Shown: positions 1-45,761 of the stretch, in pieces
Position numbering within the stretch: position 1 is the stretch's first letter
Layout: every line of letters starts with the position of its first letter
From: Candidatus Methylobacter oryzae
Lineage (GTDB): Bacteria > Pseudomonadota > Gammaproteobacteria > Methylococcales > Methylomonadaceae
Assembly (NCBI GenBank): GCA_945861405.1
Contig: CAMAUL010000019.1
Coordinates: 1 to 45,761 of the forward strand
Reading direction: 5' to 3'
DNA: 45,761 nucleotides
Program-made: the position numbers and the translations under genes
Notes under the pieces: model-generated
Told to the model about the DNA's origin: nothing
What the model saw: the letters and a program-made list of their open reading frames with translations, nothing else
The model's database searches: none

Positions 1-73
1 GCAAATAATCCTGAACACACGGCGGCAAGATGTAGGGGGTATCCCGATCAATCAGGATGAATTGGGTAGCCAT
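1..73 (-). CDS. transposase, N-terminal fragment (runs off window)
   Basis: ATG at 71-73 on the minus strand opens a frame reading MATQFILIDRDTPYILPPCV and then QDYL before the window ends. The pattern 'ID.DTP.LPP..QDYL' resembles the start of IS1182/IS5-like DDE transposases. Only 24 codons are visible, so no catalytic residue can be checked. It is identical to the fragment at 45689-45761. Confidence 0.65.
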   Translation of the reverse strand, partial: MATQFILIDRDTPYILPPCVQDYL

Positions 74-143
74 TTTTGTTTTTGATTCCGTGTTTCGGTG
101 GGGCTATTTTAACACTTTTTGCACTGCAAAATCCGACAGTCTC
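1..143 (-). mobile_element. 5' end of an insertion sequence (IS1182/IS5-like), left copy
   Basis: This stretch is the exact reverse complement of 45619-45761. It holds the outer end of an IS and the first codons of its transposase, reading out of the window to the left. The matching block continues inward through CTAG (144-147) and two more bases. CTAG is a plausible target duplication of the YTAR type known in the IS5 superfamily. The inner end would begin GAGACTGTCGG. Family assignment rests only on the first 24 residues of the transposase, so it is tentative. Confidence 0.8.
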
Positions 144-147
144 CTAG

Positions 148-563
148 GGATGTCAAAATAAGCCTTCGCTAAAATATTCCATCGTCCCAAAAAAGTATTT
201 GGAAATTAAAAACACATGAAACCGTGGTGATGTAAGGCATTCAGCTCAATAGTGGGATCTCCTGATAGGTAATCGCACTTATTGATTGAAGAAATTAAAT
301 TCTTTATTCTAAAGGCACTTTATATATTCCATTACAGACAGCACTAGTAGGCCGTTCTGTTAAAAAATCATTATCAAAGTAATTCTGTTTACTTCAAGTT
401 TTGTGCGTTAGGAATCTGTCTGACTTGCCTAATATAGATGCTTTGATATTTTATGATTTTGCACCTTAGATGGTCTACTAGACGAAACCAGCGTCGTAGG
501 TATCATCAATTCACAGAATACGGATGTTTTTCTAAATGTGTTTTTATTTAATGGGAAGGAAGC
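148..563. other. intergenic leader upstream of the polysaccharide operon
   Basis: About 415 bases without a supportable gene lie between the left IS and the dehydrogenase gene. The stretch is AT-rich and probably holds the promoter of the operon; TTGCCT near 426 followed about 16 bases later by TATTTT is a weak sigma70-like candidate. No clear ops/RfaH element, riboswitch or repeat was recognised. The cluster may originally have extended further left, since the IS cuts the view here. Confidence 0.4.
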
Positions 564-1841
564 ATGTTAGATCTAGCAAAAATTAAGCTTTGCGTTATTG
601 GATTAGGTTATGTGGGTTTGCCTTTGGCAGTTGAATTTGGCAAGCGTTATCAGACCATCGGCTTCGATATCAATAGCGTTCGAGTTGCAGAATTAAGATC
701 CGGCAAGGATCACACACTTGAAGTTGATAAAGCTGAACTGACTGAAGCAAAGCAATTAATGTTTACCAATCAGCTGGAAGATATTGCGAACTGTAATACT
801 TATATCGTTACTGTTCCGACTCCGGTAGACAAGCATAAACGACCTGACCTTACGCCACTGATCAAGGCCAGCGAAACACTGGGTAAAGTCGTTAGTAAAG
901 GCGACGTGGTTATTTATGAGTCTACAGTTTATCCTGGCGCAACTGAAGAAGAGTGCGTTCCTGTTATTGAGCGTGTTTCTGGATTAACATTTAATCTCGA
1001 CTTCTTCGTTGGCTATAGCCCAGAGCGGATTAATCCTGGCGACAAGCAACACCGATTCACGACCATAAAAAAAGTGACCTCCGGGTCTACTCCGGATACA
1101 GCAGATTTTGTTGATTCACTCTATGCCAGTGTTGTAGTTGCAGGTACCTATAAAGCTTGTTCCATTAAAGTCGCGGAAGCTGCCAAAGTTATAGAAAACA
1201 CTCAACGCGATCTTAATATTGCCTTGATTAATGAGCTTGCGATTATCTTTAAGCGCATGGGTATTGATACCGAAGCGGTACTGGAAGCAGCGGGTACCAA
1301 ATGGAATTTCCTGCCTTTCAGGCCTGGCTTGGTTGGTGGACACTGCATTGGTGTTGACCCTTATTACCTGACACACAAAGCCCAAGAGCTAGGCTACCAC
1401 CCTGAAATTATTTTAGCAGGTCGACGTATCAACGATGGCATGGGTGCTTATGTTGCTGAACAGGTACTGCGTTTGATGACTATAAAGCGTATTCAAGTGG
1501 TCGATTCCCGGATTTTGGTGTTGGGATTGGCTTTTAAAGAAAACTGTCCTGATCTGCGCAACAGTAAGGTCATCGATATTATTTCCGAACTTCAAACTTT
1601 AAACATAGGTATCGATGTTTATGATCCTTGGGTGGATGCCGGTGATGCGTCGCGGGAATATGGTGTTGAACCAATCAAATCACCTGAGCCGGGAACCTAC
1701 GATGCTGTAATTCTGGCGGTTGCACATCAGCAATTTAAAGAAATGGGCATTGATGGCATTCGGGCTTTGGCAAAACCTGAGCACGTTATTTTTGATGTCA
1801 AATACCTATTTGATGCTAATGCCGTTGACGGTCGTTTGTAA
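564..1841 (+). CDS. tviB: UDP-N-acetyl-hexosamine 6-dehydrogenase, TviB/WbpO family
   Basis: Predicted cytoplasmic enzyme that oxidises C6 of a UDP-N-acetylhexosamine in two NAD-dependent steps to the uronic acid. The Rossmann motif GLGYVG is at residues 13-18, YSPER at 151-155, the conserved lysine in EAAKVIEN at about 208, and the catalytic cysteine is Cys261 in [11 protein letters not shown]. Length (425 aa) is normal for the family. GGAAGGA about 6 bases upstream of the ATG supports this start. It heads the operon, followed after 45 bases by an epimerase and then an asparagine-synthetase-like amidotransferase, the same functional trio as WbpO/WbpP/WbpS in Pseudomonas O6 or WbtE/F/H in Francisella. 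UDP-GlcNAc versus UDP-GalNAc as substrate cannot be told from sequence; UDP-glucose is less likely. Confidence 0.9.
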
Positions 1842-1886
1842 CATGACGATTCTTTTTGATGTTTCACCTTTTACTTTTTACTTGTT

Positions 1887-2894
1887 ATGAAAATTTTGAT
1901 TACAGGTACTGCCGGATTTATCGCAAGCCACTTAGCCATTCTTTTACTGGAAAGAGGCGATGAAGTTATTGGCATAGACAACGTCAACGATTATTACGAT
2001 ACAAATCTCAAAGAGATGCGTTTGAAGCGTCTCAAGAGTTATTCCGGCTTTACGGAAATTCGTGTCGGTATCCATGACCGTGCTGCGATGGAGCAAGTTT
2101 TCGCACAGCATAAACCGCAACGTGTGGTTAATTTGGCGGCACAGGCAGGCGTACGTTATTCACTCCAAAACCCTTACGCCTATGTCGATTCTAATGTGCT
2201 TGGCTTTGTCAATATATTGGAGGGTTGCAGACATCATGGCGTTGAACATCTTGTTTATGCGTCGTCAAGCTCTGTCTATGGTTCCAACACCCTAATGCCA
2301 TTTTCGGTGCATCATAATGTTGATCACCCCATTAGCCTTTATGCGGCTAGCAAAAAGGCTAATGAACTGATGGCCCATACTTACAGCCATCTCTTTGATC
2401 TTCCAACGACCGGGTTGCGTTTTTTCACCGTTTATGGCCCTTGGGGGCGGCCTGATATGGCATTGTTTTTATTTGCCAAGGCTATTTCAGAAGGCAAACC
2501 TATTGATGTCTTTAACCACGGCAAAATGCAACGCGACTTCACCTACATTGATGACATTGTTGAAGGTGTTACTCGAGTTCTAGATAACGTACCGCAAAGT
2601 AATTCGGCATGGAATGCTAATTCTCCAGACCCTGGAACCAGTTCTGCACCCTATAAAATCTACAATATCGGTAACAACAACCCTGTTGAATTGATGCACC
2701 TAATAAGTGTATTGGAAAAAAATCTCGGCAAGGTAGCAGAAAAGAATTATCTACCCATGCAGCCCGGTGATGTACCCAAGACTTATGCCGATGTTGATGA
2801 CCTGATACGGGATGTCGGCTTTAAGCCAGCCACAGCTATTGAGTCTGGCGTTGAGCGTTTTGTTGATTGGTATCGTAGTTATTATGAAATTTGA
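1887..2894 (+). CDS. NAD-dependent UDP-sugar 4-epimerase (UDP-glucuronate epimerase family)
   Basis: Extended short-chain dehydrogenase of 335 aa, predicted to invert C4 of a UDP-uronic acid or UDP-HexNAc. The catalytic YxxxK is Tyr152-Lys156 ([10 protein letters not shown]), with the upstream serine cluster YASSSSVYG at 124-132. The N-terminal NAD motif reads TGTAGFIA instead of the usual TGxxGFIG, so the third glycine is Ala13; this is unusual but tolerated in some SDR enzymes. The start of the protein and the NDYYD segment at 34-38 match CapI/UDP-GlcA 4-epimerases. It sits between the dehydrogenase and the amidotransferase, so it probably makes the galacto-configured uronate precursor. No good Shine-Dalgarno precedes the ATG. 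Confidence 0.85.
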
Positions 2895-2929
2895 ATTGAC
2901 TTAAATATCAATATGTTAAGGGAAAAATT

Positions 2930-4837
2930 ATGTGTGGAATAGTGGGATATTGGTCTAACGACCCGAATTTTGGCGGAGAACTTACCAGAGCGCTTGCTGC
3001 CATTCATCATCGTGGGCCGGATGATGAGGGAATATGGTATGGAAACGGTATTGCATTAGGACATCGGAGGCTATCCATTCTCGACCTCTCGACTGCCGGT
3101 CACCAACCCATGCTCAGTAAGGATGGCAGGTTTGTTATGGTTTTCAATGGCGAGGTTTATAACTACCGTACTATTCGCAAAGAACTCGAAGCATTAGGGC
3201 ATCAGTTTCATGGTACCGGTGATTCGGAAGTGTTACTTGTGGCACTCGCTCATTGGGGAGTGGAGAGCGCGGTGCGCCGGTTTATTGGTATGTTTGCCAT
3301 TGCCTTGTGGGATAAACAAGAAAAAACGCTGAGTTTGATCCGTGATCGCCTAGGGGTAAAGCCGCTTTATTATGGATGGGATGGTAAAAATATCTGTTTT
3401 AGCTCGGAACTGAAAGCATTGCGGGAACTGACTGGGTTTAAGGTGGAAATAGATCGAACTGCCTTGGGTGAATATTTTCAATTTGGTTATATCAACGCGC
3501 CTCGTAGTATCTACCGCAATGTTTTCAAAGTCATGCCGGGATGTTGGGTTCGATTTGATCAGTCTGGTAATAAAACCGAGCACCAATACTGGTCTGTACT
3601 GGATGCGTTGACCCAGCCTCTAACAGGAAGCGAGGATGAGCTGGCTGACCAATTGGAATCCCTATTAGTCGATGCCTTTTCGCTACGCATGGTGTCGGAT
3701 GTTCCAGTTGGGGTATTCCTTTCCGGCGGGGTGGATTCCTCTGTACTTGCCGCGTTGTTACAAAAAGACCGGCAAAATCCAATCCACACCTTCACCATAG
3801 GTTTCAATGAAGCTCATGTGGATGAGTCGATCCATGCCAAACGGGTTGCTGAGTATTTAGGGACTAGACACACTGAACTTATTCTCGGCACTGATCAGGC
3901 CAAGCATATCCTGCCCAATTGGTCAAAACTTTACGATGAACCTTTCGCCGATTCGTCGGGTATTCCAACTTATCTGGTTTCACGAATGGCAGGGGAGCAG
4001 GTCAAGGTGGTGTTATCTGCGGATGGTGGGGATGAGTTGTTCAGCGGATATAACGCTTACAACAGCACGATTCATGGATGGGGGCGACGAAACCGTTTCC
4101 CATCTTTGGTCAGAGGAATAGCCGGCGGAGTGCTGAAACGGTTGCCACTGGAAACTATCAATACGATATTGGATTTCTCGCCGCTATCAGCTCAAATGCG
4201 CAATTTGGTTAAAGATAAAACGACTTGGAAAGCCAATCGCATCATGGATTGGGTGTGTACTGACAAGCCGGGCGTCTATTATGAGCGTTCTATGGCCCAT
4301 TGGCAGCCCCAGGAAATCAGTAGTTTGCTTGGCAGTTATTCGCCTCCACGCGAACGAAGTGATTTCTACCCCGGAGAATTGGCAGAACAGCTCTGTCTGT
4401 GGGATCTACACAATTATCTGCCCGGCGACATCCTCGCCAAAGTGGATCGCGCCACCATGGCTGCCAGCATAGAAGGCCGCGAACCCTTGATTGATCATCG
4501 AGTGGTGGAGTTCGCTTTCCGGTTGCCCTTGTCGATGCGTCGAGGCAGTCTGGGAGGCAAACATTTGCTCAAGAAGGTGTTGTACAAACACGTTCCGCGC
4601 GAATTGGTGGATCGCCCCAAGCAGGGATTTGGCATACCTTTGGCATCATGGCTGCAGGGTGACATGAGTTACATGCTGGATGAATATCTTAATCAGGAAC
4701 GAATTCGTAGCGAAGGTCTGCTGGACGATGTGGCCGTGCATCGTATCGTGCGCGGCTTTAAGCAAGGTCATGACAAATTGGCCAACAAAGTTTGGTCGTT
4801 ATTGGCCTTTCAGATATGGCATGAGGCTTGGGGGTAG
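2930..4837 (+). CDS. asnB: AsnB-type glutamine-dependent amidotransferase (uronamide-forming candidate)
   Basis: Two-domain protein of 635 aa. The N-terminal Ntn glutaminase starts directly with MCGIVGYW, so Cys2 is the nucleophile, and the C-terminal ATP-pyrophosphatase domain has the PP-loop SGGVDSS at 265-271. Asparagine synthetase makes asparagine from aspartate, but homologues inside O-antigen clusters (WbpS, WbtH) are proposed to amidate HexNAc uronic acids. Its place 35 bases behind the dehydrogenase and epimerase favours the sugar role here. AAGGGA about 8 bases before the ATG is a usable ribosome site. Sequence alone cannot exclude plain asparagine synthesis. Confidence 0.88.
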   Translation: MCGIVGYWSNDPNFGGELTRALAAIHHRGPDDEGIWYGNGIALGHRRLSILDLSTAGHQPMLSKDGRFVMVFNGEVYNYRTIRKELEALGHQFHGTGDSEVLLVALAHWGVESAVRRFIGMFAIALWDKQEKTLSLIRDRLGVKPLYYGWDGKNICFSSELKALRELTGFKVEIDRTALGEYFQFGYINAPRSIYRNVFKVMPGCWVRFDQSGNKTEHQYWSVLDALTQPLTGSEDELADQLESLLVDAFSLRMVSDVPVGVFLSGGVDSSVLAALLQKDRQNPIHTFTIGFNEAHVDESIHAKRVAEYLGTRHTELILGTDQAKHILPNWSKLYDEPFADSSGIPTYLVSRMAGEQVKVVLSADGGDELFSGYNAYNSTIHGWGRRNRFPSLVRGIAGGVLKRLPLETINTILDFSPLSAQMRNLVKDKTTWKANRIMDWVCTDKPGVYYERSMAHWQPQEISSLLGSYSPPRERSDFYPGELAEQLCLWDLHNYLPGDILAKVDRATMAASIEGREPLIDHRVVEFAFRLPLSMRRGSLGGKHLLKKVLYKHVPRELVDRPKQGFGIPLASWLQGDMSYMLDEYLNQERIRSEGLLDDVAVHRIVRGFKQGHDKLANKVWSLLAFQIWHEAWG

Positions 4838-4905
4838 CAGATGACAAGACTCATTTATAACTCACATTACATCCGAAATAATGGTTCTTGAGCTAGGTAT
4901 TGGAT

Positions 4906-5640
4906 ATGAATAAATTTGAATTGCGTCAGAAACACCAGCTAGCAATACTTGCCGATTCTGGGCATACGGTACAGAAAGAAGCATGTATTCTTGATTTCGG
5001 CTGTGGAGAAGGTGGTGCAGCCAGTGCATTTCGTGCTGCTGGATTTGATGCGTTTGGTTGCGATATCTCATTTAACGATACAAAAGAGATTAAGCGGCTC
5101 GTGGAGACTGGTGTGGTACGAGCGATACAAAGTGAACCTTATCGCTTGCCGTACGAAGATAATACATTCGATGCTGTGTTCTCGGATCAAGTTTTCGAGC
5201 ATGTTCAGAATTATCCGGAAGCGATTGCGGAATTACACCGTGTCATGAAACCAGGTGGGGTGGCGCTGCATATTTTTCCTTCGCGCTGGGGGATTATTGA
5301 ACCACATGTATTCGTTCCATTTGGAACATGGTGTCGCAATATGATCTGGTTAAAGTTGTGGGCAATGATCGGCATCCGTAATGGATTTCAATTAGGCATG
5401 AATGCCAAGCAGGTTGCCGAAAATAATTATCGGTATTTGACTCAATATACGAACTACCTTCCTCGCCGTAGAGTTTTGGAAGAATTTAAGGCCGTTTTTC
5501 GTGAAGCCCAATTCAGAGAGGATCTTTTCTTGAAACACTCGCGGCGCGGCAGATATGTCTACATGCTGAATCGATTGATTCCTATTTTATTATGGCTATA
5601 CAGACAGGAAAGTAACACTGTAATTGTACTGAAAAAGTGA
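4906..5640 (+). CDS. class I SAM-dependent methyltransferase (methyltransf_11 type)
   Basis: About 244 aa. Motif I is ILDFGCGEGG (near residue 27), followed by an acidic residue in GCDIS, then DAVFSDQVFEHV and the LHRVMKPGG segment, as in Rossmann methyltransferases of the type-11 group. The substrate is unknown; its position points to a sugar or a lipid-linked intermediate. ATG at 4906 was preferred over the TTG at 4900 because it is a standard start with AGG about 9 bases upstream. The C terminus carries a hydrophobic stretch (LIPILLWLY) that could touch the membrane. Confidence 0.8.
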   Translation: MNKFELRQKHQLAILADSGHTVQKEACILDFGCGEGGAASAFRAAGFDAFGCDISFNDTKEIKRLVETGVVRAIQSEPYRLPYEDNTFDAVFSDQVFEHVQNYPEAIAELHRVMKPGGVALHIFPSRWGIIEPHVFVPFGTWCRNMIWLKLWAMIGIRNGFQLGMNAKQVAENNYRYLTQYTNYLPRRRVLEEFKAVFREAQFREDLFLKHSRRGRYVYMLNRLIPILLWLYRQESNTVIVLKK

Positions 5641-5674
5641 TTTCTTAATATCAGTTGTGTAATAGACAGGAAAT

Positions 5675-5830
5675 TTGGATGGAAAAATTGAATCTTATTT
5701 TAGAGCAGCTATTTTGGTGTTGGCTTTGGGATATATCGTAGTGTTGAGCGTTGCTATTGCCAAGCGACTTGAAAATATACAGGAAAACCTATTTGCAAGG
5801 GCCGCCACCCTGTGGATTAGAGGAGAATGA
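5675..5830 (+). CDS. small single-pass membrane protein (51 aa, TTG start), unrecognised
   Basis: A 51-codon frame begins at TTG 5675, with ACAGGA about 5 bases before it and an in-frame TAG at 5663. It ends with TGA at 5828-5830, one base before the ATG of the next glycosyltransferase. The product has one hydrophobic helix (FRAAILVLALGYIVVLSVAI, about residues 9-28), then a charged amphipathic tail KRLENIQENLFARAATLW. It fits the gap between its neighbours exactly, which suggests a translationally coupled small protein, perhaps anchoring a glycosyltransferase. I recognise no family, and the non-ATG start keeps confidence low. Confidence 0.4.
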   Translation: MDGKIESYFRAAILVLALGYIVVLSVAIAKRLENIQENLFARAATLWIRGE

Positions 5831-5831
5831 G

Positions 5832-6983
5832 ATGAGTGAGCAAATAATGCGTATTGTTTTTGTCATCCATGGTTTGTGCCGTGGCGGCGCAGAAGCGCAA
5901 CTGGTTTATCTTACACGGGAGTTGGCACAACGCGGTCATGCCGTAGCTATCTACATTCTTAATGGTGAGTTGGATCGTTTGCCGGAATTGGAAGGCAGTG
6001 GCGTACACATTGAAGTCGATCAGAAACGTATGAAACTTGATCTTCGGTTGCTGTTGCGTTTGGCGCGTTACATCCGACAATTTCGTGCCGATGTGGTACA
6101 GGGGTTTCTTTATGACGGCAACTTTTACGGACGTTTGGCGGCGAGAATGGTCGGCGTACCAGCTTTCGATTCCGAACGTAGCGATAATTATCAGCTCAAT
6201 CGCTTTCAAAAGCTGGGTGAGCTGTTTACCCGTCACCTCACGCAAGGCGTTGTGGCAAACAGCCACTCAGGTGCATGTTTTGCTCAGCGTCTTTATCATT
6301 TTCCAGAAAACCGGATGCATGTGGTATGGAACGGTATCCCAATACACGCTGTGGATATGCGAGTTGCGACTGACTCTGACGATTACCGACAGGTTTTTTT
6401 TAAGCGTAGCGATGTGCGTATCGCTGTATTGGTGGGTAATATCAAACCGGCTAAAGATTATGACTTGGCGCTGGAGGTGGCTAATGACTTGCTTTCTCGC
6501 GATGAAAATTGGCGTGTGTTGTTGGTTGGCGACGATATTTTCGGCGCTGAATCGTATAAACAGGCAATCCTGCAACGCTACGAATGCCATCCATACCGCG
6601 ACCGTATCGTATTTGCCGGACGGCGTACCGATGTGCTGGAGATTGTCAAACAATGCGAGGTGTTGTTTTCCACTTCTTTGCTCGAAGGATTTCCCAATGT
6701 GGTATTGGAAGCGATGGCGGTGGGAACGCCAGTGGTCAGTACGGAATACTCAGACATCCGCATGATATTGCCTAATGCCTGGCAAGTGGTGGGACAGCGA
6801 GATTCTGCCTTACTGGCTGATGCCATTCAGCAGGTATCTCAATTACGAGCTTCCGTTGCAGCGGATCAACGCAGCTGGGTAGAAGACAATGCCAGCACAA
6901 CCATATCGACGAACCGGTTACTGAAAGTTTATCAACAACAGGGTATTTCATGCATTGATATGTGTAAACGGGAGCAATATTAA
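5832..6983 (+). CDS. glycosyltransferase family 4
   Basis: About 383 aa from ATG 5832; AGGAG at 5821-5825 supports this start, and the in-frame TTG 81 bases further upstream lacks such a site. The N-terminal GT-B half starts MRIVFVIHGLCRGGAEAQLV, typical of nucleotide-sugar glycosyltransferases acting on the cytoplasmic face. The C-terminal half has the donor-binding segment LEGFPNVVLEAMAVGTPVVS with its E-x7-E arrangement. It should add one sugar to the lipid-linked repeat unit; donor and acceptor cannot be read from sequence. Confidence 0.87.
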   Translation: MSEQIMRIVFVIHGLCRGGAEAQLVYLTRELAQRGHAVAIYILNGELDRLPELEGSGVHIEVDQKRMKLDLRLLLRLARYIRQFRADVVQGFLYDGNFYGRLAARMVGVPAFDSERSDNYQLNRFQKLGELFTRHLTQGVVANSHSGACFAQRLYHFPENRMHVVWNGIPIHAVDMRVATDSDDYRQVFFKRSDVRIAVLVGNIKPAKDYDLALEVANDLLSRDENWRVLLVGDDIFGAESYKQAILQRYECHPYRDRIVFAGRRTDVLEIVKQCEVLFSTSLLEGFPNVVLEAMAVGTPVVSTEYSDIRMILPNAWQVVGQRDSALLADAIQQVSQLRASVAADQRSWVEDNASTTISTNRLLKVYQQQGISCIDMCKREQY

Positions 6984-6985
6984 TT

Positions 6986-8113
6986 GTGAACATTAAACCG
7001 AGTATCTGTTTTGTCGCACCTAAAATTTATCCAGTTCTAGCTCGTGATCGCAATATTAAAATAGTAGGCGGGGCAGAGGTGCAACAGAGCATATTGGCGC
7101 GAGCCTTTGCCGCCACTGGTTATCGTGTCACTGTGGCTTGCGAGGATGTAGGTCAGCAGGAAGCTATTGAGGTGGATCGCGTAACGGTGCATAACACCTT
7201 TCGTCCTAAGTCCGGCTTGCCGATATTGCGTTTTTTTCATCCCCACATCAGTTTAACTTGGCGTGCGTTAGCAAGAGCCGATGCGGATATTTATTACCAG
7301 CGTGGTTGTGGAATATTAACCGGCATTGTTGCGGCATTTTGCCGGGTGCACCGGAGGCGATTTGTGTTTGCGGGAGCGCATGACCAGGATTTTGATTGGA
7401 AATTGCCCAAAGTGAAAAAAATACAAGATAAATTCATATTTCGCTGGGGGATTCGAAATGCTGATGCTGTGGTAGTGCAAAATGCGCAGCAATTAGATAT
7501 GGCTGGAGCATCGGGTTTTAATCCTATTTTGATTGGCAGTTGCTATCTAAAGCCAGCTAATGCAAGTCTGTCGAGACAAGGCTATGTTTTATGGGTAGCG
7601 CGGTTTTGTTCATGGAAGCGACCGGAAATATTTATCGAATTGGCCCGTCGCCTTCCTCAATTTAATTTTCGAATGGTTGGTGGGGCAGGCTCTGAAGCGG
7701 GGGAGGCTGGTTTTTTTGAAACGATTAAACAGCAGGCAGTGAATGTGCATAATTTGGAATTTGTCGGCTTTGTGCCTCATGCTGATGTGGAGCGGGAATT
7801 TGATGGGGCTCGGATCTTTGTCAATACATCTGAAGCGGAGGGCTTTCCCAATACTTTTTTGCAGACTTGGGCCCGCAGTATACCAACTGTAAGTTTTGTA
7901 CAATCCGCTTTAGATAAAGATGGTAAATCTATTGGCAGAGCAGTACAGAATGTCGATGCACTGGCTCAGGCAGTAAGCGAACTAATGGAGGATGACGGGG
8001 TATGGCATCAGGAAGGAGAGCGTTGCCGACAGTATTTTGAGGCGCATCATTCGGTGCAGCAGTCTTTTGAAGCTTATGCCGTCCTCTTTACGCATTTAAT
8101 GGAGGGAAAATAA
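6986..8113 (+). CDS. glycosyltransferase family 4, first of two tandem paralogues
   Basis: A 375-aa GT-B enzyme starting at GTG 6986 with GGAG 11 bases upstream. The N terminus (CFVAPKIYPVL, then VGGAEVQQ) and the donor site EGFPNTFLQTWARSIPTVSF are shared with the next gene. In this motif the second acidic residue of the E-x7-E pair is replaced (FLQTWA), which is seen in a GT4 subset. Its stop overlaps the next start as TAATG at 8111-8115. Predicted to act in repeat-unit assembly; substrate unknown. Confidence 0.85.
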   Translation: MNIKPSICFVAPKIYPVLARDRNIKIVGGAEVQQSILARAFAATGYRVTVACEDVGQQEAIEVDRVTVHNTFRPKSGLPILRFFHPHISLTWRALARADADIYYQRGCGILTGIVAAFCRVHRRRFVFAGAHDQDFDWKLPKVKKIQDKFIFRWGIRNADAVVVQNAQQLDMAGASGFNPILIGSCYLKPANASLSRQGYVLWVARFCSWKRPEIFIELARRLPQFNFRMVGGAGSEAGEAGFFETIKQQAVNVHNLEFVGFVPHADVEREFDGARIFVNTSEAEGFPNTFLQTWARSIPTVSFVQSALDKDGKSIGRAVQNVDALAQAVSELMEDDGVWHQEGERCRQYFEAHHSVQQSFEAYAVLFTHLMEGK

Positions 8114-9252
8114 TGACGACTGATAAACCTCATATTTGCTTTGTGGCACCGAAAATCTATCCGGTATTACTTGGTGACAAATCAATAAAATCTGTTGGAG
8201 GGGCGGAAGTGCAGCAAGCGTTTATTGCGCGTAGATTGCACGATGCAGGCTACCGCGTTTCCGTTGCGTGCTTTGACTTTGGACAAGCGGATGATATGGA
8301 AATCGAGGGTATTCGTGTGTATAAAATCCACCAAAAAGGTCGGCGTATTCCTATCATTCGTAGTTTTCATCCGGATATGACAAGTGTTTGGGATGCTATG
8401 CGCAGGGCTGATGCAGACATCTATTTCCAGGAGTGTGCAGGTGCCCAGACAGCAGTTGCGGCTGCTTTTGCCCGCTGGAACAGGCGAAAATTTATCTATG
8501 CGGGAGCATGTGATAAAGATTTTATCCCGCATGACAAGATTGTGATAAAGCGTTGGCGGGATCGGCAGCTGTTCGGCCTGGGATTACGTTGGGCAGATGC
8601 TATTGTGGCGCAGAATCTCTGTCAGGTTGAGGCTTGCCGCCAATGGTACCGGCGCGAAGCGAATCTTATTGTTAATGGTTATTCTCCTCCACTGGAGGCT
8701 AAAGCGAATAGCAATGGCGCAATACTTTGGGTATCGATGATGCGCATTGGCAAGCGTCCGGACATAATGATTGATCTGGCTGAGCGGTTGCCCCACATTC
8801 GATTTCGTATGATCGGAGGACGCTCGACGAACGGCCTGGAAAACGAGTATTACGACTGTATCGAAGCGCGGGCTCAGACCTTATCCAATGTTGAATTCCT
8901 CGGGTTCGTGCCTTATGCAGAGGTAGAAAGATATTATGACGATGCCCGGTTGTTTGTCAGTACATCGGAGTATGAGGGCTTTCCTAACACCTTTTTACAA
9001 TGCTGGGCACGCGGAGTACCGACCGTTTCTTTTGTAGATTGCGGTGCGCGAGAAGGCGGTCATCCGGTGGGGGCGGTGGTTAACAATCTGGATGAAATGA
9101 CGGCAGTAGTTGACCGGTTTTGGCACGATGATGTTTATTTGGCAGCAGAGGGAGCGCGGGCGAAGGACTATTTTAACCGCAACCATACCCCTGAAATCGT
9201 GATCGCCAAATATTGTGAACTATTGGATCGCCTGATGGCGGAAAGGGTTTGA
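8113..9252 (+). CDS. glycosyltransferase family 4, second tandem paralogue
   Basis: A 379-aa enzyme, ATG 8113 overlapping the previous stop by one base, with GGAGGG about 7 bases upstream inside the previous gene. It aligns with its neighbour along the whole length: ICFVAPKIYPVL, VGGAEVQQ, a FHP segment near residue 88, RADADIY, and EGFPNTFLQCWARGVPTVSF. This is a tandem duplication that has diverged, so the two enzymes may add consecutive similar sugars with different linkages. It ends 4 bases before the flippase-polymerase gene. Confidence 0.86.
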   Translation: MTTDKPHICFVAPKIYPVLLGDKSIKSVGGAEVQQAFIARRLHDAGYRVSVACFDFGQADDMEIEGIRVYKIHQKGRRIPIIRSFHPDMTSVWDAMRRADADIYFQECAGAQTAVAAAFARWNRRKFIYAGACDKDFIPHDKIVIKRWRDRQLFGLGLRWADAIVAQNLCQVEACRQWYRREANLIVNGYSPPLEAKANSNGAILWVSMMRIGKRPDIMIDLAERLPHIRFRMIGGRSTNGLENEYYDCIEARAQTLSNVEFLGFVPYAEVERYYDDARLFVSTSEYEGFPNTFLQCWARGVPTVSFVDCGAREGGHPVGAVVNNLDEMTAVVDRFWHDDVYLAAEGARAKDYFNRNHTPEIVIAKYCELLDRLMAERV

Positions 9253-9256
9253 GATA

Positions 9257-12106
9257 ATGTCATTTCGCCGCGCTCTAAGATGGGGCAGTTTACAATCTCT
9301 GATTCGTATAGCGCTGAGTATGGTGAGTGTCAAAATCACTGCGGCATACCTAGGTCCATCCGGCGTGGCATTGATAGGTTATCTGTTAAATGTGCTATCT
9401 TTTATTATCGGAATTGCTGCCAATGGGTCAAATATTGCAATTATCCGATTTACAGCAGAACATCGCAGTGAACCGAATCGGATAGCACGTTTCTTCGCAT
9501 CCGGCTTGCGCTTATCGCTGGCTGTCTCATTATTACTGGCGGGGCTGCTGCTTTTGCTAGAAAGGCCACTTGCCCAATGGTTATTTAACGATGAACAATT
9601 TATCTGGGTGTTACGACTTCTTGCTTTATGTACCCCCCTGATTGTCATTGCCTCTTTATTGACCAGCTTCATTACCGGTTTGAAGGAATTTACGGTTACT
9701 TCAAAAATCACCATGGTTTCGACGTTTATAGGTTCTCTTCTATATATCGGGATGACGGTACGGTATGGCATAGGAGGTGGACTGTCAGGTGTCATTCTAA
9801 GTAGTGTATTAGTCTTTTTTGTGGCGCTGATTTGGGGTAGTTGCAAAAGATTTTTTGCTGTAAATCATTTCGTCCTGCCCGTAAATGCATATGATATTCG
9901 CCGCATCCTGAGTTTTTTTCCGCTTGCCATGGTACCTGGCATTACGATGCCTTTAGTGCTTATTTTAGTGCGGGATCATATCGCGTCTACCAATGATATG
10001 GCTGCGGCCGGTCACTGGCAAGCGGTATGGCGAGTTTCTGAGGTTTATCTAGCTGTTTTTATGTCTTCAATGTCGCTGTACTTTATGCCGCGTATTGCTG
10101 AATTACAAAATCCCCAGGAATTGGCCCGAGAAATAAGGAGAACCCTGACGGCTTTCATTGCCCTTGTGGCATCGGCTGCATTGATGATTTACCTATTGCG
10201 CGATCTCGTCGTGTATCTTTTATATACGCCTGATTTTTTGCCGATGCGTGAGCTTTTTGCTTATCAATTATTAGGCGATGTGATGCGTATGGCGGCATGG
10301 AGTCTCGGTTTTGTTTTGGTAGCTAAAGATTTTCATCGATATTATCTGGTTTTTGAAATTTTGATTCCAGCTTTGTTTTATGGAGGTACGATAATCCTTT
10401 CCCCCACTTTTGGGTCTCAAGCGGTTCCGCTAGCTTATGCTGCTGCTTACACAATTCATTTTTTATTGGCATTGTTCGCGTTACGTCGATTGATCTTACC
10501 TAGGAGATTGCCTGAAAATAGAAAATCCGGGGAATTGGACACAACATGTAGCGGCTTAAGCCTTGTAGGTAAGCTATATATTTTATTTAAAAAATTCACA
10601 TCGTTATTTTCGGACAGCCTTTTAGTGAATATGATGTTTATTGTTAAGGTGAAAATAATGGCATTGAATCAATCAACGTTTTGGAGTGGGAATTATAATG
10701 GATCGTTGATAGTCGGATTGTTTGCCATGGTAATTGGAACTGCGGTTGCAATTCTCGACAACAAATTAACCATTATTTTTTTTCTGCCAGTCATTCCGAT
10801 AATTCTGATTATGCGTGATTATCGGGTTGGGGTTGTGTTACTTGCTATTTTGTTACCTCATTCCGATGCTCCTTTTTTACCCAAGTTTACTGGATTCAAC
10901 CTTGTTGGTTATCTATCCTTGGCAGCATTGCTGTCTTTTAGTTTAAACCGAATATCCGGTAAGCACGAATTGATTTGGTTGCCCAAATGGTTGTGGTTGT
11001 TTTATCTAGTGCCCGTGTTATTAGCAGCGCTAAATGGGCTTTCCCATCTAAGCGAAATACCTAGTTATATGGTGATAACTAAAGCTTTTACTGCTGTGAC
11101 TCCAGTAAAATATATCAAAGATATGCTAGTTTATCCGCTACTGACAGTGATATGGATATGGCTATTGATGCATGCAGTGCGGGACAGCAAACGCCCCGAA
11201 TATTTTATTGGCGTCTTCGCTTTTGCTGCGGCGTTGCCTGCCGCTCTAGTTATGGGTATTGCGGCAACATACGGGCTTTCTTTGCAATCTTTAGCTAATG
11301 CCACTGTGGAATCAAGGGAATATTTGGCAATAATAGGTGTACATACTAATGAAATGGGAGTCTTTCTAGCATCAGCATTCGGTCCATTGATATTTTCTGC
11401 ACCTAATGCCCGCTCGGTGACAGGGCGCTTTGCGTTGTGGGGTGCGTTAGTAGTAGTGACGCTGGGGCTGCTGCTGACTTTTACACGAGGGGCATATGTC
11501 GCTGCATGCGTTTCACTGCTGTTTTTCTTGTTACGGGCCAAAGGCAGTAAATTGATCAAATGGTCAATATTGCTAATGATTATATCGATGTTCGCTGTAT
11601 TTGGCAGTGCATTGCTTACTAGGCTTACCGAGGGCTGGAGTGGTAATGCATCGTCGTTTTCGCGTGCTTCGGCTGTTACAGCCTCACGCACGGATATTTG
11701 GCTGGCACTTTGGCCTGACGTGGAAAAACATCCTCTTTTAGGCAATGGATTGGGATCGACTGTTTGGTCGATGGCGGCAAATCATAGTCACTATTTTAAT
11801 GTCCACCCGCATAATCTGTATTTACTTATTTTGTTGGATATGGGGTTAATTGGTTTGACTTTACTGCTGATTTTTTATTGGCGTTTTGCAAAGACATTGG
11901 CAAAAGCTGTTTCAAACGACTCAACCAATCAGCCGCCACCATTGATTAGAGTTTATTTACAGGGCGCTTATGCTGCGTTTCTTGGCTATTTGCTTGAGGC
12001 ATTTTCAAATGGTTATTACACACCGGTTACTGAAAATACACTGCTTTGGGCAAGTTTGGGTTTGGGTTTGGCTTATACGCATAAAGCTATAAGAGGTAGC
12101 TATTGA
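9257..12106 (+). CDS. fused Wzx-like flippase and Wzy/O-antigen-ligase-like membrane protein
   Basis: 949 aa of almost continuous membrane helices. Residues 1 to about 420 match the polysaccharide flippase pattern: RALRWGSLQSLIRI start, AAYLGPSGVALIGYL, and repeated helices of the MOP/MATE fold. After a polar linker (about 420-470) a second set of helices looks like an O-antigen polymerase/ligase: LTFTRGAYVAACVS near residue 740, then HPLLGNGLGS and VHPHNLYLLILLDMGLIG with the conserved histidines. One polypeptide would thus flip and polymerise (or ligate) the repeat unit. An in-frame ATG at 10658 (residue 468), preceded by AAGGTGA, could allow separate synthesis of the second half. ATG 9257 lies 4 bases after the previous stop. 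Confidence 0.8.
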   Translation: MSFRRALRWGSLQSLIRIALSMVSVKITAAYLGPSGVALIGYLLNVLSFIIGIAANGSNIAIIRFTAEHRSEPNRIARFFASGLRLSLAVSLLLAGLLLLLERPLAQWLFNDEQFIWVLRLLALCTPLIVIASLLTSFITGLKEFTVTSKITMVSTFIGSLLYIGMTVRYGIGGGLSGVILSSVLVFFVALIWGSCKRFFAVNHFVLPVNAYDIRRILSFFPLAMVPGITMPLVLILVRDHIASTNDMAAAGHWQAVWRVSEVYLAVFMSSMSLYFMPRIAELQNPQELAREIRRTLTAFIALVASAALMIYLLRDLVVYLLYTPDFLPMRELFAYQLLGDVMRMAAWSLGFVLVAKDFHRYYLVFEILIPALFYGGTIILSPTFGSQAVPLAYAAAYTIHFLLALFALRRLILPRRLPENRKSGELDTTCSGLSLVGKLYILFKKFTSLFSDSLLVNMMFIVKVKIMALNQSTFWSGNYNGSLIVGLFAMVIGTAVAILDNKLTIIFFLPVIPIILIMRDYRVGVVLLAILLPHSDAPFLPKFTGFNLVGYLSLAALLSFSLNRISGKHELIWLPKWLWLFYLVPVLLAALNGLSHLSEIPSYMVITKAFTAVTPVKYIKDMLVYPLLTVIWIWLLMHAVRDSKRPEYFIGVFAFAAALPAALVMGIAATYGLSLQSLANATVESREYLAIIGVHTNEMGVFLASAFGPLIFSAPNARSVTGRFALWGALVVVTLGLLLTFTRGAYVAACVSLLFFLLRAKGSKLIKWSILLMIISMFAVFGSALLTRLTEGWSGNASSFSRASAVTASRTDIWLALWPDVEKHPLLGNGLGSTVWSMAANHSHYFNVHPHNLYLLILLDMGLIGLTLLLIFYWRFAKTLAKAVSNDSTNQPPPLIRVYLQGAYAAFLGYLLEAFSNGYYTPVTENTLLWASLGLGLAYTHKAIRGSY

Positions 12107-12260
12107 TTATGTTGATTCAAAAACGTATTTGGTTGAAAAGACCTTGAGGTGGGATCGTAAGACGGTGGCGCTGGGGTTAAATGAATTGCGCAGCAGGATC
12201 GTTTATGTGAATAATTTTAAGGCGTACAGTAATAAAAGCAGATTGATGATCTGCATTTAA
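12105..12260 (+). pseudogene. remnant of an ISAzo13-like transposase
   Basis: A 51-codon open frame without a start codon begins in the stop of the previous gene and ends with TAA at 12258-12260. Its translation contains YLVEKTLRWDRKTVALGLNE, then LRSRIVYVNNF. This resembles the N-terminal region of ISAzo13-family transposases (pattern GWSRxTVxxGLxELRxGI). No terminal inverted repeat or catalytic part is present, so only a scar remains. Recognition is by pattern only. Confidence 0.45.
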
Positions 12261-12276
12261 TCTGCTCAGGAGGATC

Positions 12277-12297
12277 TCGTTTCTCGAACGATTTTTT
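12277..12297 (+). terminator. weak intrinsic-terminator-like hairpin
   Basis: TCGTT (12277-12281) pairs with AACGA (12287-12291) around a 5-base loop and is followed by six T residues. A further inverted repeat, AGCAGATT at 12237-12244 with AATCTGCT at 12259-12266, lies just upstream. Together they could attenuate transcription between the flippase-polymerase gene and the next glycosyltransferase. The stem is short. Confidence 0.35.
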
Positions 12298-12351
12298 AGC
12301 GTCAGTATTTATGTGGTGCTGAGCAAAGTCATTATGTACTGAGGTTCTGAA

Positions 12352-13482
12352 ATGAATATAAGCAAAGAAAAAACACGGGGTCTTTATGTTATCAGTGGCG
12401 AGTTATTTGCCGGCGCTGAGCGCGTGCAGGACTTGCTTGCATTGCGTTTACCTGATTACGGTTACGAAGTTGGTTTTGTCTGTTTGAAGCAGGGTATGTT
12501 CCCCTCGTGCCGGGTTTCTACCGTACCGTTATTCGAGATGCCTATGAAGTCGAAGTTCGATCTAGCCCCTGCGTGGGAGATTGCGCGGATCATAAAGCGG
12601 GATGGCTATGCCTTATTACATACCCATAGCCCGCGCGCCGCCATGGTGGGACGGCTGGCGGCCTGGTTGGCTGGCGTGCCTATGGTGCATCACATACACA
12701 GCCCTGCTGCGCGAGATACGGAAAATGCTTGGGGCAATAGAATAAATTCGGTCATGGAGCGCTTGAGTCTGACCGGTATTGCGCAGCTGATAGCGGTTTC
12801 TCAAAGCCTAGATAGATACCTAAGAAAACAAGGCTGGTCACCGCAAAGGATTACCACGGTAGCCAATGGGGTTCCAATCGCCGGAACCTTGCCCTATAGA
12901 CATAGACCTGCGCCCGGTTCGGAATGGGTGATTGGTTGTGTGGCATTGTTTCGTCCGCGCAAGGGCATTGAGGTGTTGATCGAGGCATTAGCAGGGTTGC
13001 GCCAAGCGGGTCGGTTAGTGCGCCTGCGAGCCGTCGGCCCTTTTGTAACGACTGAGTATGAGTCCACTGTCAAGACTCTAGCCGCGCGCTTAGGTGTAGA
13101 TTGGGCTATCGATTGGATCGACTTTACTCAGGATGTAAATGCTGAGTTCGCCAAAATGGATGTGTTTGTCTTGCCCAGTCTTTTTGGGGAAGGTATGCCG
13201 ATGGTGATACTGGAAGCCATGGCTTCGGGGGTTCCAGTGGTAGCGTCGGATGTGGAAGGTATTTCGGAAGTGCTTGACCACGGACGCACCGGCTTGGTGG
13301 TGCCTGCTGGCGAGGTGGAAAGTCTGATTGGTGCGCTGGCCGATCTGATGGATGGCAAGTACGACTGGAACAATATGCGGGAGGATGCCTACCGGGTGCA
13401 AGTGGAGCGTTTTTCTGATCGCAGTATGGCAGAGGGAGTGGCGCGTGTATATGATGAGGTACTGGCGTATGAATACGTCTAA
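12352..13482 (+). CDS. glycosyltransferase family 4
   Basis: 376-aa GT-B enzyme. The acceptor half begins LYVISGELFAGAERVQDLL and carries the HTHSPRAAMVGRLAAWLAGV segment. The donor half has GCVALFRPRKGIEVLIEAL and EGMPMVILEAMASGVPVVAS with an intact E-x7-E pair, followed by the GRTGLVVPAG loop typical of GT4. It follows the transposase scar and a weak hairpin, so it may start a second transcript. ATG 12352 follows AGGTTCTGA with only a weak ribosome site. Sugar specificity is unknown. Confidence 0.87.
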   Translation: MNISKEKTRGLYVISGELFAGAERVQDLLALRLPDYGYEVGFVCLKQGMFPSCRVSTVPLFEMPMKSKFDLAPAWEIARIIKRDGYALLHTHSPRAAMVGRLAAWLAGVPMVHHIHSPAARDTENAWGNRINSVMERLSLTGIAQLIAVSQSLDRYLRKQGWSPQRITTVANGVPIAGTLPYRHRPAPGSEWVIGCVALFRPRKGIEVLIEALAGLRQAGRLVRLRAVGPFVTTEYESTVKTLAARLGVDWAIDWIDFTQDVNAEFAKMDVFVLPSLFGEGMPMVILEAMASGVPVVASDVEGISEVLDHGRTGLVVPAGEVESLIGALADLMDGKYDWNNMREDAYRVQVERFSDRSMAEGVARVYDEVLAYEYV

Positions 13483-13542
13483 ACATCGTATGTGCATCTA
13501 TTCCGTCATTTCTCGGTGCGTCAATCAGGAGGGATGTAAATC

Positions 13543-13992
13543 ATGAAAAAAATATTAGCTGTTGCTTCAGCTGGTGGTCATTGGACTGAGATGATGCTTC
13601 TGAAAGAAATATTTGATGGGCACGATGTTGCATTTGTCTGCACAATGGAAATGTACAGATCGGAAGTGGCGCCGAACCGATTTTACGCCATTCCCGGTGT
13701 AAGCCGCTTGTACAAGCGTTCGATTGCAGTTTCGGTTGCAAAACTGTTGTTTATTCTTGTTAGGGAGAAGCCGGATGTTGTTATTACGACTGGCTCTGCT
13801 CCGGGCTTGCTTGCGATTTTTTTCAGCAAAATGTTGGGTGCGCGAACAGTTTGGATCGATAGTATCGCAAGCATAGAGCAGTTGTCCCTCTCTGGGAGAA
13901 TGGCTAAGAAATTCGCTGATTTATGGATAACCCAATGGCCCCATTTGGCTGATCCGGTTGATGGGCCTACCTATCAAGGGAGTGTCCTGTGA
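13543..13992 (+). CDS. PssD/Alg14-like glycosyltransferase subunit
   Basis: 149 aa. The start MKKILAVASAGGHWTEMMLL with its GGHxxE signature is typical of Alg14/PssD, the membrane-recruiting acceptor-binding half of a split GT28-type transferase. A hydrophobic segment (SVAKLLFILV) and the pattern VVITTGSAPGLLAIF support this. AGGAGGGA about 10 bases upstream is a strong ribosome site. Its stop overlaps the next start (GTGA at 13989-13992), so the two subunits should be made together and form one active enzyme on the inner leaflet. Confidence 0.83.
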   Translation: MKKILAVASAGGHWTEMMLLKEIFDGHDVAFVCTMEMYRSEVAPNRFYAIPGVSRLYKRSIAVSVAKLLFILVREKPDVVITTGSAPGLLAIFFSKMLGARTVWIDSIASIEQLSLSGRMAKKFADLWITQWPHLADPVDGPTYQGSVL

Positions 13993-14468
13993 AAGTGTTT
14001 GTGACAGTGGGGTCAATGTTGCCGTTCGACCGCTTGGTGTGCGCAATGGATGCTTGGGCGAAGGAGCATTCCGAGGCAGAGGTCTTTGCCCAGGTTGGCG
14101 AAACCAGCTTGTGCCCAGCGAATATGGAGTATTCCGCGATGATTAGCCCATCCGAATATCGGGATCACTTCGCCGCTTGCGATGTAGTGGTTTCGCATGT
14201 GGGAATGGGAACCATAATTACCGCATCTGAGTTTTGCAAGCCCCTTGTCATGCTGCCGCGTCGGGCTGAACTTAAAGAGCTTACCAACAACCACCAGTTT
14301 GAAACGGCCAAATGGCTGGAAGGCCGCCCAGGGATTCGTATTATCTATTCAGATGGCGAATTGGCAGAAGCAATCTCGAAAAGCATCGGATCAGACGGGG
14401 GCTCGATTGTTGAGACAGGAACCCGGGGCAAGCTGATCAATACTCTGCGTCAATTTATCTCGAACTGA
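13989..14468 (+). CDS. PssE/Alg13-like glycosyltransferase catalytic subunit
   Basis: 159 aa with a GTG start overlapping the previous stop by 4 bases. MKVFVTVGSMLPFDRLV matches the start of Alg13/PssE (usual form VTVGTxxFDRLV), and VVSHVGMGTIITASEFCKPL is the UDP-sugar-binding segment of GT28 C-terminal domains (usual form SHAGxGSIxxAL). It works only together with the Alg14-like partner encoded just before it. By analogy with PssDE it probably adds a glucuronosyl-type or GlcNAc-type residue, but the donor is not evident here. Confidence 0.84.
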   Translation: MKVFVTVGSMLPFDRLVCAMDAWAKEHSEAEVFAQVGETSLCPANMEYSAMISPSEYRDHFAACDVVVSHVGMGTIITASEFCKPLVMLPRRAELKELTNNHQFETAKWLEGRPGIRIIYSDGELAEAISKSIGSDGGSIVETGTRGKLINTLRQFISN

Positions 14469-14487
14469 CGCAGATTTAAGGTTTTTT
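14444..14487 (+). terminator. perfect 9-bp inverted repeat with T tract at the end of the PssE-like gene
   Basis: TCTGCGTCA (14444-14452) is exactly complementary to TGACGCAGA (14466-14474), with a 13-base loop containing the stop codon region. It is followed by TTTAAGG and seven T residues (14482-14488). This is a credible intrinsic terminator or attenuator inside the operon, before the oxidoreductase gene. Confidence 0.6.
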
Positions 14488-14507
14488 TAAATTTATGAGG
14501 GACTGTT

Positions 14508-15617
14508 ATGACGCTTCGTATTGCTTTAATTGGGCTTGGCAAAATGGGACTTTCCCATTACGCCATCATTAATTCCCATCCAGATGTGAATCTTGTCGCG
14601 GTTTGTGACTCCTCAGGTTATATGTTGGATGTGCTAAACAAATATGTCGGTATTAAGTGTTACACCGACTACAAAAAATTGCTGTCTGAAGAAAAGCCGG
14701 ATGCCGTACTTATCGCTACGCCTTCCCGCTTTCATGGCGAGATGGTGAAGGCTGCCCTGGATCTGAATATTCATGTTTTTTGTGAAAAGCCGTTTTGCCT
14801 CGATTTAGCCCAGGGCCAGCGGCTTGTGGAACTGGCCGAGAGTAAGGGGCTGGTCAATCAGGTGGGTTACCACTATCGGTTCGTGGGCGCGTTTCAAGAG
14901 ATGAAACGGCTGGTAGATGCCGGTGTTATAGGCCGGATCCATCATGTACGGGCCGAAGCTTATGGTCCAGTCGTGCTTAAACCTAAGGGTTCTACTTGGC
15001 GTACTTCCAAGAATGAAGGCGGCGGCTGTCTTTATGATTATGCTTGTCACGGAATTGATCTAGTGAACTATATCGTCGGTCGTCCCGATGCGGTTGGGGG
15101 CACCGTGTTGAACAAGGTTTTCTCGCGCGATGTGGAAGACGAGGTCTATTCCACGTTCTTTTACGCTGATGGCAAAACGGGACAGATCGCTGCAAACTGG
15201 AGCGACGAAAGTTATCGCAAGATGTCCACTAAGGTTTCGGTTTGGGGAAGCAACGGCAAGATTGCCGCAGATCGGCAGGAGGTGCAGATATATCTACGCG
15301 ATGGGACGAACCAAATGCCGAACCTCAATAAGGGCTGGAACACCCGCTATACGACGGAGTTGACCGACGAGGTTTGGTATTATTTGCGCGGAGAGGAGTA
15401 TTCCGCGCAAATCGATCACTTTGTACAGAGTATTAAGGCTGGTCGTAATGATACCCGAAGCACCTTCCGATCTGCCTTGGAAACAGACCTTGTGGCGGCC
15501 ATGATGATCAAGGATGGCGAAAGTAGTCACGTTGATGTGGGCTCCATGACACAAACCATGGTCATGCCTACAAAGAAAGTCGGGGGGCTGGGATTCATTA
15601 ATAAGTTATTGAGTTGA
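14508..15617 (+). CDS. Gfo/Idh/MocA-family NAD(P)-dependent oxidoreductase
   Basis: 369 aa. The N-terminal Rossmann fold starts RIALIGLGKMGLSHYAII with the GxGxxG motif, and the family signature EKP appears in HVFCEKPFCLDL near residue 93. The C-terminal alpha/beta domain includes the GGGCLYDYACHGIDL segment with the likely catalytic histidine. In surface-polysaccharide clusters such enzymes oxidise or reduce C3 or other positions of nucleotide sugars, so a modified sugar donor is the likely product. It starts 40 bases after the PssE-like gene and is followed by an unrecognised protein that may work with it. Confidence 0.85.
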   Translation: MTLRIALIGLGKMGLSHYAIINSHPDVNLVAVCDSSGYMLDVLNKYVGIKCYTDYKKLLSEEKPDAVLIATPSRFHGEMVKAALDLNIHVFCEKPFCLDLAQGQRLVELAESKGLVNQVGYHYRFVGAFQEMKRLVDAGVIGRIHHVRAEAYGPVVLKPKGSTWRTSKNEGGGCLYDYACHGIDLVNYIVGRPDAVGGTVLNKVFSRDVEDEVYSTFFYADGKTGQIAANWSDESYRKMSTKVSVWGSNGKIAADRQEVQIYLRDGTNQMPNLNKGWNTRYTTELTDEVWYYLRGEEYSAQIDHFVQSIKAGRNDTRSTFRSALETDLVAAMMIKDGESSHVDVGSMTQTMVMPTKKVGGLGFINKLLS

Positions 15618-15666
15618 ATCACGGTGGGCCATGTTTTTAGTCAGACAATAGATAAAGGAATTGAAT

Positions 15667-16545
15667 ATGGAAAGAATATTATTTGGTGACAACCAGTTCT
15701 TCGGCGTGAACCATATGTCGGAGGAAAAGGCACGCGCCCAAGCAATGAAATTTCAGGACATCAAAGCAGTGATTGATGTTTTGGACGCTGCTTATGATGA
15801 GGGTATCAAGGTGTTTATGTGTACTACTCATGAACGCATCGGCGAGGTCTGCGATCACATGCGTGCCGATCCAGAACGCTATAAGGATTTTCAATTTTAT
15901 CCGTGTATGCCTTATGCCCACAAATACGCTAACGCGGCAACTGAGTTAGGGATTTTAGAAGCGCTCAGGAGTTTTCTGCCTGAAGAAGGGGCATTTAATG
16001 TCATGCTCAAGGGCGGCATGTCGTTAGCCACAAAAGATGTCGAAGGTATCGGTCAGTTATTAATTGATGCGGAGATGAAGATGTTTCAAGGTTTGCAGAC
16101 TCCAGTCATCTTCTTGCAAAACGTGGTGACAGACCTCTTGCTTGGTCTTGGCTTCAAAGAGGCGTTTCGAATCTTTGCAGACCATGTAAAAAACAAGTAC
16201 AACGCAGAGCCAGGCTTCATCACCATGAATATGCCCAAATTGCTGGATGTGTTGGAAGAACTGGGAATTGAGAAACCTATTGTATGTTCGAATATAAATA
16301 AAATAGGTTTTAGGATGTGCGGCGGTATTGATACTTATGAAACTGCTATTGCAGGGCGTAATTTTCGTCCGGTTGCAATGTCCGTTTTCGCCTCAGGCGC
16401 TATTTCTCCAAAGGAGGCCTTGGAATACGTCTGCAAGCAGAAAAAAATAGAATCTATCGTGTTTGGTGCATCTAGTCGCCAGAATATTAGGCAGACGAAG
16501 CAATTGATTGATCAATTTCTACCTACCGAATGCGGGACATTTTAA
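15667..16545 (+). CDS. conserved-looking protein of unknown function (292 aa)
   Basis: I do not recognise a named family. The ATG at 15667 has AAAGGA about 7 bases upstream; an in-frame TTG 6 bases earlier is less likely. The protein begins MERILFGDNQFFGVNHMSEE, lacks a signal peptide or membrane segments, and has alternating hydrophobic strands and helices (IKVFMCTTHERIG, FNVMLKGGMS, TPVIFLQNVV, PIVCSNINKIGF, SIVFGASS). This rhythm suggests a TIM-barrel-like or aldo-keto-reductase-like fold. The position behind a Gfo/Idh/MocA oxidoreductase suggests a soluble enzyme in nucleotide-sugar modification. It is the last + gene of the operon. Confidence 0.7.
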   Translation: MERILFGDNQFFGVNHMSEEKARAQAMKFQDIKAVIDVLDAAYDEGIKVFMCTTHERIGEVCDHMRADPERYKDFQFYPCMPYAHKYANAATELGILEALRSFLPEEGAFNVMLKGGMSLATKDVEGIGQLLIDAEMKMFQGLQTPVIFLQNVVTDLLLGLGFKEAFRIFADHVKNKYNAEPGFITMNMPKLLDVLEELGIEKPIVCSNINKIGFRMCGGIDTYETAIAGRNFRPVAMSVFASGAISPKEALEYVCKQKKIESIVFGASSRQNIRQTKQLIDQFLPTECGTF

Positions 16546-16664
16546 AATATCTTGCGGCTAAGTGGCTCTATGTGATTCGTAGTATGTAATCATTATTTTT
16601 TGTTTAACTTTCTTTATACGCAGATTAAGGCCGCTTTTTCCATGGGATTTAAAGCAGTAAAAAG

Positions 16665-17763
16665 TCATTCTTTTTCAGGGTTGATTTGTCGCTGGAGTGC
16701 CTTGCTAGGGCTTCTACCCCCACTTATCAGACTGTAGAGCTTATCAAATTTTTTTGATGTGATATGTGCAAATACAAAAACCAAAAACAGAGCTAATGGA
16801 AAGTTAAGATAAAAAGAATATGGGTTTTCAATAATTTTTTTTGTAAAATATTTAAAGTAGGATAAAGGAGTAAGGTGAAATAAATATACAAAAAATGTGA
16901 GTCCTGATGCATAAATAAGGAATTGGCTATTTTTCATAGCTGCTGATACTTGAAGGATACTTACTACACCGAATAAAATTGCAATTTTATATAGAAAAAT
17001 TGACTCTACTGTGTAATTTGTAACGTACCAAACATCTAGGTCTGGATCAAAATATATGCGCAAAGCGATAAGTCCAGCCCAAGATGTTATTATAATAATT
17101 TTTGTCGTACTTTTGCAGAAGATAACGGCGTCAATGTTTATTGCCCCCCCGAAACAACATTCCTCCAAGCCAAAAGAAAAATAGAGTTTCAATGTTTAGC
17201 AAGTACCATCCTGCAACGATAGGAAATGGCTGGATATCCATGATCCAAAAAAAGATTAACAAAATGCCAATTCCATAGAATGTCAGTTTATTCGCATTAA
17301 ATATCAGCGGTGAAACTATAACTAAAATAATTAGATCACGAAGAAACCAAAACTGCGCTGATTGTGGGTGAGCAAGTACATGAAATACGATTGAATATAA
17401 GTTGAGTTGCTGACTTTTATCCTGATTAAATATTGTGTTCAGAGAAACAGATGATAAGAATATTATTGTTGATACTGTCAAATAAGGAACTAATAATGTA
17501 TAAAATTTATTAATTAGTGTCAGTCGGTATTTATCGAAAGTAGCAACCCTTTTTATGAGAAAGTATCCTGATAACAGAGCGAAAACAGGTACTGCACTCC
17601 TTGCGAAGCCATTAAGCAAAGTTTCTTGAATAATGTAATTTAAATTATACCCAAGTGATGTATCAATGCTTCCTTTTGTGCCGTAATGGATAGCAACAAT
17701 TAAAATTGTTGCTATTAATTGAGCAATCATAAATGAACTACTAACTTCTTTTGAAATGTTCAT
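16665..17763 (-). pseudogene. acyltransferase-3 family membrane protein, frameshifted
   Basis: Two overlapping frames make up one protein of roughly 365 aa. The 5' part (ATG 17763 to stop near 17131) starts MNISKEVSSSFMIAQLIATI and contains the LNGFARSAVPVFALLSGYFL segment typical of acyltransferase-3/OafA-WecH proteins. The 3' part (about 17150 to 16665) supplies the remaining helices, including YASGLTFFVYLFHLTPLSYF. The break falls in a run of seven G residues on the coding strand (about 17144-17150); six or nine would restore one frame. Such enzymes O-acetylate polysaccharide at the inner membrane. It could be a real mutation, a phase-variable tract or a sequencing error. Confidence 0.75.
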
Positions 17764-17857
17764 ACGCAAAACTTAACCCCAATATTATTAAAGCCATAAT
17801 TAATCACGATTGAAGCCTAAAAAAACAATAAGTTAACCTATTATCAATACTTATATA

Positions 17858-18679
17858 TTATTCATCTGAATATCTAACAAAAACAAATTGATTATTGCCT
17901 AGTCCATTGTTTGTTTTAATATTATTAAGTACAAATCCTCTGTCTTGAAAAAAGTGGAAAATTTCTTCAACTGTTGCAACCTCAAATGGGAGGCCGCCTA
18001 ACCAGTCAAACCAATCGTGCGTAATTGACATGCCTCTGTTCTTTTTATATTCAATAAATACGTTCTCCCTTCTACGAACGCACGATAATAGTGCTTTCGA
18101 AAAGAAATATGGGATGAAGATACAAGATATGATCGTTTTCCCAAAAATCCCTGAACAGTAAAACTCTTTCACTTTTTTCCAAAGCTTTGATTTTCTGCCT
18201 TGGTCGTTGTATAGGGCTATAAAGAGAGTGCCATTCTTCTTTACAAGAGAAGCGGCATTTTCAAGAGCCACCCACATGTTCCCCGTGTGATGTAAAACAC
18301 CCCATGAATAAACGATGTTAAAGCTGCCTAGTGATTTGATGAAATCCTCGTCCAAAACAGAACCTTCTTCAACAACCCAATTGGGATCGTTAGGAAAATA
18401 TCGTGAGCGAAGTTCTTGTGTACAAGCTACTGAGGCTGGGTCATAGTCAAATGAATGAATTTTTGCTCCCAGTTTGTGCGCCACTAATGAAAATAACCCA
18501 CTTCCAGAGCCAATGTCTAAAACTGTTTTGCCGTTCAGGTCATCAATTCTCAGCATCTCCTTTATTGATGCCTCGGCTATTTTAATTTTTTCATCCGTTA
18601 ACGTTGTCAAAAATCCTTGCCAATTTTTGCCAAACTCAAAACGCTGTCCTTTCTTAACTTCAGTTTCAAAAGTACTCAT
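17858..18679 (-). CDS. class I SAM-dependent methyltransferase
   Basis: 273 aa. Motif I is VLDIGSGSGLFSLVAHKLGA (about residues 53-72) with the acidic motif HSFDYDPASV, then NIVYSWGVLHHTGNMW and the KKNGTLFIALYN strand. A hydrophobic patch follows (IFIPYFFSKALLS). The strong ribosome site AGGAGGAAAC 4-5 bases before the ATG settles the start. The gene is AT-rich, lies opposite to the operon on its left, and is preceded by an attC-like region, so it may be a cassette-type acquisition. Its substrate is not evident. Confidence 0.82.
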   Translation of the reverse strand: MSTFETEVKKGQRFEFGKNWQGFLTTLTDEKIKIAEASIKEMLRIDDLNGKTVLDIGSGSGLFSLVAHKLGAKIHSFDYDPASVACTQELRSRYFPNDPNWVVEEGSVLDEDFIKSLGSFNIVYSWGVLHHTGNMWVALENAASLVKKNGTLFIALYNDQGRKSKLWKKVKEFYCSGIFGKTIISCIFIPYFFSKALLSCVRRRENVFIEYKKNRGMSITHDWFDWLGGLPFEVATVEEIFHFFQDRGFVLNNIKTNNGLGNNQFVFVRYSDE

Positions 18680-18707
18680 ATTGTTTCCTCCTGGTTTCTG
18701 TCTTGGT

Positions 18708-18902
18708 GTTTAACGTGTAACGTCAGCAGTTACTATTTAATGTCGATGAGACCAAACGATTTCGGTGCATACGTGAAGCTAAGGGCTGCCTGCTTTTGCG
18801 CAGTCCCGCTTGAGCGCAGAGTTAGCTAGGTATACATCTAAAATCGCAAGGTGTTTTTGAAAGAAGCGCCGCTTTAGAACTGATCCCGTTCTGCCGTTAG
18901 GC
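18708..18902 (-). repeat. attC-like region between two minus-strand genes (candidate)
   Basis: Read on the minus strand, the stop TAA (18905-18903) runs straight into GCCTAAC (18902-18896), matching the RYYYAAC core of integron attC sites. The stretch ends at GTTAAAC (18714-18708), matching GTTRRRY, about 30 bases before the next ATG. Inside lies AGCTAAC (18827-18821), then GCGCTCAAGCGGGAC and later GCCCTTAGCTTCACG, close to the L'' and L' arms of known attC sites. 195 bp is longer than a single typical attC, so it may be two sites or a degenerate one. Recognition is by eye. Confidence 0.35.
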
Positions 18903-19889
18903 TTATTTACTTCGTCCATCTACTGTGGCCACCCATTTATTTCCTATTTTATGTGGATCTACATGGTGCATACCCGCTGCATTCCATCCGATGCCCGTCT
19001 TTGTGACTATAGGTTTTTCCGATACCAATTTCTCTGTATATGATGTTTCAGATAGCTCGGTTATTTCAAAGGCAAAAACCTGAACTCCATAACTAGGATC
19101 GTCATCTTGTGTCAACCTTAATAGCTTGTCATTATATGAAATGACTCGGCCACCTGACCTTGAAAAATGCTTATTCAATTTTACTATTGGATTCTTTGGG
19201 TGAGGTTGCCACCCTTTTAATAAGTCATCTGAATAATAGAGGTTTAAAACGTTACTATTTCCAGTAGACACAAACATCCACCATTTATCTTTGTAGCGAA
19301 ATATTGAAGGATCATAATATTGATAGCCAGATAATAGATTCCCTACATATTCCCACTTTTCAGGAAACTCTGTTGCTTTATATAATCTCACCGAAAAATC
19401 TTGACCACTTTCCGGGATCAAGTAGTACGTATTGTTCCACTCGAAAACATACGGATATGACAAATGAAAATTTTCATCAATAATAACTTTCCTGTAATGC
19501 CAGTCCCTTCCATCCGCGCTCTCTGCGTAAGCAATGTCACCTTGAGCAGTTTTCCTGTTTAACGCTTCAAAAAAAATAAAAAATTTCCCCTTATTAAGTA
19601 CCATAAATGGATCTGCGACTATATCTGCGTCTATATCTATAACATCCTTTGCTGTTAGAATAGGATTAGAAATATCTTCCTTTGCATGCAAGTCAAATAA
19701 AGTAGAACCTTCATATATTCCAATAGACCAAGGAGTATTAGTTTGTTCCGGTTCTTGAGTTCTGTGAAATACGGTTTTTATTATTTCATAAGGAAATACT
19801 TGATATTTAACAATAATAATCCCATAAATTATGCACCCCACGGATACCACTGCCAACAACAAGATACAATAAACAAGATATTTCTTCAT
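18903..19889 (-). CDS. membrane-anchored GINT1-N-like beta-propeller protein
   Basis: 328 aa. One N-terminal membrane helix (about residues 4-28, YLVYCILLLAVVSVGCIIYG) is followed by a soluble region. WSIGIYEG, ADPFMVLNKGKFFIFFEALN, LSYPYVFEWNNTYYLIPESG and YYDPSIFRYKDKWWMFVSTG are blades of the five-bladed propeller found at the N terminus of plant GINT1 and in many bacterial polysaccharide clusters, related in shape to GH43 folds. A catalytic role is not established. TAAGGAGG about 7 bases before the ATG supports the start. It is AT-rich, with attC-like sequences on both sides. Confidence 0.7.
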   Translation of the reverse strand: MKKYLVYCILLLAVVSVGCIIYGIIIVKYQVFPYEIIKTVFHRTQEPEQTNTPWSIGIYEGSTLFDLHAKEDISNPILTAKDVIDIDADIVADPFMVLNKGKFFIFFEALNRKTAQGDIAYAESADGRDWHYRKVIIDENFHLSYPYVFEWNNTYYLIPESGQDFSVRLYKATEFPEKWEYVGNLLSGYQYYDPSIFRYKDKWWMFVSTGNSNVLNLYYSDDLLKGWQPHPKNPIVKLNKHFSRSGGRVISYNDKLLRLTQDDDPSYGVQVFAFEITELSETSYTEKLVSEKPIVTKTGIGWNAAGMHHVDPHKIGNKWVATVDGRSK

Positions 19890-19907
19890 ACATTTCCTCC
19901 TTATGTC

Positions 19908-19944
19908 ATCTAACGCAAGGTTCCGTTGGAGTGTTGGGTTAGGT
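19908..19944 (-). repeat. short attC-like inverted core site (candidate)
   Basis: On the minus strand ACCTAAC (19944-19938) and GTTAGAT (19914-19908) match RYYYAAC and GTTRRRY and are almost complementary. Between them lies CACTCCAACGGAACCTTGC, similar to an L'' arm. The right core is followed within about 20 bases by the ribosome site and ATG of the propeller gene, as in gene cassettes. At 37 bp it is shorter than normal attC sites, so the loop would have to be deleted. Confidence 0.3.
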
Positions 19945-20824
19945 GTGATTAATGGTTTTGAGTTACTAAGGTCTCTGAGTTCATTTTTACTGCATAACAG
20001 TCATTCTTGATTTCCAAAAGCATTTAACCTTAGCGTTGGTAGTTCTGTAACTTTTTTAACACGATTCATTGAGCGTCATACCCGAGTTTGATTGGTACTC
20101 AAGTCAGTCAAAATTATACTCAAGTTATTGTAATTTATTGCGTTGCATTATTTCTCTGAGCAAGAAACTTTAGTCTTTATATTAAAATTTGAATGTTTTT
20201 TAAGTTTAAATCGATGTGGACTACTCTAACAGCAAAACACGCAAATAAAATACGTACTAATACCCAGATGCTGCATAAGCCTTAAATGTAAATGGTTCTA
20301 AAAACTGGGTATAGATGATGACAAAACCAAATTGATCATCCTAAGAACAATTTCCTTGGAATAATTCGAATGTATTTTTGTTATGGATGCGCCGTTCCAG
20401 ATTATGTCTGGACTGGGCAATGATTGCGAAAATTTGGATACAACGATGACCTTCGGTTAAGCCGCCCACCGGCAATCCTTTGCCGCTTTCCTGTGCCAGT
20501 TTTATGACACCAGTAAAACTAAAGCCAAAATATATTGGTTAACATGTTGACTATTAATGCTTTTTAATAGAATGGCATGTATTTAGCTCTGTTTTTTGCG
20601 TGTTATATGGAAATAATTTCTCATAAGTCGAATGGGTGCTCTTCGTAGTTTTTATTAATTTTCCACTTAATGGCGTGAAATGAATGATTGTTCACGTTAT
20701 TTGTGATTTTTACAAATTACACTTTAACCGAATTTCATGGAAATAATTTCTTATTTATGGGGGAGGGGAAGAGTGCTTTTTGCTTCCTTTGATTTATCCA
20801 TATAATTCAATGTTATATAAAAAA
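19945..20824. other. long AT-rich intergenic stretch
   Basis: About 880 bases separate divergent genes. I see no convincing gene. A 60-codon minus-strand frame between about 20522 and 20341 (containing ESGKGLPVGGLTEGHRCIQI) has no plausible start and may be a decayed fragment of something I cannot name. The last 100 bases contain the promoter of the beta-helix gene: a TATAAA box near 20815, conserved in the second paralogue. Confidence 0.4.
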
Positions 20825-20841
20825 GAGACATCGAATGTCTC
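20825..20841 (+). promoter_or_regulatory. leader hairpin upstream of the first beta-helix gene
   Basis: GAGACAT (20825-20831) and ATGTCTC (20835-20841) form a perfect 7-bp stem with a CGA loop. It lies just downstream of a TATAAA box and 36 bases before the proposed GTG start. The same element is found at 23728-23744 before the paralogue. It may protect the mRNA or control translation. Confidence 0.5.
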
Positions 20842-20876
20842 GTAAATTAATGGTCTTATGTATTAGAGGTAATATT

Positions 20877-23324
20877 GTGTATAAATCAACTAAATTGGCA
20901 GGTATGTTTTCGGCCTTACCCAGCTTTTCAGCTGTGGCCTTTAACTTCTTGCCTCAGAAACCCGGAGCAGATTTAAATTTTGACTTACAGTCCTTAGCTA
21001 TTCAAGGCGATCAGAAAACCCGATCTACGGCAAATCATTCCCCTAGGGATGCTTTTCGATTGTTTAGTAGCCTGAAAAGCATCACCTACAAATTATTTTT
21101 TATTGCCTGTATTCAAGGTCTGCTAGGGCTTCAACAAGCTTATGCGGGGACTTATTATGTTTCTCCCTCCGGTAGCGATACCAATGGCGGCACATCACTT
21201 ACAGCGCCTGTAAGGACTATAAACAACGCGTTGCGCAAGGCTTCGCTTAGTGGTGATATTGTGTATGTAAGGACGGGGACTTATGTGGAAACCGTTTCTA
21301 TTCAGCAAAGCGGCATTACGCTGAGTGCTTATCCAGGCGATAAGCCGGTTATTGACGGTCAAACTACCTTGCCTGGAGATTGGGGTTCTCTAATTTTTGT
21401 AGCAGGCAATTACAACACCGTTTCCGGTTTTGAAGTCAAAAATAGTAATATTAATGGCGTCCGTTTAGGTGGCTATAGTGTGGTGGTAACAGGTCATCAT
21501 AATACCATCAGTAAGATAAATGCGCACCATGCATGGGAATCTGGGGTGAGAATTCAAGGCGATTATAATATTGTCGAAGATTCTTTGGTATGGCAATCAG
21601 TACTCAGTAATTCTCATAACAATGGTAGTGTTGCGGGAGGATGGGGCGCTGGACTTAGCGCGGCTAGAAATTACAGTGCTTCAGCTTTAATACCAGGCAT
21701 CACCTCTTATCCTATTTTGCGGCGCAATAAGGTTTTTAACAATTGGGGGGAAGGTGTAATCTGCTTCGAGGCAGATCATTGTACGCTGGAAGATAATATT
21801 GTTTACGATAATTGGACGGTTAACTTATATCTTTCCGATGCCACCAATAGCTTGGTGCAACGCAACATAGTTTATGTTTCTTCAGCACCTGCCATACCCA
21901 CTCGAAGCGGTTCACATCCGGGGTTTTTTCTGTCTGATGAGAAGGCATCAGTTCCCCGCTCTAAGAACAATACAATTATCAATAATTCTGTCTACAACGC
22001 TAATTTCGAGGCTTTTACTTGGTCGGGGGTTGCTAATGCTGGATTGAACAATGTACTAATAGCTAACAATACCATCGTTGAAGGCAGCTTGTATGTAGGA
22101 TCTGGCGGAAGCAGTGCCATAGTTAACACAAATTCCCAAATTAGAAACAATATTATTTTAGGAACAAACAGCTCTGTTCCCAGTAAGACCGGCATTACTT
22201 TTTCTAATAATAATTGGGCTAGGACACCTTCAGTAGCGGCAACGGTAACCGACATAGTTGGAGATCCGCAGATAGCAAGAACGGGGGCAACGACGCCCGG
22301 CAGTTTGACGGCCTCTTATTTCAAAATATTGGAAAGTTCACCGGTGATAGATGCTGCAACGCCGCTAAGTAACGTGGCTGAAGATTTTTTTCGGTCTATT
22401 CGTGGAACGGTACCCGATATAGGTGGACATGAGTTCAGTTCAAATACGGTTGATTCTATAGCACCCTCAGCTCCCTCTGGTTTTAGCGCTACAACCAACT
22501 CTTCTACTAAAATCACTCTTGTCTGGAGCGCTTCATCTGACAATGTGGGGGTTACCGGTTATAGAATCTATAGAAACAGTATCGAGATTGGCACGAGTGC
22601 TGTAACCAGTTTTACAGATAATTCTGTTACTGGAGGGGCAACCTATAGCTATACGATCAAGGCCTACGATGCAGCCGGTAATCTTTCTGCTTCAAGTAGT
22701 ACAGCAACGGTTACGACACCATTGGCGGCGACGGTAAAAATAACCTCCTACTCTGCGGGTAGTGTTACTTCCACCGGCGCCAAGATAAACTGGACTACTG
22801 ATATACCTTCTACCGGTGTAGTTTCATACGGAACCAGCACTAATAACCTTGGCTCTAAAGTTAGTGCCAGCACTTCGGCTACGAGTAATTCAGTAGCAAT
22901 TACTGGGCTGTCCAGCAACACTAAATATTACTATCAGATTAGTGTCAACAGTGGATCCGCTACTGCTTTATCTACTATTTCAAGCTTTATAACGCCCCTT
23001 TCCGTTTCAGGCACCTGCACCCAAATTGCTCTAAATGTTTCTGGCGCATGGAGTGATGGTGGCTATAGTTGGATGCTTAGCTATAAATTTGGGATGCCCG
23101 CAGACAACAACAATTTCAGTAAACAATCTACTCTGCGTTTGTTTGAGAATGGCTTGGAAATCAGACCTGCGCACTCTCTCCATGCTGATATTAGAACGAT
23201 GGGCGCAGGAAGGTTCAGTCATTGGAGCCAGACGAATGGAACGGGAGAGTCAATTCGCTTTTCTGCTTCAGACAATACTAATCCACAAACCAACGGAAAG
23301 AAGTACAGCTATTGTGTAAAATAG
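20877..23324 (+). CDS. secreted right-handed beta-helix protein with FN3-like domains
   Basis: About 815 aa from GTG 20877, chosen because AGAGGT lies 6-7 bases upstream and because sequence before it differs from the paralogue by indels. A same-frame ATG at 20835 is the alternative. After a long N-terminal stretch, a signal-type helix (KLFFIACIQGLLGLQQAYA, about residues 72-90) is followed by GTYYVSPSGSDTNGGTS, a DUF1565-type start. A parallel beta-helix with many NN/VxxN turns follows, then a choice-of-anchor-Q-like segment SSPVIDAATP...DIGGHE. Two FN3-like domains (about 530-710) lead to a ~100-aa C-terminal domain bounded by CTQIAL and YSYCVK. It may be a lyase, epimerase or binding protein for the polysaccharide; no catalytic residues could be assigned. 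Confidence 0.8.
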   Translation: MYKSTKLAGMFSALPSFSAVAFNFLPQKPGADLNFDLQSLAIQGDQKTRSTANHSPRDAFRLFSSLKSITYKLFFIACIQGLLGLQQAYAGTYYVSPSGSDTNGGTSLTAPVRTINNALRKASLSGDIVYVRTGTYVETVSIQQSGITLSAYPGDKPVIDGQTTLPGDWGSLIFVAGNYNTVSGFEVKNSNINGVRLGGYSVVVTGHHNTISKINAHHAWESGVRIQGDYNIVEDSLVWQSVLSNSHNNGSVAGGWGAGLSAARNYSASALIPGITSYPILRRNKVFNNWGEGVICFEADHCTLEDNIVYDNWTVNLYLSDATNSLVQRNIVYVSSAPAIPTRSGSHPGFFLSDEKASVPRSKNNTIINNSVYNANFEAFTWSGVANAGLNNVLIANNTIVEGSLYVGSGGSSAIVNTNSQIRNNIILGTNSSVPSKTGITFSNNNWARTPSVAATVTDIVGDPQIARTGATTPGSLTASYFKILESSPVIDAATPLSNVAEDFFRSIRGTVPDIGGHEFSSNTVDSIAPSAPSGFSATTNSSTKITLVWSASSDNVGVTGYRIYRNSIEIGTSAVTSFTDNSVTGGATYSYTIKAYDAAGNLSASSSTATVTTPLAATVKITSYSAGSVTSTGAKINWTTDIPSTGVVSYGTSTNNLGSKVSASTSATSNSVAITGLSSNTKYYYQISVNSGSATALSTISSFITPLSVSGTCTQIALNVSGAWSDGGYSWMLSYKFGMPADNNNFSKQSTLRLFENGLEIRPAHSLHADIRTMGAGRFSHWSQTNGTGESIRFSASDNTNPQTNGKKYSYCVK

Positions 23325-23376
23325 TCGGGTAATCGCGTTTTAATTATCCCATGGATGCGAAGGAGCGCGTGAACTC

Positions 23377-23414
23377 CCACCCTCTCCCCCTTTGGAAAAT
23401 TGGGGGGAGGGTGG
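23377..23414 (+). terminator. GC-rich hairpin after the first beta-helix gene
   Basis: CCACCCTCTCCCCC (23377-23390) pairs with GGGGGGAGGGTGG (23402-23414), leaving one bulged T and an 11-base loop. The stem is very stable. The downstream sequence is TTATATATC rather than a clean T run, so termination is likely but not certain. Confidence 0.55.
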
Positions 23415-23727
23415 TTATATATCAAAGTTGCTTAGGCTATTTTATTTACGTTCCTAAGTAAATAATCATTGTCAAAAACGCTGTTAGCTAACAAACGTAA
23501 CATTGCAGATACGGACGTGAGCGACCGTCAGCAACAATAGTGATCCTATTTTCACTAAGCGTTTTTTGCTCATCTAATACCTCTGAAGTAAAAATTTTTA
23601 TTTAAGAATTTATTAATCTCCCATCGATACACTTCAAGCGGGTTTTTAGAAATCCTTTCGCATGGAAATGGGAGTAACTTCACGAGTTTAGTTATTTTCT
23701 ATATATAATTCAGTGTGATATAAAATA
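23415..23727. other. intergenic stretch with the promoter of the second beta-helix gene
   Basis: No gene seen. The 3' end (about 23700-23727) repeats the promoter of the first paralogue: ATAATTCAGTGTGATATAAAAT here against ATAATTCAATGTTATATAAAAA there, compared piecewise, with TATAAA as the common -10-like box. The rest is AT-rich without recognisable structure. Confidence 0.4.
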
Positions 23728-23744
23728 GAGACATCGAGTGTCTT
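23728..23744 (+). promoter_or_regulatory. leader hairpin upstream of the second beta-helix gene
   Basis: GAGACA (23728-23733) and TGTCTT (23739-23744) form a 6-bp stem, one pair being G-T, around TCGAG. It corresponds to the hairpin at 20825-20841 and lies 32 bases before the proposed GTG start. Confidence 0.45.
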
Positions 23745-23776
23745 GTGAATTAATGGTTATGATTAGAGGTAATATT

Positions 23777-25696
23777 GTGTATAAATCAACTAAATTAGCA
23801 TGTTTTTTTGGGGGCTTACCCAGCTTTTTAGAAGCGGCCCCTGGTGCGTCCAAAAAACCAAGATCAGACATGAATATCTTAAATCTGGACTTACAATCCT
23901 TGGGTATTCGAGGCAATCAGAAAATTCGATCCACTGTAAGTAATTTTCCTAGGGTAGTCTTCCCTCGTTTATTAAGTGGCATGAAAAATACGACTTGCAA
24001 ATTGTTTTTTCTTGCTTTTCTTCAAATTCTACTAGGATTTCAACAAGCTAATGCAACCACTTATTATGTTTCAACTTCCGGTAATGATGCTAATAGCGGC
24101 ACCTCACTTACAGCGCCTGTAAGGACTATAAACAAGGCGTTGAGTAAGGCTTCGCTTAGTGGTGATATTGTGTATGTAAGGACGGGGACTTATGTGGAAA
24201 CCGTTTCTATTCAGCAAAGCGGCATTACGCTGAGTGCTTATCCAGGCGATAAGCCGGTTGTTGACGGTCAAACCACTTTGCCCAACAAAGACTGGGGGGC
24301 TCTAGTTTTTGTATCAGGCAATAACAACACTGTTTCCGGTTTTGAAGTCAAAAATAGTAATATTAATGGCATCCGTTTAGGTGGCTATAGTGTGGTAGTA
24401 ACAGGTCATCATAATACCATCAGTAAGATAAATGCGCACCATGCATGGGAATCAGGGGTGAGGGTTCAGGGTGATTATAATATTGTTGAAGATTCTTTGA
24501 TGTGGCAAACAGTGGTCAAAAATTCATATAACAATGGTAGTGTTACAGGAGGGTGGGGTGCTGGACTTAGCGCGGCTAGAAATTACAATGCTTCAGCCTT
24601 AATACCAGGCATCACCTCTTATCCTATTTTGCGGCGCAATAAGGTTTTTAACAATTGGGGAGAAGGTGTAATCTGCTTCGAGGCAGATCATTGTACGCTG
24701 GAAGATAATATTGTTTACGATAATTGGACGGTTAACTTATATCTTTCTGATGCCACCAATAGCTTGGTGCAACGCAACATAGTTTATGTTTCTTCAGCAC
24801 CTGCCATACCCACTCGAAATAATTCACGTCCGGGTGTTTTTCTGGCTGATGAAAAAGCAACAGTTCCCCGCTCTACCAAAAATACAATTATCAATAATTT
24901 TGTCTACAATGCTAATTTTGAGGCTTTTACTTGGTCGGGGGTTGCTAATGCTGGATTGAACAATGTACTAATAGCCAACAATACCATCGTTGATGGTGGC
25001 TTGTTTATAGGGTCTGGCGGAAGCAATGCCATAGTTCATAAAAACTCCCAAATTAGAAATAATATTATTTTTGGGAAGAATAGTTCTGTACTAACTAATA
25101 GCGGCATTACCTTTTCCAATAATAATTGGGCTAGGACATCTTCATTAGCGGCAACGGTAACCGACATAGTTGGAGATCCGCAGATAGCAAGAACGGGAAC
25201 AACGACGCCCGGCACGTTGACATCCTCTTATTTCAAAATATTGGAAAGCTCACCAGTGATAGATGCTGCAACGCCGATAAATAACGTGACTAAGGACTTC
25301 TTTCAAGTTGCCCGGGGAACGACACCCGATATAGGTGGGCATGAGTTAAGTTCGAATGCTATTTCATCTCCTTCTACTCCAGCCAACTGCACTCAAATTG
25401 CTATCAATGTTTCTGGTGCGGTGAGCGATGGCGGCTATAGTAAGATGCTCGGCTATACATTTGGAACCCCCGCAGACAACAAAAATTTCAATACACAATC
25501 TACTCTTCGTTTGTTTGAGAATGGTTGGGAAATGGGGCCTGAGCACTCTTCCCATGCTGATATTAGAAACATGGGTGCTGGAAGATTCAGTCATTGGAGC
25601 CAAGTCGATGGAACAGGAGAATCAATTCGCTTTTCTGCTTCAGACAATACAAATCCTCTAACCAATGGAAAGAAATATAGTTATTGTTTAAAATAA
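23777..25696 (+). CDS. secreted right-handed beta-helix protein, shorter paralogue
   Basis: About 639 aa from GTG 23777, with AGAGGT 6-7 bases upstream as in the first paralogue; an in-frame GTG at 23738 is the alternative. The signal-type helix KLFFLAFLQILLGFQQANA precedes TTYYVSTSGNDANSGTS. Long stretches of the helix core are nearly identical to the first gene (for example SKINAHHAWESGVR and NWGEGVICFEADHCTLEDNI), showing recent duplication or conversion. The two FN3-like domains are missing: DIGGHELSSNAISSPSTPA runs directly into the shared C-terminal domain (CTQIAIN to YSYCLK). Likely an exported protein acting on or binding the same polysaccharide. Confidence 0.8.
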   Translation: MYKSTKLACFFGGLPSFLEAAPGASKKPRSDMNILNLDLQSLGIRGNQKIRSTVSNFPRVVFPRLLSGMKNTTCKLFFLAFLQILLGFQQANATTYYVSTSGNDANSGTSLTAPVRTINKALSKASLSGDIVYVRTGTYVETVSIQQSGITLSAYPGDKPVVDGQTTLPNKDWGALVFVSGNNNTVSGFEVKNSNINGIRLGGYSVVVTGHHNTISKINAHHAWESGVRVQGDYNIVEDSLMWQTVVKNSYNNGSVTGGWGAGLSAARNYNASALIPGITSYPILRRNKVFNNWGEGVICFEADHCTLEDNIVYDNWTVNLYLSDATNSLVQRNIVYVSSAPAIPTRNNSRPGVFLADEKATVPRSTKNTIINNFVYNANFEAFTWSGVANAGLNNVLIANNTIVDGGLFIGSGGSNAIVHKNSQIRNNIIFGKNSSVLTNSGITFSNNNWARTSSLAATVTDIVGDPQIARTGTTTPGTLTSSYFKILESSPVIDAATPINNVTKDFFQVARGTTPDIGGHELSSNAISSPSTPANCTQIAINVSGAVSDGGYSKMLGYTFGTPADNKNFNTQSTLRLFENGWEMGPEHSSHADIRNMGAGRFSHWSQVDGTGESIRFSASDNTNPLTNGKKYSYCLK

Positions 25697-25720
25697 TTGT
25701 AATTACTTTGATCGGGTAGT

Positions 25721-25743
25721 GGTAGCGGGATTGCCTCGCTACC
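25721..25743 (+). terminator. hairpin after the second beta-helix gene
   Basis: GGTAGCG (25721-25727) pairs perfectly with CGCTACC (25737-25743) around a 9-base loop, 24 bases after the stop codon. No T tract follows, so it may be a Rho-dependent end or an mRNA-stabilising structure. Confidence 0.4.
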
Positions 25744-26288
25744 CCTCTCCCACACCACCTGTAATGCGAAAGACCAATCTGCCGTCTCATGTTTTTGAAA
25801 AGAAAATGGTAGATAAACAACCTATTTTGGTGTCCGAAAAAACTTAACCCCTACACACTACAATACCTCTGCTAAAAACCATCAGCATAAACTTGACACC
25901 TCTGCCCCCCTCCCTAGCCAGTTTTGTATGGTGATTAACATCAACATTTAAATAGCATCACTCTTTTTCTCAGCGAGAAAAGCGGCATAGTTTTCTATCT
26001 AGATTTATTTGTCAATATCTAGGTATTTTACGATATACCAATGTCGAGTCATTTAACTTAGTGTGTATCCATAGTGGATATGCGTCCAACTTGAAATTTA
26101 CATAGCAAAGAAGTTGGTGTCACGACGCTCAGAAAATTGATTAAGCAAGTTTTTTCGCGCTTCGACAACATTAGAACTCAGCGTTAGTGGATTAAATTTA
26201 ATTGCCAGCGGAGATGGCCGATGGGATGACTGGCTGGCAGGCATTAGGTTCAAGAGAAAAATTCCAGCCTGGCAAGGGGAGGCAGAGT
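25744..26288. other. intergenic stretch upstream of galE
   Basis: About 545 bases between the beta-helix gene and galE. No supportable gene is seen. A short frame near 26104-26184 (KEVGVTTLRKLIKQVFSRF) has no start and is too short to judge. The promoter for galE should lie here but no strong match stood out. Confidence 0.35.
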
Positions 26289-27332
26289 ATGAAAATTCTG
26301 GTGACGGGTGGCGCAGGTTTTATCGGTAGTCATACTTGTGTGGAGTTGTTGAACTCAGGATATGAGGTAGTGATCGTTGATAACCTGCTCAACAGCAAAG
26401 CCAGCGTGGTGGACAGGGTGGCAACTATTACGGGTAAACAACCAGTGTTGATACTGGCGGATGCGCGCGATCAGGCGGCATTACGTGGCATTTTTTCAAA
26501 ACACAAGATTGATGCAGTGATCCATTTCGCAGGCCTCAAAGCGGTGGGCGAATCGATCCAGGAACCTTTACAGTATTACGACAACAATATTGGCAGTACT
26601 TTGACCTTATGCCAGGTGATGGCGGAATTTGGCGTGTTCCAGTTGGTGTTCAGTTCGTCTGCCACGGTTTATGGCGACCCGGCAAGCGTTCCGATAAGTG
26701 AGGATTTCCCGCTTAAAGTGACTAATCCTTACGGTAGGTCGAAGCTGATGAATGAAGAGATCCTGCGTGATCTGTTTGTATCCGATGCACGTTGGCATAT
26801 TGTACTGCTGCGCTATTTCAACCCGGTAGGTGCGCACGAAAGCGGCATGATAGGCGAGGATCCGAATGGCGTTCCCAATAATCTGATGCCGTATCTATCT
26901 CAAGTGGCAGCTGGTAAGTTAAGCGTACTTTCGGTGTATGGTAATGATTGGCCTACGCTGGATGGCACTGGGGTGAGGGATTACATTCATGTATCTGATC
27001 TGGCCAATGGTCACAAAAAGGCCTTGGAAAAGATCAATCAAGCGCCTGGCGTTTATACCTACAACCTTGGTACCGGGCGAGGCTACAGTGTGCTGGAAAT
27101 GATTGCTGCCTTTGAACAGGTGACAGGACGGTCTGTGCCTTATCGCATTGCAGGAAGACGGCCAGGTGATATCGCAATTTGCTATGCTAATACTGCGCTG
27201 GCCAAGGCAGATCTAGGCTGGGTGGCAACGCGCGGTTTGGATGAAATGAGTGCCGACTTGTGGCGATGGCAGCAGTTTTGTGCGAGGAGTGTTGGGCAAT
27301 TAGAGATTACTGATTTAGCCGCGTGTCCGTGA
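26289..27332 (+). CDS. galE: UDP-glucose 4-epimerase
   Basis: 347 aa from ATG 26289, which has GGGGAGG about 7 bases upstream; a further in-frame ATG 87 bases earlier would add residues unlike the family. The NAD motif is TGGAGFIGSH at residues 7-16, the catalytic set SSSATVYG near 123-130 and YGRSK near 150 (Tyr-x3-Lys). The C-terminal RPGDIAICYANT segment is typical of GalE. It interconverts UDP-glucose and UDP-galactose (some also UDP-GlcNAc/GalNAc) in the cytoplasm and supplies donors for the polysaccharide. It is monocistronic by position. Confidence 0.93.
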   Translation: MKILVTGGAGFIGSHTCVELLNSGYEVVIVDNLLNSKASVVDRVATITGKQPVLILADARDQAALRGIFSKHKIDAVIHFAGLKAVGESIQEPLQYYDNNIGSTLTLCQVMAEFGVFQLVFSSSATVYGDPASVPISEDFPLKVTNPYGRSKLMNEEILRDLFVSDARWHIVLLRYFNPVGAHESGMIGEDPNGVPNNLMPYLSQVAAGKLSVLSVYGNDWPTLDGTGVRDYIHVSDLANGHKKALEKINQAPGVYTYNLGTGRGYSVLEMIAAFEQVTGRSVPYRIAGRRPGDIAICYANTALAKADLGWVATRGLDEMSADLWRWQQFCARSVGQLEITDLAACP

Positions 27333-27412
27333 AATTGGAGAAAGATCAGTGGCTGATTGCTCCGTTAGGATGGTATTTAAATAAAAGGGATGAACATGGC
27401 AGAGAAGAGACC

Positions 27413-27979
27413 TCATAATATTGTAGAATTGTTGTAATCTCGCTGGACAATTCGGCTAGGGTTGCCGAGCACTAGGCAGCGGGGAGGGGTGTCTTGGGTA
27501 ACCACTGTGCCAGCCCCAATGGTGACTCCATCTCCGATACTGACATTAGCGCATATTTGTGCATGAGGGCCAATATACACACCTTCGCCAATCACTAATT
27601 TCTTATCTGTAGCCTCGACCGATCCTAACTTGACTTGCTGAAAAATGGTACAGCCTGGCCCAATACGACAATTTCTTATTTCAATCCCCCCGAAGTGATA
27701 AATGTGGAGACCGGGTGCAATATCTGCACTTTGGTCAAGATTGATGCTATGGGCTTTACGTACACAAGCTGACAACATCCAGTAGGACGGGTGAAGGGGA
27801 GTTGCAATGATCCAGCCGTAGTGGTGTCTGCGTACGTTACTCAGCCAGCGCCCAAAGCGGTATATTATTAGCGCCTGAAGTCCTCTATTTGCTCGTAGCA
27901 AACGCAGGAAATCAATTGGGCTGTAGATTTCAGCCCAACGATGTTCTCGCATCATATCGGCGCGAATATTCTCAAACAC
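27413..27979 (-). CDS. serine-acetyltransferase-like hexapeptide acyltransferase
   Basis: 188 aa. An N-terminal helical part (RADMMREHRWAEIYSPIDFL) is followed by a left-handed beta-helix of hexapeptide repeats: IEIRNCRIGPGCTIFQQVKL, IGEGVYIGPHAQICANVSIG, VTIGAGTVVTQD. The arrangement resembles CysE-like acetyltransferases found in polysaccharide loci, with the short CysE N-terminal domain reduced. It probably transfers acetyl from acetyl-CoA to a sugar. The start overlaps the end of the next upstream gene by 8 bases, so the two are coupled. Confidence 0.82.
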   Translation of the reverse strand: MFENIRADMMREHRWAEIYSPIDFLRLLRANRGLQALIIYRFGRWLSNVRRHHYGWIIATPLHPSYWMLSACVRKAHSINLDQSADIAPGLHIYHFGGIEIRNCRIGPGCTIFQQVKLGSVEATDKKLVIGEGVYIGPHAQICANVSIGDGVTIGAGTVVTQDTPPRCLVLGNPSRIVQRDYNNSTIL

Positions 27980-28607
27980 TTATGCCCTCCCATTTGTCTG
28001 TTGCAGGTTGTATGGCATCTGTATCATGGAACATCCGCAACTTGGAATTGTCGAAATTCCGCGACACCAGTCGCGCCGGATTGCCCTGCATTACAACGCC
28101 TGCAGGGATACTTTTGCTAAGCACTGTCCCGGGCAGTAGCGTGGAGCCATCGCCGATACTAATAGCGCCGTAAATCACACAATCGGAACCAATCCACACA
28201 TTGCTTCCAATCTCCGGGCGACCATTATCAGCATGACCCATGCCGATGGTGACTCGCGTACCAATTATTGTCCCTGTGCCAATTTTGCTCGCTCCGAAAA
28301 TTATATATCCTTGGTCTGAAAAAAAAATACCGTAGTCAATTTTAATGCACTCACTAATTTCAATCTTGGAGTTGGCCTTGATCGCCCACTTCAGCGGAGC
28401 AAAGGGCATAAACATGACGCGCCAGACCCATCCCCACCGAGCACTATCCTTACGCTTTAAATACAACAAGTGATTAATACGATGTAGCATCAGCAACTGC
28501 AACCCCGGTGAACTCACCATCAATAAAGCGCATGAACCCAAACTCATAGGCCGCCCCGGCCAGCGCAGCCGATGGGCAATATCAAAATCCATCGACATTT
28601 TGCTCAT
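27972..28607 (-). CDS. left-handed beta-helix acyltransferase (WcaF/NeuD-like group)
   Basis: 211 aa. An amphipathic N-terminal region (LGSCALLMVSSPGLQLLMLH) precedes hexapeptide repeats: IEISECIKIDYGIFF, ASKIGTGTIIGTRVTIGMGH, IGSNVWIGSDCVIYGAISIG, and the end motif GNPARLVSRNF. The histidine in GMGH could serve the acyl transfer. It sits between another hexapeptide acetyltransferase and an SGNH-like lipoprotein, overlapping both, which suggests a small O-acetylation operon for the exopolysaccharide. Confidence 0.82.
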   Translation of the reverse strand: MSKMSMDFDIAHRLRWPGRPMSLGSCALLMVSSPGLQLLMLHRINHLLYLKRKDSARWGWVWRVMFMPFAPLKWAIKANSKIEISECIKIDYGIFFSDQGYIIFGASKIGTGTIIGTRVTIGMGHADNGRPEIGSNVWIGSDCVIYGAISIGDGSTLLPGTVLSKSIPAGVVMQGNPARLVSRNFDNSKLRMFHDTDAIQPATDKWEGISV

Positions 28608-29425
28608 CTTGCCGCCTGCTTGCTAGGCAGAGTACTGATAAAATTCAGTAAGGCGGAAGCTACCAATTCCTGTCCGCGTTCATTGAGATGACCGCCATCA
28701 TCGGTAAGTTCAGGATTCAGCGCCTCGACCTCTTGCCCATTTACGCGTACCTTGCAGCATACACCAGACTCTATCCGGGCAAGATCAAACAAGCGGCCCG
28801 CCGCGAGATATCGTTCACGAAGCTGTGTGTTGAACTCTGCACGCTTGGCGTTGTCGAGATACCCGTTGGGCTGTTTGCCCATGAGTCGTTTGATCCAGGC
28901 CTTTGGCCCTGTTTGTACCGCCATCAGCGGGGCGGTAACTGGCACGAAGTTGGTATATGGATGTCTTTGAGCCAAGGATTCCAGGCTGGCAATATACTCG
29001 TTAGCCACTTGCCTGGCATCGGTAGTAGCATTGAAATCGACATAACATAGCTTCATCAGGGCTACGTCCGCCCCTTGGGCTGCGCCAGCATCAATTGCGG
29101 CAGTAAAATCCTGGATTTTTGACATTGGGTCACCGTTCTTGCCGATGGTAAAATGGCTGATACCTTGTGCTACGGGTACCATCCGCCGCTCGTGAATATC
29201 AATCTTGACGCCGTCCCGATCGGCTAGACGCGTTATGCCGTTGAGGATGTTATAGCCTACCGACTGGTGACCGAAAACCACGCGCTTTTTTTCCAGTACT
29301 TTCCATTCCGGGATCACGTGTTGTGTTGTTATCGCCATTGATGTCTCCTCGTGGTTCGATTTATTACACCCCGGTGCCAGTATCGTCAGCGCAACCAGCA
29401 ACCACCATTTATTCACATTACTCAT
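28604..29425 (-). CDS. SGNH-hydrolase-like lipoprotein
   Basis: About 273 aa from ATG 29425, chosen because AAGG lies 7 bases upstream; in-frame ATGs at 29431 and 29458 are alternatives. The start MSNVNKWWLLVALTILAPGC is a good lipoprotein signal with the modified cysteine at residue 20. The mature part has GHQSVGYNIL (likely block I with the nucleophile serine) and DGGHLNERGQ near the C terminus (Asp-x2-His pair), fitting an SGNH/GDSL esterase or acetyltransferase. It shares its operon with two acetyltransferases, so it may move or remove acetyl groups on the polymer in the periplasm. Confidence 0.75.
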   Translation of the reverse strand: MSNVNKWWLLVALTILAPGCNKSNHEETSMAITTQHVIPEWKVLEKKRVVFGHQSVGYNILNGITRLADRDGVKIDIHERRMVPVAQGISHFTIGKNGDPMSKIQDFTAAIDAGAAQGADVALMKLCYVDFNATTDARQVANEYIASLESLAQRHPYTNFVPVTAPLMAVQTGPKAWIKRLMGKQPNGYLDNAKRAEFNTQLRERYLAAGRLFDLARIESGVCCKVRVNGQEVEALNPELTDDGGHLNERGQELVASALLNFISTLPSKQAAR

Positions 29426-29700
29426 CGTCATACCTTGTTTCTGTTTAACTTTATTCATAGAAAAAAACCGGTTGGTTATTTACAAGTGTTTTTAAGATAA
29501 TAGGAGGATCAATTTTTTTAATCAATTAGTGCTATTACTTAATCAGATGACCCCGATATTGAACTGAATGTCCTACATTAAAACCCAAAGTATTTTTTTA
29601 ATTCTAAAGTGACTTTTTTAAGTTCATTTGTTTACACTCAGCAGCCAAGTATTGGCGGTTTAGTATTTGGGTCGGCCACTGTCTCCATTGTAATTCCTGC

Positions 29701-30375
29701 TCAGTGCAGCATAGTAGCAGTGGCTTTGCGCTTGGCTTCGATGTCACGGTAGATGAATTCAGCTTGATCAAGACCAATGCCAAACTCCTTGGACAACTCG
29801 GCGCTCGGTTCACCGCTATTGCAAGCCAGCAAGGCAATATCCATTTTGTCGTAAGGAGGGGTGCGATTCAAACTGATGTGAAATCCTGATTTCGCTAGTT
29901 CCCAAGCTCCAGCTCTCTTGTCGTTATACACAACTCTGTCCAAGAGTCGTCATACCGGCATGGATGCCGGTATCCAGCGCCATGGACGGTAACTTGACAG
30001 CTATGTAAGAGTTTGATCGAAGCGAAGTGCCAGTCGATAGCTTCACATCCATGTGACTGGATTCCGGCATCCCTGCCAGAATGACGGTGTCTCGCAGACA
30101 CTTGTGTATAACGATGAGAGCTGGAGCTTGGGAACCAGCATAACCACATCAGTTTGAATCGCACCCGTAAGGCAGGGCAAAATAGAATTCGTCTTACTCT
30201 TGTGCCATGCTGTAAGTATCGGCGGTGGGTTGGGCGATGCAGATATCCTTGGGAAGCTCCCGTGCCAGAGCATAGTCTTGCGTCTTATAGAGGTGTGCGA
30301 TAGGCTTTACATCGGCTGAGCTATCACCATTTTTCATGAAAAAGCCTTGGTCGTATTCCAGGCGGTTGGGTGTGA
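29701..30375 (-). pseudogene. nadE: NAD synthetase (nadE) 3' fragment, broken
   Basis: The minus strand encodes the C-terminal part of NAD+ synthase in one frame once an insert is removed: NRLEYDQGFFMKNGDSSADV, KPIAHLYKTQDYALARELPK, IAQPTADTYSMAQE, stop, DEFYFALPYDKMDIALL, then FIYRDIEAKRKATATMLH. The N-terminal ATP-binding half is missing, an in-frame TAA replaces the usual Gln codon before DEFYF (about 30195), and a 310-bp element splits the PYDK motif. It is thus dead three times over and is a relic near the end of the secretion operon. Confidence 0.8.
29857..30166. mobile_element. 310-bp MITE-like element inside the nadE fragment
   Basis: The element has long imperfect terminal inverted repeats: GGTGCGATTCAAACTGATGTG at the left (29860-29880, one base longer than 20 only when both G are counted) recurs inverted at 30145-30165, and GTTCCCAAGCTCCAGCTCTC recurs in both arms. 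It is flanked by GTAAGG at 29851-29856 and 30167-30172, a 6-bp target duplication. Deleting the element and one copy restores nadE codons L-P-Y-D-K in frame. Inner arms carry the CCGGCATGGATGCCGG-type motif known from many proteobacterial dispersed repeats. No transposase is encoded. Confidence 0.8.
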
Positions 30376-30399
30376 ATATTGGTTAAAGATCAGTGTTTA

Positions 30400-32022
30400 T
30401 CAATATTTAAACACAATATTGGCATGAATGCGGTTGTTGCCTGCCTTGGTAGTTCCTGCCTCAGCAGTATCCAACGCCGTGGCAAAGGCGATATTGCCCA
30501 TGAAATATTCGCGCCATTGATAACGCGCACCAAATCCCGTACCACTCAGGTTCCAGTCCTTGACTTGCCCTGCTGTTGTGCTTTGCAGGCGACCGTGACC
30601 ATAATCGTAAAAAGCAAACAGATTGACTTTTTGCCCTTCGATTGCGGCTAAGGCAGGCAAAGTGGGCGAAGTGACTTCAAATTTTACAATCTGACCGCTA
30701 TCAGCCCCGGTTTCGCGTTGATCGTAGCCTCTGACATCGAAGCTGCCGCCTATGCCGAGCTGCTCTCCGGCTATCAGCGGGCCGTGGCTCTGCTGACCGG
30801 TAAGAGTGGTTTGTAATAGCCAGTCTTTTACATTGACCGAAAAATTGCTGCCAAAGCGTAACAAATCCCAGTTTTGCTTGGCATTAAGGCGGGCCGCCTG
30901 GTAATGTGTCTGGGTATTGTGTCCGCCGAAGTCGGTATTGCCTACCCACTGCACATAGTAGCCGGTATGGGTGTTTTGCCAGGGATACTCGCCTTTATAT
31001 AGCACACTGAACGGTGCACTACGGACATTGGCGCCTAGCTGGATATTTTGAAATTGAATATCATTGATGAAATAGCGATTATCAATGCCCAAATCCAGGC
31101 TATGCTCGTACTTGCCCAATTTGGGTAAAAACTGCTGATAATGGATGCCGTACATTTCACCCGCTCCGGTCACCGTCAAATCGGTTGCCACCGTACCCAC
31201 ATTAACCGAGGAATTGGCGTAATAAGCGCTCAACCAGCCTTTGAGCCGATAGATAGGCAAGCTATAGCTGGCACCGTATTGTTTAACGGTATCGGCGTGA
31301 TCAGGGGAGGTCGAGTAACTGCCGTTGACGATATGATCCATTCCCCACAAATTGCTGTATTGCAATGCGCCGGTCAACCGGTAATCACCCGAACTGACCG
31401 TGCCGTAATTATTGGCAGTTAAAGAAGCCTGATAGGGGCGGCGTTCGTTTACTGCAACATTGGCATCTAATTTATCAGGCGTTTTACTGGGTTTAAAGGT
31501 GACTTGTACCTGTTTTGAGGGATGTTTATTGGCGACTTTAATCGCTTCGGCCAAATCCTGAGTATTGGGCGATTCAGGCTTTTTAAGGACAGGTAAGCTG
31601 GCGATGATGTTGTTCTTGGCAAAGTACTTATTACCGGTCACTTCGATTTCACCTAAGGTAAAGGAGACAATTTGCAGTTTTATATCGCCGGTAGTCAGCG
31701 TTTGCGGCGGCACGATAACCCGATAAAACGGGTAGCCCTGTTCGCTGATAATCGATTCAAGCGCCTTGCTGACCTCTTGCAGTTCTTTAAGTGAGTAAGA
31801 TTTGTTTTGCAGCGGTTTAAAATGCGCGTCAATGAACGGTTGGGACAGCGGCGACAAACCCTCAACCGAAAAATGCGTAATGTTAAACTTGAATTCCGCT
31901 GGTGCCGCAGCCAGACAAGATGCCGGAGGAGTTAGGCATAAACCAGCCGTGATTAAGGCTGATCTGATATAGCGGGCAGTAACCCAATGAATTTTGCTAT
32001 CTATTTTTTGTTGTTTTTTCAT
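30400..32022 (-). CDS. TpsB outer-membrane transporter (ShlB/FhaC/HecB family)
   Basis: 540 aa. After a signal peptide ending near SCLAAAP come POTRA domains (FNITHFSVEGLSPLSQPFID, then LGEIEVTGNKYF, about residues 45-200) and a beta-barrel with alternating strands. GGSFDVRGYDQRE contains the conserved VRGY motif of barrel strand loop L6, and the protein ends in a phenylalanine-containing strand (IVFKY), as outer-membrane proteins do. It should export the TpsA adhesin encoded upstream in the same orientation. The C-terminal end lies next to the nadE relic. Confidence 0.88.
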   Translation of the reverse strand: MKKQQKIDSKIHWVTARYIRSALITAGLCLTPPASCLAAAPAEFKFNITHFSVEGLSPLSQPFIDAHFKPLQNKSYSLKELQEVSKALESIISEQGYPFYRVIVPPQTLTTGDIKLQIVSFTLGEIEVTGNKYFAKNNIIASLPVLKKPESPNTQDLAEAIKVANKHPSKQVQVTFKPSKTPDKLDANVAVNERRPYQASLTANNYGTVSSGDYRLTGALQYSNLWGMDHIVNGSYSTSPDHADTVKQYGASYSLPIYRLKGWLSAYYANSSVNVGTVATDLTVTGAGEMYGIHYQQFLPKLGKYEHSLDLGIDNRYFINDIQFQNIQLGANVRSAPFSVLYKGEYPWQNTHTGYYVQWVGNTDFGGHNTQTHYQAARLNAKQNWDLLRFGSNFSVNVKDWLLQTTLTGQQSHGPLIAGEQLGIGGSFDVRGYDQRETGADSGQIVKFEVTSPTLPALAAIEGQKVNLFAFYDYGHGRLQSTTAGQVKDWNLSGTGFGARYQWREYFMGNIAFATALDTAEAGTTKAGNNRIHANIVFKY

Positions 32023-32063
32023 GAGTTTTTTGGTTCTGTAGTTGGATTATTTCCAGCGTTAAT

Positions 32064-32456
32064 CTACTTGGAAACTTTGCAGTGCAACGTTTCTACAGGT
32101 ACAACTTGCAGTTTTATATCGCCGCTAGCCAGTGTTTGCGGCGGCACTATAACCTGATAGAACGGAAATCCCTGCTCGTGAATTACCCGCTCAAGGGCCT
32201 TGCTGACATTCTGTAGTTCTTTAAGCGTATAGGATTTGTTTTGTAGCGGTCTAAAATAGTCGTCAATAAACGTTTGAGAAAGCTGCGACAAACCATCAAG
32301 TGAAAAATGCGTAACGTTGAACTTGAATTCCTGAGGTGCAGCAGCCAGACAAGATGCCTGCGGAATGAGGCATAAGCTGGCCGCAATTAAGATTGATCTG
32401 ACTAAACGGGCATTAAATCGATGATTTTTTTTAGCCATTTTTTGTTGTTTTTGCAT
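32064..32456 (-). pseudogene. truncated TpsB copy (signal peptide and first POTRA only)
   Basis: About 130 aa. It repeats the beginning of the full transporter next to it: MQKQQKMAKKNHRFNARLVR against MKKQQKIDSKIHWVTARYIR, then FKFNVTHFSLDGLSQLSQTF and PFYQVIVPPQTLASGDIKLQ. Similarity stops at LQ(V/I)V, and ten unrelated residues and a stop follow. ATG 32456 matches the start of the full copy. It is a partial tandem duplication and probably inactive, though a secreted soluble POTRA fragment cannot be excluded. Confidence 0.75.
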
Positions 32457-32536
32457 GATTTTTTCACATAGTCCGCAGATAGCTGAATTTGCCATTGTTA
32501 TTGCGTAGAAGCATTGCTCCGCAGTTTAAGTTTACA

Positions 32537-33856
32537 TTAACAACCGTCATCACCAGTATCGGAGGTATTGCCACCAATGCCGGATGTATCATTACCAGAT
32601 GGACTTTTATCAGAGTTTGTTATTTTTTCGCCATCGGAGTTTTTACCTTCCTCTACTGTTTTGGTGTTTTTACCATCGTTAGACTCAACGGTAGTCTTTC
32701 CACTGATCGATTTAACATCTGTATCACCTTTGGTTTTAGTGGGTTCTTTAGTCACGTCCTTAGGATTAGTCTTATCCGTCTTCGGATCGCGACCCGTGAC
32801 CCTATTGAGGTCAATCTGTGTTGATTTAGCAAGATTACCGTCGCTGTCCAAGGTGAATCCCGCCGGTACCGAGGTTATGTTTCCTTGTTCGTCGGTCGAA
32901 GTTAGTTCTCCTTCCGTGGTAGTAAGAGTGCCGTTTGATTCGGCATCTCCCGCCGAGCCTCTTATGCCGATAGTGGCAACCGGGGTTTTCAGGGCAAAAG
33001 CGTCATGATCGTTTTTACCGATACTGCCGGTTAGCATGCGCATGCCGCCGGCTGCTAAACGCAATAAAACCTGATCTTTTTTATCTTTAATGTTGTAGAT
33101 GTATTTTTTAATTTCCATTTCACTGTCGGCACTCAGAGTGACTTTTTGACCATCAGGAAATACCACCAGTGCGTAACTCTCCTTTTCACTGTATAGGATG
33201 TCGGAGTTATATAAGGGCTTGCCTACCGACAGCGGGCGATTTTTTGCGTCTTTGTCGACCATCTTTTTTGCGAATACTTCGCCTTTAATGTCAACCACGC
33301 GCGCCACTATGCTTTCCTCGGTTCTTTCCTTTTTGTCGGCGACTTCTTGCGCACTCTTTGCACAAGCTTCGTCACAAATTTGTATAGCAAACTCTGCTTT
33401 TTCAGAACCGGGTTTAACCGTGTCAGTAGGTGTTTTTATTTGGAAGCGTTGAGGGTCACCCTTGGCAATATCACCGGTACTGGCTTGAACGCCGCCTTCA
33501 TGTAACACTAACTGTGCGGTTTTGTTGGCTGATTGGTTGTCATAGTGATCGATACTAAAGTTACTGTCCGGACGCACGGTTACCTTAGCACCGTCGATAA
33601 ATTCGATAATCACAAAACTGCGTTCGGTGGTCTGGATATTGTCGCCCTGAAAAATCTCTGTACCGGTACCGAGGATTCGCGGCGCGGCTCCCGGTAACTG
33701 GGCGGCATTACTGCCTTTTACAAAGCTGATATGGCCGACGACTTGAGGTGCCGCATAAGCGGGCAGGGTAACCATTAATCCTATTGTCAGACTCAGGACA
33801 GGTAAGCACAGCCGTAAGCCATAATGTTTAATAATCTTAGCTAATCGAATAGACAT
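32537..33856 (-). CDS. periplasmic protein with two FecR domains
   Basis: 439 aa. A signal peptide (LCLPVLSLTIGLMVTLPAYA) is followed by a FecR domain (about residues 40-150: GHISFVKGSNA, VTVRPDSNFSID, FQIKTPTDTVKPG) and a second one (about 190-310: DIKGEVFAKK, VTLSADSEMEIK, FALKTPVATIGIRGS). The last 100 residues are low-complexity, rich in T, K, D, S and N, and end in a single cysteine (GDDGC). Here it sits between TpsA and TpsB, 33 bases after TpsA, so it probably works in secretion, anchoring or sensing of the adhesin rather than in iron uptake. No sigma factor is nearby. Confidence 0.82.
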   Translation of the reverse strand: MSIRLAKIIKHYGLRLCLPVLSLTIGLMVTLPAYAAPQVVGHISFVKGSNAAQLPGAAPRILGTGTEIFQGDNIQTTERSFVIIEFIDGAKVTVRPDSNFSIDHYDNQSANKTAQLVLHEGGVQASTGDIAKGDPQRFQIKTPTDTVKPGSEKAEFAIQICDEACAKSAQEVADKKERTEESIVARVVDIKGEVFAKKMVDKDAKNRPLSVGKPLYNSDILYSEKESYALVVFPDGQKVTLSADSEMEIKKYIYNIKDKKDQVLLRLAAGGMRMLTGSIGKNDHDAFALKTPVATIGIRGSAGDAESNGTLTTTEGELTSTDEQGNITSVPAGFTLDSDGNLAKSTQIDLNRVTGRDPKTDKTNPKDVTKEPTKTKGDTDVKSISGKTTVESNDGKNTKTVEEGKNSDGEKITNSDKSPSGNDTSGIGGNTSDTGDDGC

Positions 33857-33889
33857 GGTGGTTATAGTAAGAAGGAGATTAATGGATTA

Positions 33890-36800
33890 TCACTTAGTAC
33901 ACTGCTTATTGGTTTTTTTGTCTTCTTTCACCGTGGACGAGGAAGGCCAACCCGTGCTATCACTACTACTCGAATTATCGGCTAAAGGGTTCACTGATTG
34001 GGTTGTTCCTAATACCCCTGCGGTCGTTGTCTGTGTGAGCGCCGGTAAGGTATTCCCACCAGAAGTCCCCCCATTAAAATATTGCTGATATAAATCAGCG
34101 TAACTTCCGGCAAGAAAGCCACCCGTCAGAGCAATGCTGTTTGCTGAAAGAGGCGCATTAATGGTGAGGATGCCGTTATTACCGGCCGTAAGATTGACGT
34201 TGCCACAGCTGCCCGATGCTGAACAGGTGTTAATGCCGTTTATATTATAGTAGTCGGTGGAGTTGGATTTGGAATCATATCCGGTACCACCAGTCATTTG
34301 TATGACTTTAAACCCCTGCCCGTTATTAAAGGTAAGGTTTGATCCCTGGGTTTTTGCGGCAAGGTTGGTGATGTTGTTGGCCGCGCTCAGTGTCACTGCG
34401 CCGTTCGCAACAATGCCTAAATCCTGTACATTAATAGCCGTCGCACTTTGTGTGATACCGCCGCCACTTAATAAGCCGATGCGGGTGGTTACTGCATTCC
34501 GGTCAGAGAGGGTAGAGCTGCCAGAGGTGATGCCAGCGACATAAATGTCTCCTGAAGTAAGCGTGCCCACACTATTACCATTAATGGAGCCATTCTGGTA
34601 ACCGATACCGATAACGGGGGCGGATATTCTCCACAATTCGGTTATGCTCAGACAAGTTCCAGAACCACCAATACATGCTCCACCGACAGTGATAGGACGC
34701 CCGGTAGTAAGGTTGTTGATGCCTACTTCGCTGCCGATAACTCTACCATTGCCAGCAGCATCCCAGGTCAATGTATCTGTTTTCAGATCTACGCTCTGAG
34801 TCCCAGCATTTATGGCGTTATTGATGCTTAGGGCATTGGCAGTAATATCTATTTTTTGATTATTGGTGGTGATGCCTTCAATTTTGACGACACCATCAGG
34901 CGACAGTACGCTTCCCACGGTAAGGTTGCTGTTGGAAAAAAATCCGAAAGTACCCGTACCCAGTCCGCCCATGCTTAAATCAGCGGCAATGGTGCTTATA
35001 TTGTTGCCGGAATTGTTCAACCAAACCGATCCCAATGATTTTAATCCCAGGCTACCGCCAATAAGGTTCGCCCCGGTTTGCTGATTGATGCCGACGTTAG
35101 ATTTTAAACCAATGTTATTGGCAAAAGGTACGGTAATTCCGCTGACGCCATCTACTGTGGAGACGGTCAGCTGGTTGGCGGAGTAATACTTGAAATCGCC
35201 TGCTGTGGCCTTACCTGAAATCACGCCGACTGGATTGGCTTCTTTTAATGTCACTGAAGTCCCAGTTAGGCTTAGGGCGGGTACGCTGATGGTAGCACCG
35301 GCCTGTTGTGTAATAGCGCCGCCGGAAGTCAGGTTCAACGCACTGGAAATTTTCGTCAATGACAGGGCAGACTTGATGTCTATGGCTCCGCTGCTGGCAT
35401 CGCCTATGCGCAGGATGGGGGCTGTGATGGTATTTAACTCGGCGTTGCTTAGTTCAAGTGTGTTTGCAGTGGTGTCAACGCTACTGCCAAGACTAATGGC
35501 GTTGGTGGTTAATAGGCTAACAGAGCTAGTACCATTGATTGTGCCGATGCTATCCAGCGCCATTTTACCGGCCTTGAGACTAATATTGGCGGCGCTTAAG
35601 GATCCATAATTGGTGATCAAACCGGTGGTGTTTAGCTCAAGGTTTCCGCCGTTGCTATTGATGACCGCAGTGGAGCTTATATCAATATTACCCTGACTGC
35701 CGGTGCCATTGTTATTGGCTTTGAAAACGAGGTTGAGCTTATTAAAGCTGGAGCTGATGCTGTTGTTGATGATGATGTTGTTGTCGGCCCAAAGCTGCAA
35801 AGTGGCATCGCCTCCTGAGGTTTTGCTGATATTGGCTGCTACGGTGATGTTGCCTAAATCGGTGCCGGCACCGGTTGTGGAGATAGTAACGCTAGTTCCG
35901 GCGTTCAAGCTACTTTGTATCGTTGCTACATCGGCGATGGAAGTCCCGGTAGGGGTGAACAAGTTGGGTGAACCGCTATTCCAAGAGCCATTAGAGTATG
36001 CAGTGTTTTGAATGGTAATGTTGTAAGGGTCAAGCAGCCACTCGCCGCCTATGCCATTGAGCGCGGAAGCATTGATCCTGATGCCCGCCGTATCCAGCCA
36101 ATGCCCTGACGTTTCAATAAAGCCGCCGTTGCCGCTTGAACTGCCGCCCTTGGCGCTGATGTCGCCGTAAGCGCGGGTCGAATTATCAGACCAGACGATA
36201 ACTTTGCCGCCGTCGCCGGTGGTCTTGGCATCGGCTTTGATGATCGTATCCTGGCCGATATAAGTCGCTTTGGCATTGTGGACATCGGTATTCTTGCCCT
36301 GATAATCACCACCAATTAAAACTTGTCCGCCGCCGTTTTCACCGCTGGCGTCAATTTTGGCCTGATCCAGTACTCCGACATGCTCGCCAAGCAGCTCAAT
36401 CTTGCCACCTCTGCCAGTTTGAGTGGCCTGGGCTTCAATGGTGCCAAATGCCAAAGTGGTGCCGGTTTTGCTGTCGATATGGATAGTTCCGGCATCGCCC
36501 TGGCTGTTATTGGCCGATATTTTGCTGCCTGTCGTTAGCGTAATATCCTGCCCGGCAACCAGTTGGATGTGGCCTTGTTTATCTACCTGGACGCTGTCGG
36601 CATTGATTTCGCCGCTGTGGGTGATGGTGTTGGCAAATACATTGATCGCGCCGCCTTCGGATAACAGTTTGCCGAGGTTCAGTACACTATCATCTGGTGC
36701 CTGGATCTGGAACCGGATGTCCGGGTTATCCAGATTGGTAATGGTCAGTTCATGTCCTGCCGCCAGGGTAATGGAACCGCCATCGCTCTTGATAATACCG

Positions 36801-37390
36801 TTGTTTTCTATGTGAGGGGCGATAAGAATAATACTGCCGTTGTTTCCGGCGCGGATAATGCCTTCATTATTAATACCTTCATTGCGGATGTTTCCGGCGG
36901 TGGGGCCTGCGATAAAGTGATAATTACCATTTTGAAAATCCTGATCGCTGAGGGCAAGGCTGGACGCAATCAGACCTTGGGTATCAATTACCGCACCTGC
37001 GCCGAACACGATGCCGTTCGGATTGATTAGGAAGACTTTGCCGTTGGAGGTAAGCTGTCCCAAAATTTCGCTGGGGTTCTGGCCGATAATGCGGTTGAGT
37101 ACCGCGCTTTGGCCGTTTTCCTGGATAAATTTGGTGAGTTCGTTTTGGGCAATACTGAAATTTTGCCATTGGATAATCGCATTGGGGCTGTTGGTGATGG
37201 TGGTCACGCCCGGTATGGAGGTATTAATGCTGACTTGCGTAGGGTCGAATTGCGCCCCGTCCGGGTTGGCATATGAAAGGGCAGGGTAGAGTACCGTTAA
37301 AATTGCCAAGCTAAGCACACTGCGTAACGGCAGGCTCGCACTAAACATTGATTGGCTGGACGCTGACTGTTTTTCTCGGTAGGCTTTCAT
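33890..37390 (-). CDS. TpsA filamentous-haemagglutinin-like exoprotein
   Basis: 1166 aa. A long signal peptide (basic start MKAYREKQ, cleavage after LSYA near residue 41) leads into the TPS secretion domain with ITNSPNAIIQWQNFSI and the family mark NPNGIVFG at residues 123-130. The rest is a repetitive parallel beta-helix rich in N, G, S and T, with two CxxxxxxC pairs (GGACIGGSGTC and NTCSASGSC). The end, KTNKQCTK, carries a lone cysteine that could act as an anchor, as C-terminal cysteines do in HMW1. It is exported by the TpsB protein encoded three genes on and probably mediates adhesion. Confidence 0.9.
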   Translation of the reverse strand: MKAYREKQSASSQSMFSASLPLRSVLSLAILTVLYPALSYANPDGAQFDPTQVSINTSIPGVTTITNSPNAIIQWQNFSIAQNELTKFIQENGQSAVLNRIIGQNPSEILGQLTSNGKVFLINPNGIVFGAGAVIDTQGLIASSLALSDQDFQNGNYHFIAGPTAGNIRNEGINNEGIIRAGNNGSIILIAPHIENNGIIKSDGGSITLAAGHELTITNLDNPDIRFQIQAPDDSVLNLGKLLSEGGAINVFANTITHSGEINADSVQVDKQGHIQLVAGQDITLTTGSKISANNSQGDAGTIHIDSKTGTTLAFGTIEAQATQTGRGGKIELLGEHVGVLDQAKIDASGENGGGQVLIGGDYQGKNTDVHNAKATYIGQDTIIKADAKTTGDGGKVIVWSDNSTRAYGDISAKGGSSSGNGGFIETSGHWLDTAGIRINASALNGIGGEWLLDPYNITIQNTAYSNGSWNSGSPNLFTPTGTSIADVATIQSSLNAGTSVTISTTGAGTDLGNITVAANISKTSGGDATLQLWADNNIIINNSISSSFNKLNLVFKANNNGTGSQGNIDISSTAVINSNGGNLELNTTGLITNYGSLSAANISLKAGKMALDSIGTINGTSSVSLLTTNAISLGSSVDTTANTLELSNAELNTITAPILRIGDASSGAIDIKSALSLTKISSALNLTSGGAITQQAGATISVPALSLTGTSVTLKEANPVGVISGKATAGDFKYYSANQLTVSTVDGVSGITVPFANNIGLKSNVGINQQTGANLIGGSLGLKSLGSVWLNNSGNNISTIAADLSMGGLGTGTFGFFSNSNLTVGSVLSPDGVVKIEGITTNNQKIDITANALSINNAINAGTQSVDLKTDTLTWDAAGNGRVIGSEVGINNLTTGRPITVGGACIGGSGTCLSITELWRISAPVIGIGYQNGSINGNSVGTLTSGDIYVAGITSGSSTLSDRNAVTTRIGLLSGGGITQSATAINVQDLGIVANGAVTLSAANNITNLAAKTQGSNLTFNNGQGFKVIQMTGGTGYDSKSNSTDYYNINGINTCSASGSCGNVNLTAGNNGILTINAPLSANSIALTGGFLAGSYADLYQQYFNGGTSGGNTLPALTQTTTAGVLGTTQSVNPLADNSSSSDSTGWPSSSTVKEDKKTNKQCTK

Positions 37391-37476
37391 GTAATAAGTC
37401 CACTTTTAATATTGTAATTATTTTACTACATTATGTCGGCTGTTAACTCAATTCCTTAACTTTAAATAATGAAAAA

Positions 37477-39708
37477 TTACTTGCTGGTATGGGTAAATGC
37501 GCCATCCCAGTCGATCTCCGGCGGAGATTCAAGGTAGTAAGCTATCCGTTCAAGATAAATTGAATATAGCTTATCATGCGGATATTGCCCTGCCAGTTGC
37601 TCAAAAATGTTTTGTGCGGCGTCCCACTGTTGTTGCCGATAGTTGTGCAGGCCCTGATTCAACAGTTCTAGAATCTGCAATTGTTCGGAATTGATGTCTT
37701 CTGTTACGCCCAACGGTTCATAAATGGTAATGGGTTTGTGTTTGCCCTTGACGCGTACTTTGTCGAGTTCCCGGTAGGTAAACTCAGGAGCCGCCTGCAG
37801 GGTGCTCTCGCTGACGATCATTTTTACGCCATATTGCTTGGTGAGTCCTTCCAGGCGTGAACCCAAGTTGACCGCATCGCCCATTATTGTGTAGGCAATG
37901 CGAAATTGCGAACCCATATTGCCTACACTCATTGTTCCGGTATTAAGACCGATACCTATGTCAACTTCCGGCCAGCCTTTGGCTTTAAAATCTTTTTGAA
38001 TGGTCTTTAAAGCCTGCAAGATTGCCAAGCCCGCTCTTACCGCGTAAGTGGCATGTTGCGGATTGTGCATCGGTGCGCCCCAAAATGCCATGATTGCATC
38101 GCCGATATATTTGTCGATAGTGCCTTTGTGATCATGAATGACGCGGGTTACCGGCGTTAATATGTCGTTAATCAGTTCGCATAGTTCCTGCGGCTCCATG
38201 CCTTCGGAAATGGTAGTAAAGCCCCGGACATCGGAGAATAATACGGTCATTTCCCGGCTTTCGCCTTTTAAGGAAAATTCTTCATCCGATTGACTCATTT
38301 GTTCGACCAGTTCGGGCGGGATATATTGGCCGAACATGTTGCCCATTTGTTTTTTCTTTCGGCTTTCGAAGAAAAAACCGAAAAACAGCTGGATGCCGTA
38401 CAGCGCAGTCAATAAAGTGATGGGGGTTGCCAGTATGGTATCGATGTTCAAAATTGCCCAGCAGTAAAAATTAAATGCAATCCCGGTTACAAGTAATGCG
38501 CTGAAAACAATGGCAGATAAAAATACCGGTAAGCGGGGGAATATAAAAACAGCTAACAGGCTGATCAACAACAATTCGATCAATTCGATCCCTTGGATAT
38601 AGCTGGGTCTGGATTTGAGATTGTGATTGATTAAGCCGCTGAGAATATTGGCATGGATTTCCACCCCGGCATAAAGTTCTTGTACGGGTGTCACCCGTAA
38701 GTCGAGCAGCCCGGCCGCCGAGGTGCCGACAATCACAATTTTATCTTTTAGTTTCTCTTGGGGTACAACGGTGTTTAATACATCGGTTGCCGAAACATAA
38801 GGGAAACTGCCTTGTCGTCCTCGATAGGGTACTAATAGAGTGCTGGTTTTATCGACTGGGATATGAAAATCTTCGATGTCCAGGGCTTCAAGCTGATTAT
38901 TGCTCTTGCCATAGACATCATCGCCGGTAATAAAGTTAACTTCCGGCATACCCAGCAAGGTTCTGTATAAAGCCAGTGACAAAGCTTCATAAAGCTGATT
39001 GTTGTAATTGATTAATAGCGGCAGTCTACGATAAACGCCATCCTCGTCGACAGTGGGGTTGTTAAAAAAACCGCCGTGCATTGCCGTTGATTGTAGTTTC
39101 GGAAGGTTGGAAGCATAGCTTTGTTCTTTGAACAATAAATGGCTGAACGGGTGTTGATCTGCCGCCGCTAAGGGCGTGGGCAACATACCCACTTCAGGTG
39201 TTTTTTCTTTGATATGGCTGGCAAAATAACCCAAGACTACAGGCCGATTCTTCAGGCTTGCGGCAAACATGTCGTCGTAAGACAAATGCGGACGCATGGT
39301 TTCGAATGCCGATAAAAAATTGGCATCCTTTTGCAACGGGCCAGTGGCCAGTTTTTCTAACAACTCCACGCCGTCGCTGGTATCGGCTTCCGAGAAAACC
39401 ACATCGAATCCCAATAACTTTACGTTGTAGTAGTCGAACAGAATGTCGACCAAATAGGCCAGTTTATCCCGACGCCAGGGCCAGCGACCTTCTTTGGCAA
39501 GGCTTTCCTCGTCTATATCGATAATGACAATGTTCTGATTAACCGTGTTTTCAAGCGTCGCCCGCATGCGCAAGTCATATAAGATATTTTCCATGCGCTG
39601 CAGGGTCGGAATATGCAGCCAGTGTGCGGTGTGCGCCATGAATAACAGCGTGATCAGGGTGCATGCCAGAACACGATAGGATTTAATCCATTTATTACTG
39701 AATTTCAT
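37477..39708 (-). CDS. CHASE2-domain adenylate cyclase (class III)
   Basis: 743 aa. An N-terminal membrane helix (YRVLACTLITLLFMAHTAHW) precedes an extracytoplasmic CHASE2 domain (about 30-350: NIVIIDIDEESLAKEGRWPW, GFDVVFSEAD, VIVGTSAAGLLDLRVTP). Three membrane helices follow (about 360-445), then a class III cyclase domain (about 480-680) with LFSDVRGFT, the substrate-type lysine in DKYIGDAIMAFWGAP and the NTGTMSVGNMG loop. A short TPR-like tail closes the protein. It should make cAMP in response to an envelope signal. It lies 86 bases upstream of the TpsA gene in the same direction. Confidence 0.88.
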   Translation of the reverse strand: MKFSNKWIKSYRVLACTLITLLFMAHTAHWLHIPTLQRMENILYDLRMRATLENTVNQNIVIIDIDEESLAKEGRWPWRRDKLAYLVDILFDYYNVKLLGFDVVFSEADTSDGVELLEKLATGPLQKDANFLSAFETMRPHLSYDDMFAASLKNRPVVLGYFASHIKEKTPEVGMLPTPLAAADQHPFSHLLFKEQSYASNLPKLQSTAMHGGFFNNPTVDEDGVYRRLPLLINYNNQLYEALSLALYRTLLGMPEVNFITGDDVYGKSNNQLEALDIEDFHIPVDKTSTLLVPYRGRQGSFPYVSATDVLNTVVPQEKLKDKIVIVGTSAAGLLDLRVTPVQELYAGVEIHANILSGLINHNLKSRPSYIQGIELIELLLISLLAVFIFPRLPVFLSAIVFSALLVTGIAFNFYCWAILNIDTILATPITLLTALYGIQLFFGFFFESRKKKQMGNMFGQYIPPELVEQMSQSDEEFSLKGESREMTVLFSDVRGFTTISEGMEPQELCELINDILTPVTRVIHDHKGTIDKYIGDAIMAFWGAPMHNPQHATYAVRAGLAILQALKTIQKDFKAKGWPEVDIGIGLNTGTMSVGNMGSQFRIAYTIMGDAVNLGSRLEGLTKQYGVKMIVSESTLQAAPEFTYRELDKVRVKGKHKPITIYEPLGVTEDINSEQLQILELLNQGLHNYRQQQWDAAQNIFEQLAGQYPHDKLYSIYLERIAYYLESPPEIDWDGAFTHTSK

Positions 39709-39815
39709 CTAAGAAGCCTGTGAGGCGTGGGGACGGGAATATTTAACCGCAATACTTAGGCTATGCTGTGCGTATCTTTCGGCGTTCAATGGCGTGCACA
39801 GCGTACCCTAGATAT

Positions 39816-41459
39816 TTAGTCGACATCATTTTGGAAATCATCCAGAAATTTTTCGGCATATGTTTTATAGATCTTATGTTCGATGAAGGTGTCGAGCAGG
39901 TCAGGATCAATATGCCCTTCTTCTTTCATTTTTTTTAAAATAAATAGCGTATCAGAGATTTTTTTTCCAGATTTGTAGGGTCTGTCACAAGCGGTTAAGG
40001 CTTCAAAGACATCCGCTATTGCCATTGCCCGTGCCGGAATGGACATCTCTTCACGCGTTAGACCTTTTGGATAGCCTTTTCCATCCATGCGCTCGTGATG
40101 CCCGCCGGCATACTCAACGACGCGTTGTAAGTGTTTGGGGAATTTAATGGCTTCCAGCATGGAAATGGTAAGGTTGACGTGGTTATTGATGATTTTCCGT
40201 TCTTCCAAGGTTAACGTACCCCGGAAAATACATAAATTATAGACTTCGTCGTCGCTTAATAAGGGGGTCTCGACATTGTTTAGCGACCAAGTAAGCTTTT
40301 GTAATGAATGAATGCGGGTCATGTCTTCATCTGACATGGCTTCTCCGCCCGTATTGCTACAGCGGATGAACTCCAAGGCATCATCCACATGGGCGATATT
40401 AGCTTGGAAAGCTTGTTCCAGCTCTGATGACGGGGATTTATTGTCTTTGATGTCGGCAATCTGTTGCTTGAGATAGGCAATTTCATGATCGCGTTTTAAT
40501 ACTTCAAAGCGGGTTTCCAGTAAATGAATGCGGTCAAAAATGGCTTCCAGCTTTGTTGCCTTGTCAACGACGTGAACGGGCGTGACGATTTTGCCGCAAT
40601 CGTGTAGCCAAGCCGCAATGCTGAGTTCGTATCGGTCTGCATCATTAAGTGTAAAATTCTGCAAATAACCATGGTCAGTTTGATGTGCTGCTTCTGTCAG
40701 CATTATCGCTAACTCCGGAACACGGCGACAATGTCCACCGGTATACGGCGATTTTTCATCGACTGCTGTCGCTAATAATTTGATCATCGATTCAAACATG
40801 TTTTCCAAGTCGGTAATCAGCTGTTGCTTGGTTAACACGGTTGCCGCTTGTGAAGCCAGTGCTTCGGCAAAGCGTTGTGAGACCGAATCGAACGAAATGA
40901 TTTCTTTGGTTTCAGGATCAATCGCGTTAATTAGTTGCAGGATGCCGATGATCTCGCCTTGGTGGTCAGTCAGGGGTATAGACAGGAAAGACTTTGAGCG
41001 GTAATTGTTTTTTTTGTCGAATGCCTTGGTGCCGGTAAAGTCGAAATGCACTGCATCGTAAGCATCCTCTATATTGATGGTTTTGTTGTGGTGGTATGAA
41101 TAACAAACCACGTTCTTAAGGTTGGGTTCCCCATTTTCTCCGAACAGTGGAATATTCGGGATGCTTATAGTATTTCCGCCGCCGCCCAAAGAAATGCCCA
41201 AGCTATCTGAACGGATGATTTCTATTTTGATTGTGTCGCCATATACCCGGTATATCGTCCCCCCATCTGAATTGGTAATGGATTTTGCCCCGAGCAGAAT
41301 TTTTTCCAATAACTGTGTCGTATCCTTTTCGGAGGAAAGCGCAATACCGATCTCAGTTAGCTGTTCAACTTGCCCGACGATTTTTTGTATATCGGAGGAA
41401 AGCTCGGAACCAATGTTGGTGATCTTTTCAGATGGGTTGCTGATATTTTTCGTAGTCAT
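39816..41459 (-). CDS. GAF and HD-GYP c-di-GMP phosphodiesterase
   Basis: 547 aa, no membrane segment. A GAF domain (about residues 30-205: DGGTIYRVYGDTIKIEIIRS, SFLSIPLTDHQGEIIGILQL) is followed by a helical linker and an HD-GYP domain: YTGGHCRRVPELA near 240, WLHDCGKI near 285, then HHERMDGKGYPKGL at about 454-467 with the GYP motif and the ADVFEALTACDRPY segment. Metal ligands appear intact, so hydrolysis of c-di-GMP is likely and would lower biofilm-promoting signal. The neighbours encode a cAMP cyclase and a regulator. Confidence 0.87.
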   Translation of the reverse strand: MTTKNISNPSEKITNIGSELSSDIQKIVGQVEQLTEIGIALSSEKDTTQLLEKILLGAKSITNSDGGTIYRVYGDTIKIEIIRSDSLGISLGGGGNTISIPNIPLFGENGEPNLKNVVCYSYHHNKTINIEDAYDAVHFDFTGTKAFDKKNNYRSKSFLSIPLTDHQGEIIGILQLINAIDPETKEIISFDSVSQRFAEALASQAATVLTKQQLITDLENMFESMIKLLATAVDEKSPYTGGHCRRVPELAIMLTEAAHQTDHGYLQNFTLNDADRYELSIAAWLHDCGKIVTPVHVVDKATKLEAIFDRIHLLETRFEVLKRDHEIAYLKQQIADIKDNKSPSSELEQAFQANIAHVDDALEFIRCSNTGGEAMSDEDMTRIHSLQKLTWSLNNVETPLLSDDEVYNLCIFRGTLTLEERKIINNHVNLTISMLEAIKFPKHLQRVVEYAGGHHERMDGKGYPKGLTREEMSIPARAMAIADVFEALTACDRPYKSGKKISDTLFILKKMKEEGHIDPDLLDTFIEHKIYKTYAEKFLDDFQNDVD

Positions 41460-41568
41460 GTACTCGGTACTGAAATCTTTGAAAACTATTTTTAACTATA
41501 GTCGAAGTGACGTGGCGACGCAAAAAATAGATTGTTATTTATACGGTTTATCCGCTCAGTTGACTATT

Positions 41569-42495
41569 CTAGCCTGTCATCAGAGTCTTAATATGGACGC
41601 CGACACTGGCAGCTAATGCCTTAAGGTTATAGCCGCCTTCCAATGCCGAGATAATCCTACCCTTGCAGCAGCTGTCGGCGATGGACATCAGTTGTTGAGT
41701 AATCCACTTGAAATCATCTTCAATCAGCATAATGGATGCTAACGGGTCATCTTTGTGTGCATCAAAACCGGCTGAAATCAGCAATAAATCAGGCCTGAAG
41801 TTTTTCAGCGCCGGTAAAATAATGCGGCTGTATTTTTGCCTGAATTCAACGCCCGAGTCACCCGCAGCCAGCGGCACATTGATGATATTGCCGACGCCGG
41901 TTTCTGATGGATGCCCGGTGCCGGGGTAACATGGCATTTGGTGGCTGGATGCATAAAGTACATCGGGTTGATTGCAAAAAGCCGCCTGGGTGCCGTTGCC
42001 GTGGTGAACATCAAAGTCAACAATGGCGATGCGTTCGAGTTGATAATGCTTGCGCGCATAACTTGCCGCAATCGCTATGTTATTAAACAGGCAAAAGCCC
42101 ATTGCTTGCTGGGGTTCAGCGTGATGCCCAGGCGGGCGTATCGCGCAAAAGGCATTGTCGGCTTTGCCGGTCAGGACTTTGTCAACCGCATCGCAAACAG
42201 CGCCCACCGCACGGAAAGCGGCTAGTTTTGATCCGGGCGAAAGCACCGTGTCTTGATCTAAAAAGTGTTTGCCTTGTTTGGGGATAGCTTCAAGAATGGC
42301 ATCAATATGAAACTGGGGATGAATCAGCCTGATTTGCTGTTCTGTGCCGAGCGGCGGGGATTGCCTGATTAAGCTTGAGAACTCGGGTGTTGCCAATGCA
42401 TGTTCGATGCTCCTGAGTCGGCCAGCGCATTCGGGATGCTCCGTGCCAGTTTCATGAAGAAGGAAATCAGGGTGACTGTAATAAAGTGTCTTCAC
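41569..42495 (-). CDS. histone-deacetylase-family hydrolase
   Basis: 308 aa. MKTLYYSHPDFLLHETGTEH is the usual start of bacterial class II HDAC-like proteins (AcuC/HdaH/acetylpolyamine amidohydrolase group). Zinc-site and active-site motifs are visible: RPPGHHAEPQQAMGFCLFNN, VDFDVHHGNGTQAAF, SAGFDAHKDDPLA and the GGYN segment near the end. It should deacetylate a lysine side chain, a polyamine or another small amide. Its first 29 bases overlap the end of the regulator gene, so the two are coupled. Confidence 0.87.
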   Translation of the reverse strand: MKTLYYSHPDFLLHETGTEHPECAGRLRSIEHALATPEFSSLIRQSPPLGTEQQIRLIHPQFHIDAILEAIPKQGKHFLDQDTVLSPGSKLAAFRAVGAVCDAVDKVLTGKADNAFCAIRPPGHHAEPQQAMGFCLFNNIAIAASYARKHYQLERIAIVDFDVHHGNGTQAAFCNQPDVLYASSHQMPCYPGTGHPSETGVGNIINVPLAAGDSGVEFRQKYSRIILPALKNFRPDLLLISAGFDAHKDDPLASIMLIEDDFKWITQQLMSIADSCCKGRIISALEGGYNLKALAASVGVHIKTLMTG

Positions 42496-43387
42496 AACGC
42501 CTCGTTTGGCTGACTTTTAGATCATTAATGCTCGACGGATGGCTGTCTTCAGCTTTCAAAATATCAAGCGGATTCATTTTAGCAGATGTCGTCGCATTCA
42601 GTTTGTAGCCAAAACCCTTTACAGTCAAAATCCATTGCGGATTGTTAGGGTCGGTTTCAACTTTTTTTCTTAATAAGTGCATATATTGATAAAGATCCGA
42701 TTTGGTTACCCGGTTATTTTCAGGCCAAACGTGGTTGATAATCTCGTCGGACATGAACACGCGATCGACATCTTTTGCTAACAACTCGAAAAGCTCAAAT
42801 TCTTTACGGGTCAAATTCAGCGATTTCCCGTTCATTTGGACGCATTTGGAGCGAAGATCAATTTGAAAAGGCTCGACTATAAAGTAATCGGCATCCCCAT
42901 TAACGGGTTGATTATCAGAAACAGCTGCATTTTGCCGCTCAAGCATTAACTGCCTGCGATCATGGGCGGCCCGCCTTGCCTGATTTCGTTTTTCTTGAAT
43001 AAAGTGATGATGATGTTTGAATCGGTTGAGCAGATAATTGTCCAGTTGATTAAGCCCCAGCGGGGCATCCAAAATTGCGTCTATCCAACAAGCCATGTCC
43101 TTTTCTAAACAAGAGACGTTATTAACAGCACGTAAGTAGCATACTGGAATTTGATGGTTAATGCTCATCTTGCGAATTAACTTAAAATCCGTTTTTGGGG
43201 ATGGGTCTTGTGCCAGACCCATAGCGAGAATAATCAAGTTTGGCTGCATCTGAACCACTGCATTAAGCGATTCCCGAGTGGCGATTACTTCAAAAAATTT
43301 ATAGCGATGTGCATGACAATATCCTTTTAATAAGCCTAAGTGAAAGGGGTCATCACTAATCAGCACAATTCGAAAATCGGTAGTCAT
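42467..43387 (-). CDS. OmpR/PhoB-type regulator with degenerate receiver domain
   Basis: 306 aa from ATG 43387, with AGGA about 6 bases upstream; a TTG 57 bases earlier is a poor alternative. The receiver-like part (1-120) keeps the acidic pair Asp12-Asp13, but the phospho-acceptor position is Ala55 (LIILAMGL), the Thr/Ser position reads YLRA and the Lys position reads DAPL. It should therefore not be phosphorylated normally. A basic histidine-rich linker (HHHHFIQEKRNQARRAAHDR) leads to a winged helix (about 185-285: SLNLTRKEFELFELLA, KSDLYQYMHLLRKKVE, ILTVKGFGYKL). It probably controls this locus. Confidence 0.82.
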   Translation of the reverse strand: MTTDFRIVLISDDPFHLGLLKGYCHAHRYKFFEVIATRESLNAVVQMQPNLIILAMGLAQDPSPKTDFKLIRKMSINHQIPVCYLRAVNNVSCLEKDMACWIDAILDAPLGLNQLDNYLLNRFKHHHHFIQEKRNQARRAAHDRRQLMLERQNAAVSDNQPVNGDADYFIVEPFQIDLRSKCVQMNGKSLNLTRKEFELFELLAKDVDRVFMSDEIINHVWPENNRVTKSDLYQYMHLLRKKVETDPNNPQWILTVKGFGYKLNATTSAKMNPLDILKAEDSHPSSINDLKVSQTRRCEDTLLQSP

Positions 43388-43440
43388 ATGAGTCCTCGGA
43401 AAATCCATTAAAGCGAACAGACACAGGGCCTGAGGAGACG

Positions 43441-43463
43441 GCAAATAAAAATGGTTTATTTGC
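43441..43463. promoter_or_regulatory. perfect 9-bp inverted repeat upstream of the regulator gene
   Basis: GCAAATAAA (43441-43449) and TTTATTTGC (43455-43463) form a perfect palindrome with a 5-base spacer, 54-76 bases upstream of the regulator's ATG. It is a plausible operator for the regulator itself or another dimer. Confidence 0.4.
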
Positions 43464-43912
43464 GAACAACAAAATGAAAGCTTTAAAAGCTAAAAGTAAT
43501 AATAAATTAGCAAGTTACATTAAACATTATCACAACCATGACCTAATACGAATTAGTAGTACTGCGTACTGAAGTATTTACTTAATTTTAGCCGCAACTG
43601 CTTTGAACATTTTGGTCGGCCGATTCCCCTTACAGCTTAAAAATTGTGCTATTTACACAGACAACTTAAGTATTGGCACGTATTACATTTAAGTATTTGC
43701 TTTGTTAAGGTTAGTAACATCAATTTAAACTTAAAAAATGCTCTTTTTTAGGTTTAGTGAGTGAGTTATTCATTGCAAGAGAATTTGCTTGGCATAACTC
43801 AAAAACGGCTAACTTAATTATTAGCTGGCAATACGATTGCTATAACAGCCAGACAAAGCTATTGCCGTGACAAGTTTTTCCGGCGTACTTCATAAACTCG
43901 TAAAGGTGATGT
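43464..43912. other. divergent intergenic region with direct repeats
   Basis: About 450 bases between the regulator (minus) and the PAS-GGDEF gene (plus). TTAAGTATT occurs at 43666-43674 and again at 43689-43697, exactly 23 bases apart, and TGAAGTATT at 43570-43578. These could be binding sites for a winged-helix regulator. No small gene was seen. Confidence 0.4.
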
Positions 43913-45618
43913 ATGAGAAAGGGCACAATTGAACAGAACCCGCTACGGTTGATAACTGAGGTGCAACGGCATCTTGTTTTAGAAAAGGATCCCTTAGTTC
44001 GTCCCGCTGACGAATTACTTAATGAATTGCAATTGCACCAGCTTGAACTCCAGATGCAGAACGAGGAGTTGCGACGTGCACATGTCGCCCTGGAGGAGTC
44101 TCGTGATCGTTATGCCGAGCTGTATGATTTTGCTCCGGTCGGCTACCTCACTCTCTCGAACAAGGGCCTGATTACTGAAATTAATTCCACGACTGCAGGG
44201 CTGCTTGGCCTGGAGCGGAAAAAATTGCTGCACCGTTATTTTGCGGCCTTTGTCACAGCCGATGACGGCGACTGTTGGCATCTTTTTTTCTCGGATGTGA
44301 TGAAGCATAACCAGCGGCAAAATACCGGGTTAACTTTGAAACGCAACGATGGTGTTGTGTTTTCTGTTCAGTTGGATTGCCATCATGTCATGACCGGTGA
44401 CAAAGAATCTGTACTGTATATTACGCTGACAGATATTACTGAAAGCAAGCATGCAGAGTCGATCTTGCATGAGGTTGAAACACATACACTGTCGATGGCC
44501 TTGGCCTGTGCCGAGATGGGTTCATGGGACTGGGAGATCAGCACTGGATGCGTCATTTTCAATCAACGTTGGGCCAAGATGCGCGGCTACCGGTTAGCAG
44601 ACATAGAGCCACACGTCGATACCTGGGAAAACGGTATCCATCCCAATGATTTTCCCGCCTTTCATGCCGCTTTGACCGCGCACTTGGAAAATCGTACGCC
44701 ATTTTTTCAAGCCGAATATCGTGTTCGCACCTTGGCGGGGCCATTGATTTGGCTATTGAGTCGCGGCACCGTGATCAAGCGCGATACCCAGGGCAATCCC
44801 CTGCGTATCGCCGGTATCGAGATGGACATCACTGAGCGTAAACATAATGATGAAGAGCTGCGCATTGCCGCCATTGCTTTTGAGTCTCAGGAGGGAATGA
44901 TTGTAACTGACGCCAATGCCGTTATCATCCGGGTCAATCAGGCTTTTACCCGGTTGACCGGTTACAGCGCAGCAGAAGCCGTGGGTCAGACGCCGCACCT
45001 GCTCAGTTCAGGGCGACACGACAAAGCCTTCTATCAACGGATGTGGGCCTCTTTGAAAGAGCACGGTTTCTGGCAGGGCGAGATCTGGAACCGGCGTAAA
45101 AACGGCATGATTTACGCCGAGTGGCTAAACATATCTTCGGTCAGCGCAGCCGACGGCACCATTACCCATTACGTCGCTTCCTTTACCGATCTCACCAACA
45201 ACAAGGAGGCGGCTGCTGAAATTCATCGGTTGGCGTATTACGATCCGCTTACTAAATTGCCAAATCGCCGCTTGTTTCAGGAACAGCTGGGCAAGGCGCT
45301 TGCCGTCAGCGGTCGAAGCCGAAAGTACGGTGCATTGCTGTTCATAGACCTGGATAACTTCAAATCGCTGAATGATACCTTGGGTCACGATATGGGCGAC
45401 ATGCTGCTGACACAGGTCGCTATGCGTCTTTTGAGTTGCATACGCGAGGGTGACACCGTGGCTCGTCAGGGAGGTGACGAGTTTGTGGTCATGCTGGAGG
45501 AGTTGAGTCAGAATCCCGAGGAAGCCGCTACCCAGGCAGAGGAAGTTGGCGAGAAAATCCTCGCAGTGCTTAACCAGACCTATCGGCTCGCTAGCTATGA
45601 ATATCATAGCACCCCTAG
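43913..45618 (+). pseudogene. PAS-PAS-PAS-GGDEF protein, truncated by an IS
   Basis: About 568 native residues. A coiled-coil-like start (ELQLHQLELQMQNEELRRAH, about 36-55) is followed by three PAS domains (about 65-175, 195-315, 325-430), each ending in a TDITE/MDITER/TDLT-type PAC segment, then a GGDEF domain beginning DPLTKLPNRRLFQ with the motif RQGGDEF at 518-524. After Y-H-S-T-P (568), where the family continues S-I-G, the reading frame enters the IS and ends at 45658 with 13 foreign residues. The catalytic loop is present but the last part of the domain, and any EAL domain behind it, are lost. Activity is doubtful. Confidence 0.85.
45615..45618. repeat. CTAG target site at the right IS junction
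   Basis: CTAG borders the IS here and at 144-147. In the disrupted gene, CCCTAG followed by C or T would restore the Pro-Ser codons expected in a GGDEF domain, so CTAG is probably the original target. Confidence 0.55.
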
Positions 45619-45761
45619 GAGACTGTCGGATTTTGCAGTGCAAAAAGTGTTAAAATAGCCCCACCGAAACACGGAATCAAAAACAAAAATGGCTACCCAA
45701 TTCATCCTGATTGATCGGGATACCCCCTACATCTTGCCGCCGTGTGTTCAGGATTATTTGC
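45619..45761 (+). mobile_element. 5' end of an insertion sequence (IS1182/IS5-like), right copy
   Basis: Identical to the reverse complement of 1-143. It holds the IS end (GAGACTGTCGG), an odd palindrome TTTTGCAGTGCAAAA (45632-45646), a TAAAAT box near 45652, and the transposase start. The element continues beyond the window. Confidence 0.8.
45689..45761 (+). CDS. transposase, N-terminal fragment (runs off window)
   Basis: ATG 45689 opens the same 24-codon start as on the left edge (MATQFILIDRDTPYILPPCV, then QDYL). The product would be an IS1182/IS5-like DDE transposase; only the first residues are visible. Confidence 0.65.
   Translation, partial: MATQFILIDRDTPYILPPCVQDYL

Follow-up and report, generated by a model that had tools for sequence, protein, structure and literature searches.

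The window analysed, i.e., the whole stretch of 45,761 nucleotides, is a contig (CAMAUL010000019.1) from an assembly of Candidatus Methylobacter oryzae of 3.58 Mb in 154 contigs, which is 93.6% complete and 1.7% contaminated. It contains a polysaccharide cluster with genes for a UDP-sugar dehydrogenase, an epimerase, an asparagine-synthase-like protein, GT4 glycosyltransferases and a PssD/PssE-like pair (Table 1); several of the cluster's genes adjoin or overlap one another, at 6983/6986, 8113/8113, 9252/9257 and 13992/13989. Within this cluster, positions 9257–12106 of the forward strand form a single ATG-started frame of 949 amino acids without an internal stop. This open frame does exist in the assembled sequence, and the reading frame at the junction of its two halves is known from one assembly; programmed frameshifting was dropped as an explanation, since the window sequence already reads through without interruption. 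The same genome holds two Wzz-domain genes, both on other contigs, and in total four matches to PF13440, five to PF01943 and three to Wzy_C.

Table 1. Features of the fused frame and of its neighbours (positions refer to the window).
Feature	Position	Strand	Basis
GT4-type glycosyltransferase, conserved neighbour upstream	6986..8113	+	
GT4-type glycosyltransferase, conserved neighbour upstream	8113..9252	+	
Wzx (MOP) flippase core, codons 1-415, 12 hydrophobic segments	9257..10501	+	PF13440/PF01943, PDB 9g95 alignment, hydropathy
Linker, codons 416-467, putative positional homologue of relatives' wzx-wzy spacer / wzx tail	10502..10657	+	core-to-ATG distances, frame openness
Shine-Dalgarno-like AAGGTGA ahead of internal ATG	10646..10652	+	pairing energy -4.8
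Wzy_C protein (polymerase or ligase), 482 aa from own ATG	10658..12106	+	PF04932; G012 wzy alignment
GT4-type glycosyltransferase downstream	12352..13482	+	
PssD/PssE-like (Alg14 / GT28 C-terminal) glycosyltransferase pair, two ORFs, 4-nt overlap	13543..14468	+	

Several other features of the window were observed. On the reverse strand, an Acyl_transf_3 (PF01757) gene (16665–17769) occupies two ORFs that differ in frame and meet beside a run of seven G, the second piece scoring below the Pfam cut-off; this may reflect phase variation of the acyltransferase or an indel error. A two-partner secretion locus on the same strand (30400–37390) consists of a TPS-domain protein (33890–37390), a FecR-domain gene (32537–33856) and a ShlB-type transporter (30400–32022), together with a separate ORF of 143 amino acids (32064–32495), which has its own POTRA_2 domain. 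At 18903–19889, also on the reverse strand, a protein matches GINT1_N (glucosamine inositolphosphorylceramide transferase 1, N-terminal), which takes its name from a plant enzyme. Two large beta-helix proteins lie in tandem at 20835–25696 on the forward strand, the first of which has also fn3 and purple-acid-phosphatase N-terminal type domains.

When scanned alone, the first half of the 949-residue protein matched PF13440 at residues 35–330 with 34.7 bits (cut-off 23) and PF01943 at 15–283 with 30.6 bits (cut-off 28.2). A simple hydropathy scan gave 12 hydrophobic segments within residues 15–408, which is within the expected 12 (to 14) helices. Among solved structures, this half has its relative in WzxE, the flippase of lipid III (PDB 9g95, with five more entries), and residues 2–407 of the window protein align with chain residues 3–408. 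Passages of PMC11706664 describe WzxE as a protein of 12 helices with both termini in the cytoplasm and with a C-terminal arginine cluster, R413-415, which is vital for activity. Like WzxE with its 12 helices, the window protein has 12 predicted hydrophobic segments; the arginines just past the last of these, RR at 410–411 and 416–417, lie just beyond the aligned region and may correspond to the WzxE cluster. However, against the WzxE equivalog model (NCBIfam PRK15099) it scored 205.3 bits, below the cut-off of 325; judged by this profile score, the first half is therefore a relative of WzxE and not WzxE itself. A further difference is that the window flippase carries a C-terminal protein.

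The second half alone gave 62.5 bits with Wzy_C (PF04932; cut-off 31.7), spanning the whole model at residues 730–871 of the whole protein. Proteins of the Wzy/WaaL family have 10–14 helices with large periplasmic loops, according to passages of the review PMC12004945; for the window protein, hydropathy indicated 11 segments after residue 468 and a loop of 65 residues at 789–853. A profile search found no solved relative of this half. Polymerase and ligase are not told apart by the family match here, and only the adjacency to wzx speaks for a putative Wzy rather than a WaaL. In close relatives the protein is free, whereas it is fused in the window. The original prediction of one gene with a Wzx half and a Wzy/WaaL half is thus borne out by the 949-residue frame, each half of which scores above its Pfam cut-offs.

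In a Methylobacter MAG, i.e., from the same genus as the window (contig JANYKK010000195.1, here G012), flippase and polymerase are encoded by neighbouring genes of 465 and 480 amino acids, respectively, which overlap by 10 nt. In a genome of another family (G066), wzx and wzy are separate and 127 nt apart, if the earliest start codon in the frame is taken. The order glycosyltransferase–glycosyltransferase–wzx–wzy is common to the window, G012 and G066; the halves are homologous, but they are two genes in the relatives and one in the window. A profile of the polymerase half, built from three polymerases and run at 1e-20 on 311 genomes of the order, matched the own genome, G012, G066 and, more weakly, G222 and G116, where the distant matches lie in frames of 516 and 414 amino acids; in none of these four other genomes was a fused homologue found. 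With the whole protein as query (61 genomes), both halves were matched besides the own genome only in G012, where they are split, and with the polymerase half over its length (23 genomes of the genus) again only G012 was found besides the own genome. Among 398 genomes of the phylum a match was obtained in the own genome only, where the fused protein matched only itself, and of 113 matching plasmid records none had one place covering 80% of the query.

Family surveys, which among the matches listed covered frames of at least 700 amino acids and two of about 620, gave the same picture. No Wzx-Wzy protein was present in the PF13440 survey (287 of 301 genomes with a match) among four listed frames of at least 700 and two of about 620 amino acids, nor in the PF04932 surveys (101 of 111 and 105 of 110 genomes with a match) among five listed non-window frames of at least 700 amino acids; the PF04932 frames of G375 and G386 appear to be long GC-rich frames without a partner. 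The PF01943 survey (85 of 110 genomes with a match) listed five non-window frames of at least 700 amino acids, of which those in G397 and G373 were no Wzx-Wzy proteins, and those in G389 and G326 (lengthened by masked N runs) and in G353 were left out. Among the open-access journal papers listed, titles and the starts of abstracts contained no Wzx-Wzy fusion, and the Wzy review PMC12004945 uses the words "fused" and "fusion" a single time each, in either case of PhoA/LacZ reporter constructs. Neither the genome searches nor the literature surveyed yielded another single-chain flippase-polymerase. By these searches, for which the whole protein, either half and Wzy profiles served as queries, the fusion is a singleton, and no fused homologue in another genome was found by which a conserved Wzx-Wzy fusion family could be recognised. 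The coupled flip-and-polymerise protein proposed earlier finds no support as a conserved type, since both close homologues are split, an outcome named beforehand as speaking against it. The suggestion of a recent fusion of two genes fared better, being what the comparison with the relatives shows.

Counted from one equivalent residue that closes the Wzx core, the ATG of wzy lies 162 nt away in the window, 149 nt in G012 and 145 nt in G066. Because these lengths match, the linker is, as far as can be judged from the comparison, the former spacer between the genes plus the tail of the upstream gene, and not a dedicated domain. A dedicated linker domain was rejected, the linker having no Pfam match and little similarity to G012. 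In both Methylobacter genomes the linker is an open wzx tail reaching VKI at the wzy ATG, which is in register with wzy only in the window and not in G012. Over 68 codons around the linker the coding frame has no stops, and the other two frames hold 8 and 7, which makes an accidentally open non-coding linker unlikely. Hydropathy gave in addition a borderline hydrophobic segment within the linker, at residues 450–468; on an insertion scale its score of 2.17 is not poorer than those of three segments taken as helices (2.25, 2.5 and 4.93). If this segment spanned the membrane, it would invert the Wzy half.

The in-frame ATG at 10658 and the AAGGTGA upstream of it were both located as originally described (Table 1). 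This ATG is the homologue of the wzy start of G012, the alignment running from residue 1 with MALxQSxF. A Shine-Dalgarno-like site precedes wzy in both Methylobacter genomes, with anti-Shine-Dalgarno pairing energies of -4.8 in the window, which equals that of wzx's own start, and of -6.8 in G012. The internal start signal is nevertheless ordinary and not unusually strong, since ten of the cluster's ORFs contain 102 other internal ATGs in frame, of which 8 equal or beat its pairing energy.

The flippase part is considerably more divergent from G012 than its surroundings. Over 9386–10585 the nucleotide identity is 0.525–0.613 in windows of 150 nt, whereas most flanking windows of this size have 0.73–0.87; three flanking ones are also low (0.62, 0.627 and 0.651), and two of these immediately precede wzx. 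Protein identities are 56% for the Wzx core and 72–77% for Wzy and the glycosyltransferases. Synonymous divergence (dS) is saturated and not estimable for wzx, compared with 0.61 for wzy and 0.82–0.86 for the two upstream glycosyltransferase genes. Since the drop in identity and the saturation are confined largely to wzx, this gene appears as a divergent island, which suggests an allele exchange that ended close to the junction. In view of the low flanking windows and the high dN of wzx (0.38 against G012), fast evolution of this gene could be the explanation instead of an exchange.

Fusions of MOP or Wzy_C genes do occur, since other partners were found; a second Wzx-Wzy was not among the frames surveyed. 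In a genome of the same bacterial family (G024, locus L022 on G024:C69, from 2788, forward strand) Wzy_C (O-antigen ligase family) is in one frame of 994 amino acids with an MsbA-like ABC exporter (PF00664 and PF00005); these are likewise two envelope membrane proteins in one frame, but the partner is an ABC exporter and not a MOP flippase. A MOP flippase fused to FG-GAP and UnbV/ASPIC repeats, with 1153 amino acids in each of two genomes (L018:3105–6566, forward; L019:1740–5201, reverse), is apparently a conserved flippase fusion. Other MOP flippases continue into a long C-terminal half that matches no Pfam model (L016:677–3343, reverse strand, 888 amino acids) or into a GNAT-type Acetyltransf_6 domain (L053:2473–5142, forward strand, 889 amino acids). 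By eye, glycosyltransferase-like sequence is the partner after a Wzy_C frame in L023 (G403:C41) and before a Wzy-like protein in L026 (G373:C1). Three distant Wzx relatives of 576–581 amino acids (L003, L004, L033) were seen by eye to have a common C-terminal extension ending hydrophobic.

With moderate confidence we consider the locus to be an ordinary wzx-wzy pair of a Wzx/Wzy-type polysaccharide cluster in a methanotroph of the Methylobacter group, the frames of which pair were joined in this one lineage; the join is probably a recent one-off (or a sequence error) and not a new kind of machine. An indel error in the assembly, with wzx and wzy truly separate and overlapping as in G012 and fused only in the consensus, is possible, if rather unlikely. 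The fusion is a singleton, for which sequencing error, recent indels, adjacent gene pairs and orphan recoding are listed as sources in passages of PMC3711429 on predicted frameshift genes; the distance from core to ATG is 13 nt off that in G012, a difference of 1 mod 3; and the switch of frame in the acyltransferase gene on the same contig, beside its 7-G run, indicates that frame-changing indels, true or false, occur here. On the other hand, all six other ORFs matched in G012 (6/6) align gap-free, the junction has no long homopolymer and the wzx tail is open throughout.

A true join without benefit appears quite improbable; the fused product would be inactive or degraded, Wzy would be made from the ATG at 10658, and another flippase would cover for the loss or the cluster would be decaying. 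Partial redundancy could be provided by the further family matches in the genome, and the possible extra membrane segment at 450–468 would fit, but both halves are full-length and keep their family profiles, and wzy has a dN/dS of about 0.28 against G012 (0.171/0.611), although such an average cannot date the fusion. Most improbable seems a dedicated, selected fusion which channels repeat units from flippase to polymerase: its topology would be compatible, and MOP and Wzy_C proteins tolerate other fusion partners elsewhere, but no conserved fusion was found and the linker is apparently a former spacer.

For the joined ordinary pair, the following course may be envisaged. The edge of the exchanged wzx allele would probably lie near the junction; the wzx frame would have shifted into register with wzy, and the wzx tail would then read into wzy. 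Translation from 9257 should yield a Wzx-Wzy protein of 949 amino acids (105 kDa), and initiation at 10658 should still give a free Wzy of 482 amino acids (53 kDa). Because the ATG at 10658 is homologous to the wzy start of G012, the likeliest output would be fused Wzx-Wzy plus free Wzy, with little or no free Wzx. The N-terminus of Wzy from P. aeruginosa is cytoplasmic, and the 12 segments up to residue 408 with the arginine pairs following them would suit a cytoplasmic N-terminus of the Wzy half; 12 flippase helices with a cytoplasmic C-terminus would thus be joined to it, although the segment at 450–468 could spoil the topology of the fused protein. The first half would flip the lipid-linked repeat unit, and the second half, or free Wzy, would polymerise it in the periplasm, with no new chemistry. 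A more elaborate version, in which a single-chain flippase-polymerase originated from a change of frame in an overlapping pair after allele exchange of wzx, is made together with free polymerase, and the ratio of fused to free protein sets the coupling of flipping and polymerisation, must be regarded as doubtful.

As judged from the sequence comparisons, the locus would represent a known gene pair in a form specific to this lineage, and would be of modest interest if left unconfirmed. If the join were due to an indel error, it would illustrate that, where just one assembly is considered, overlapping genes for envelope proteins may be mistaken for a new bifunctional protein. The three loci form a small series, from a spacer (G066) to an overlap (G012) to the fusion in the window. 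If real, the fusion would be a natural tethered Wzx-Wzy pair, which could provide a simple test of the side-by-side working of flippase and polymerase.
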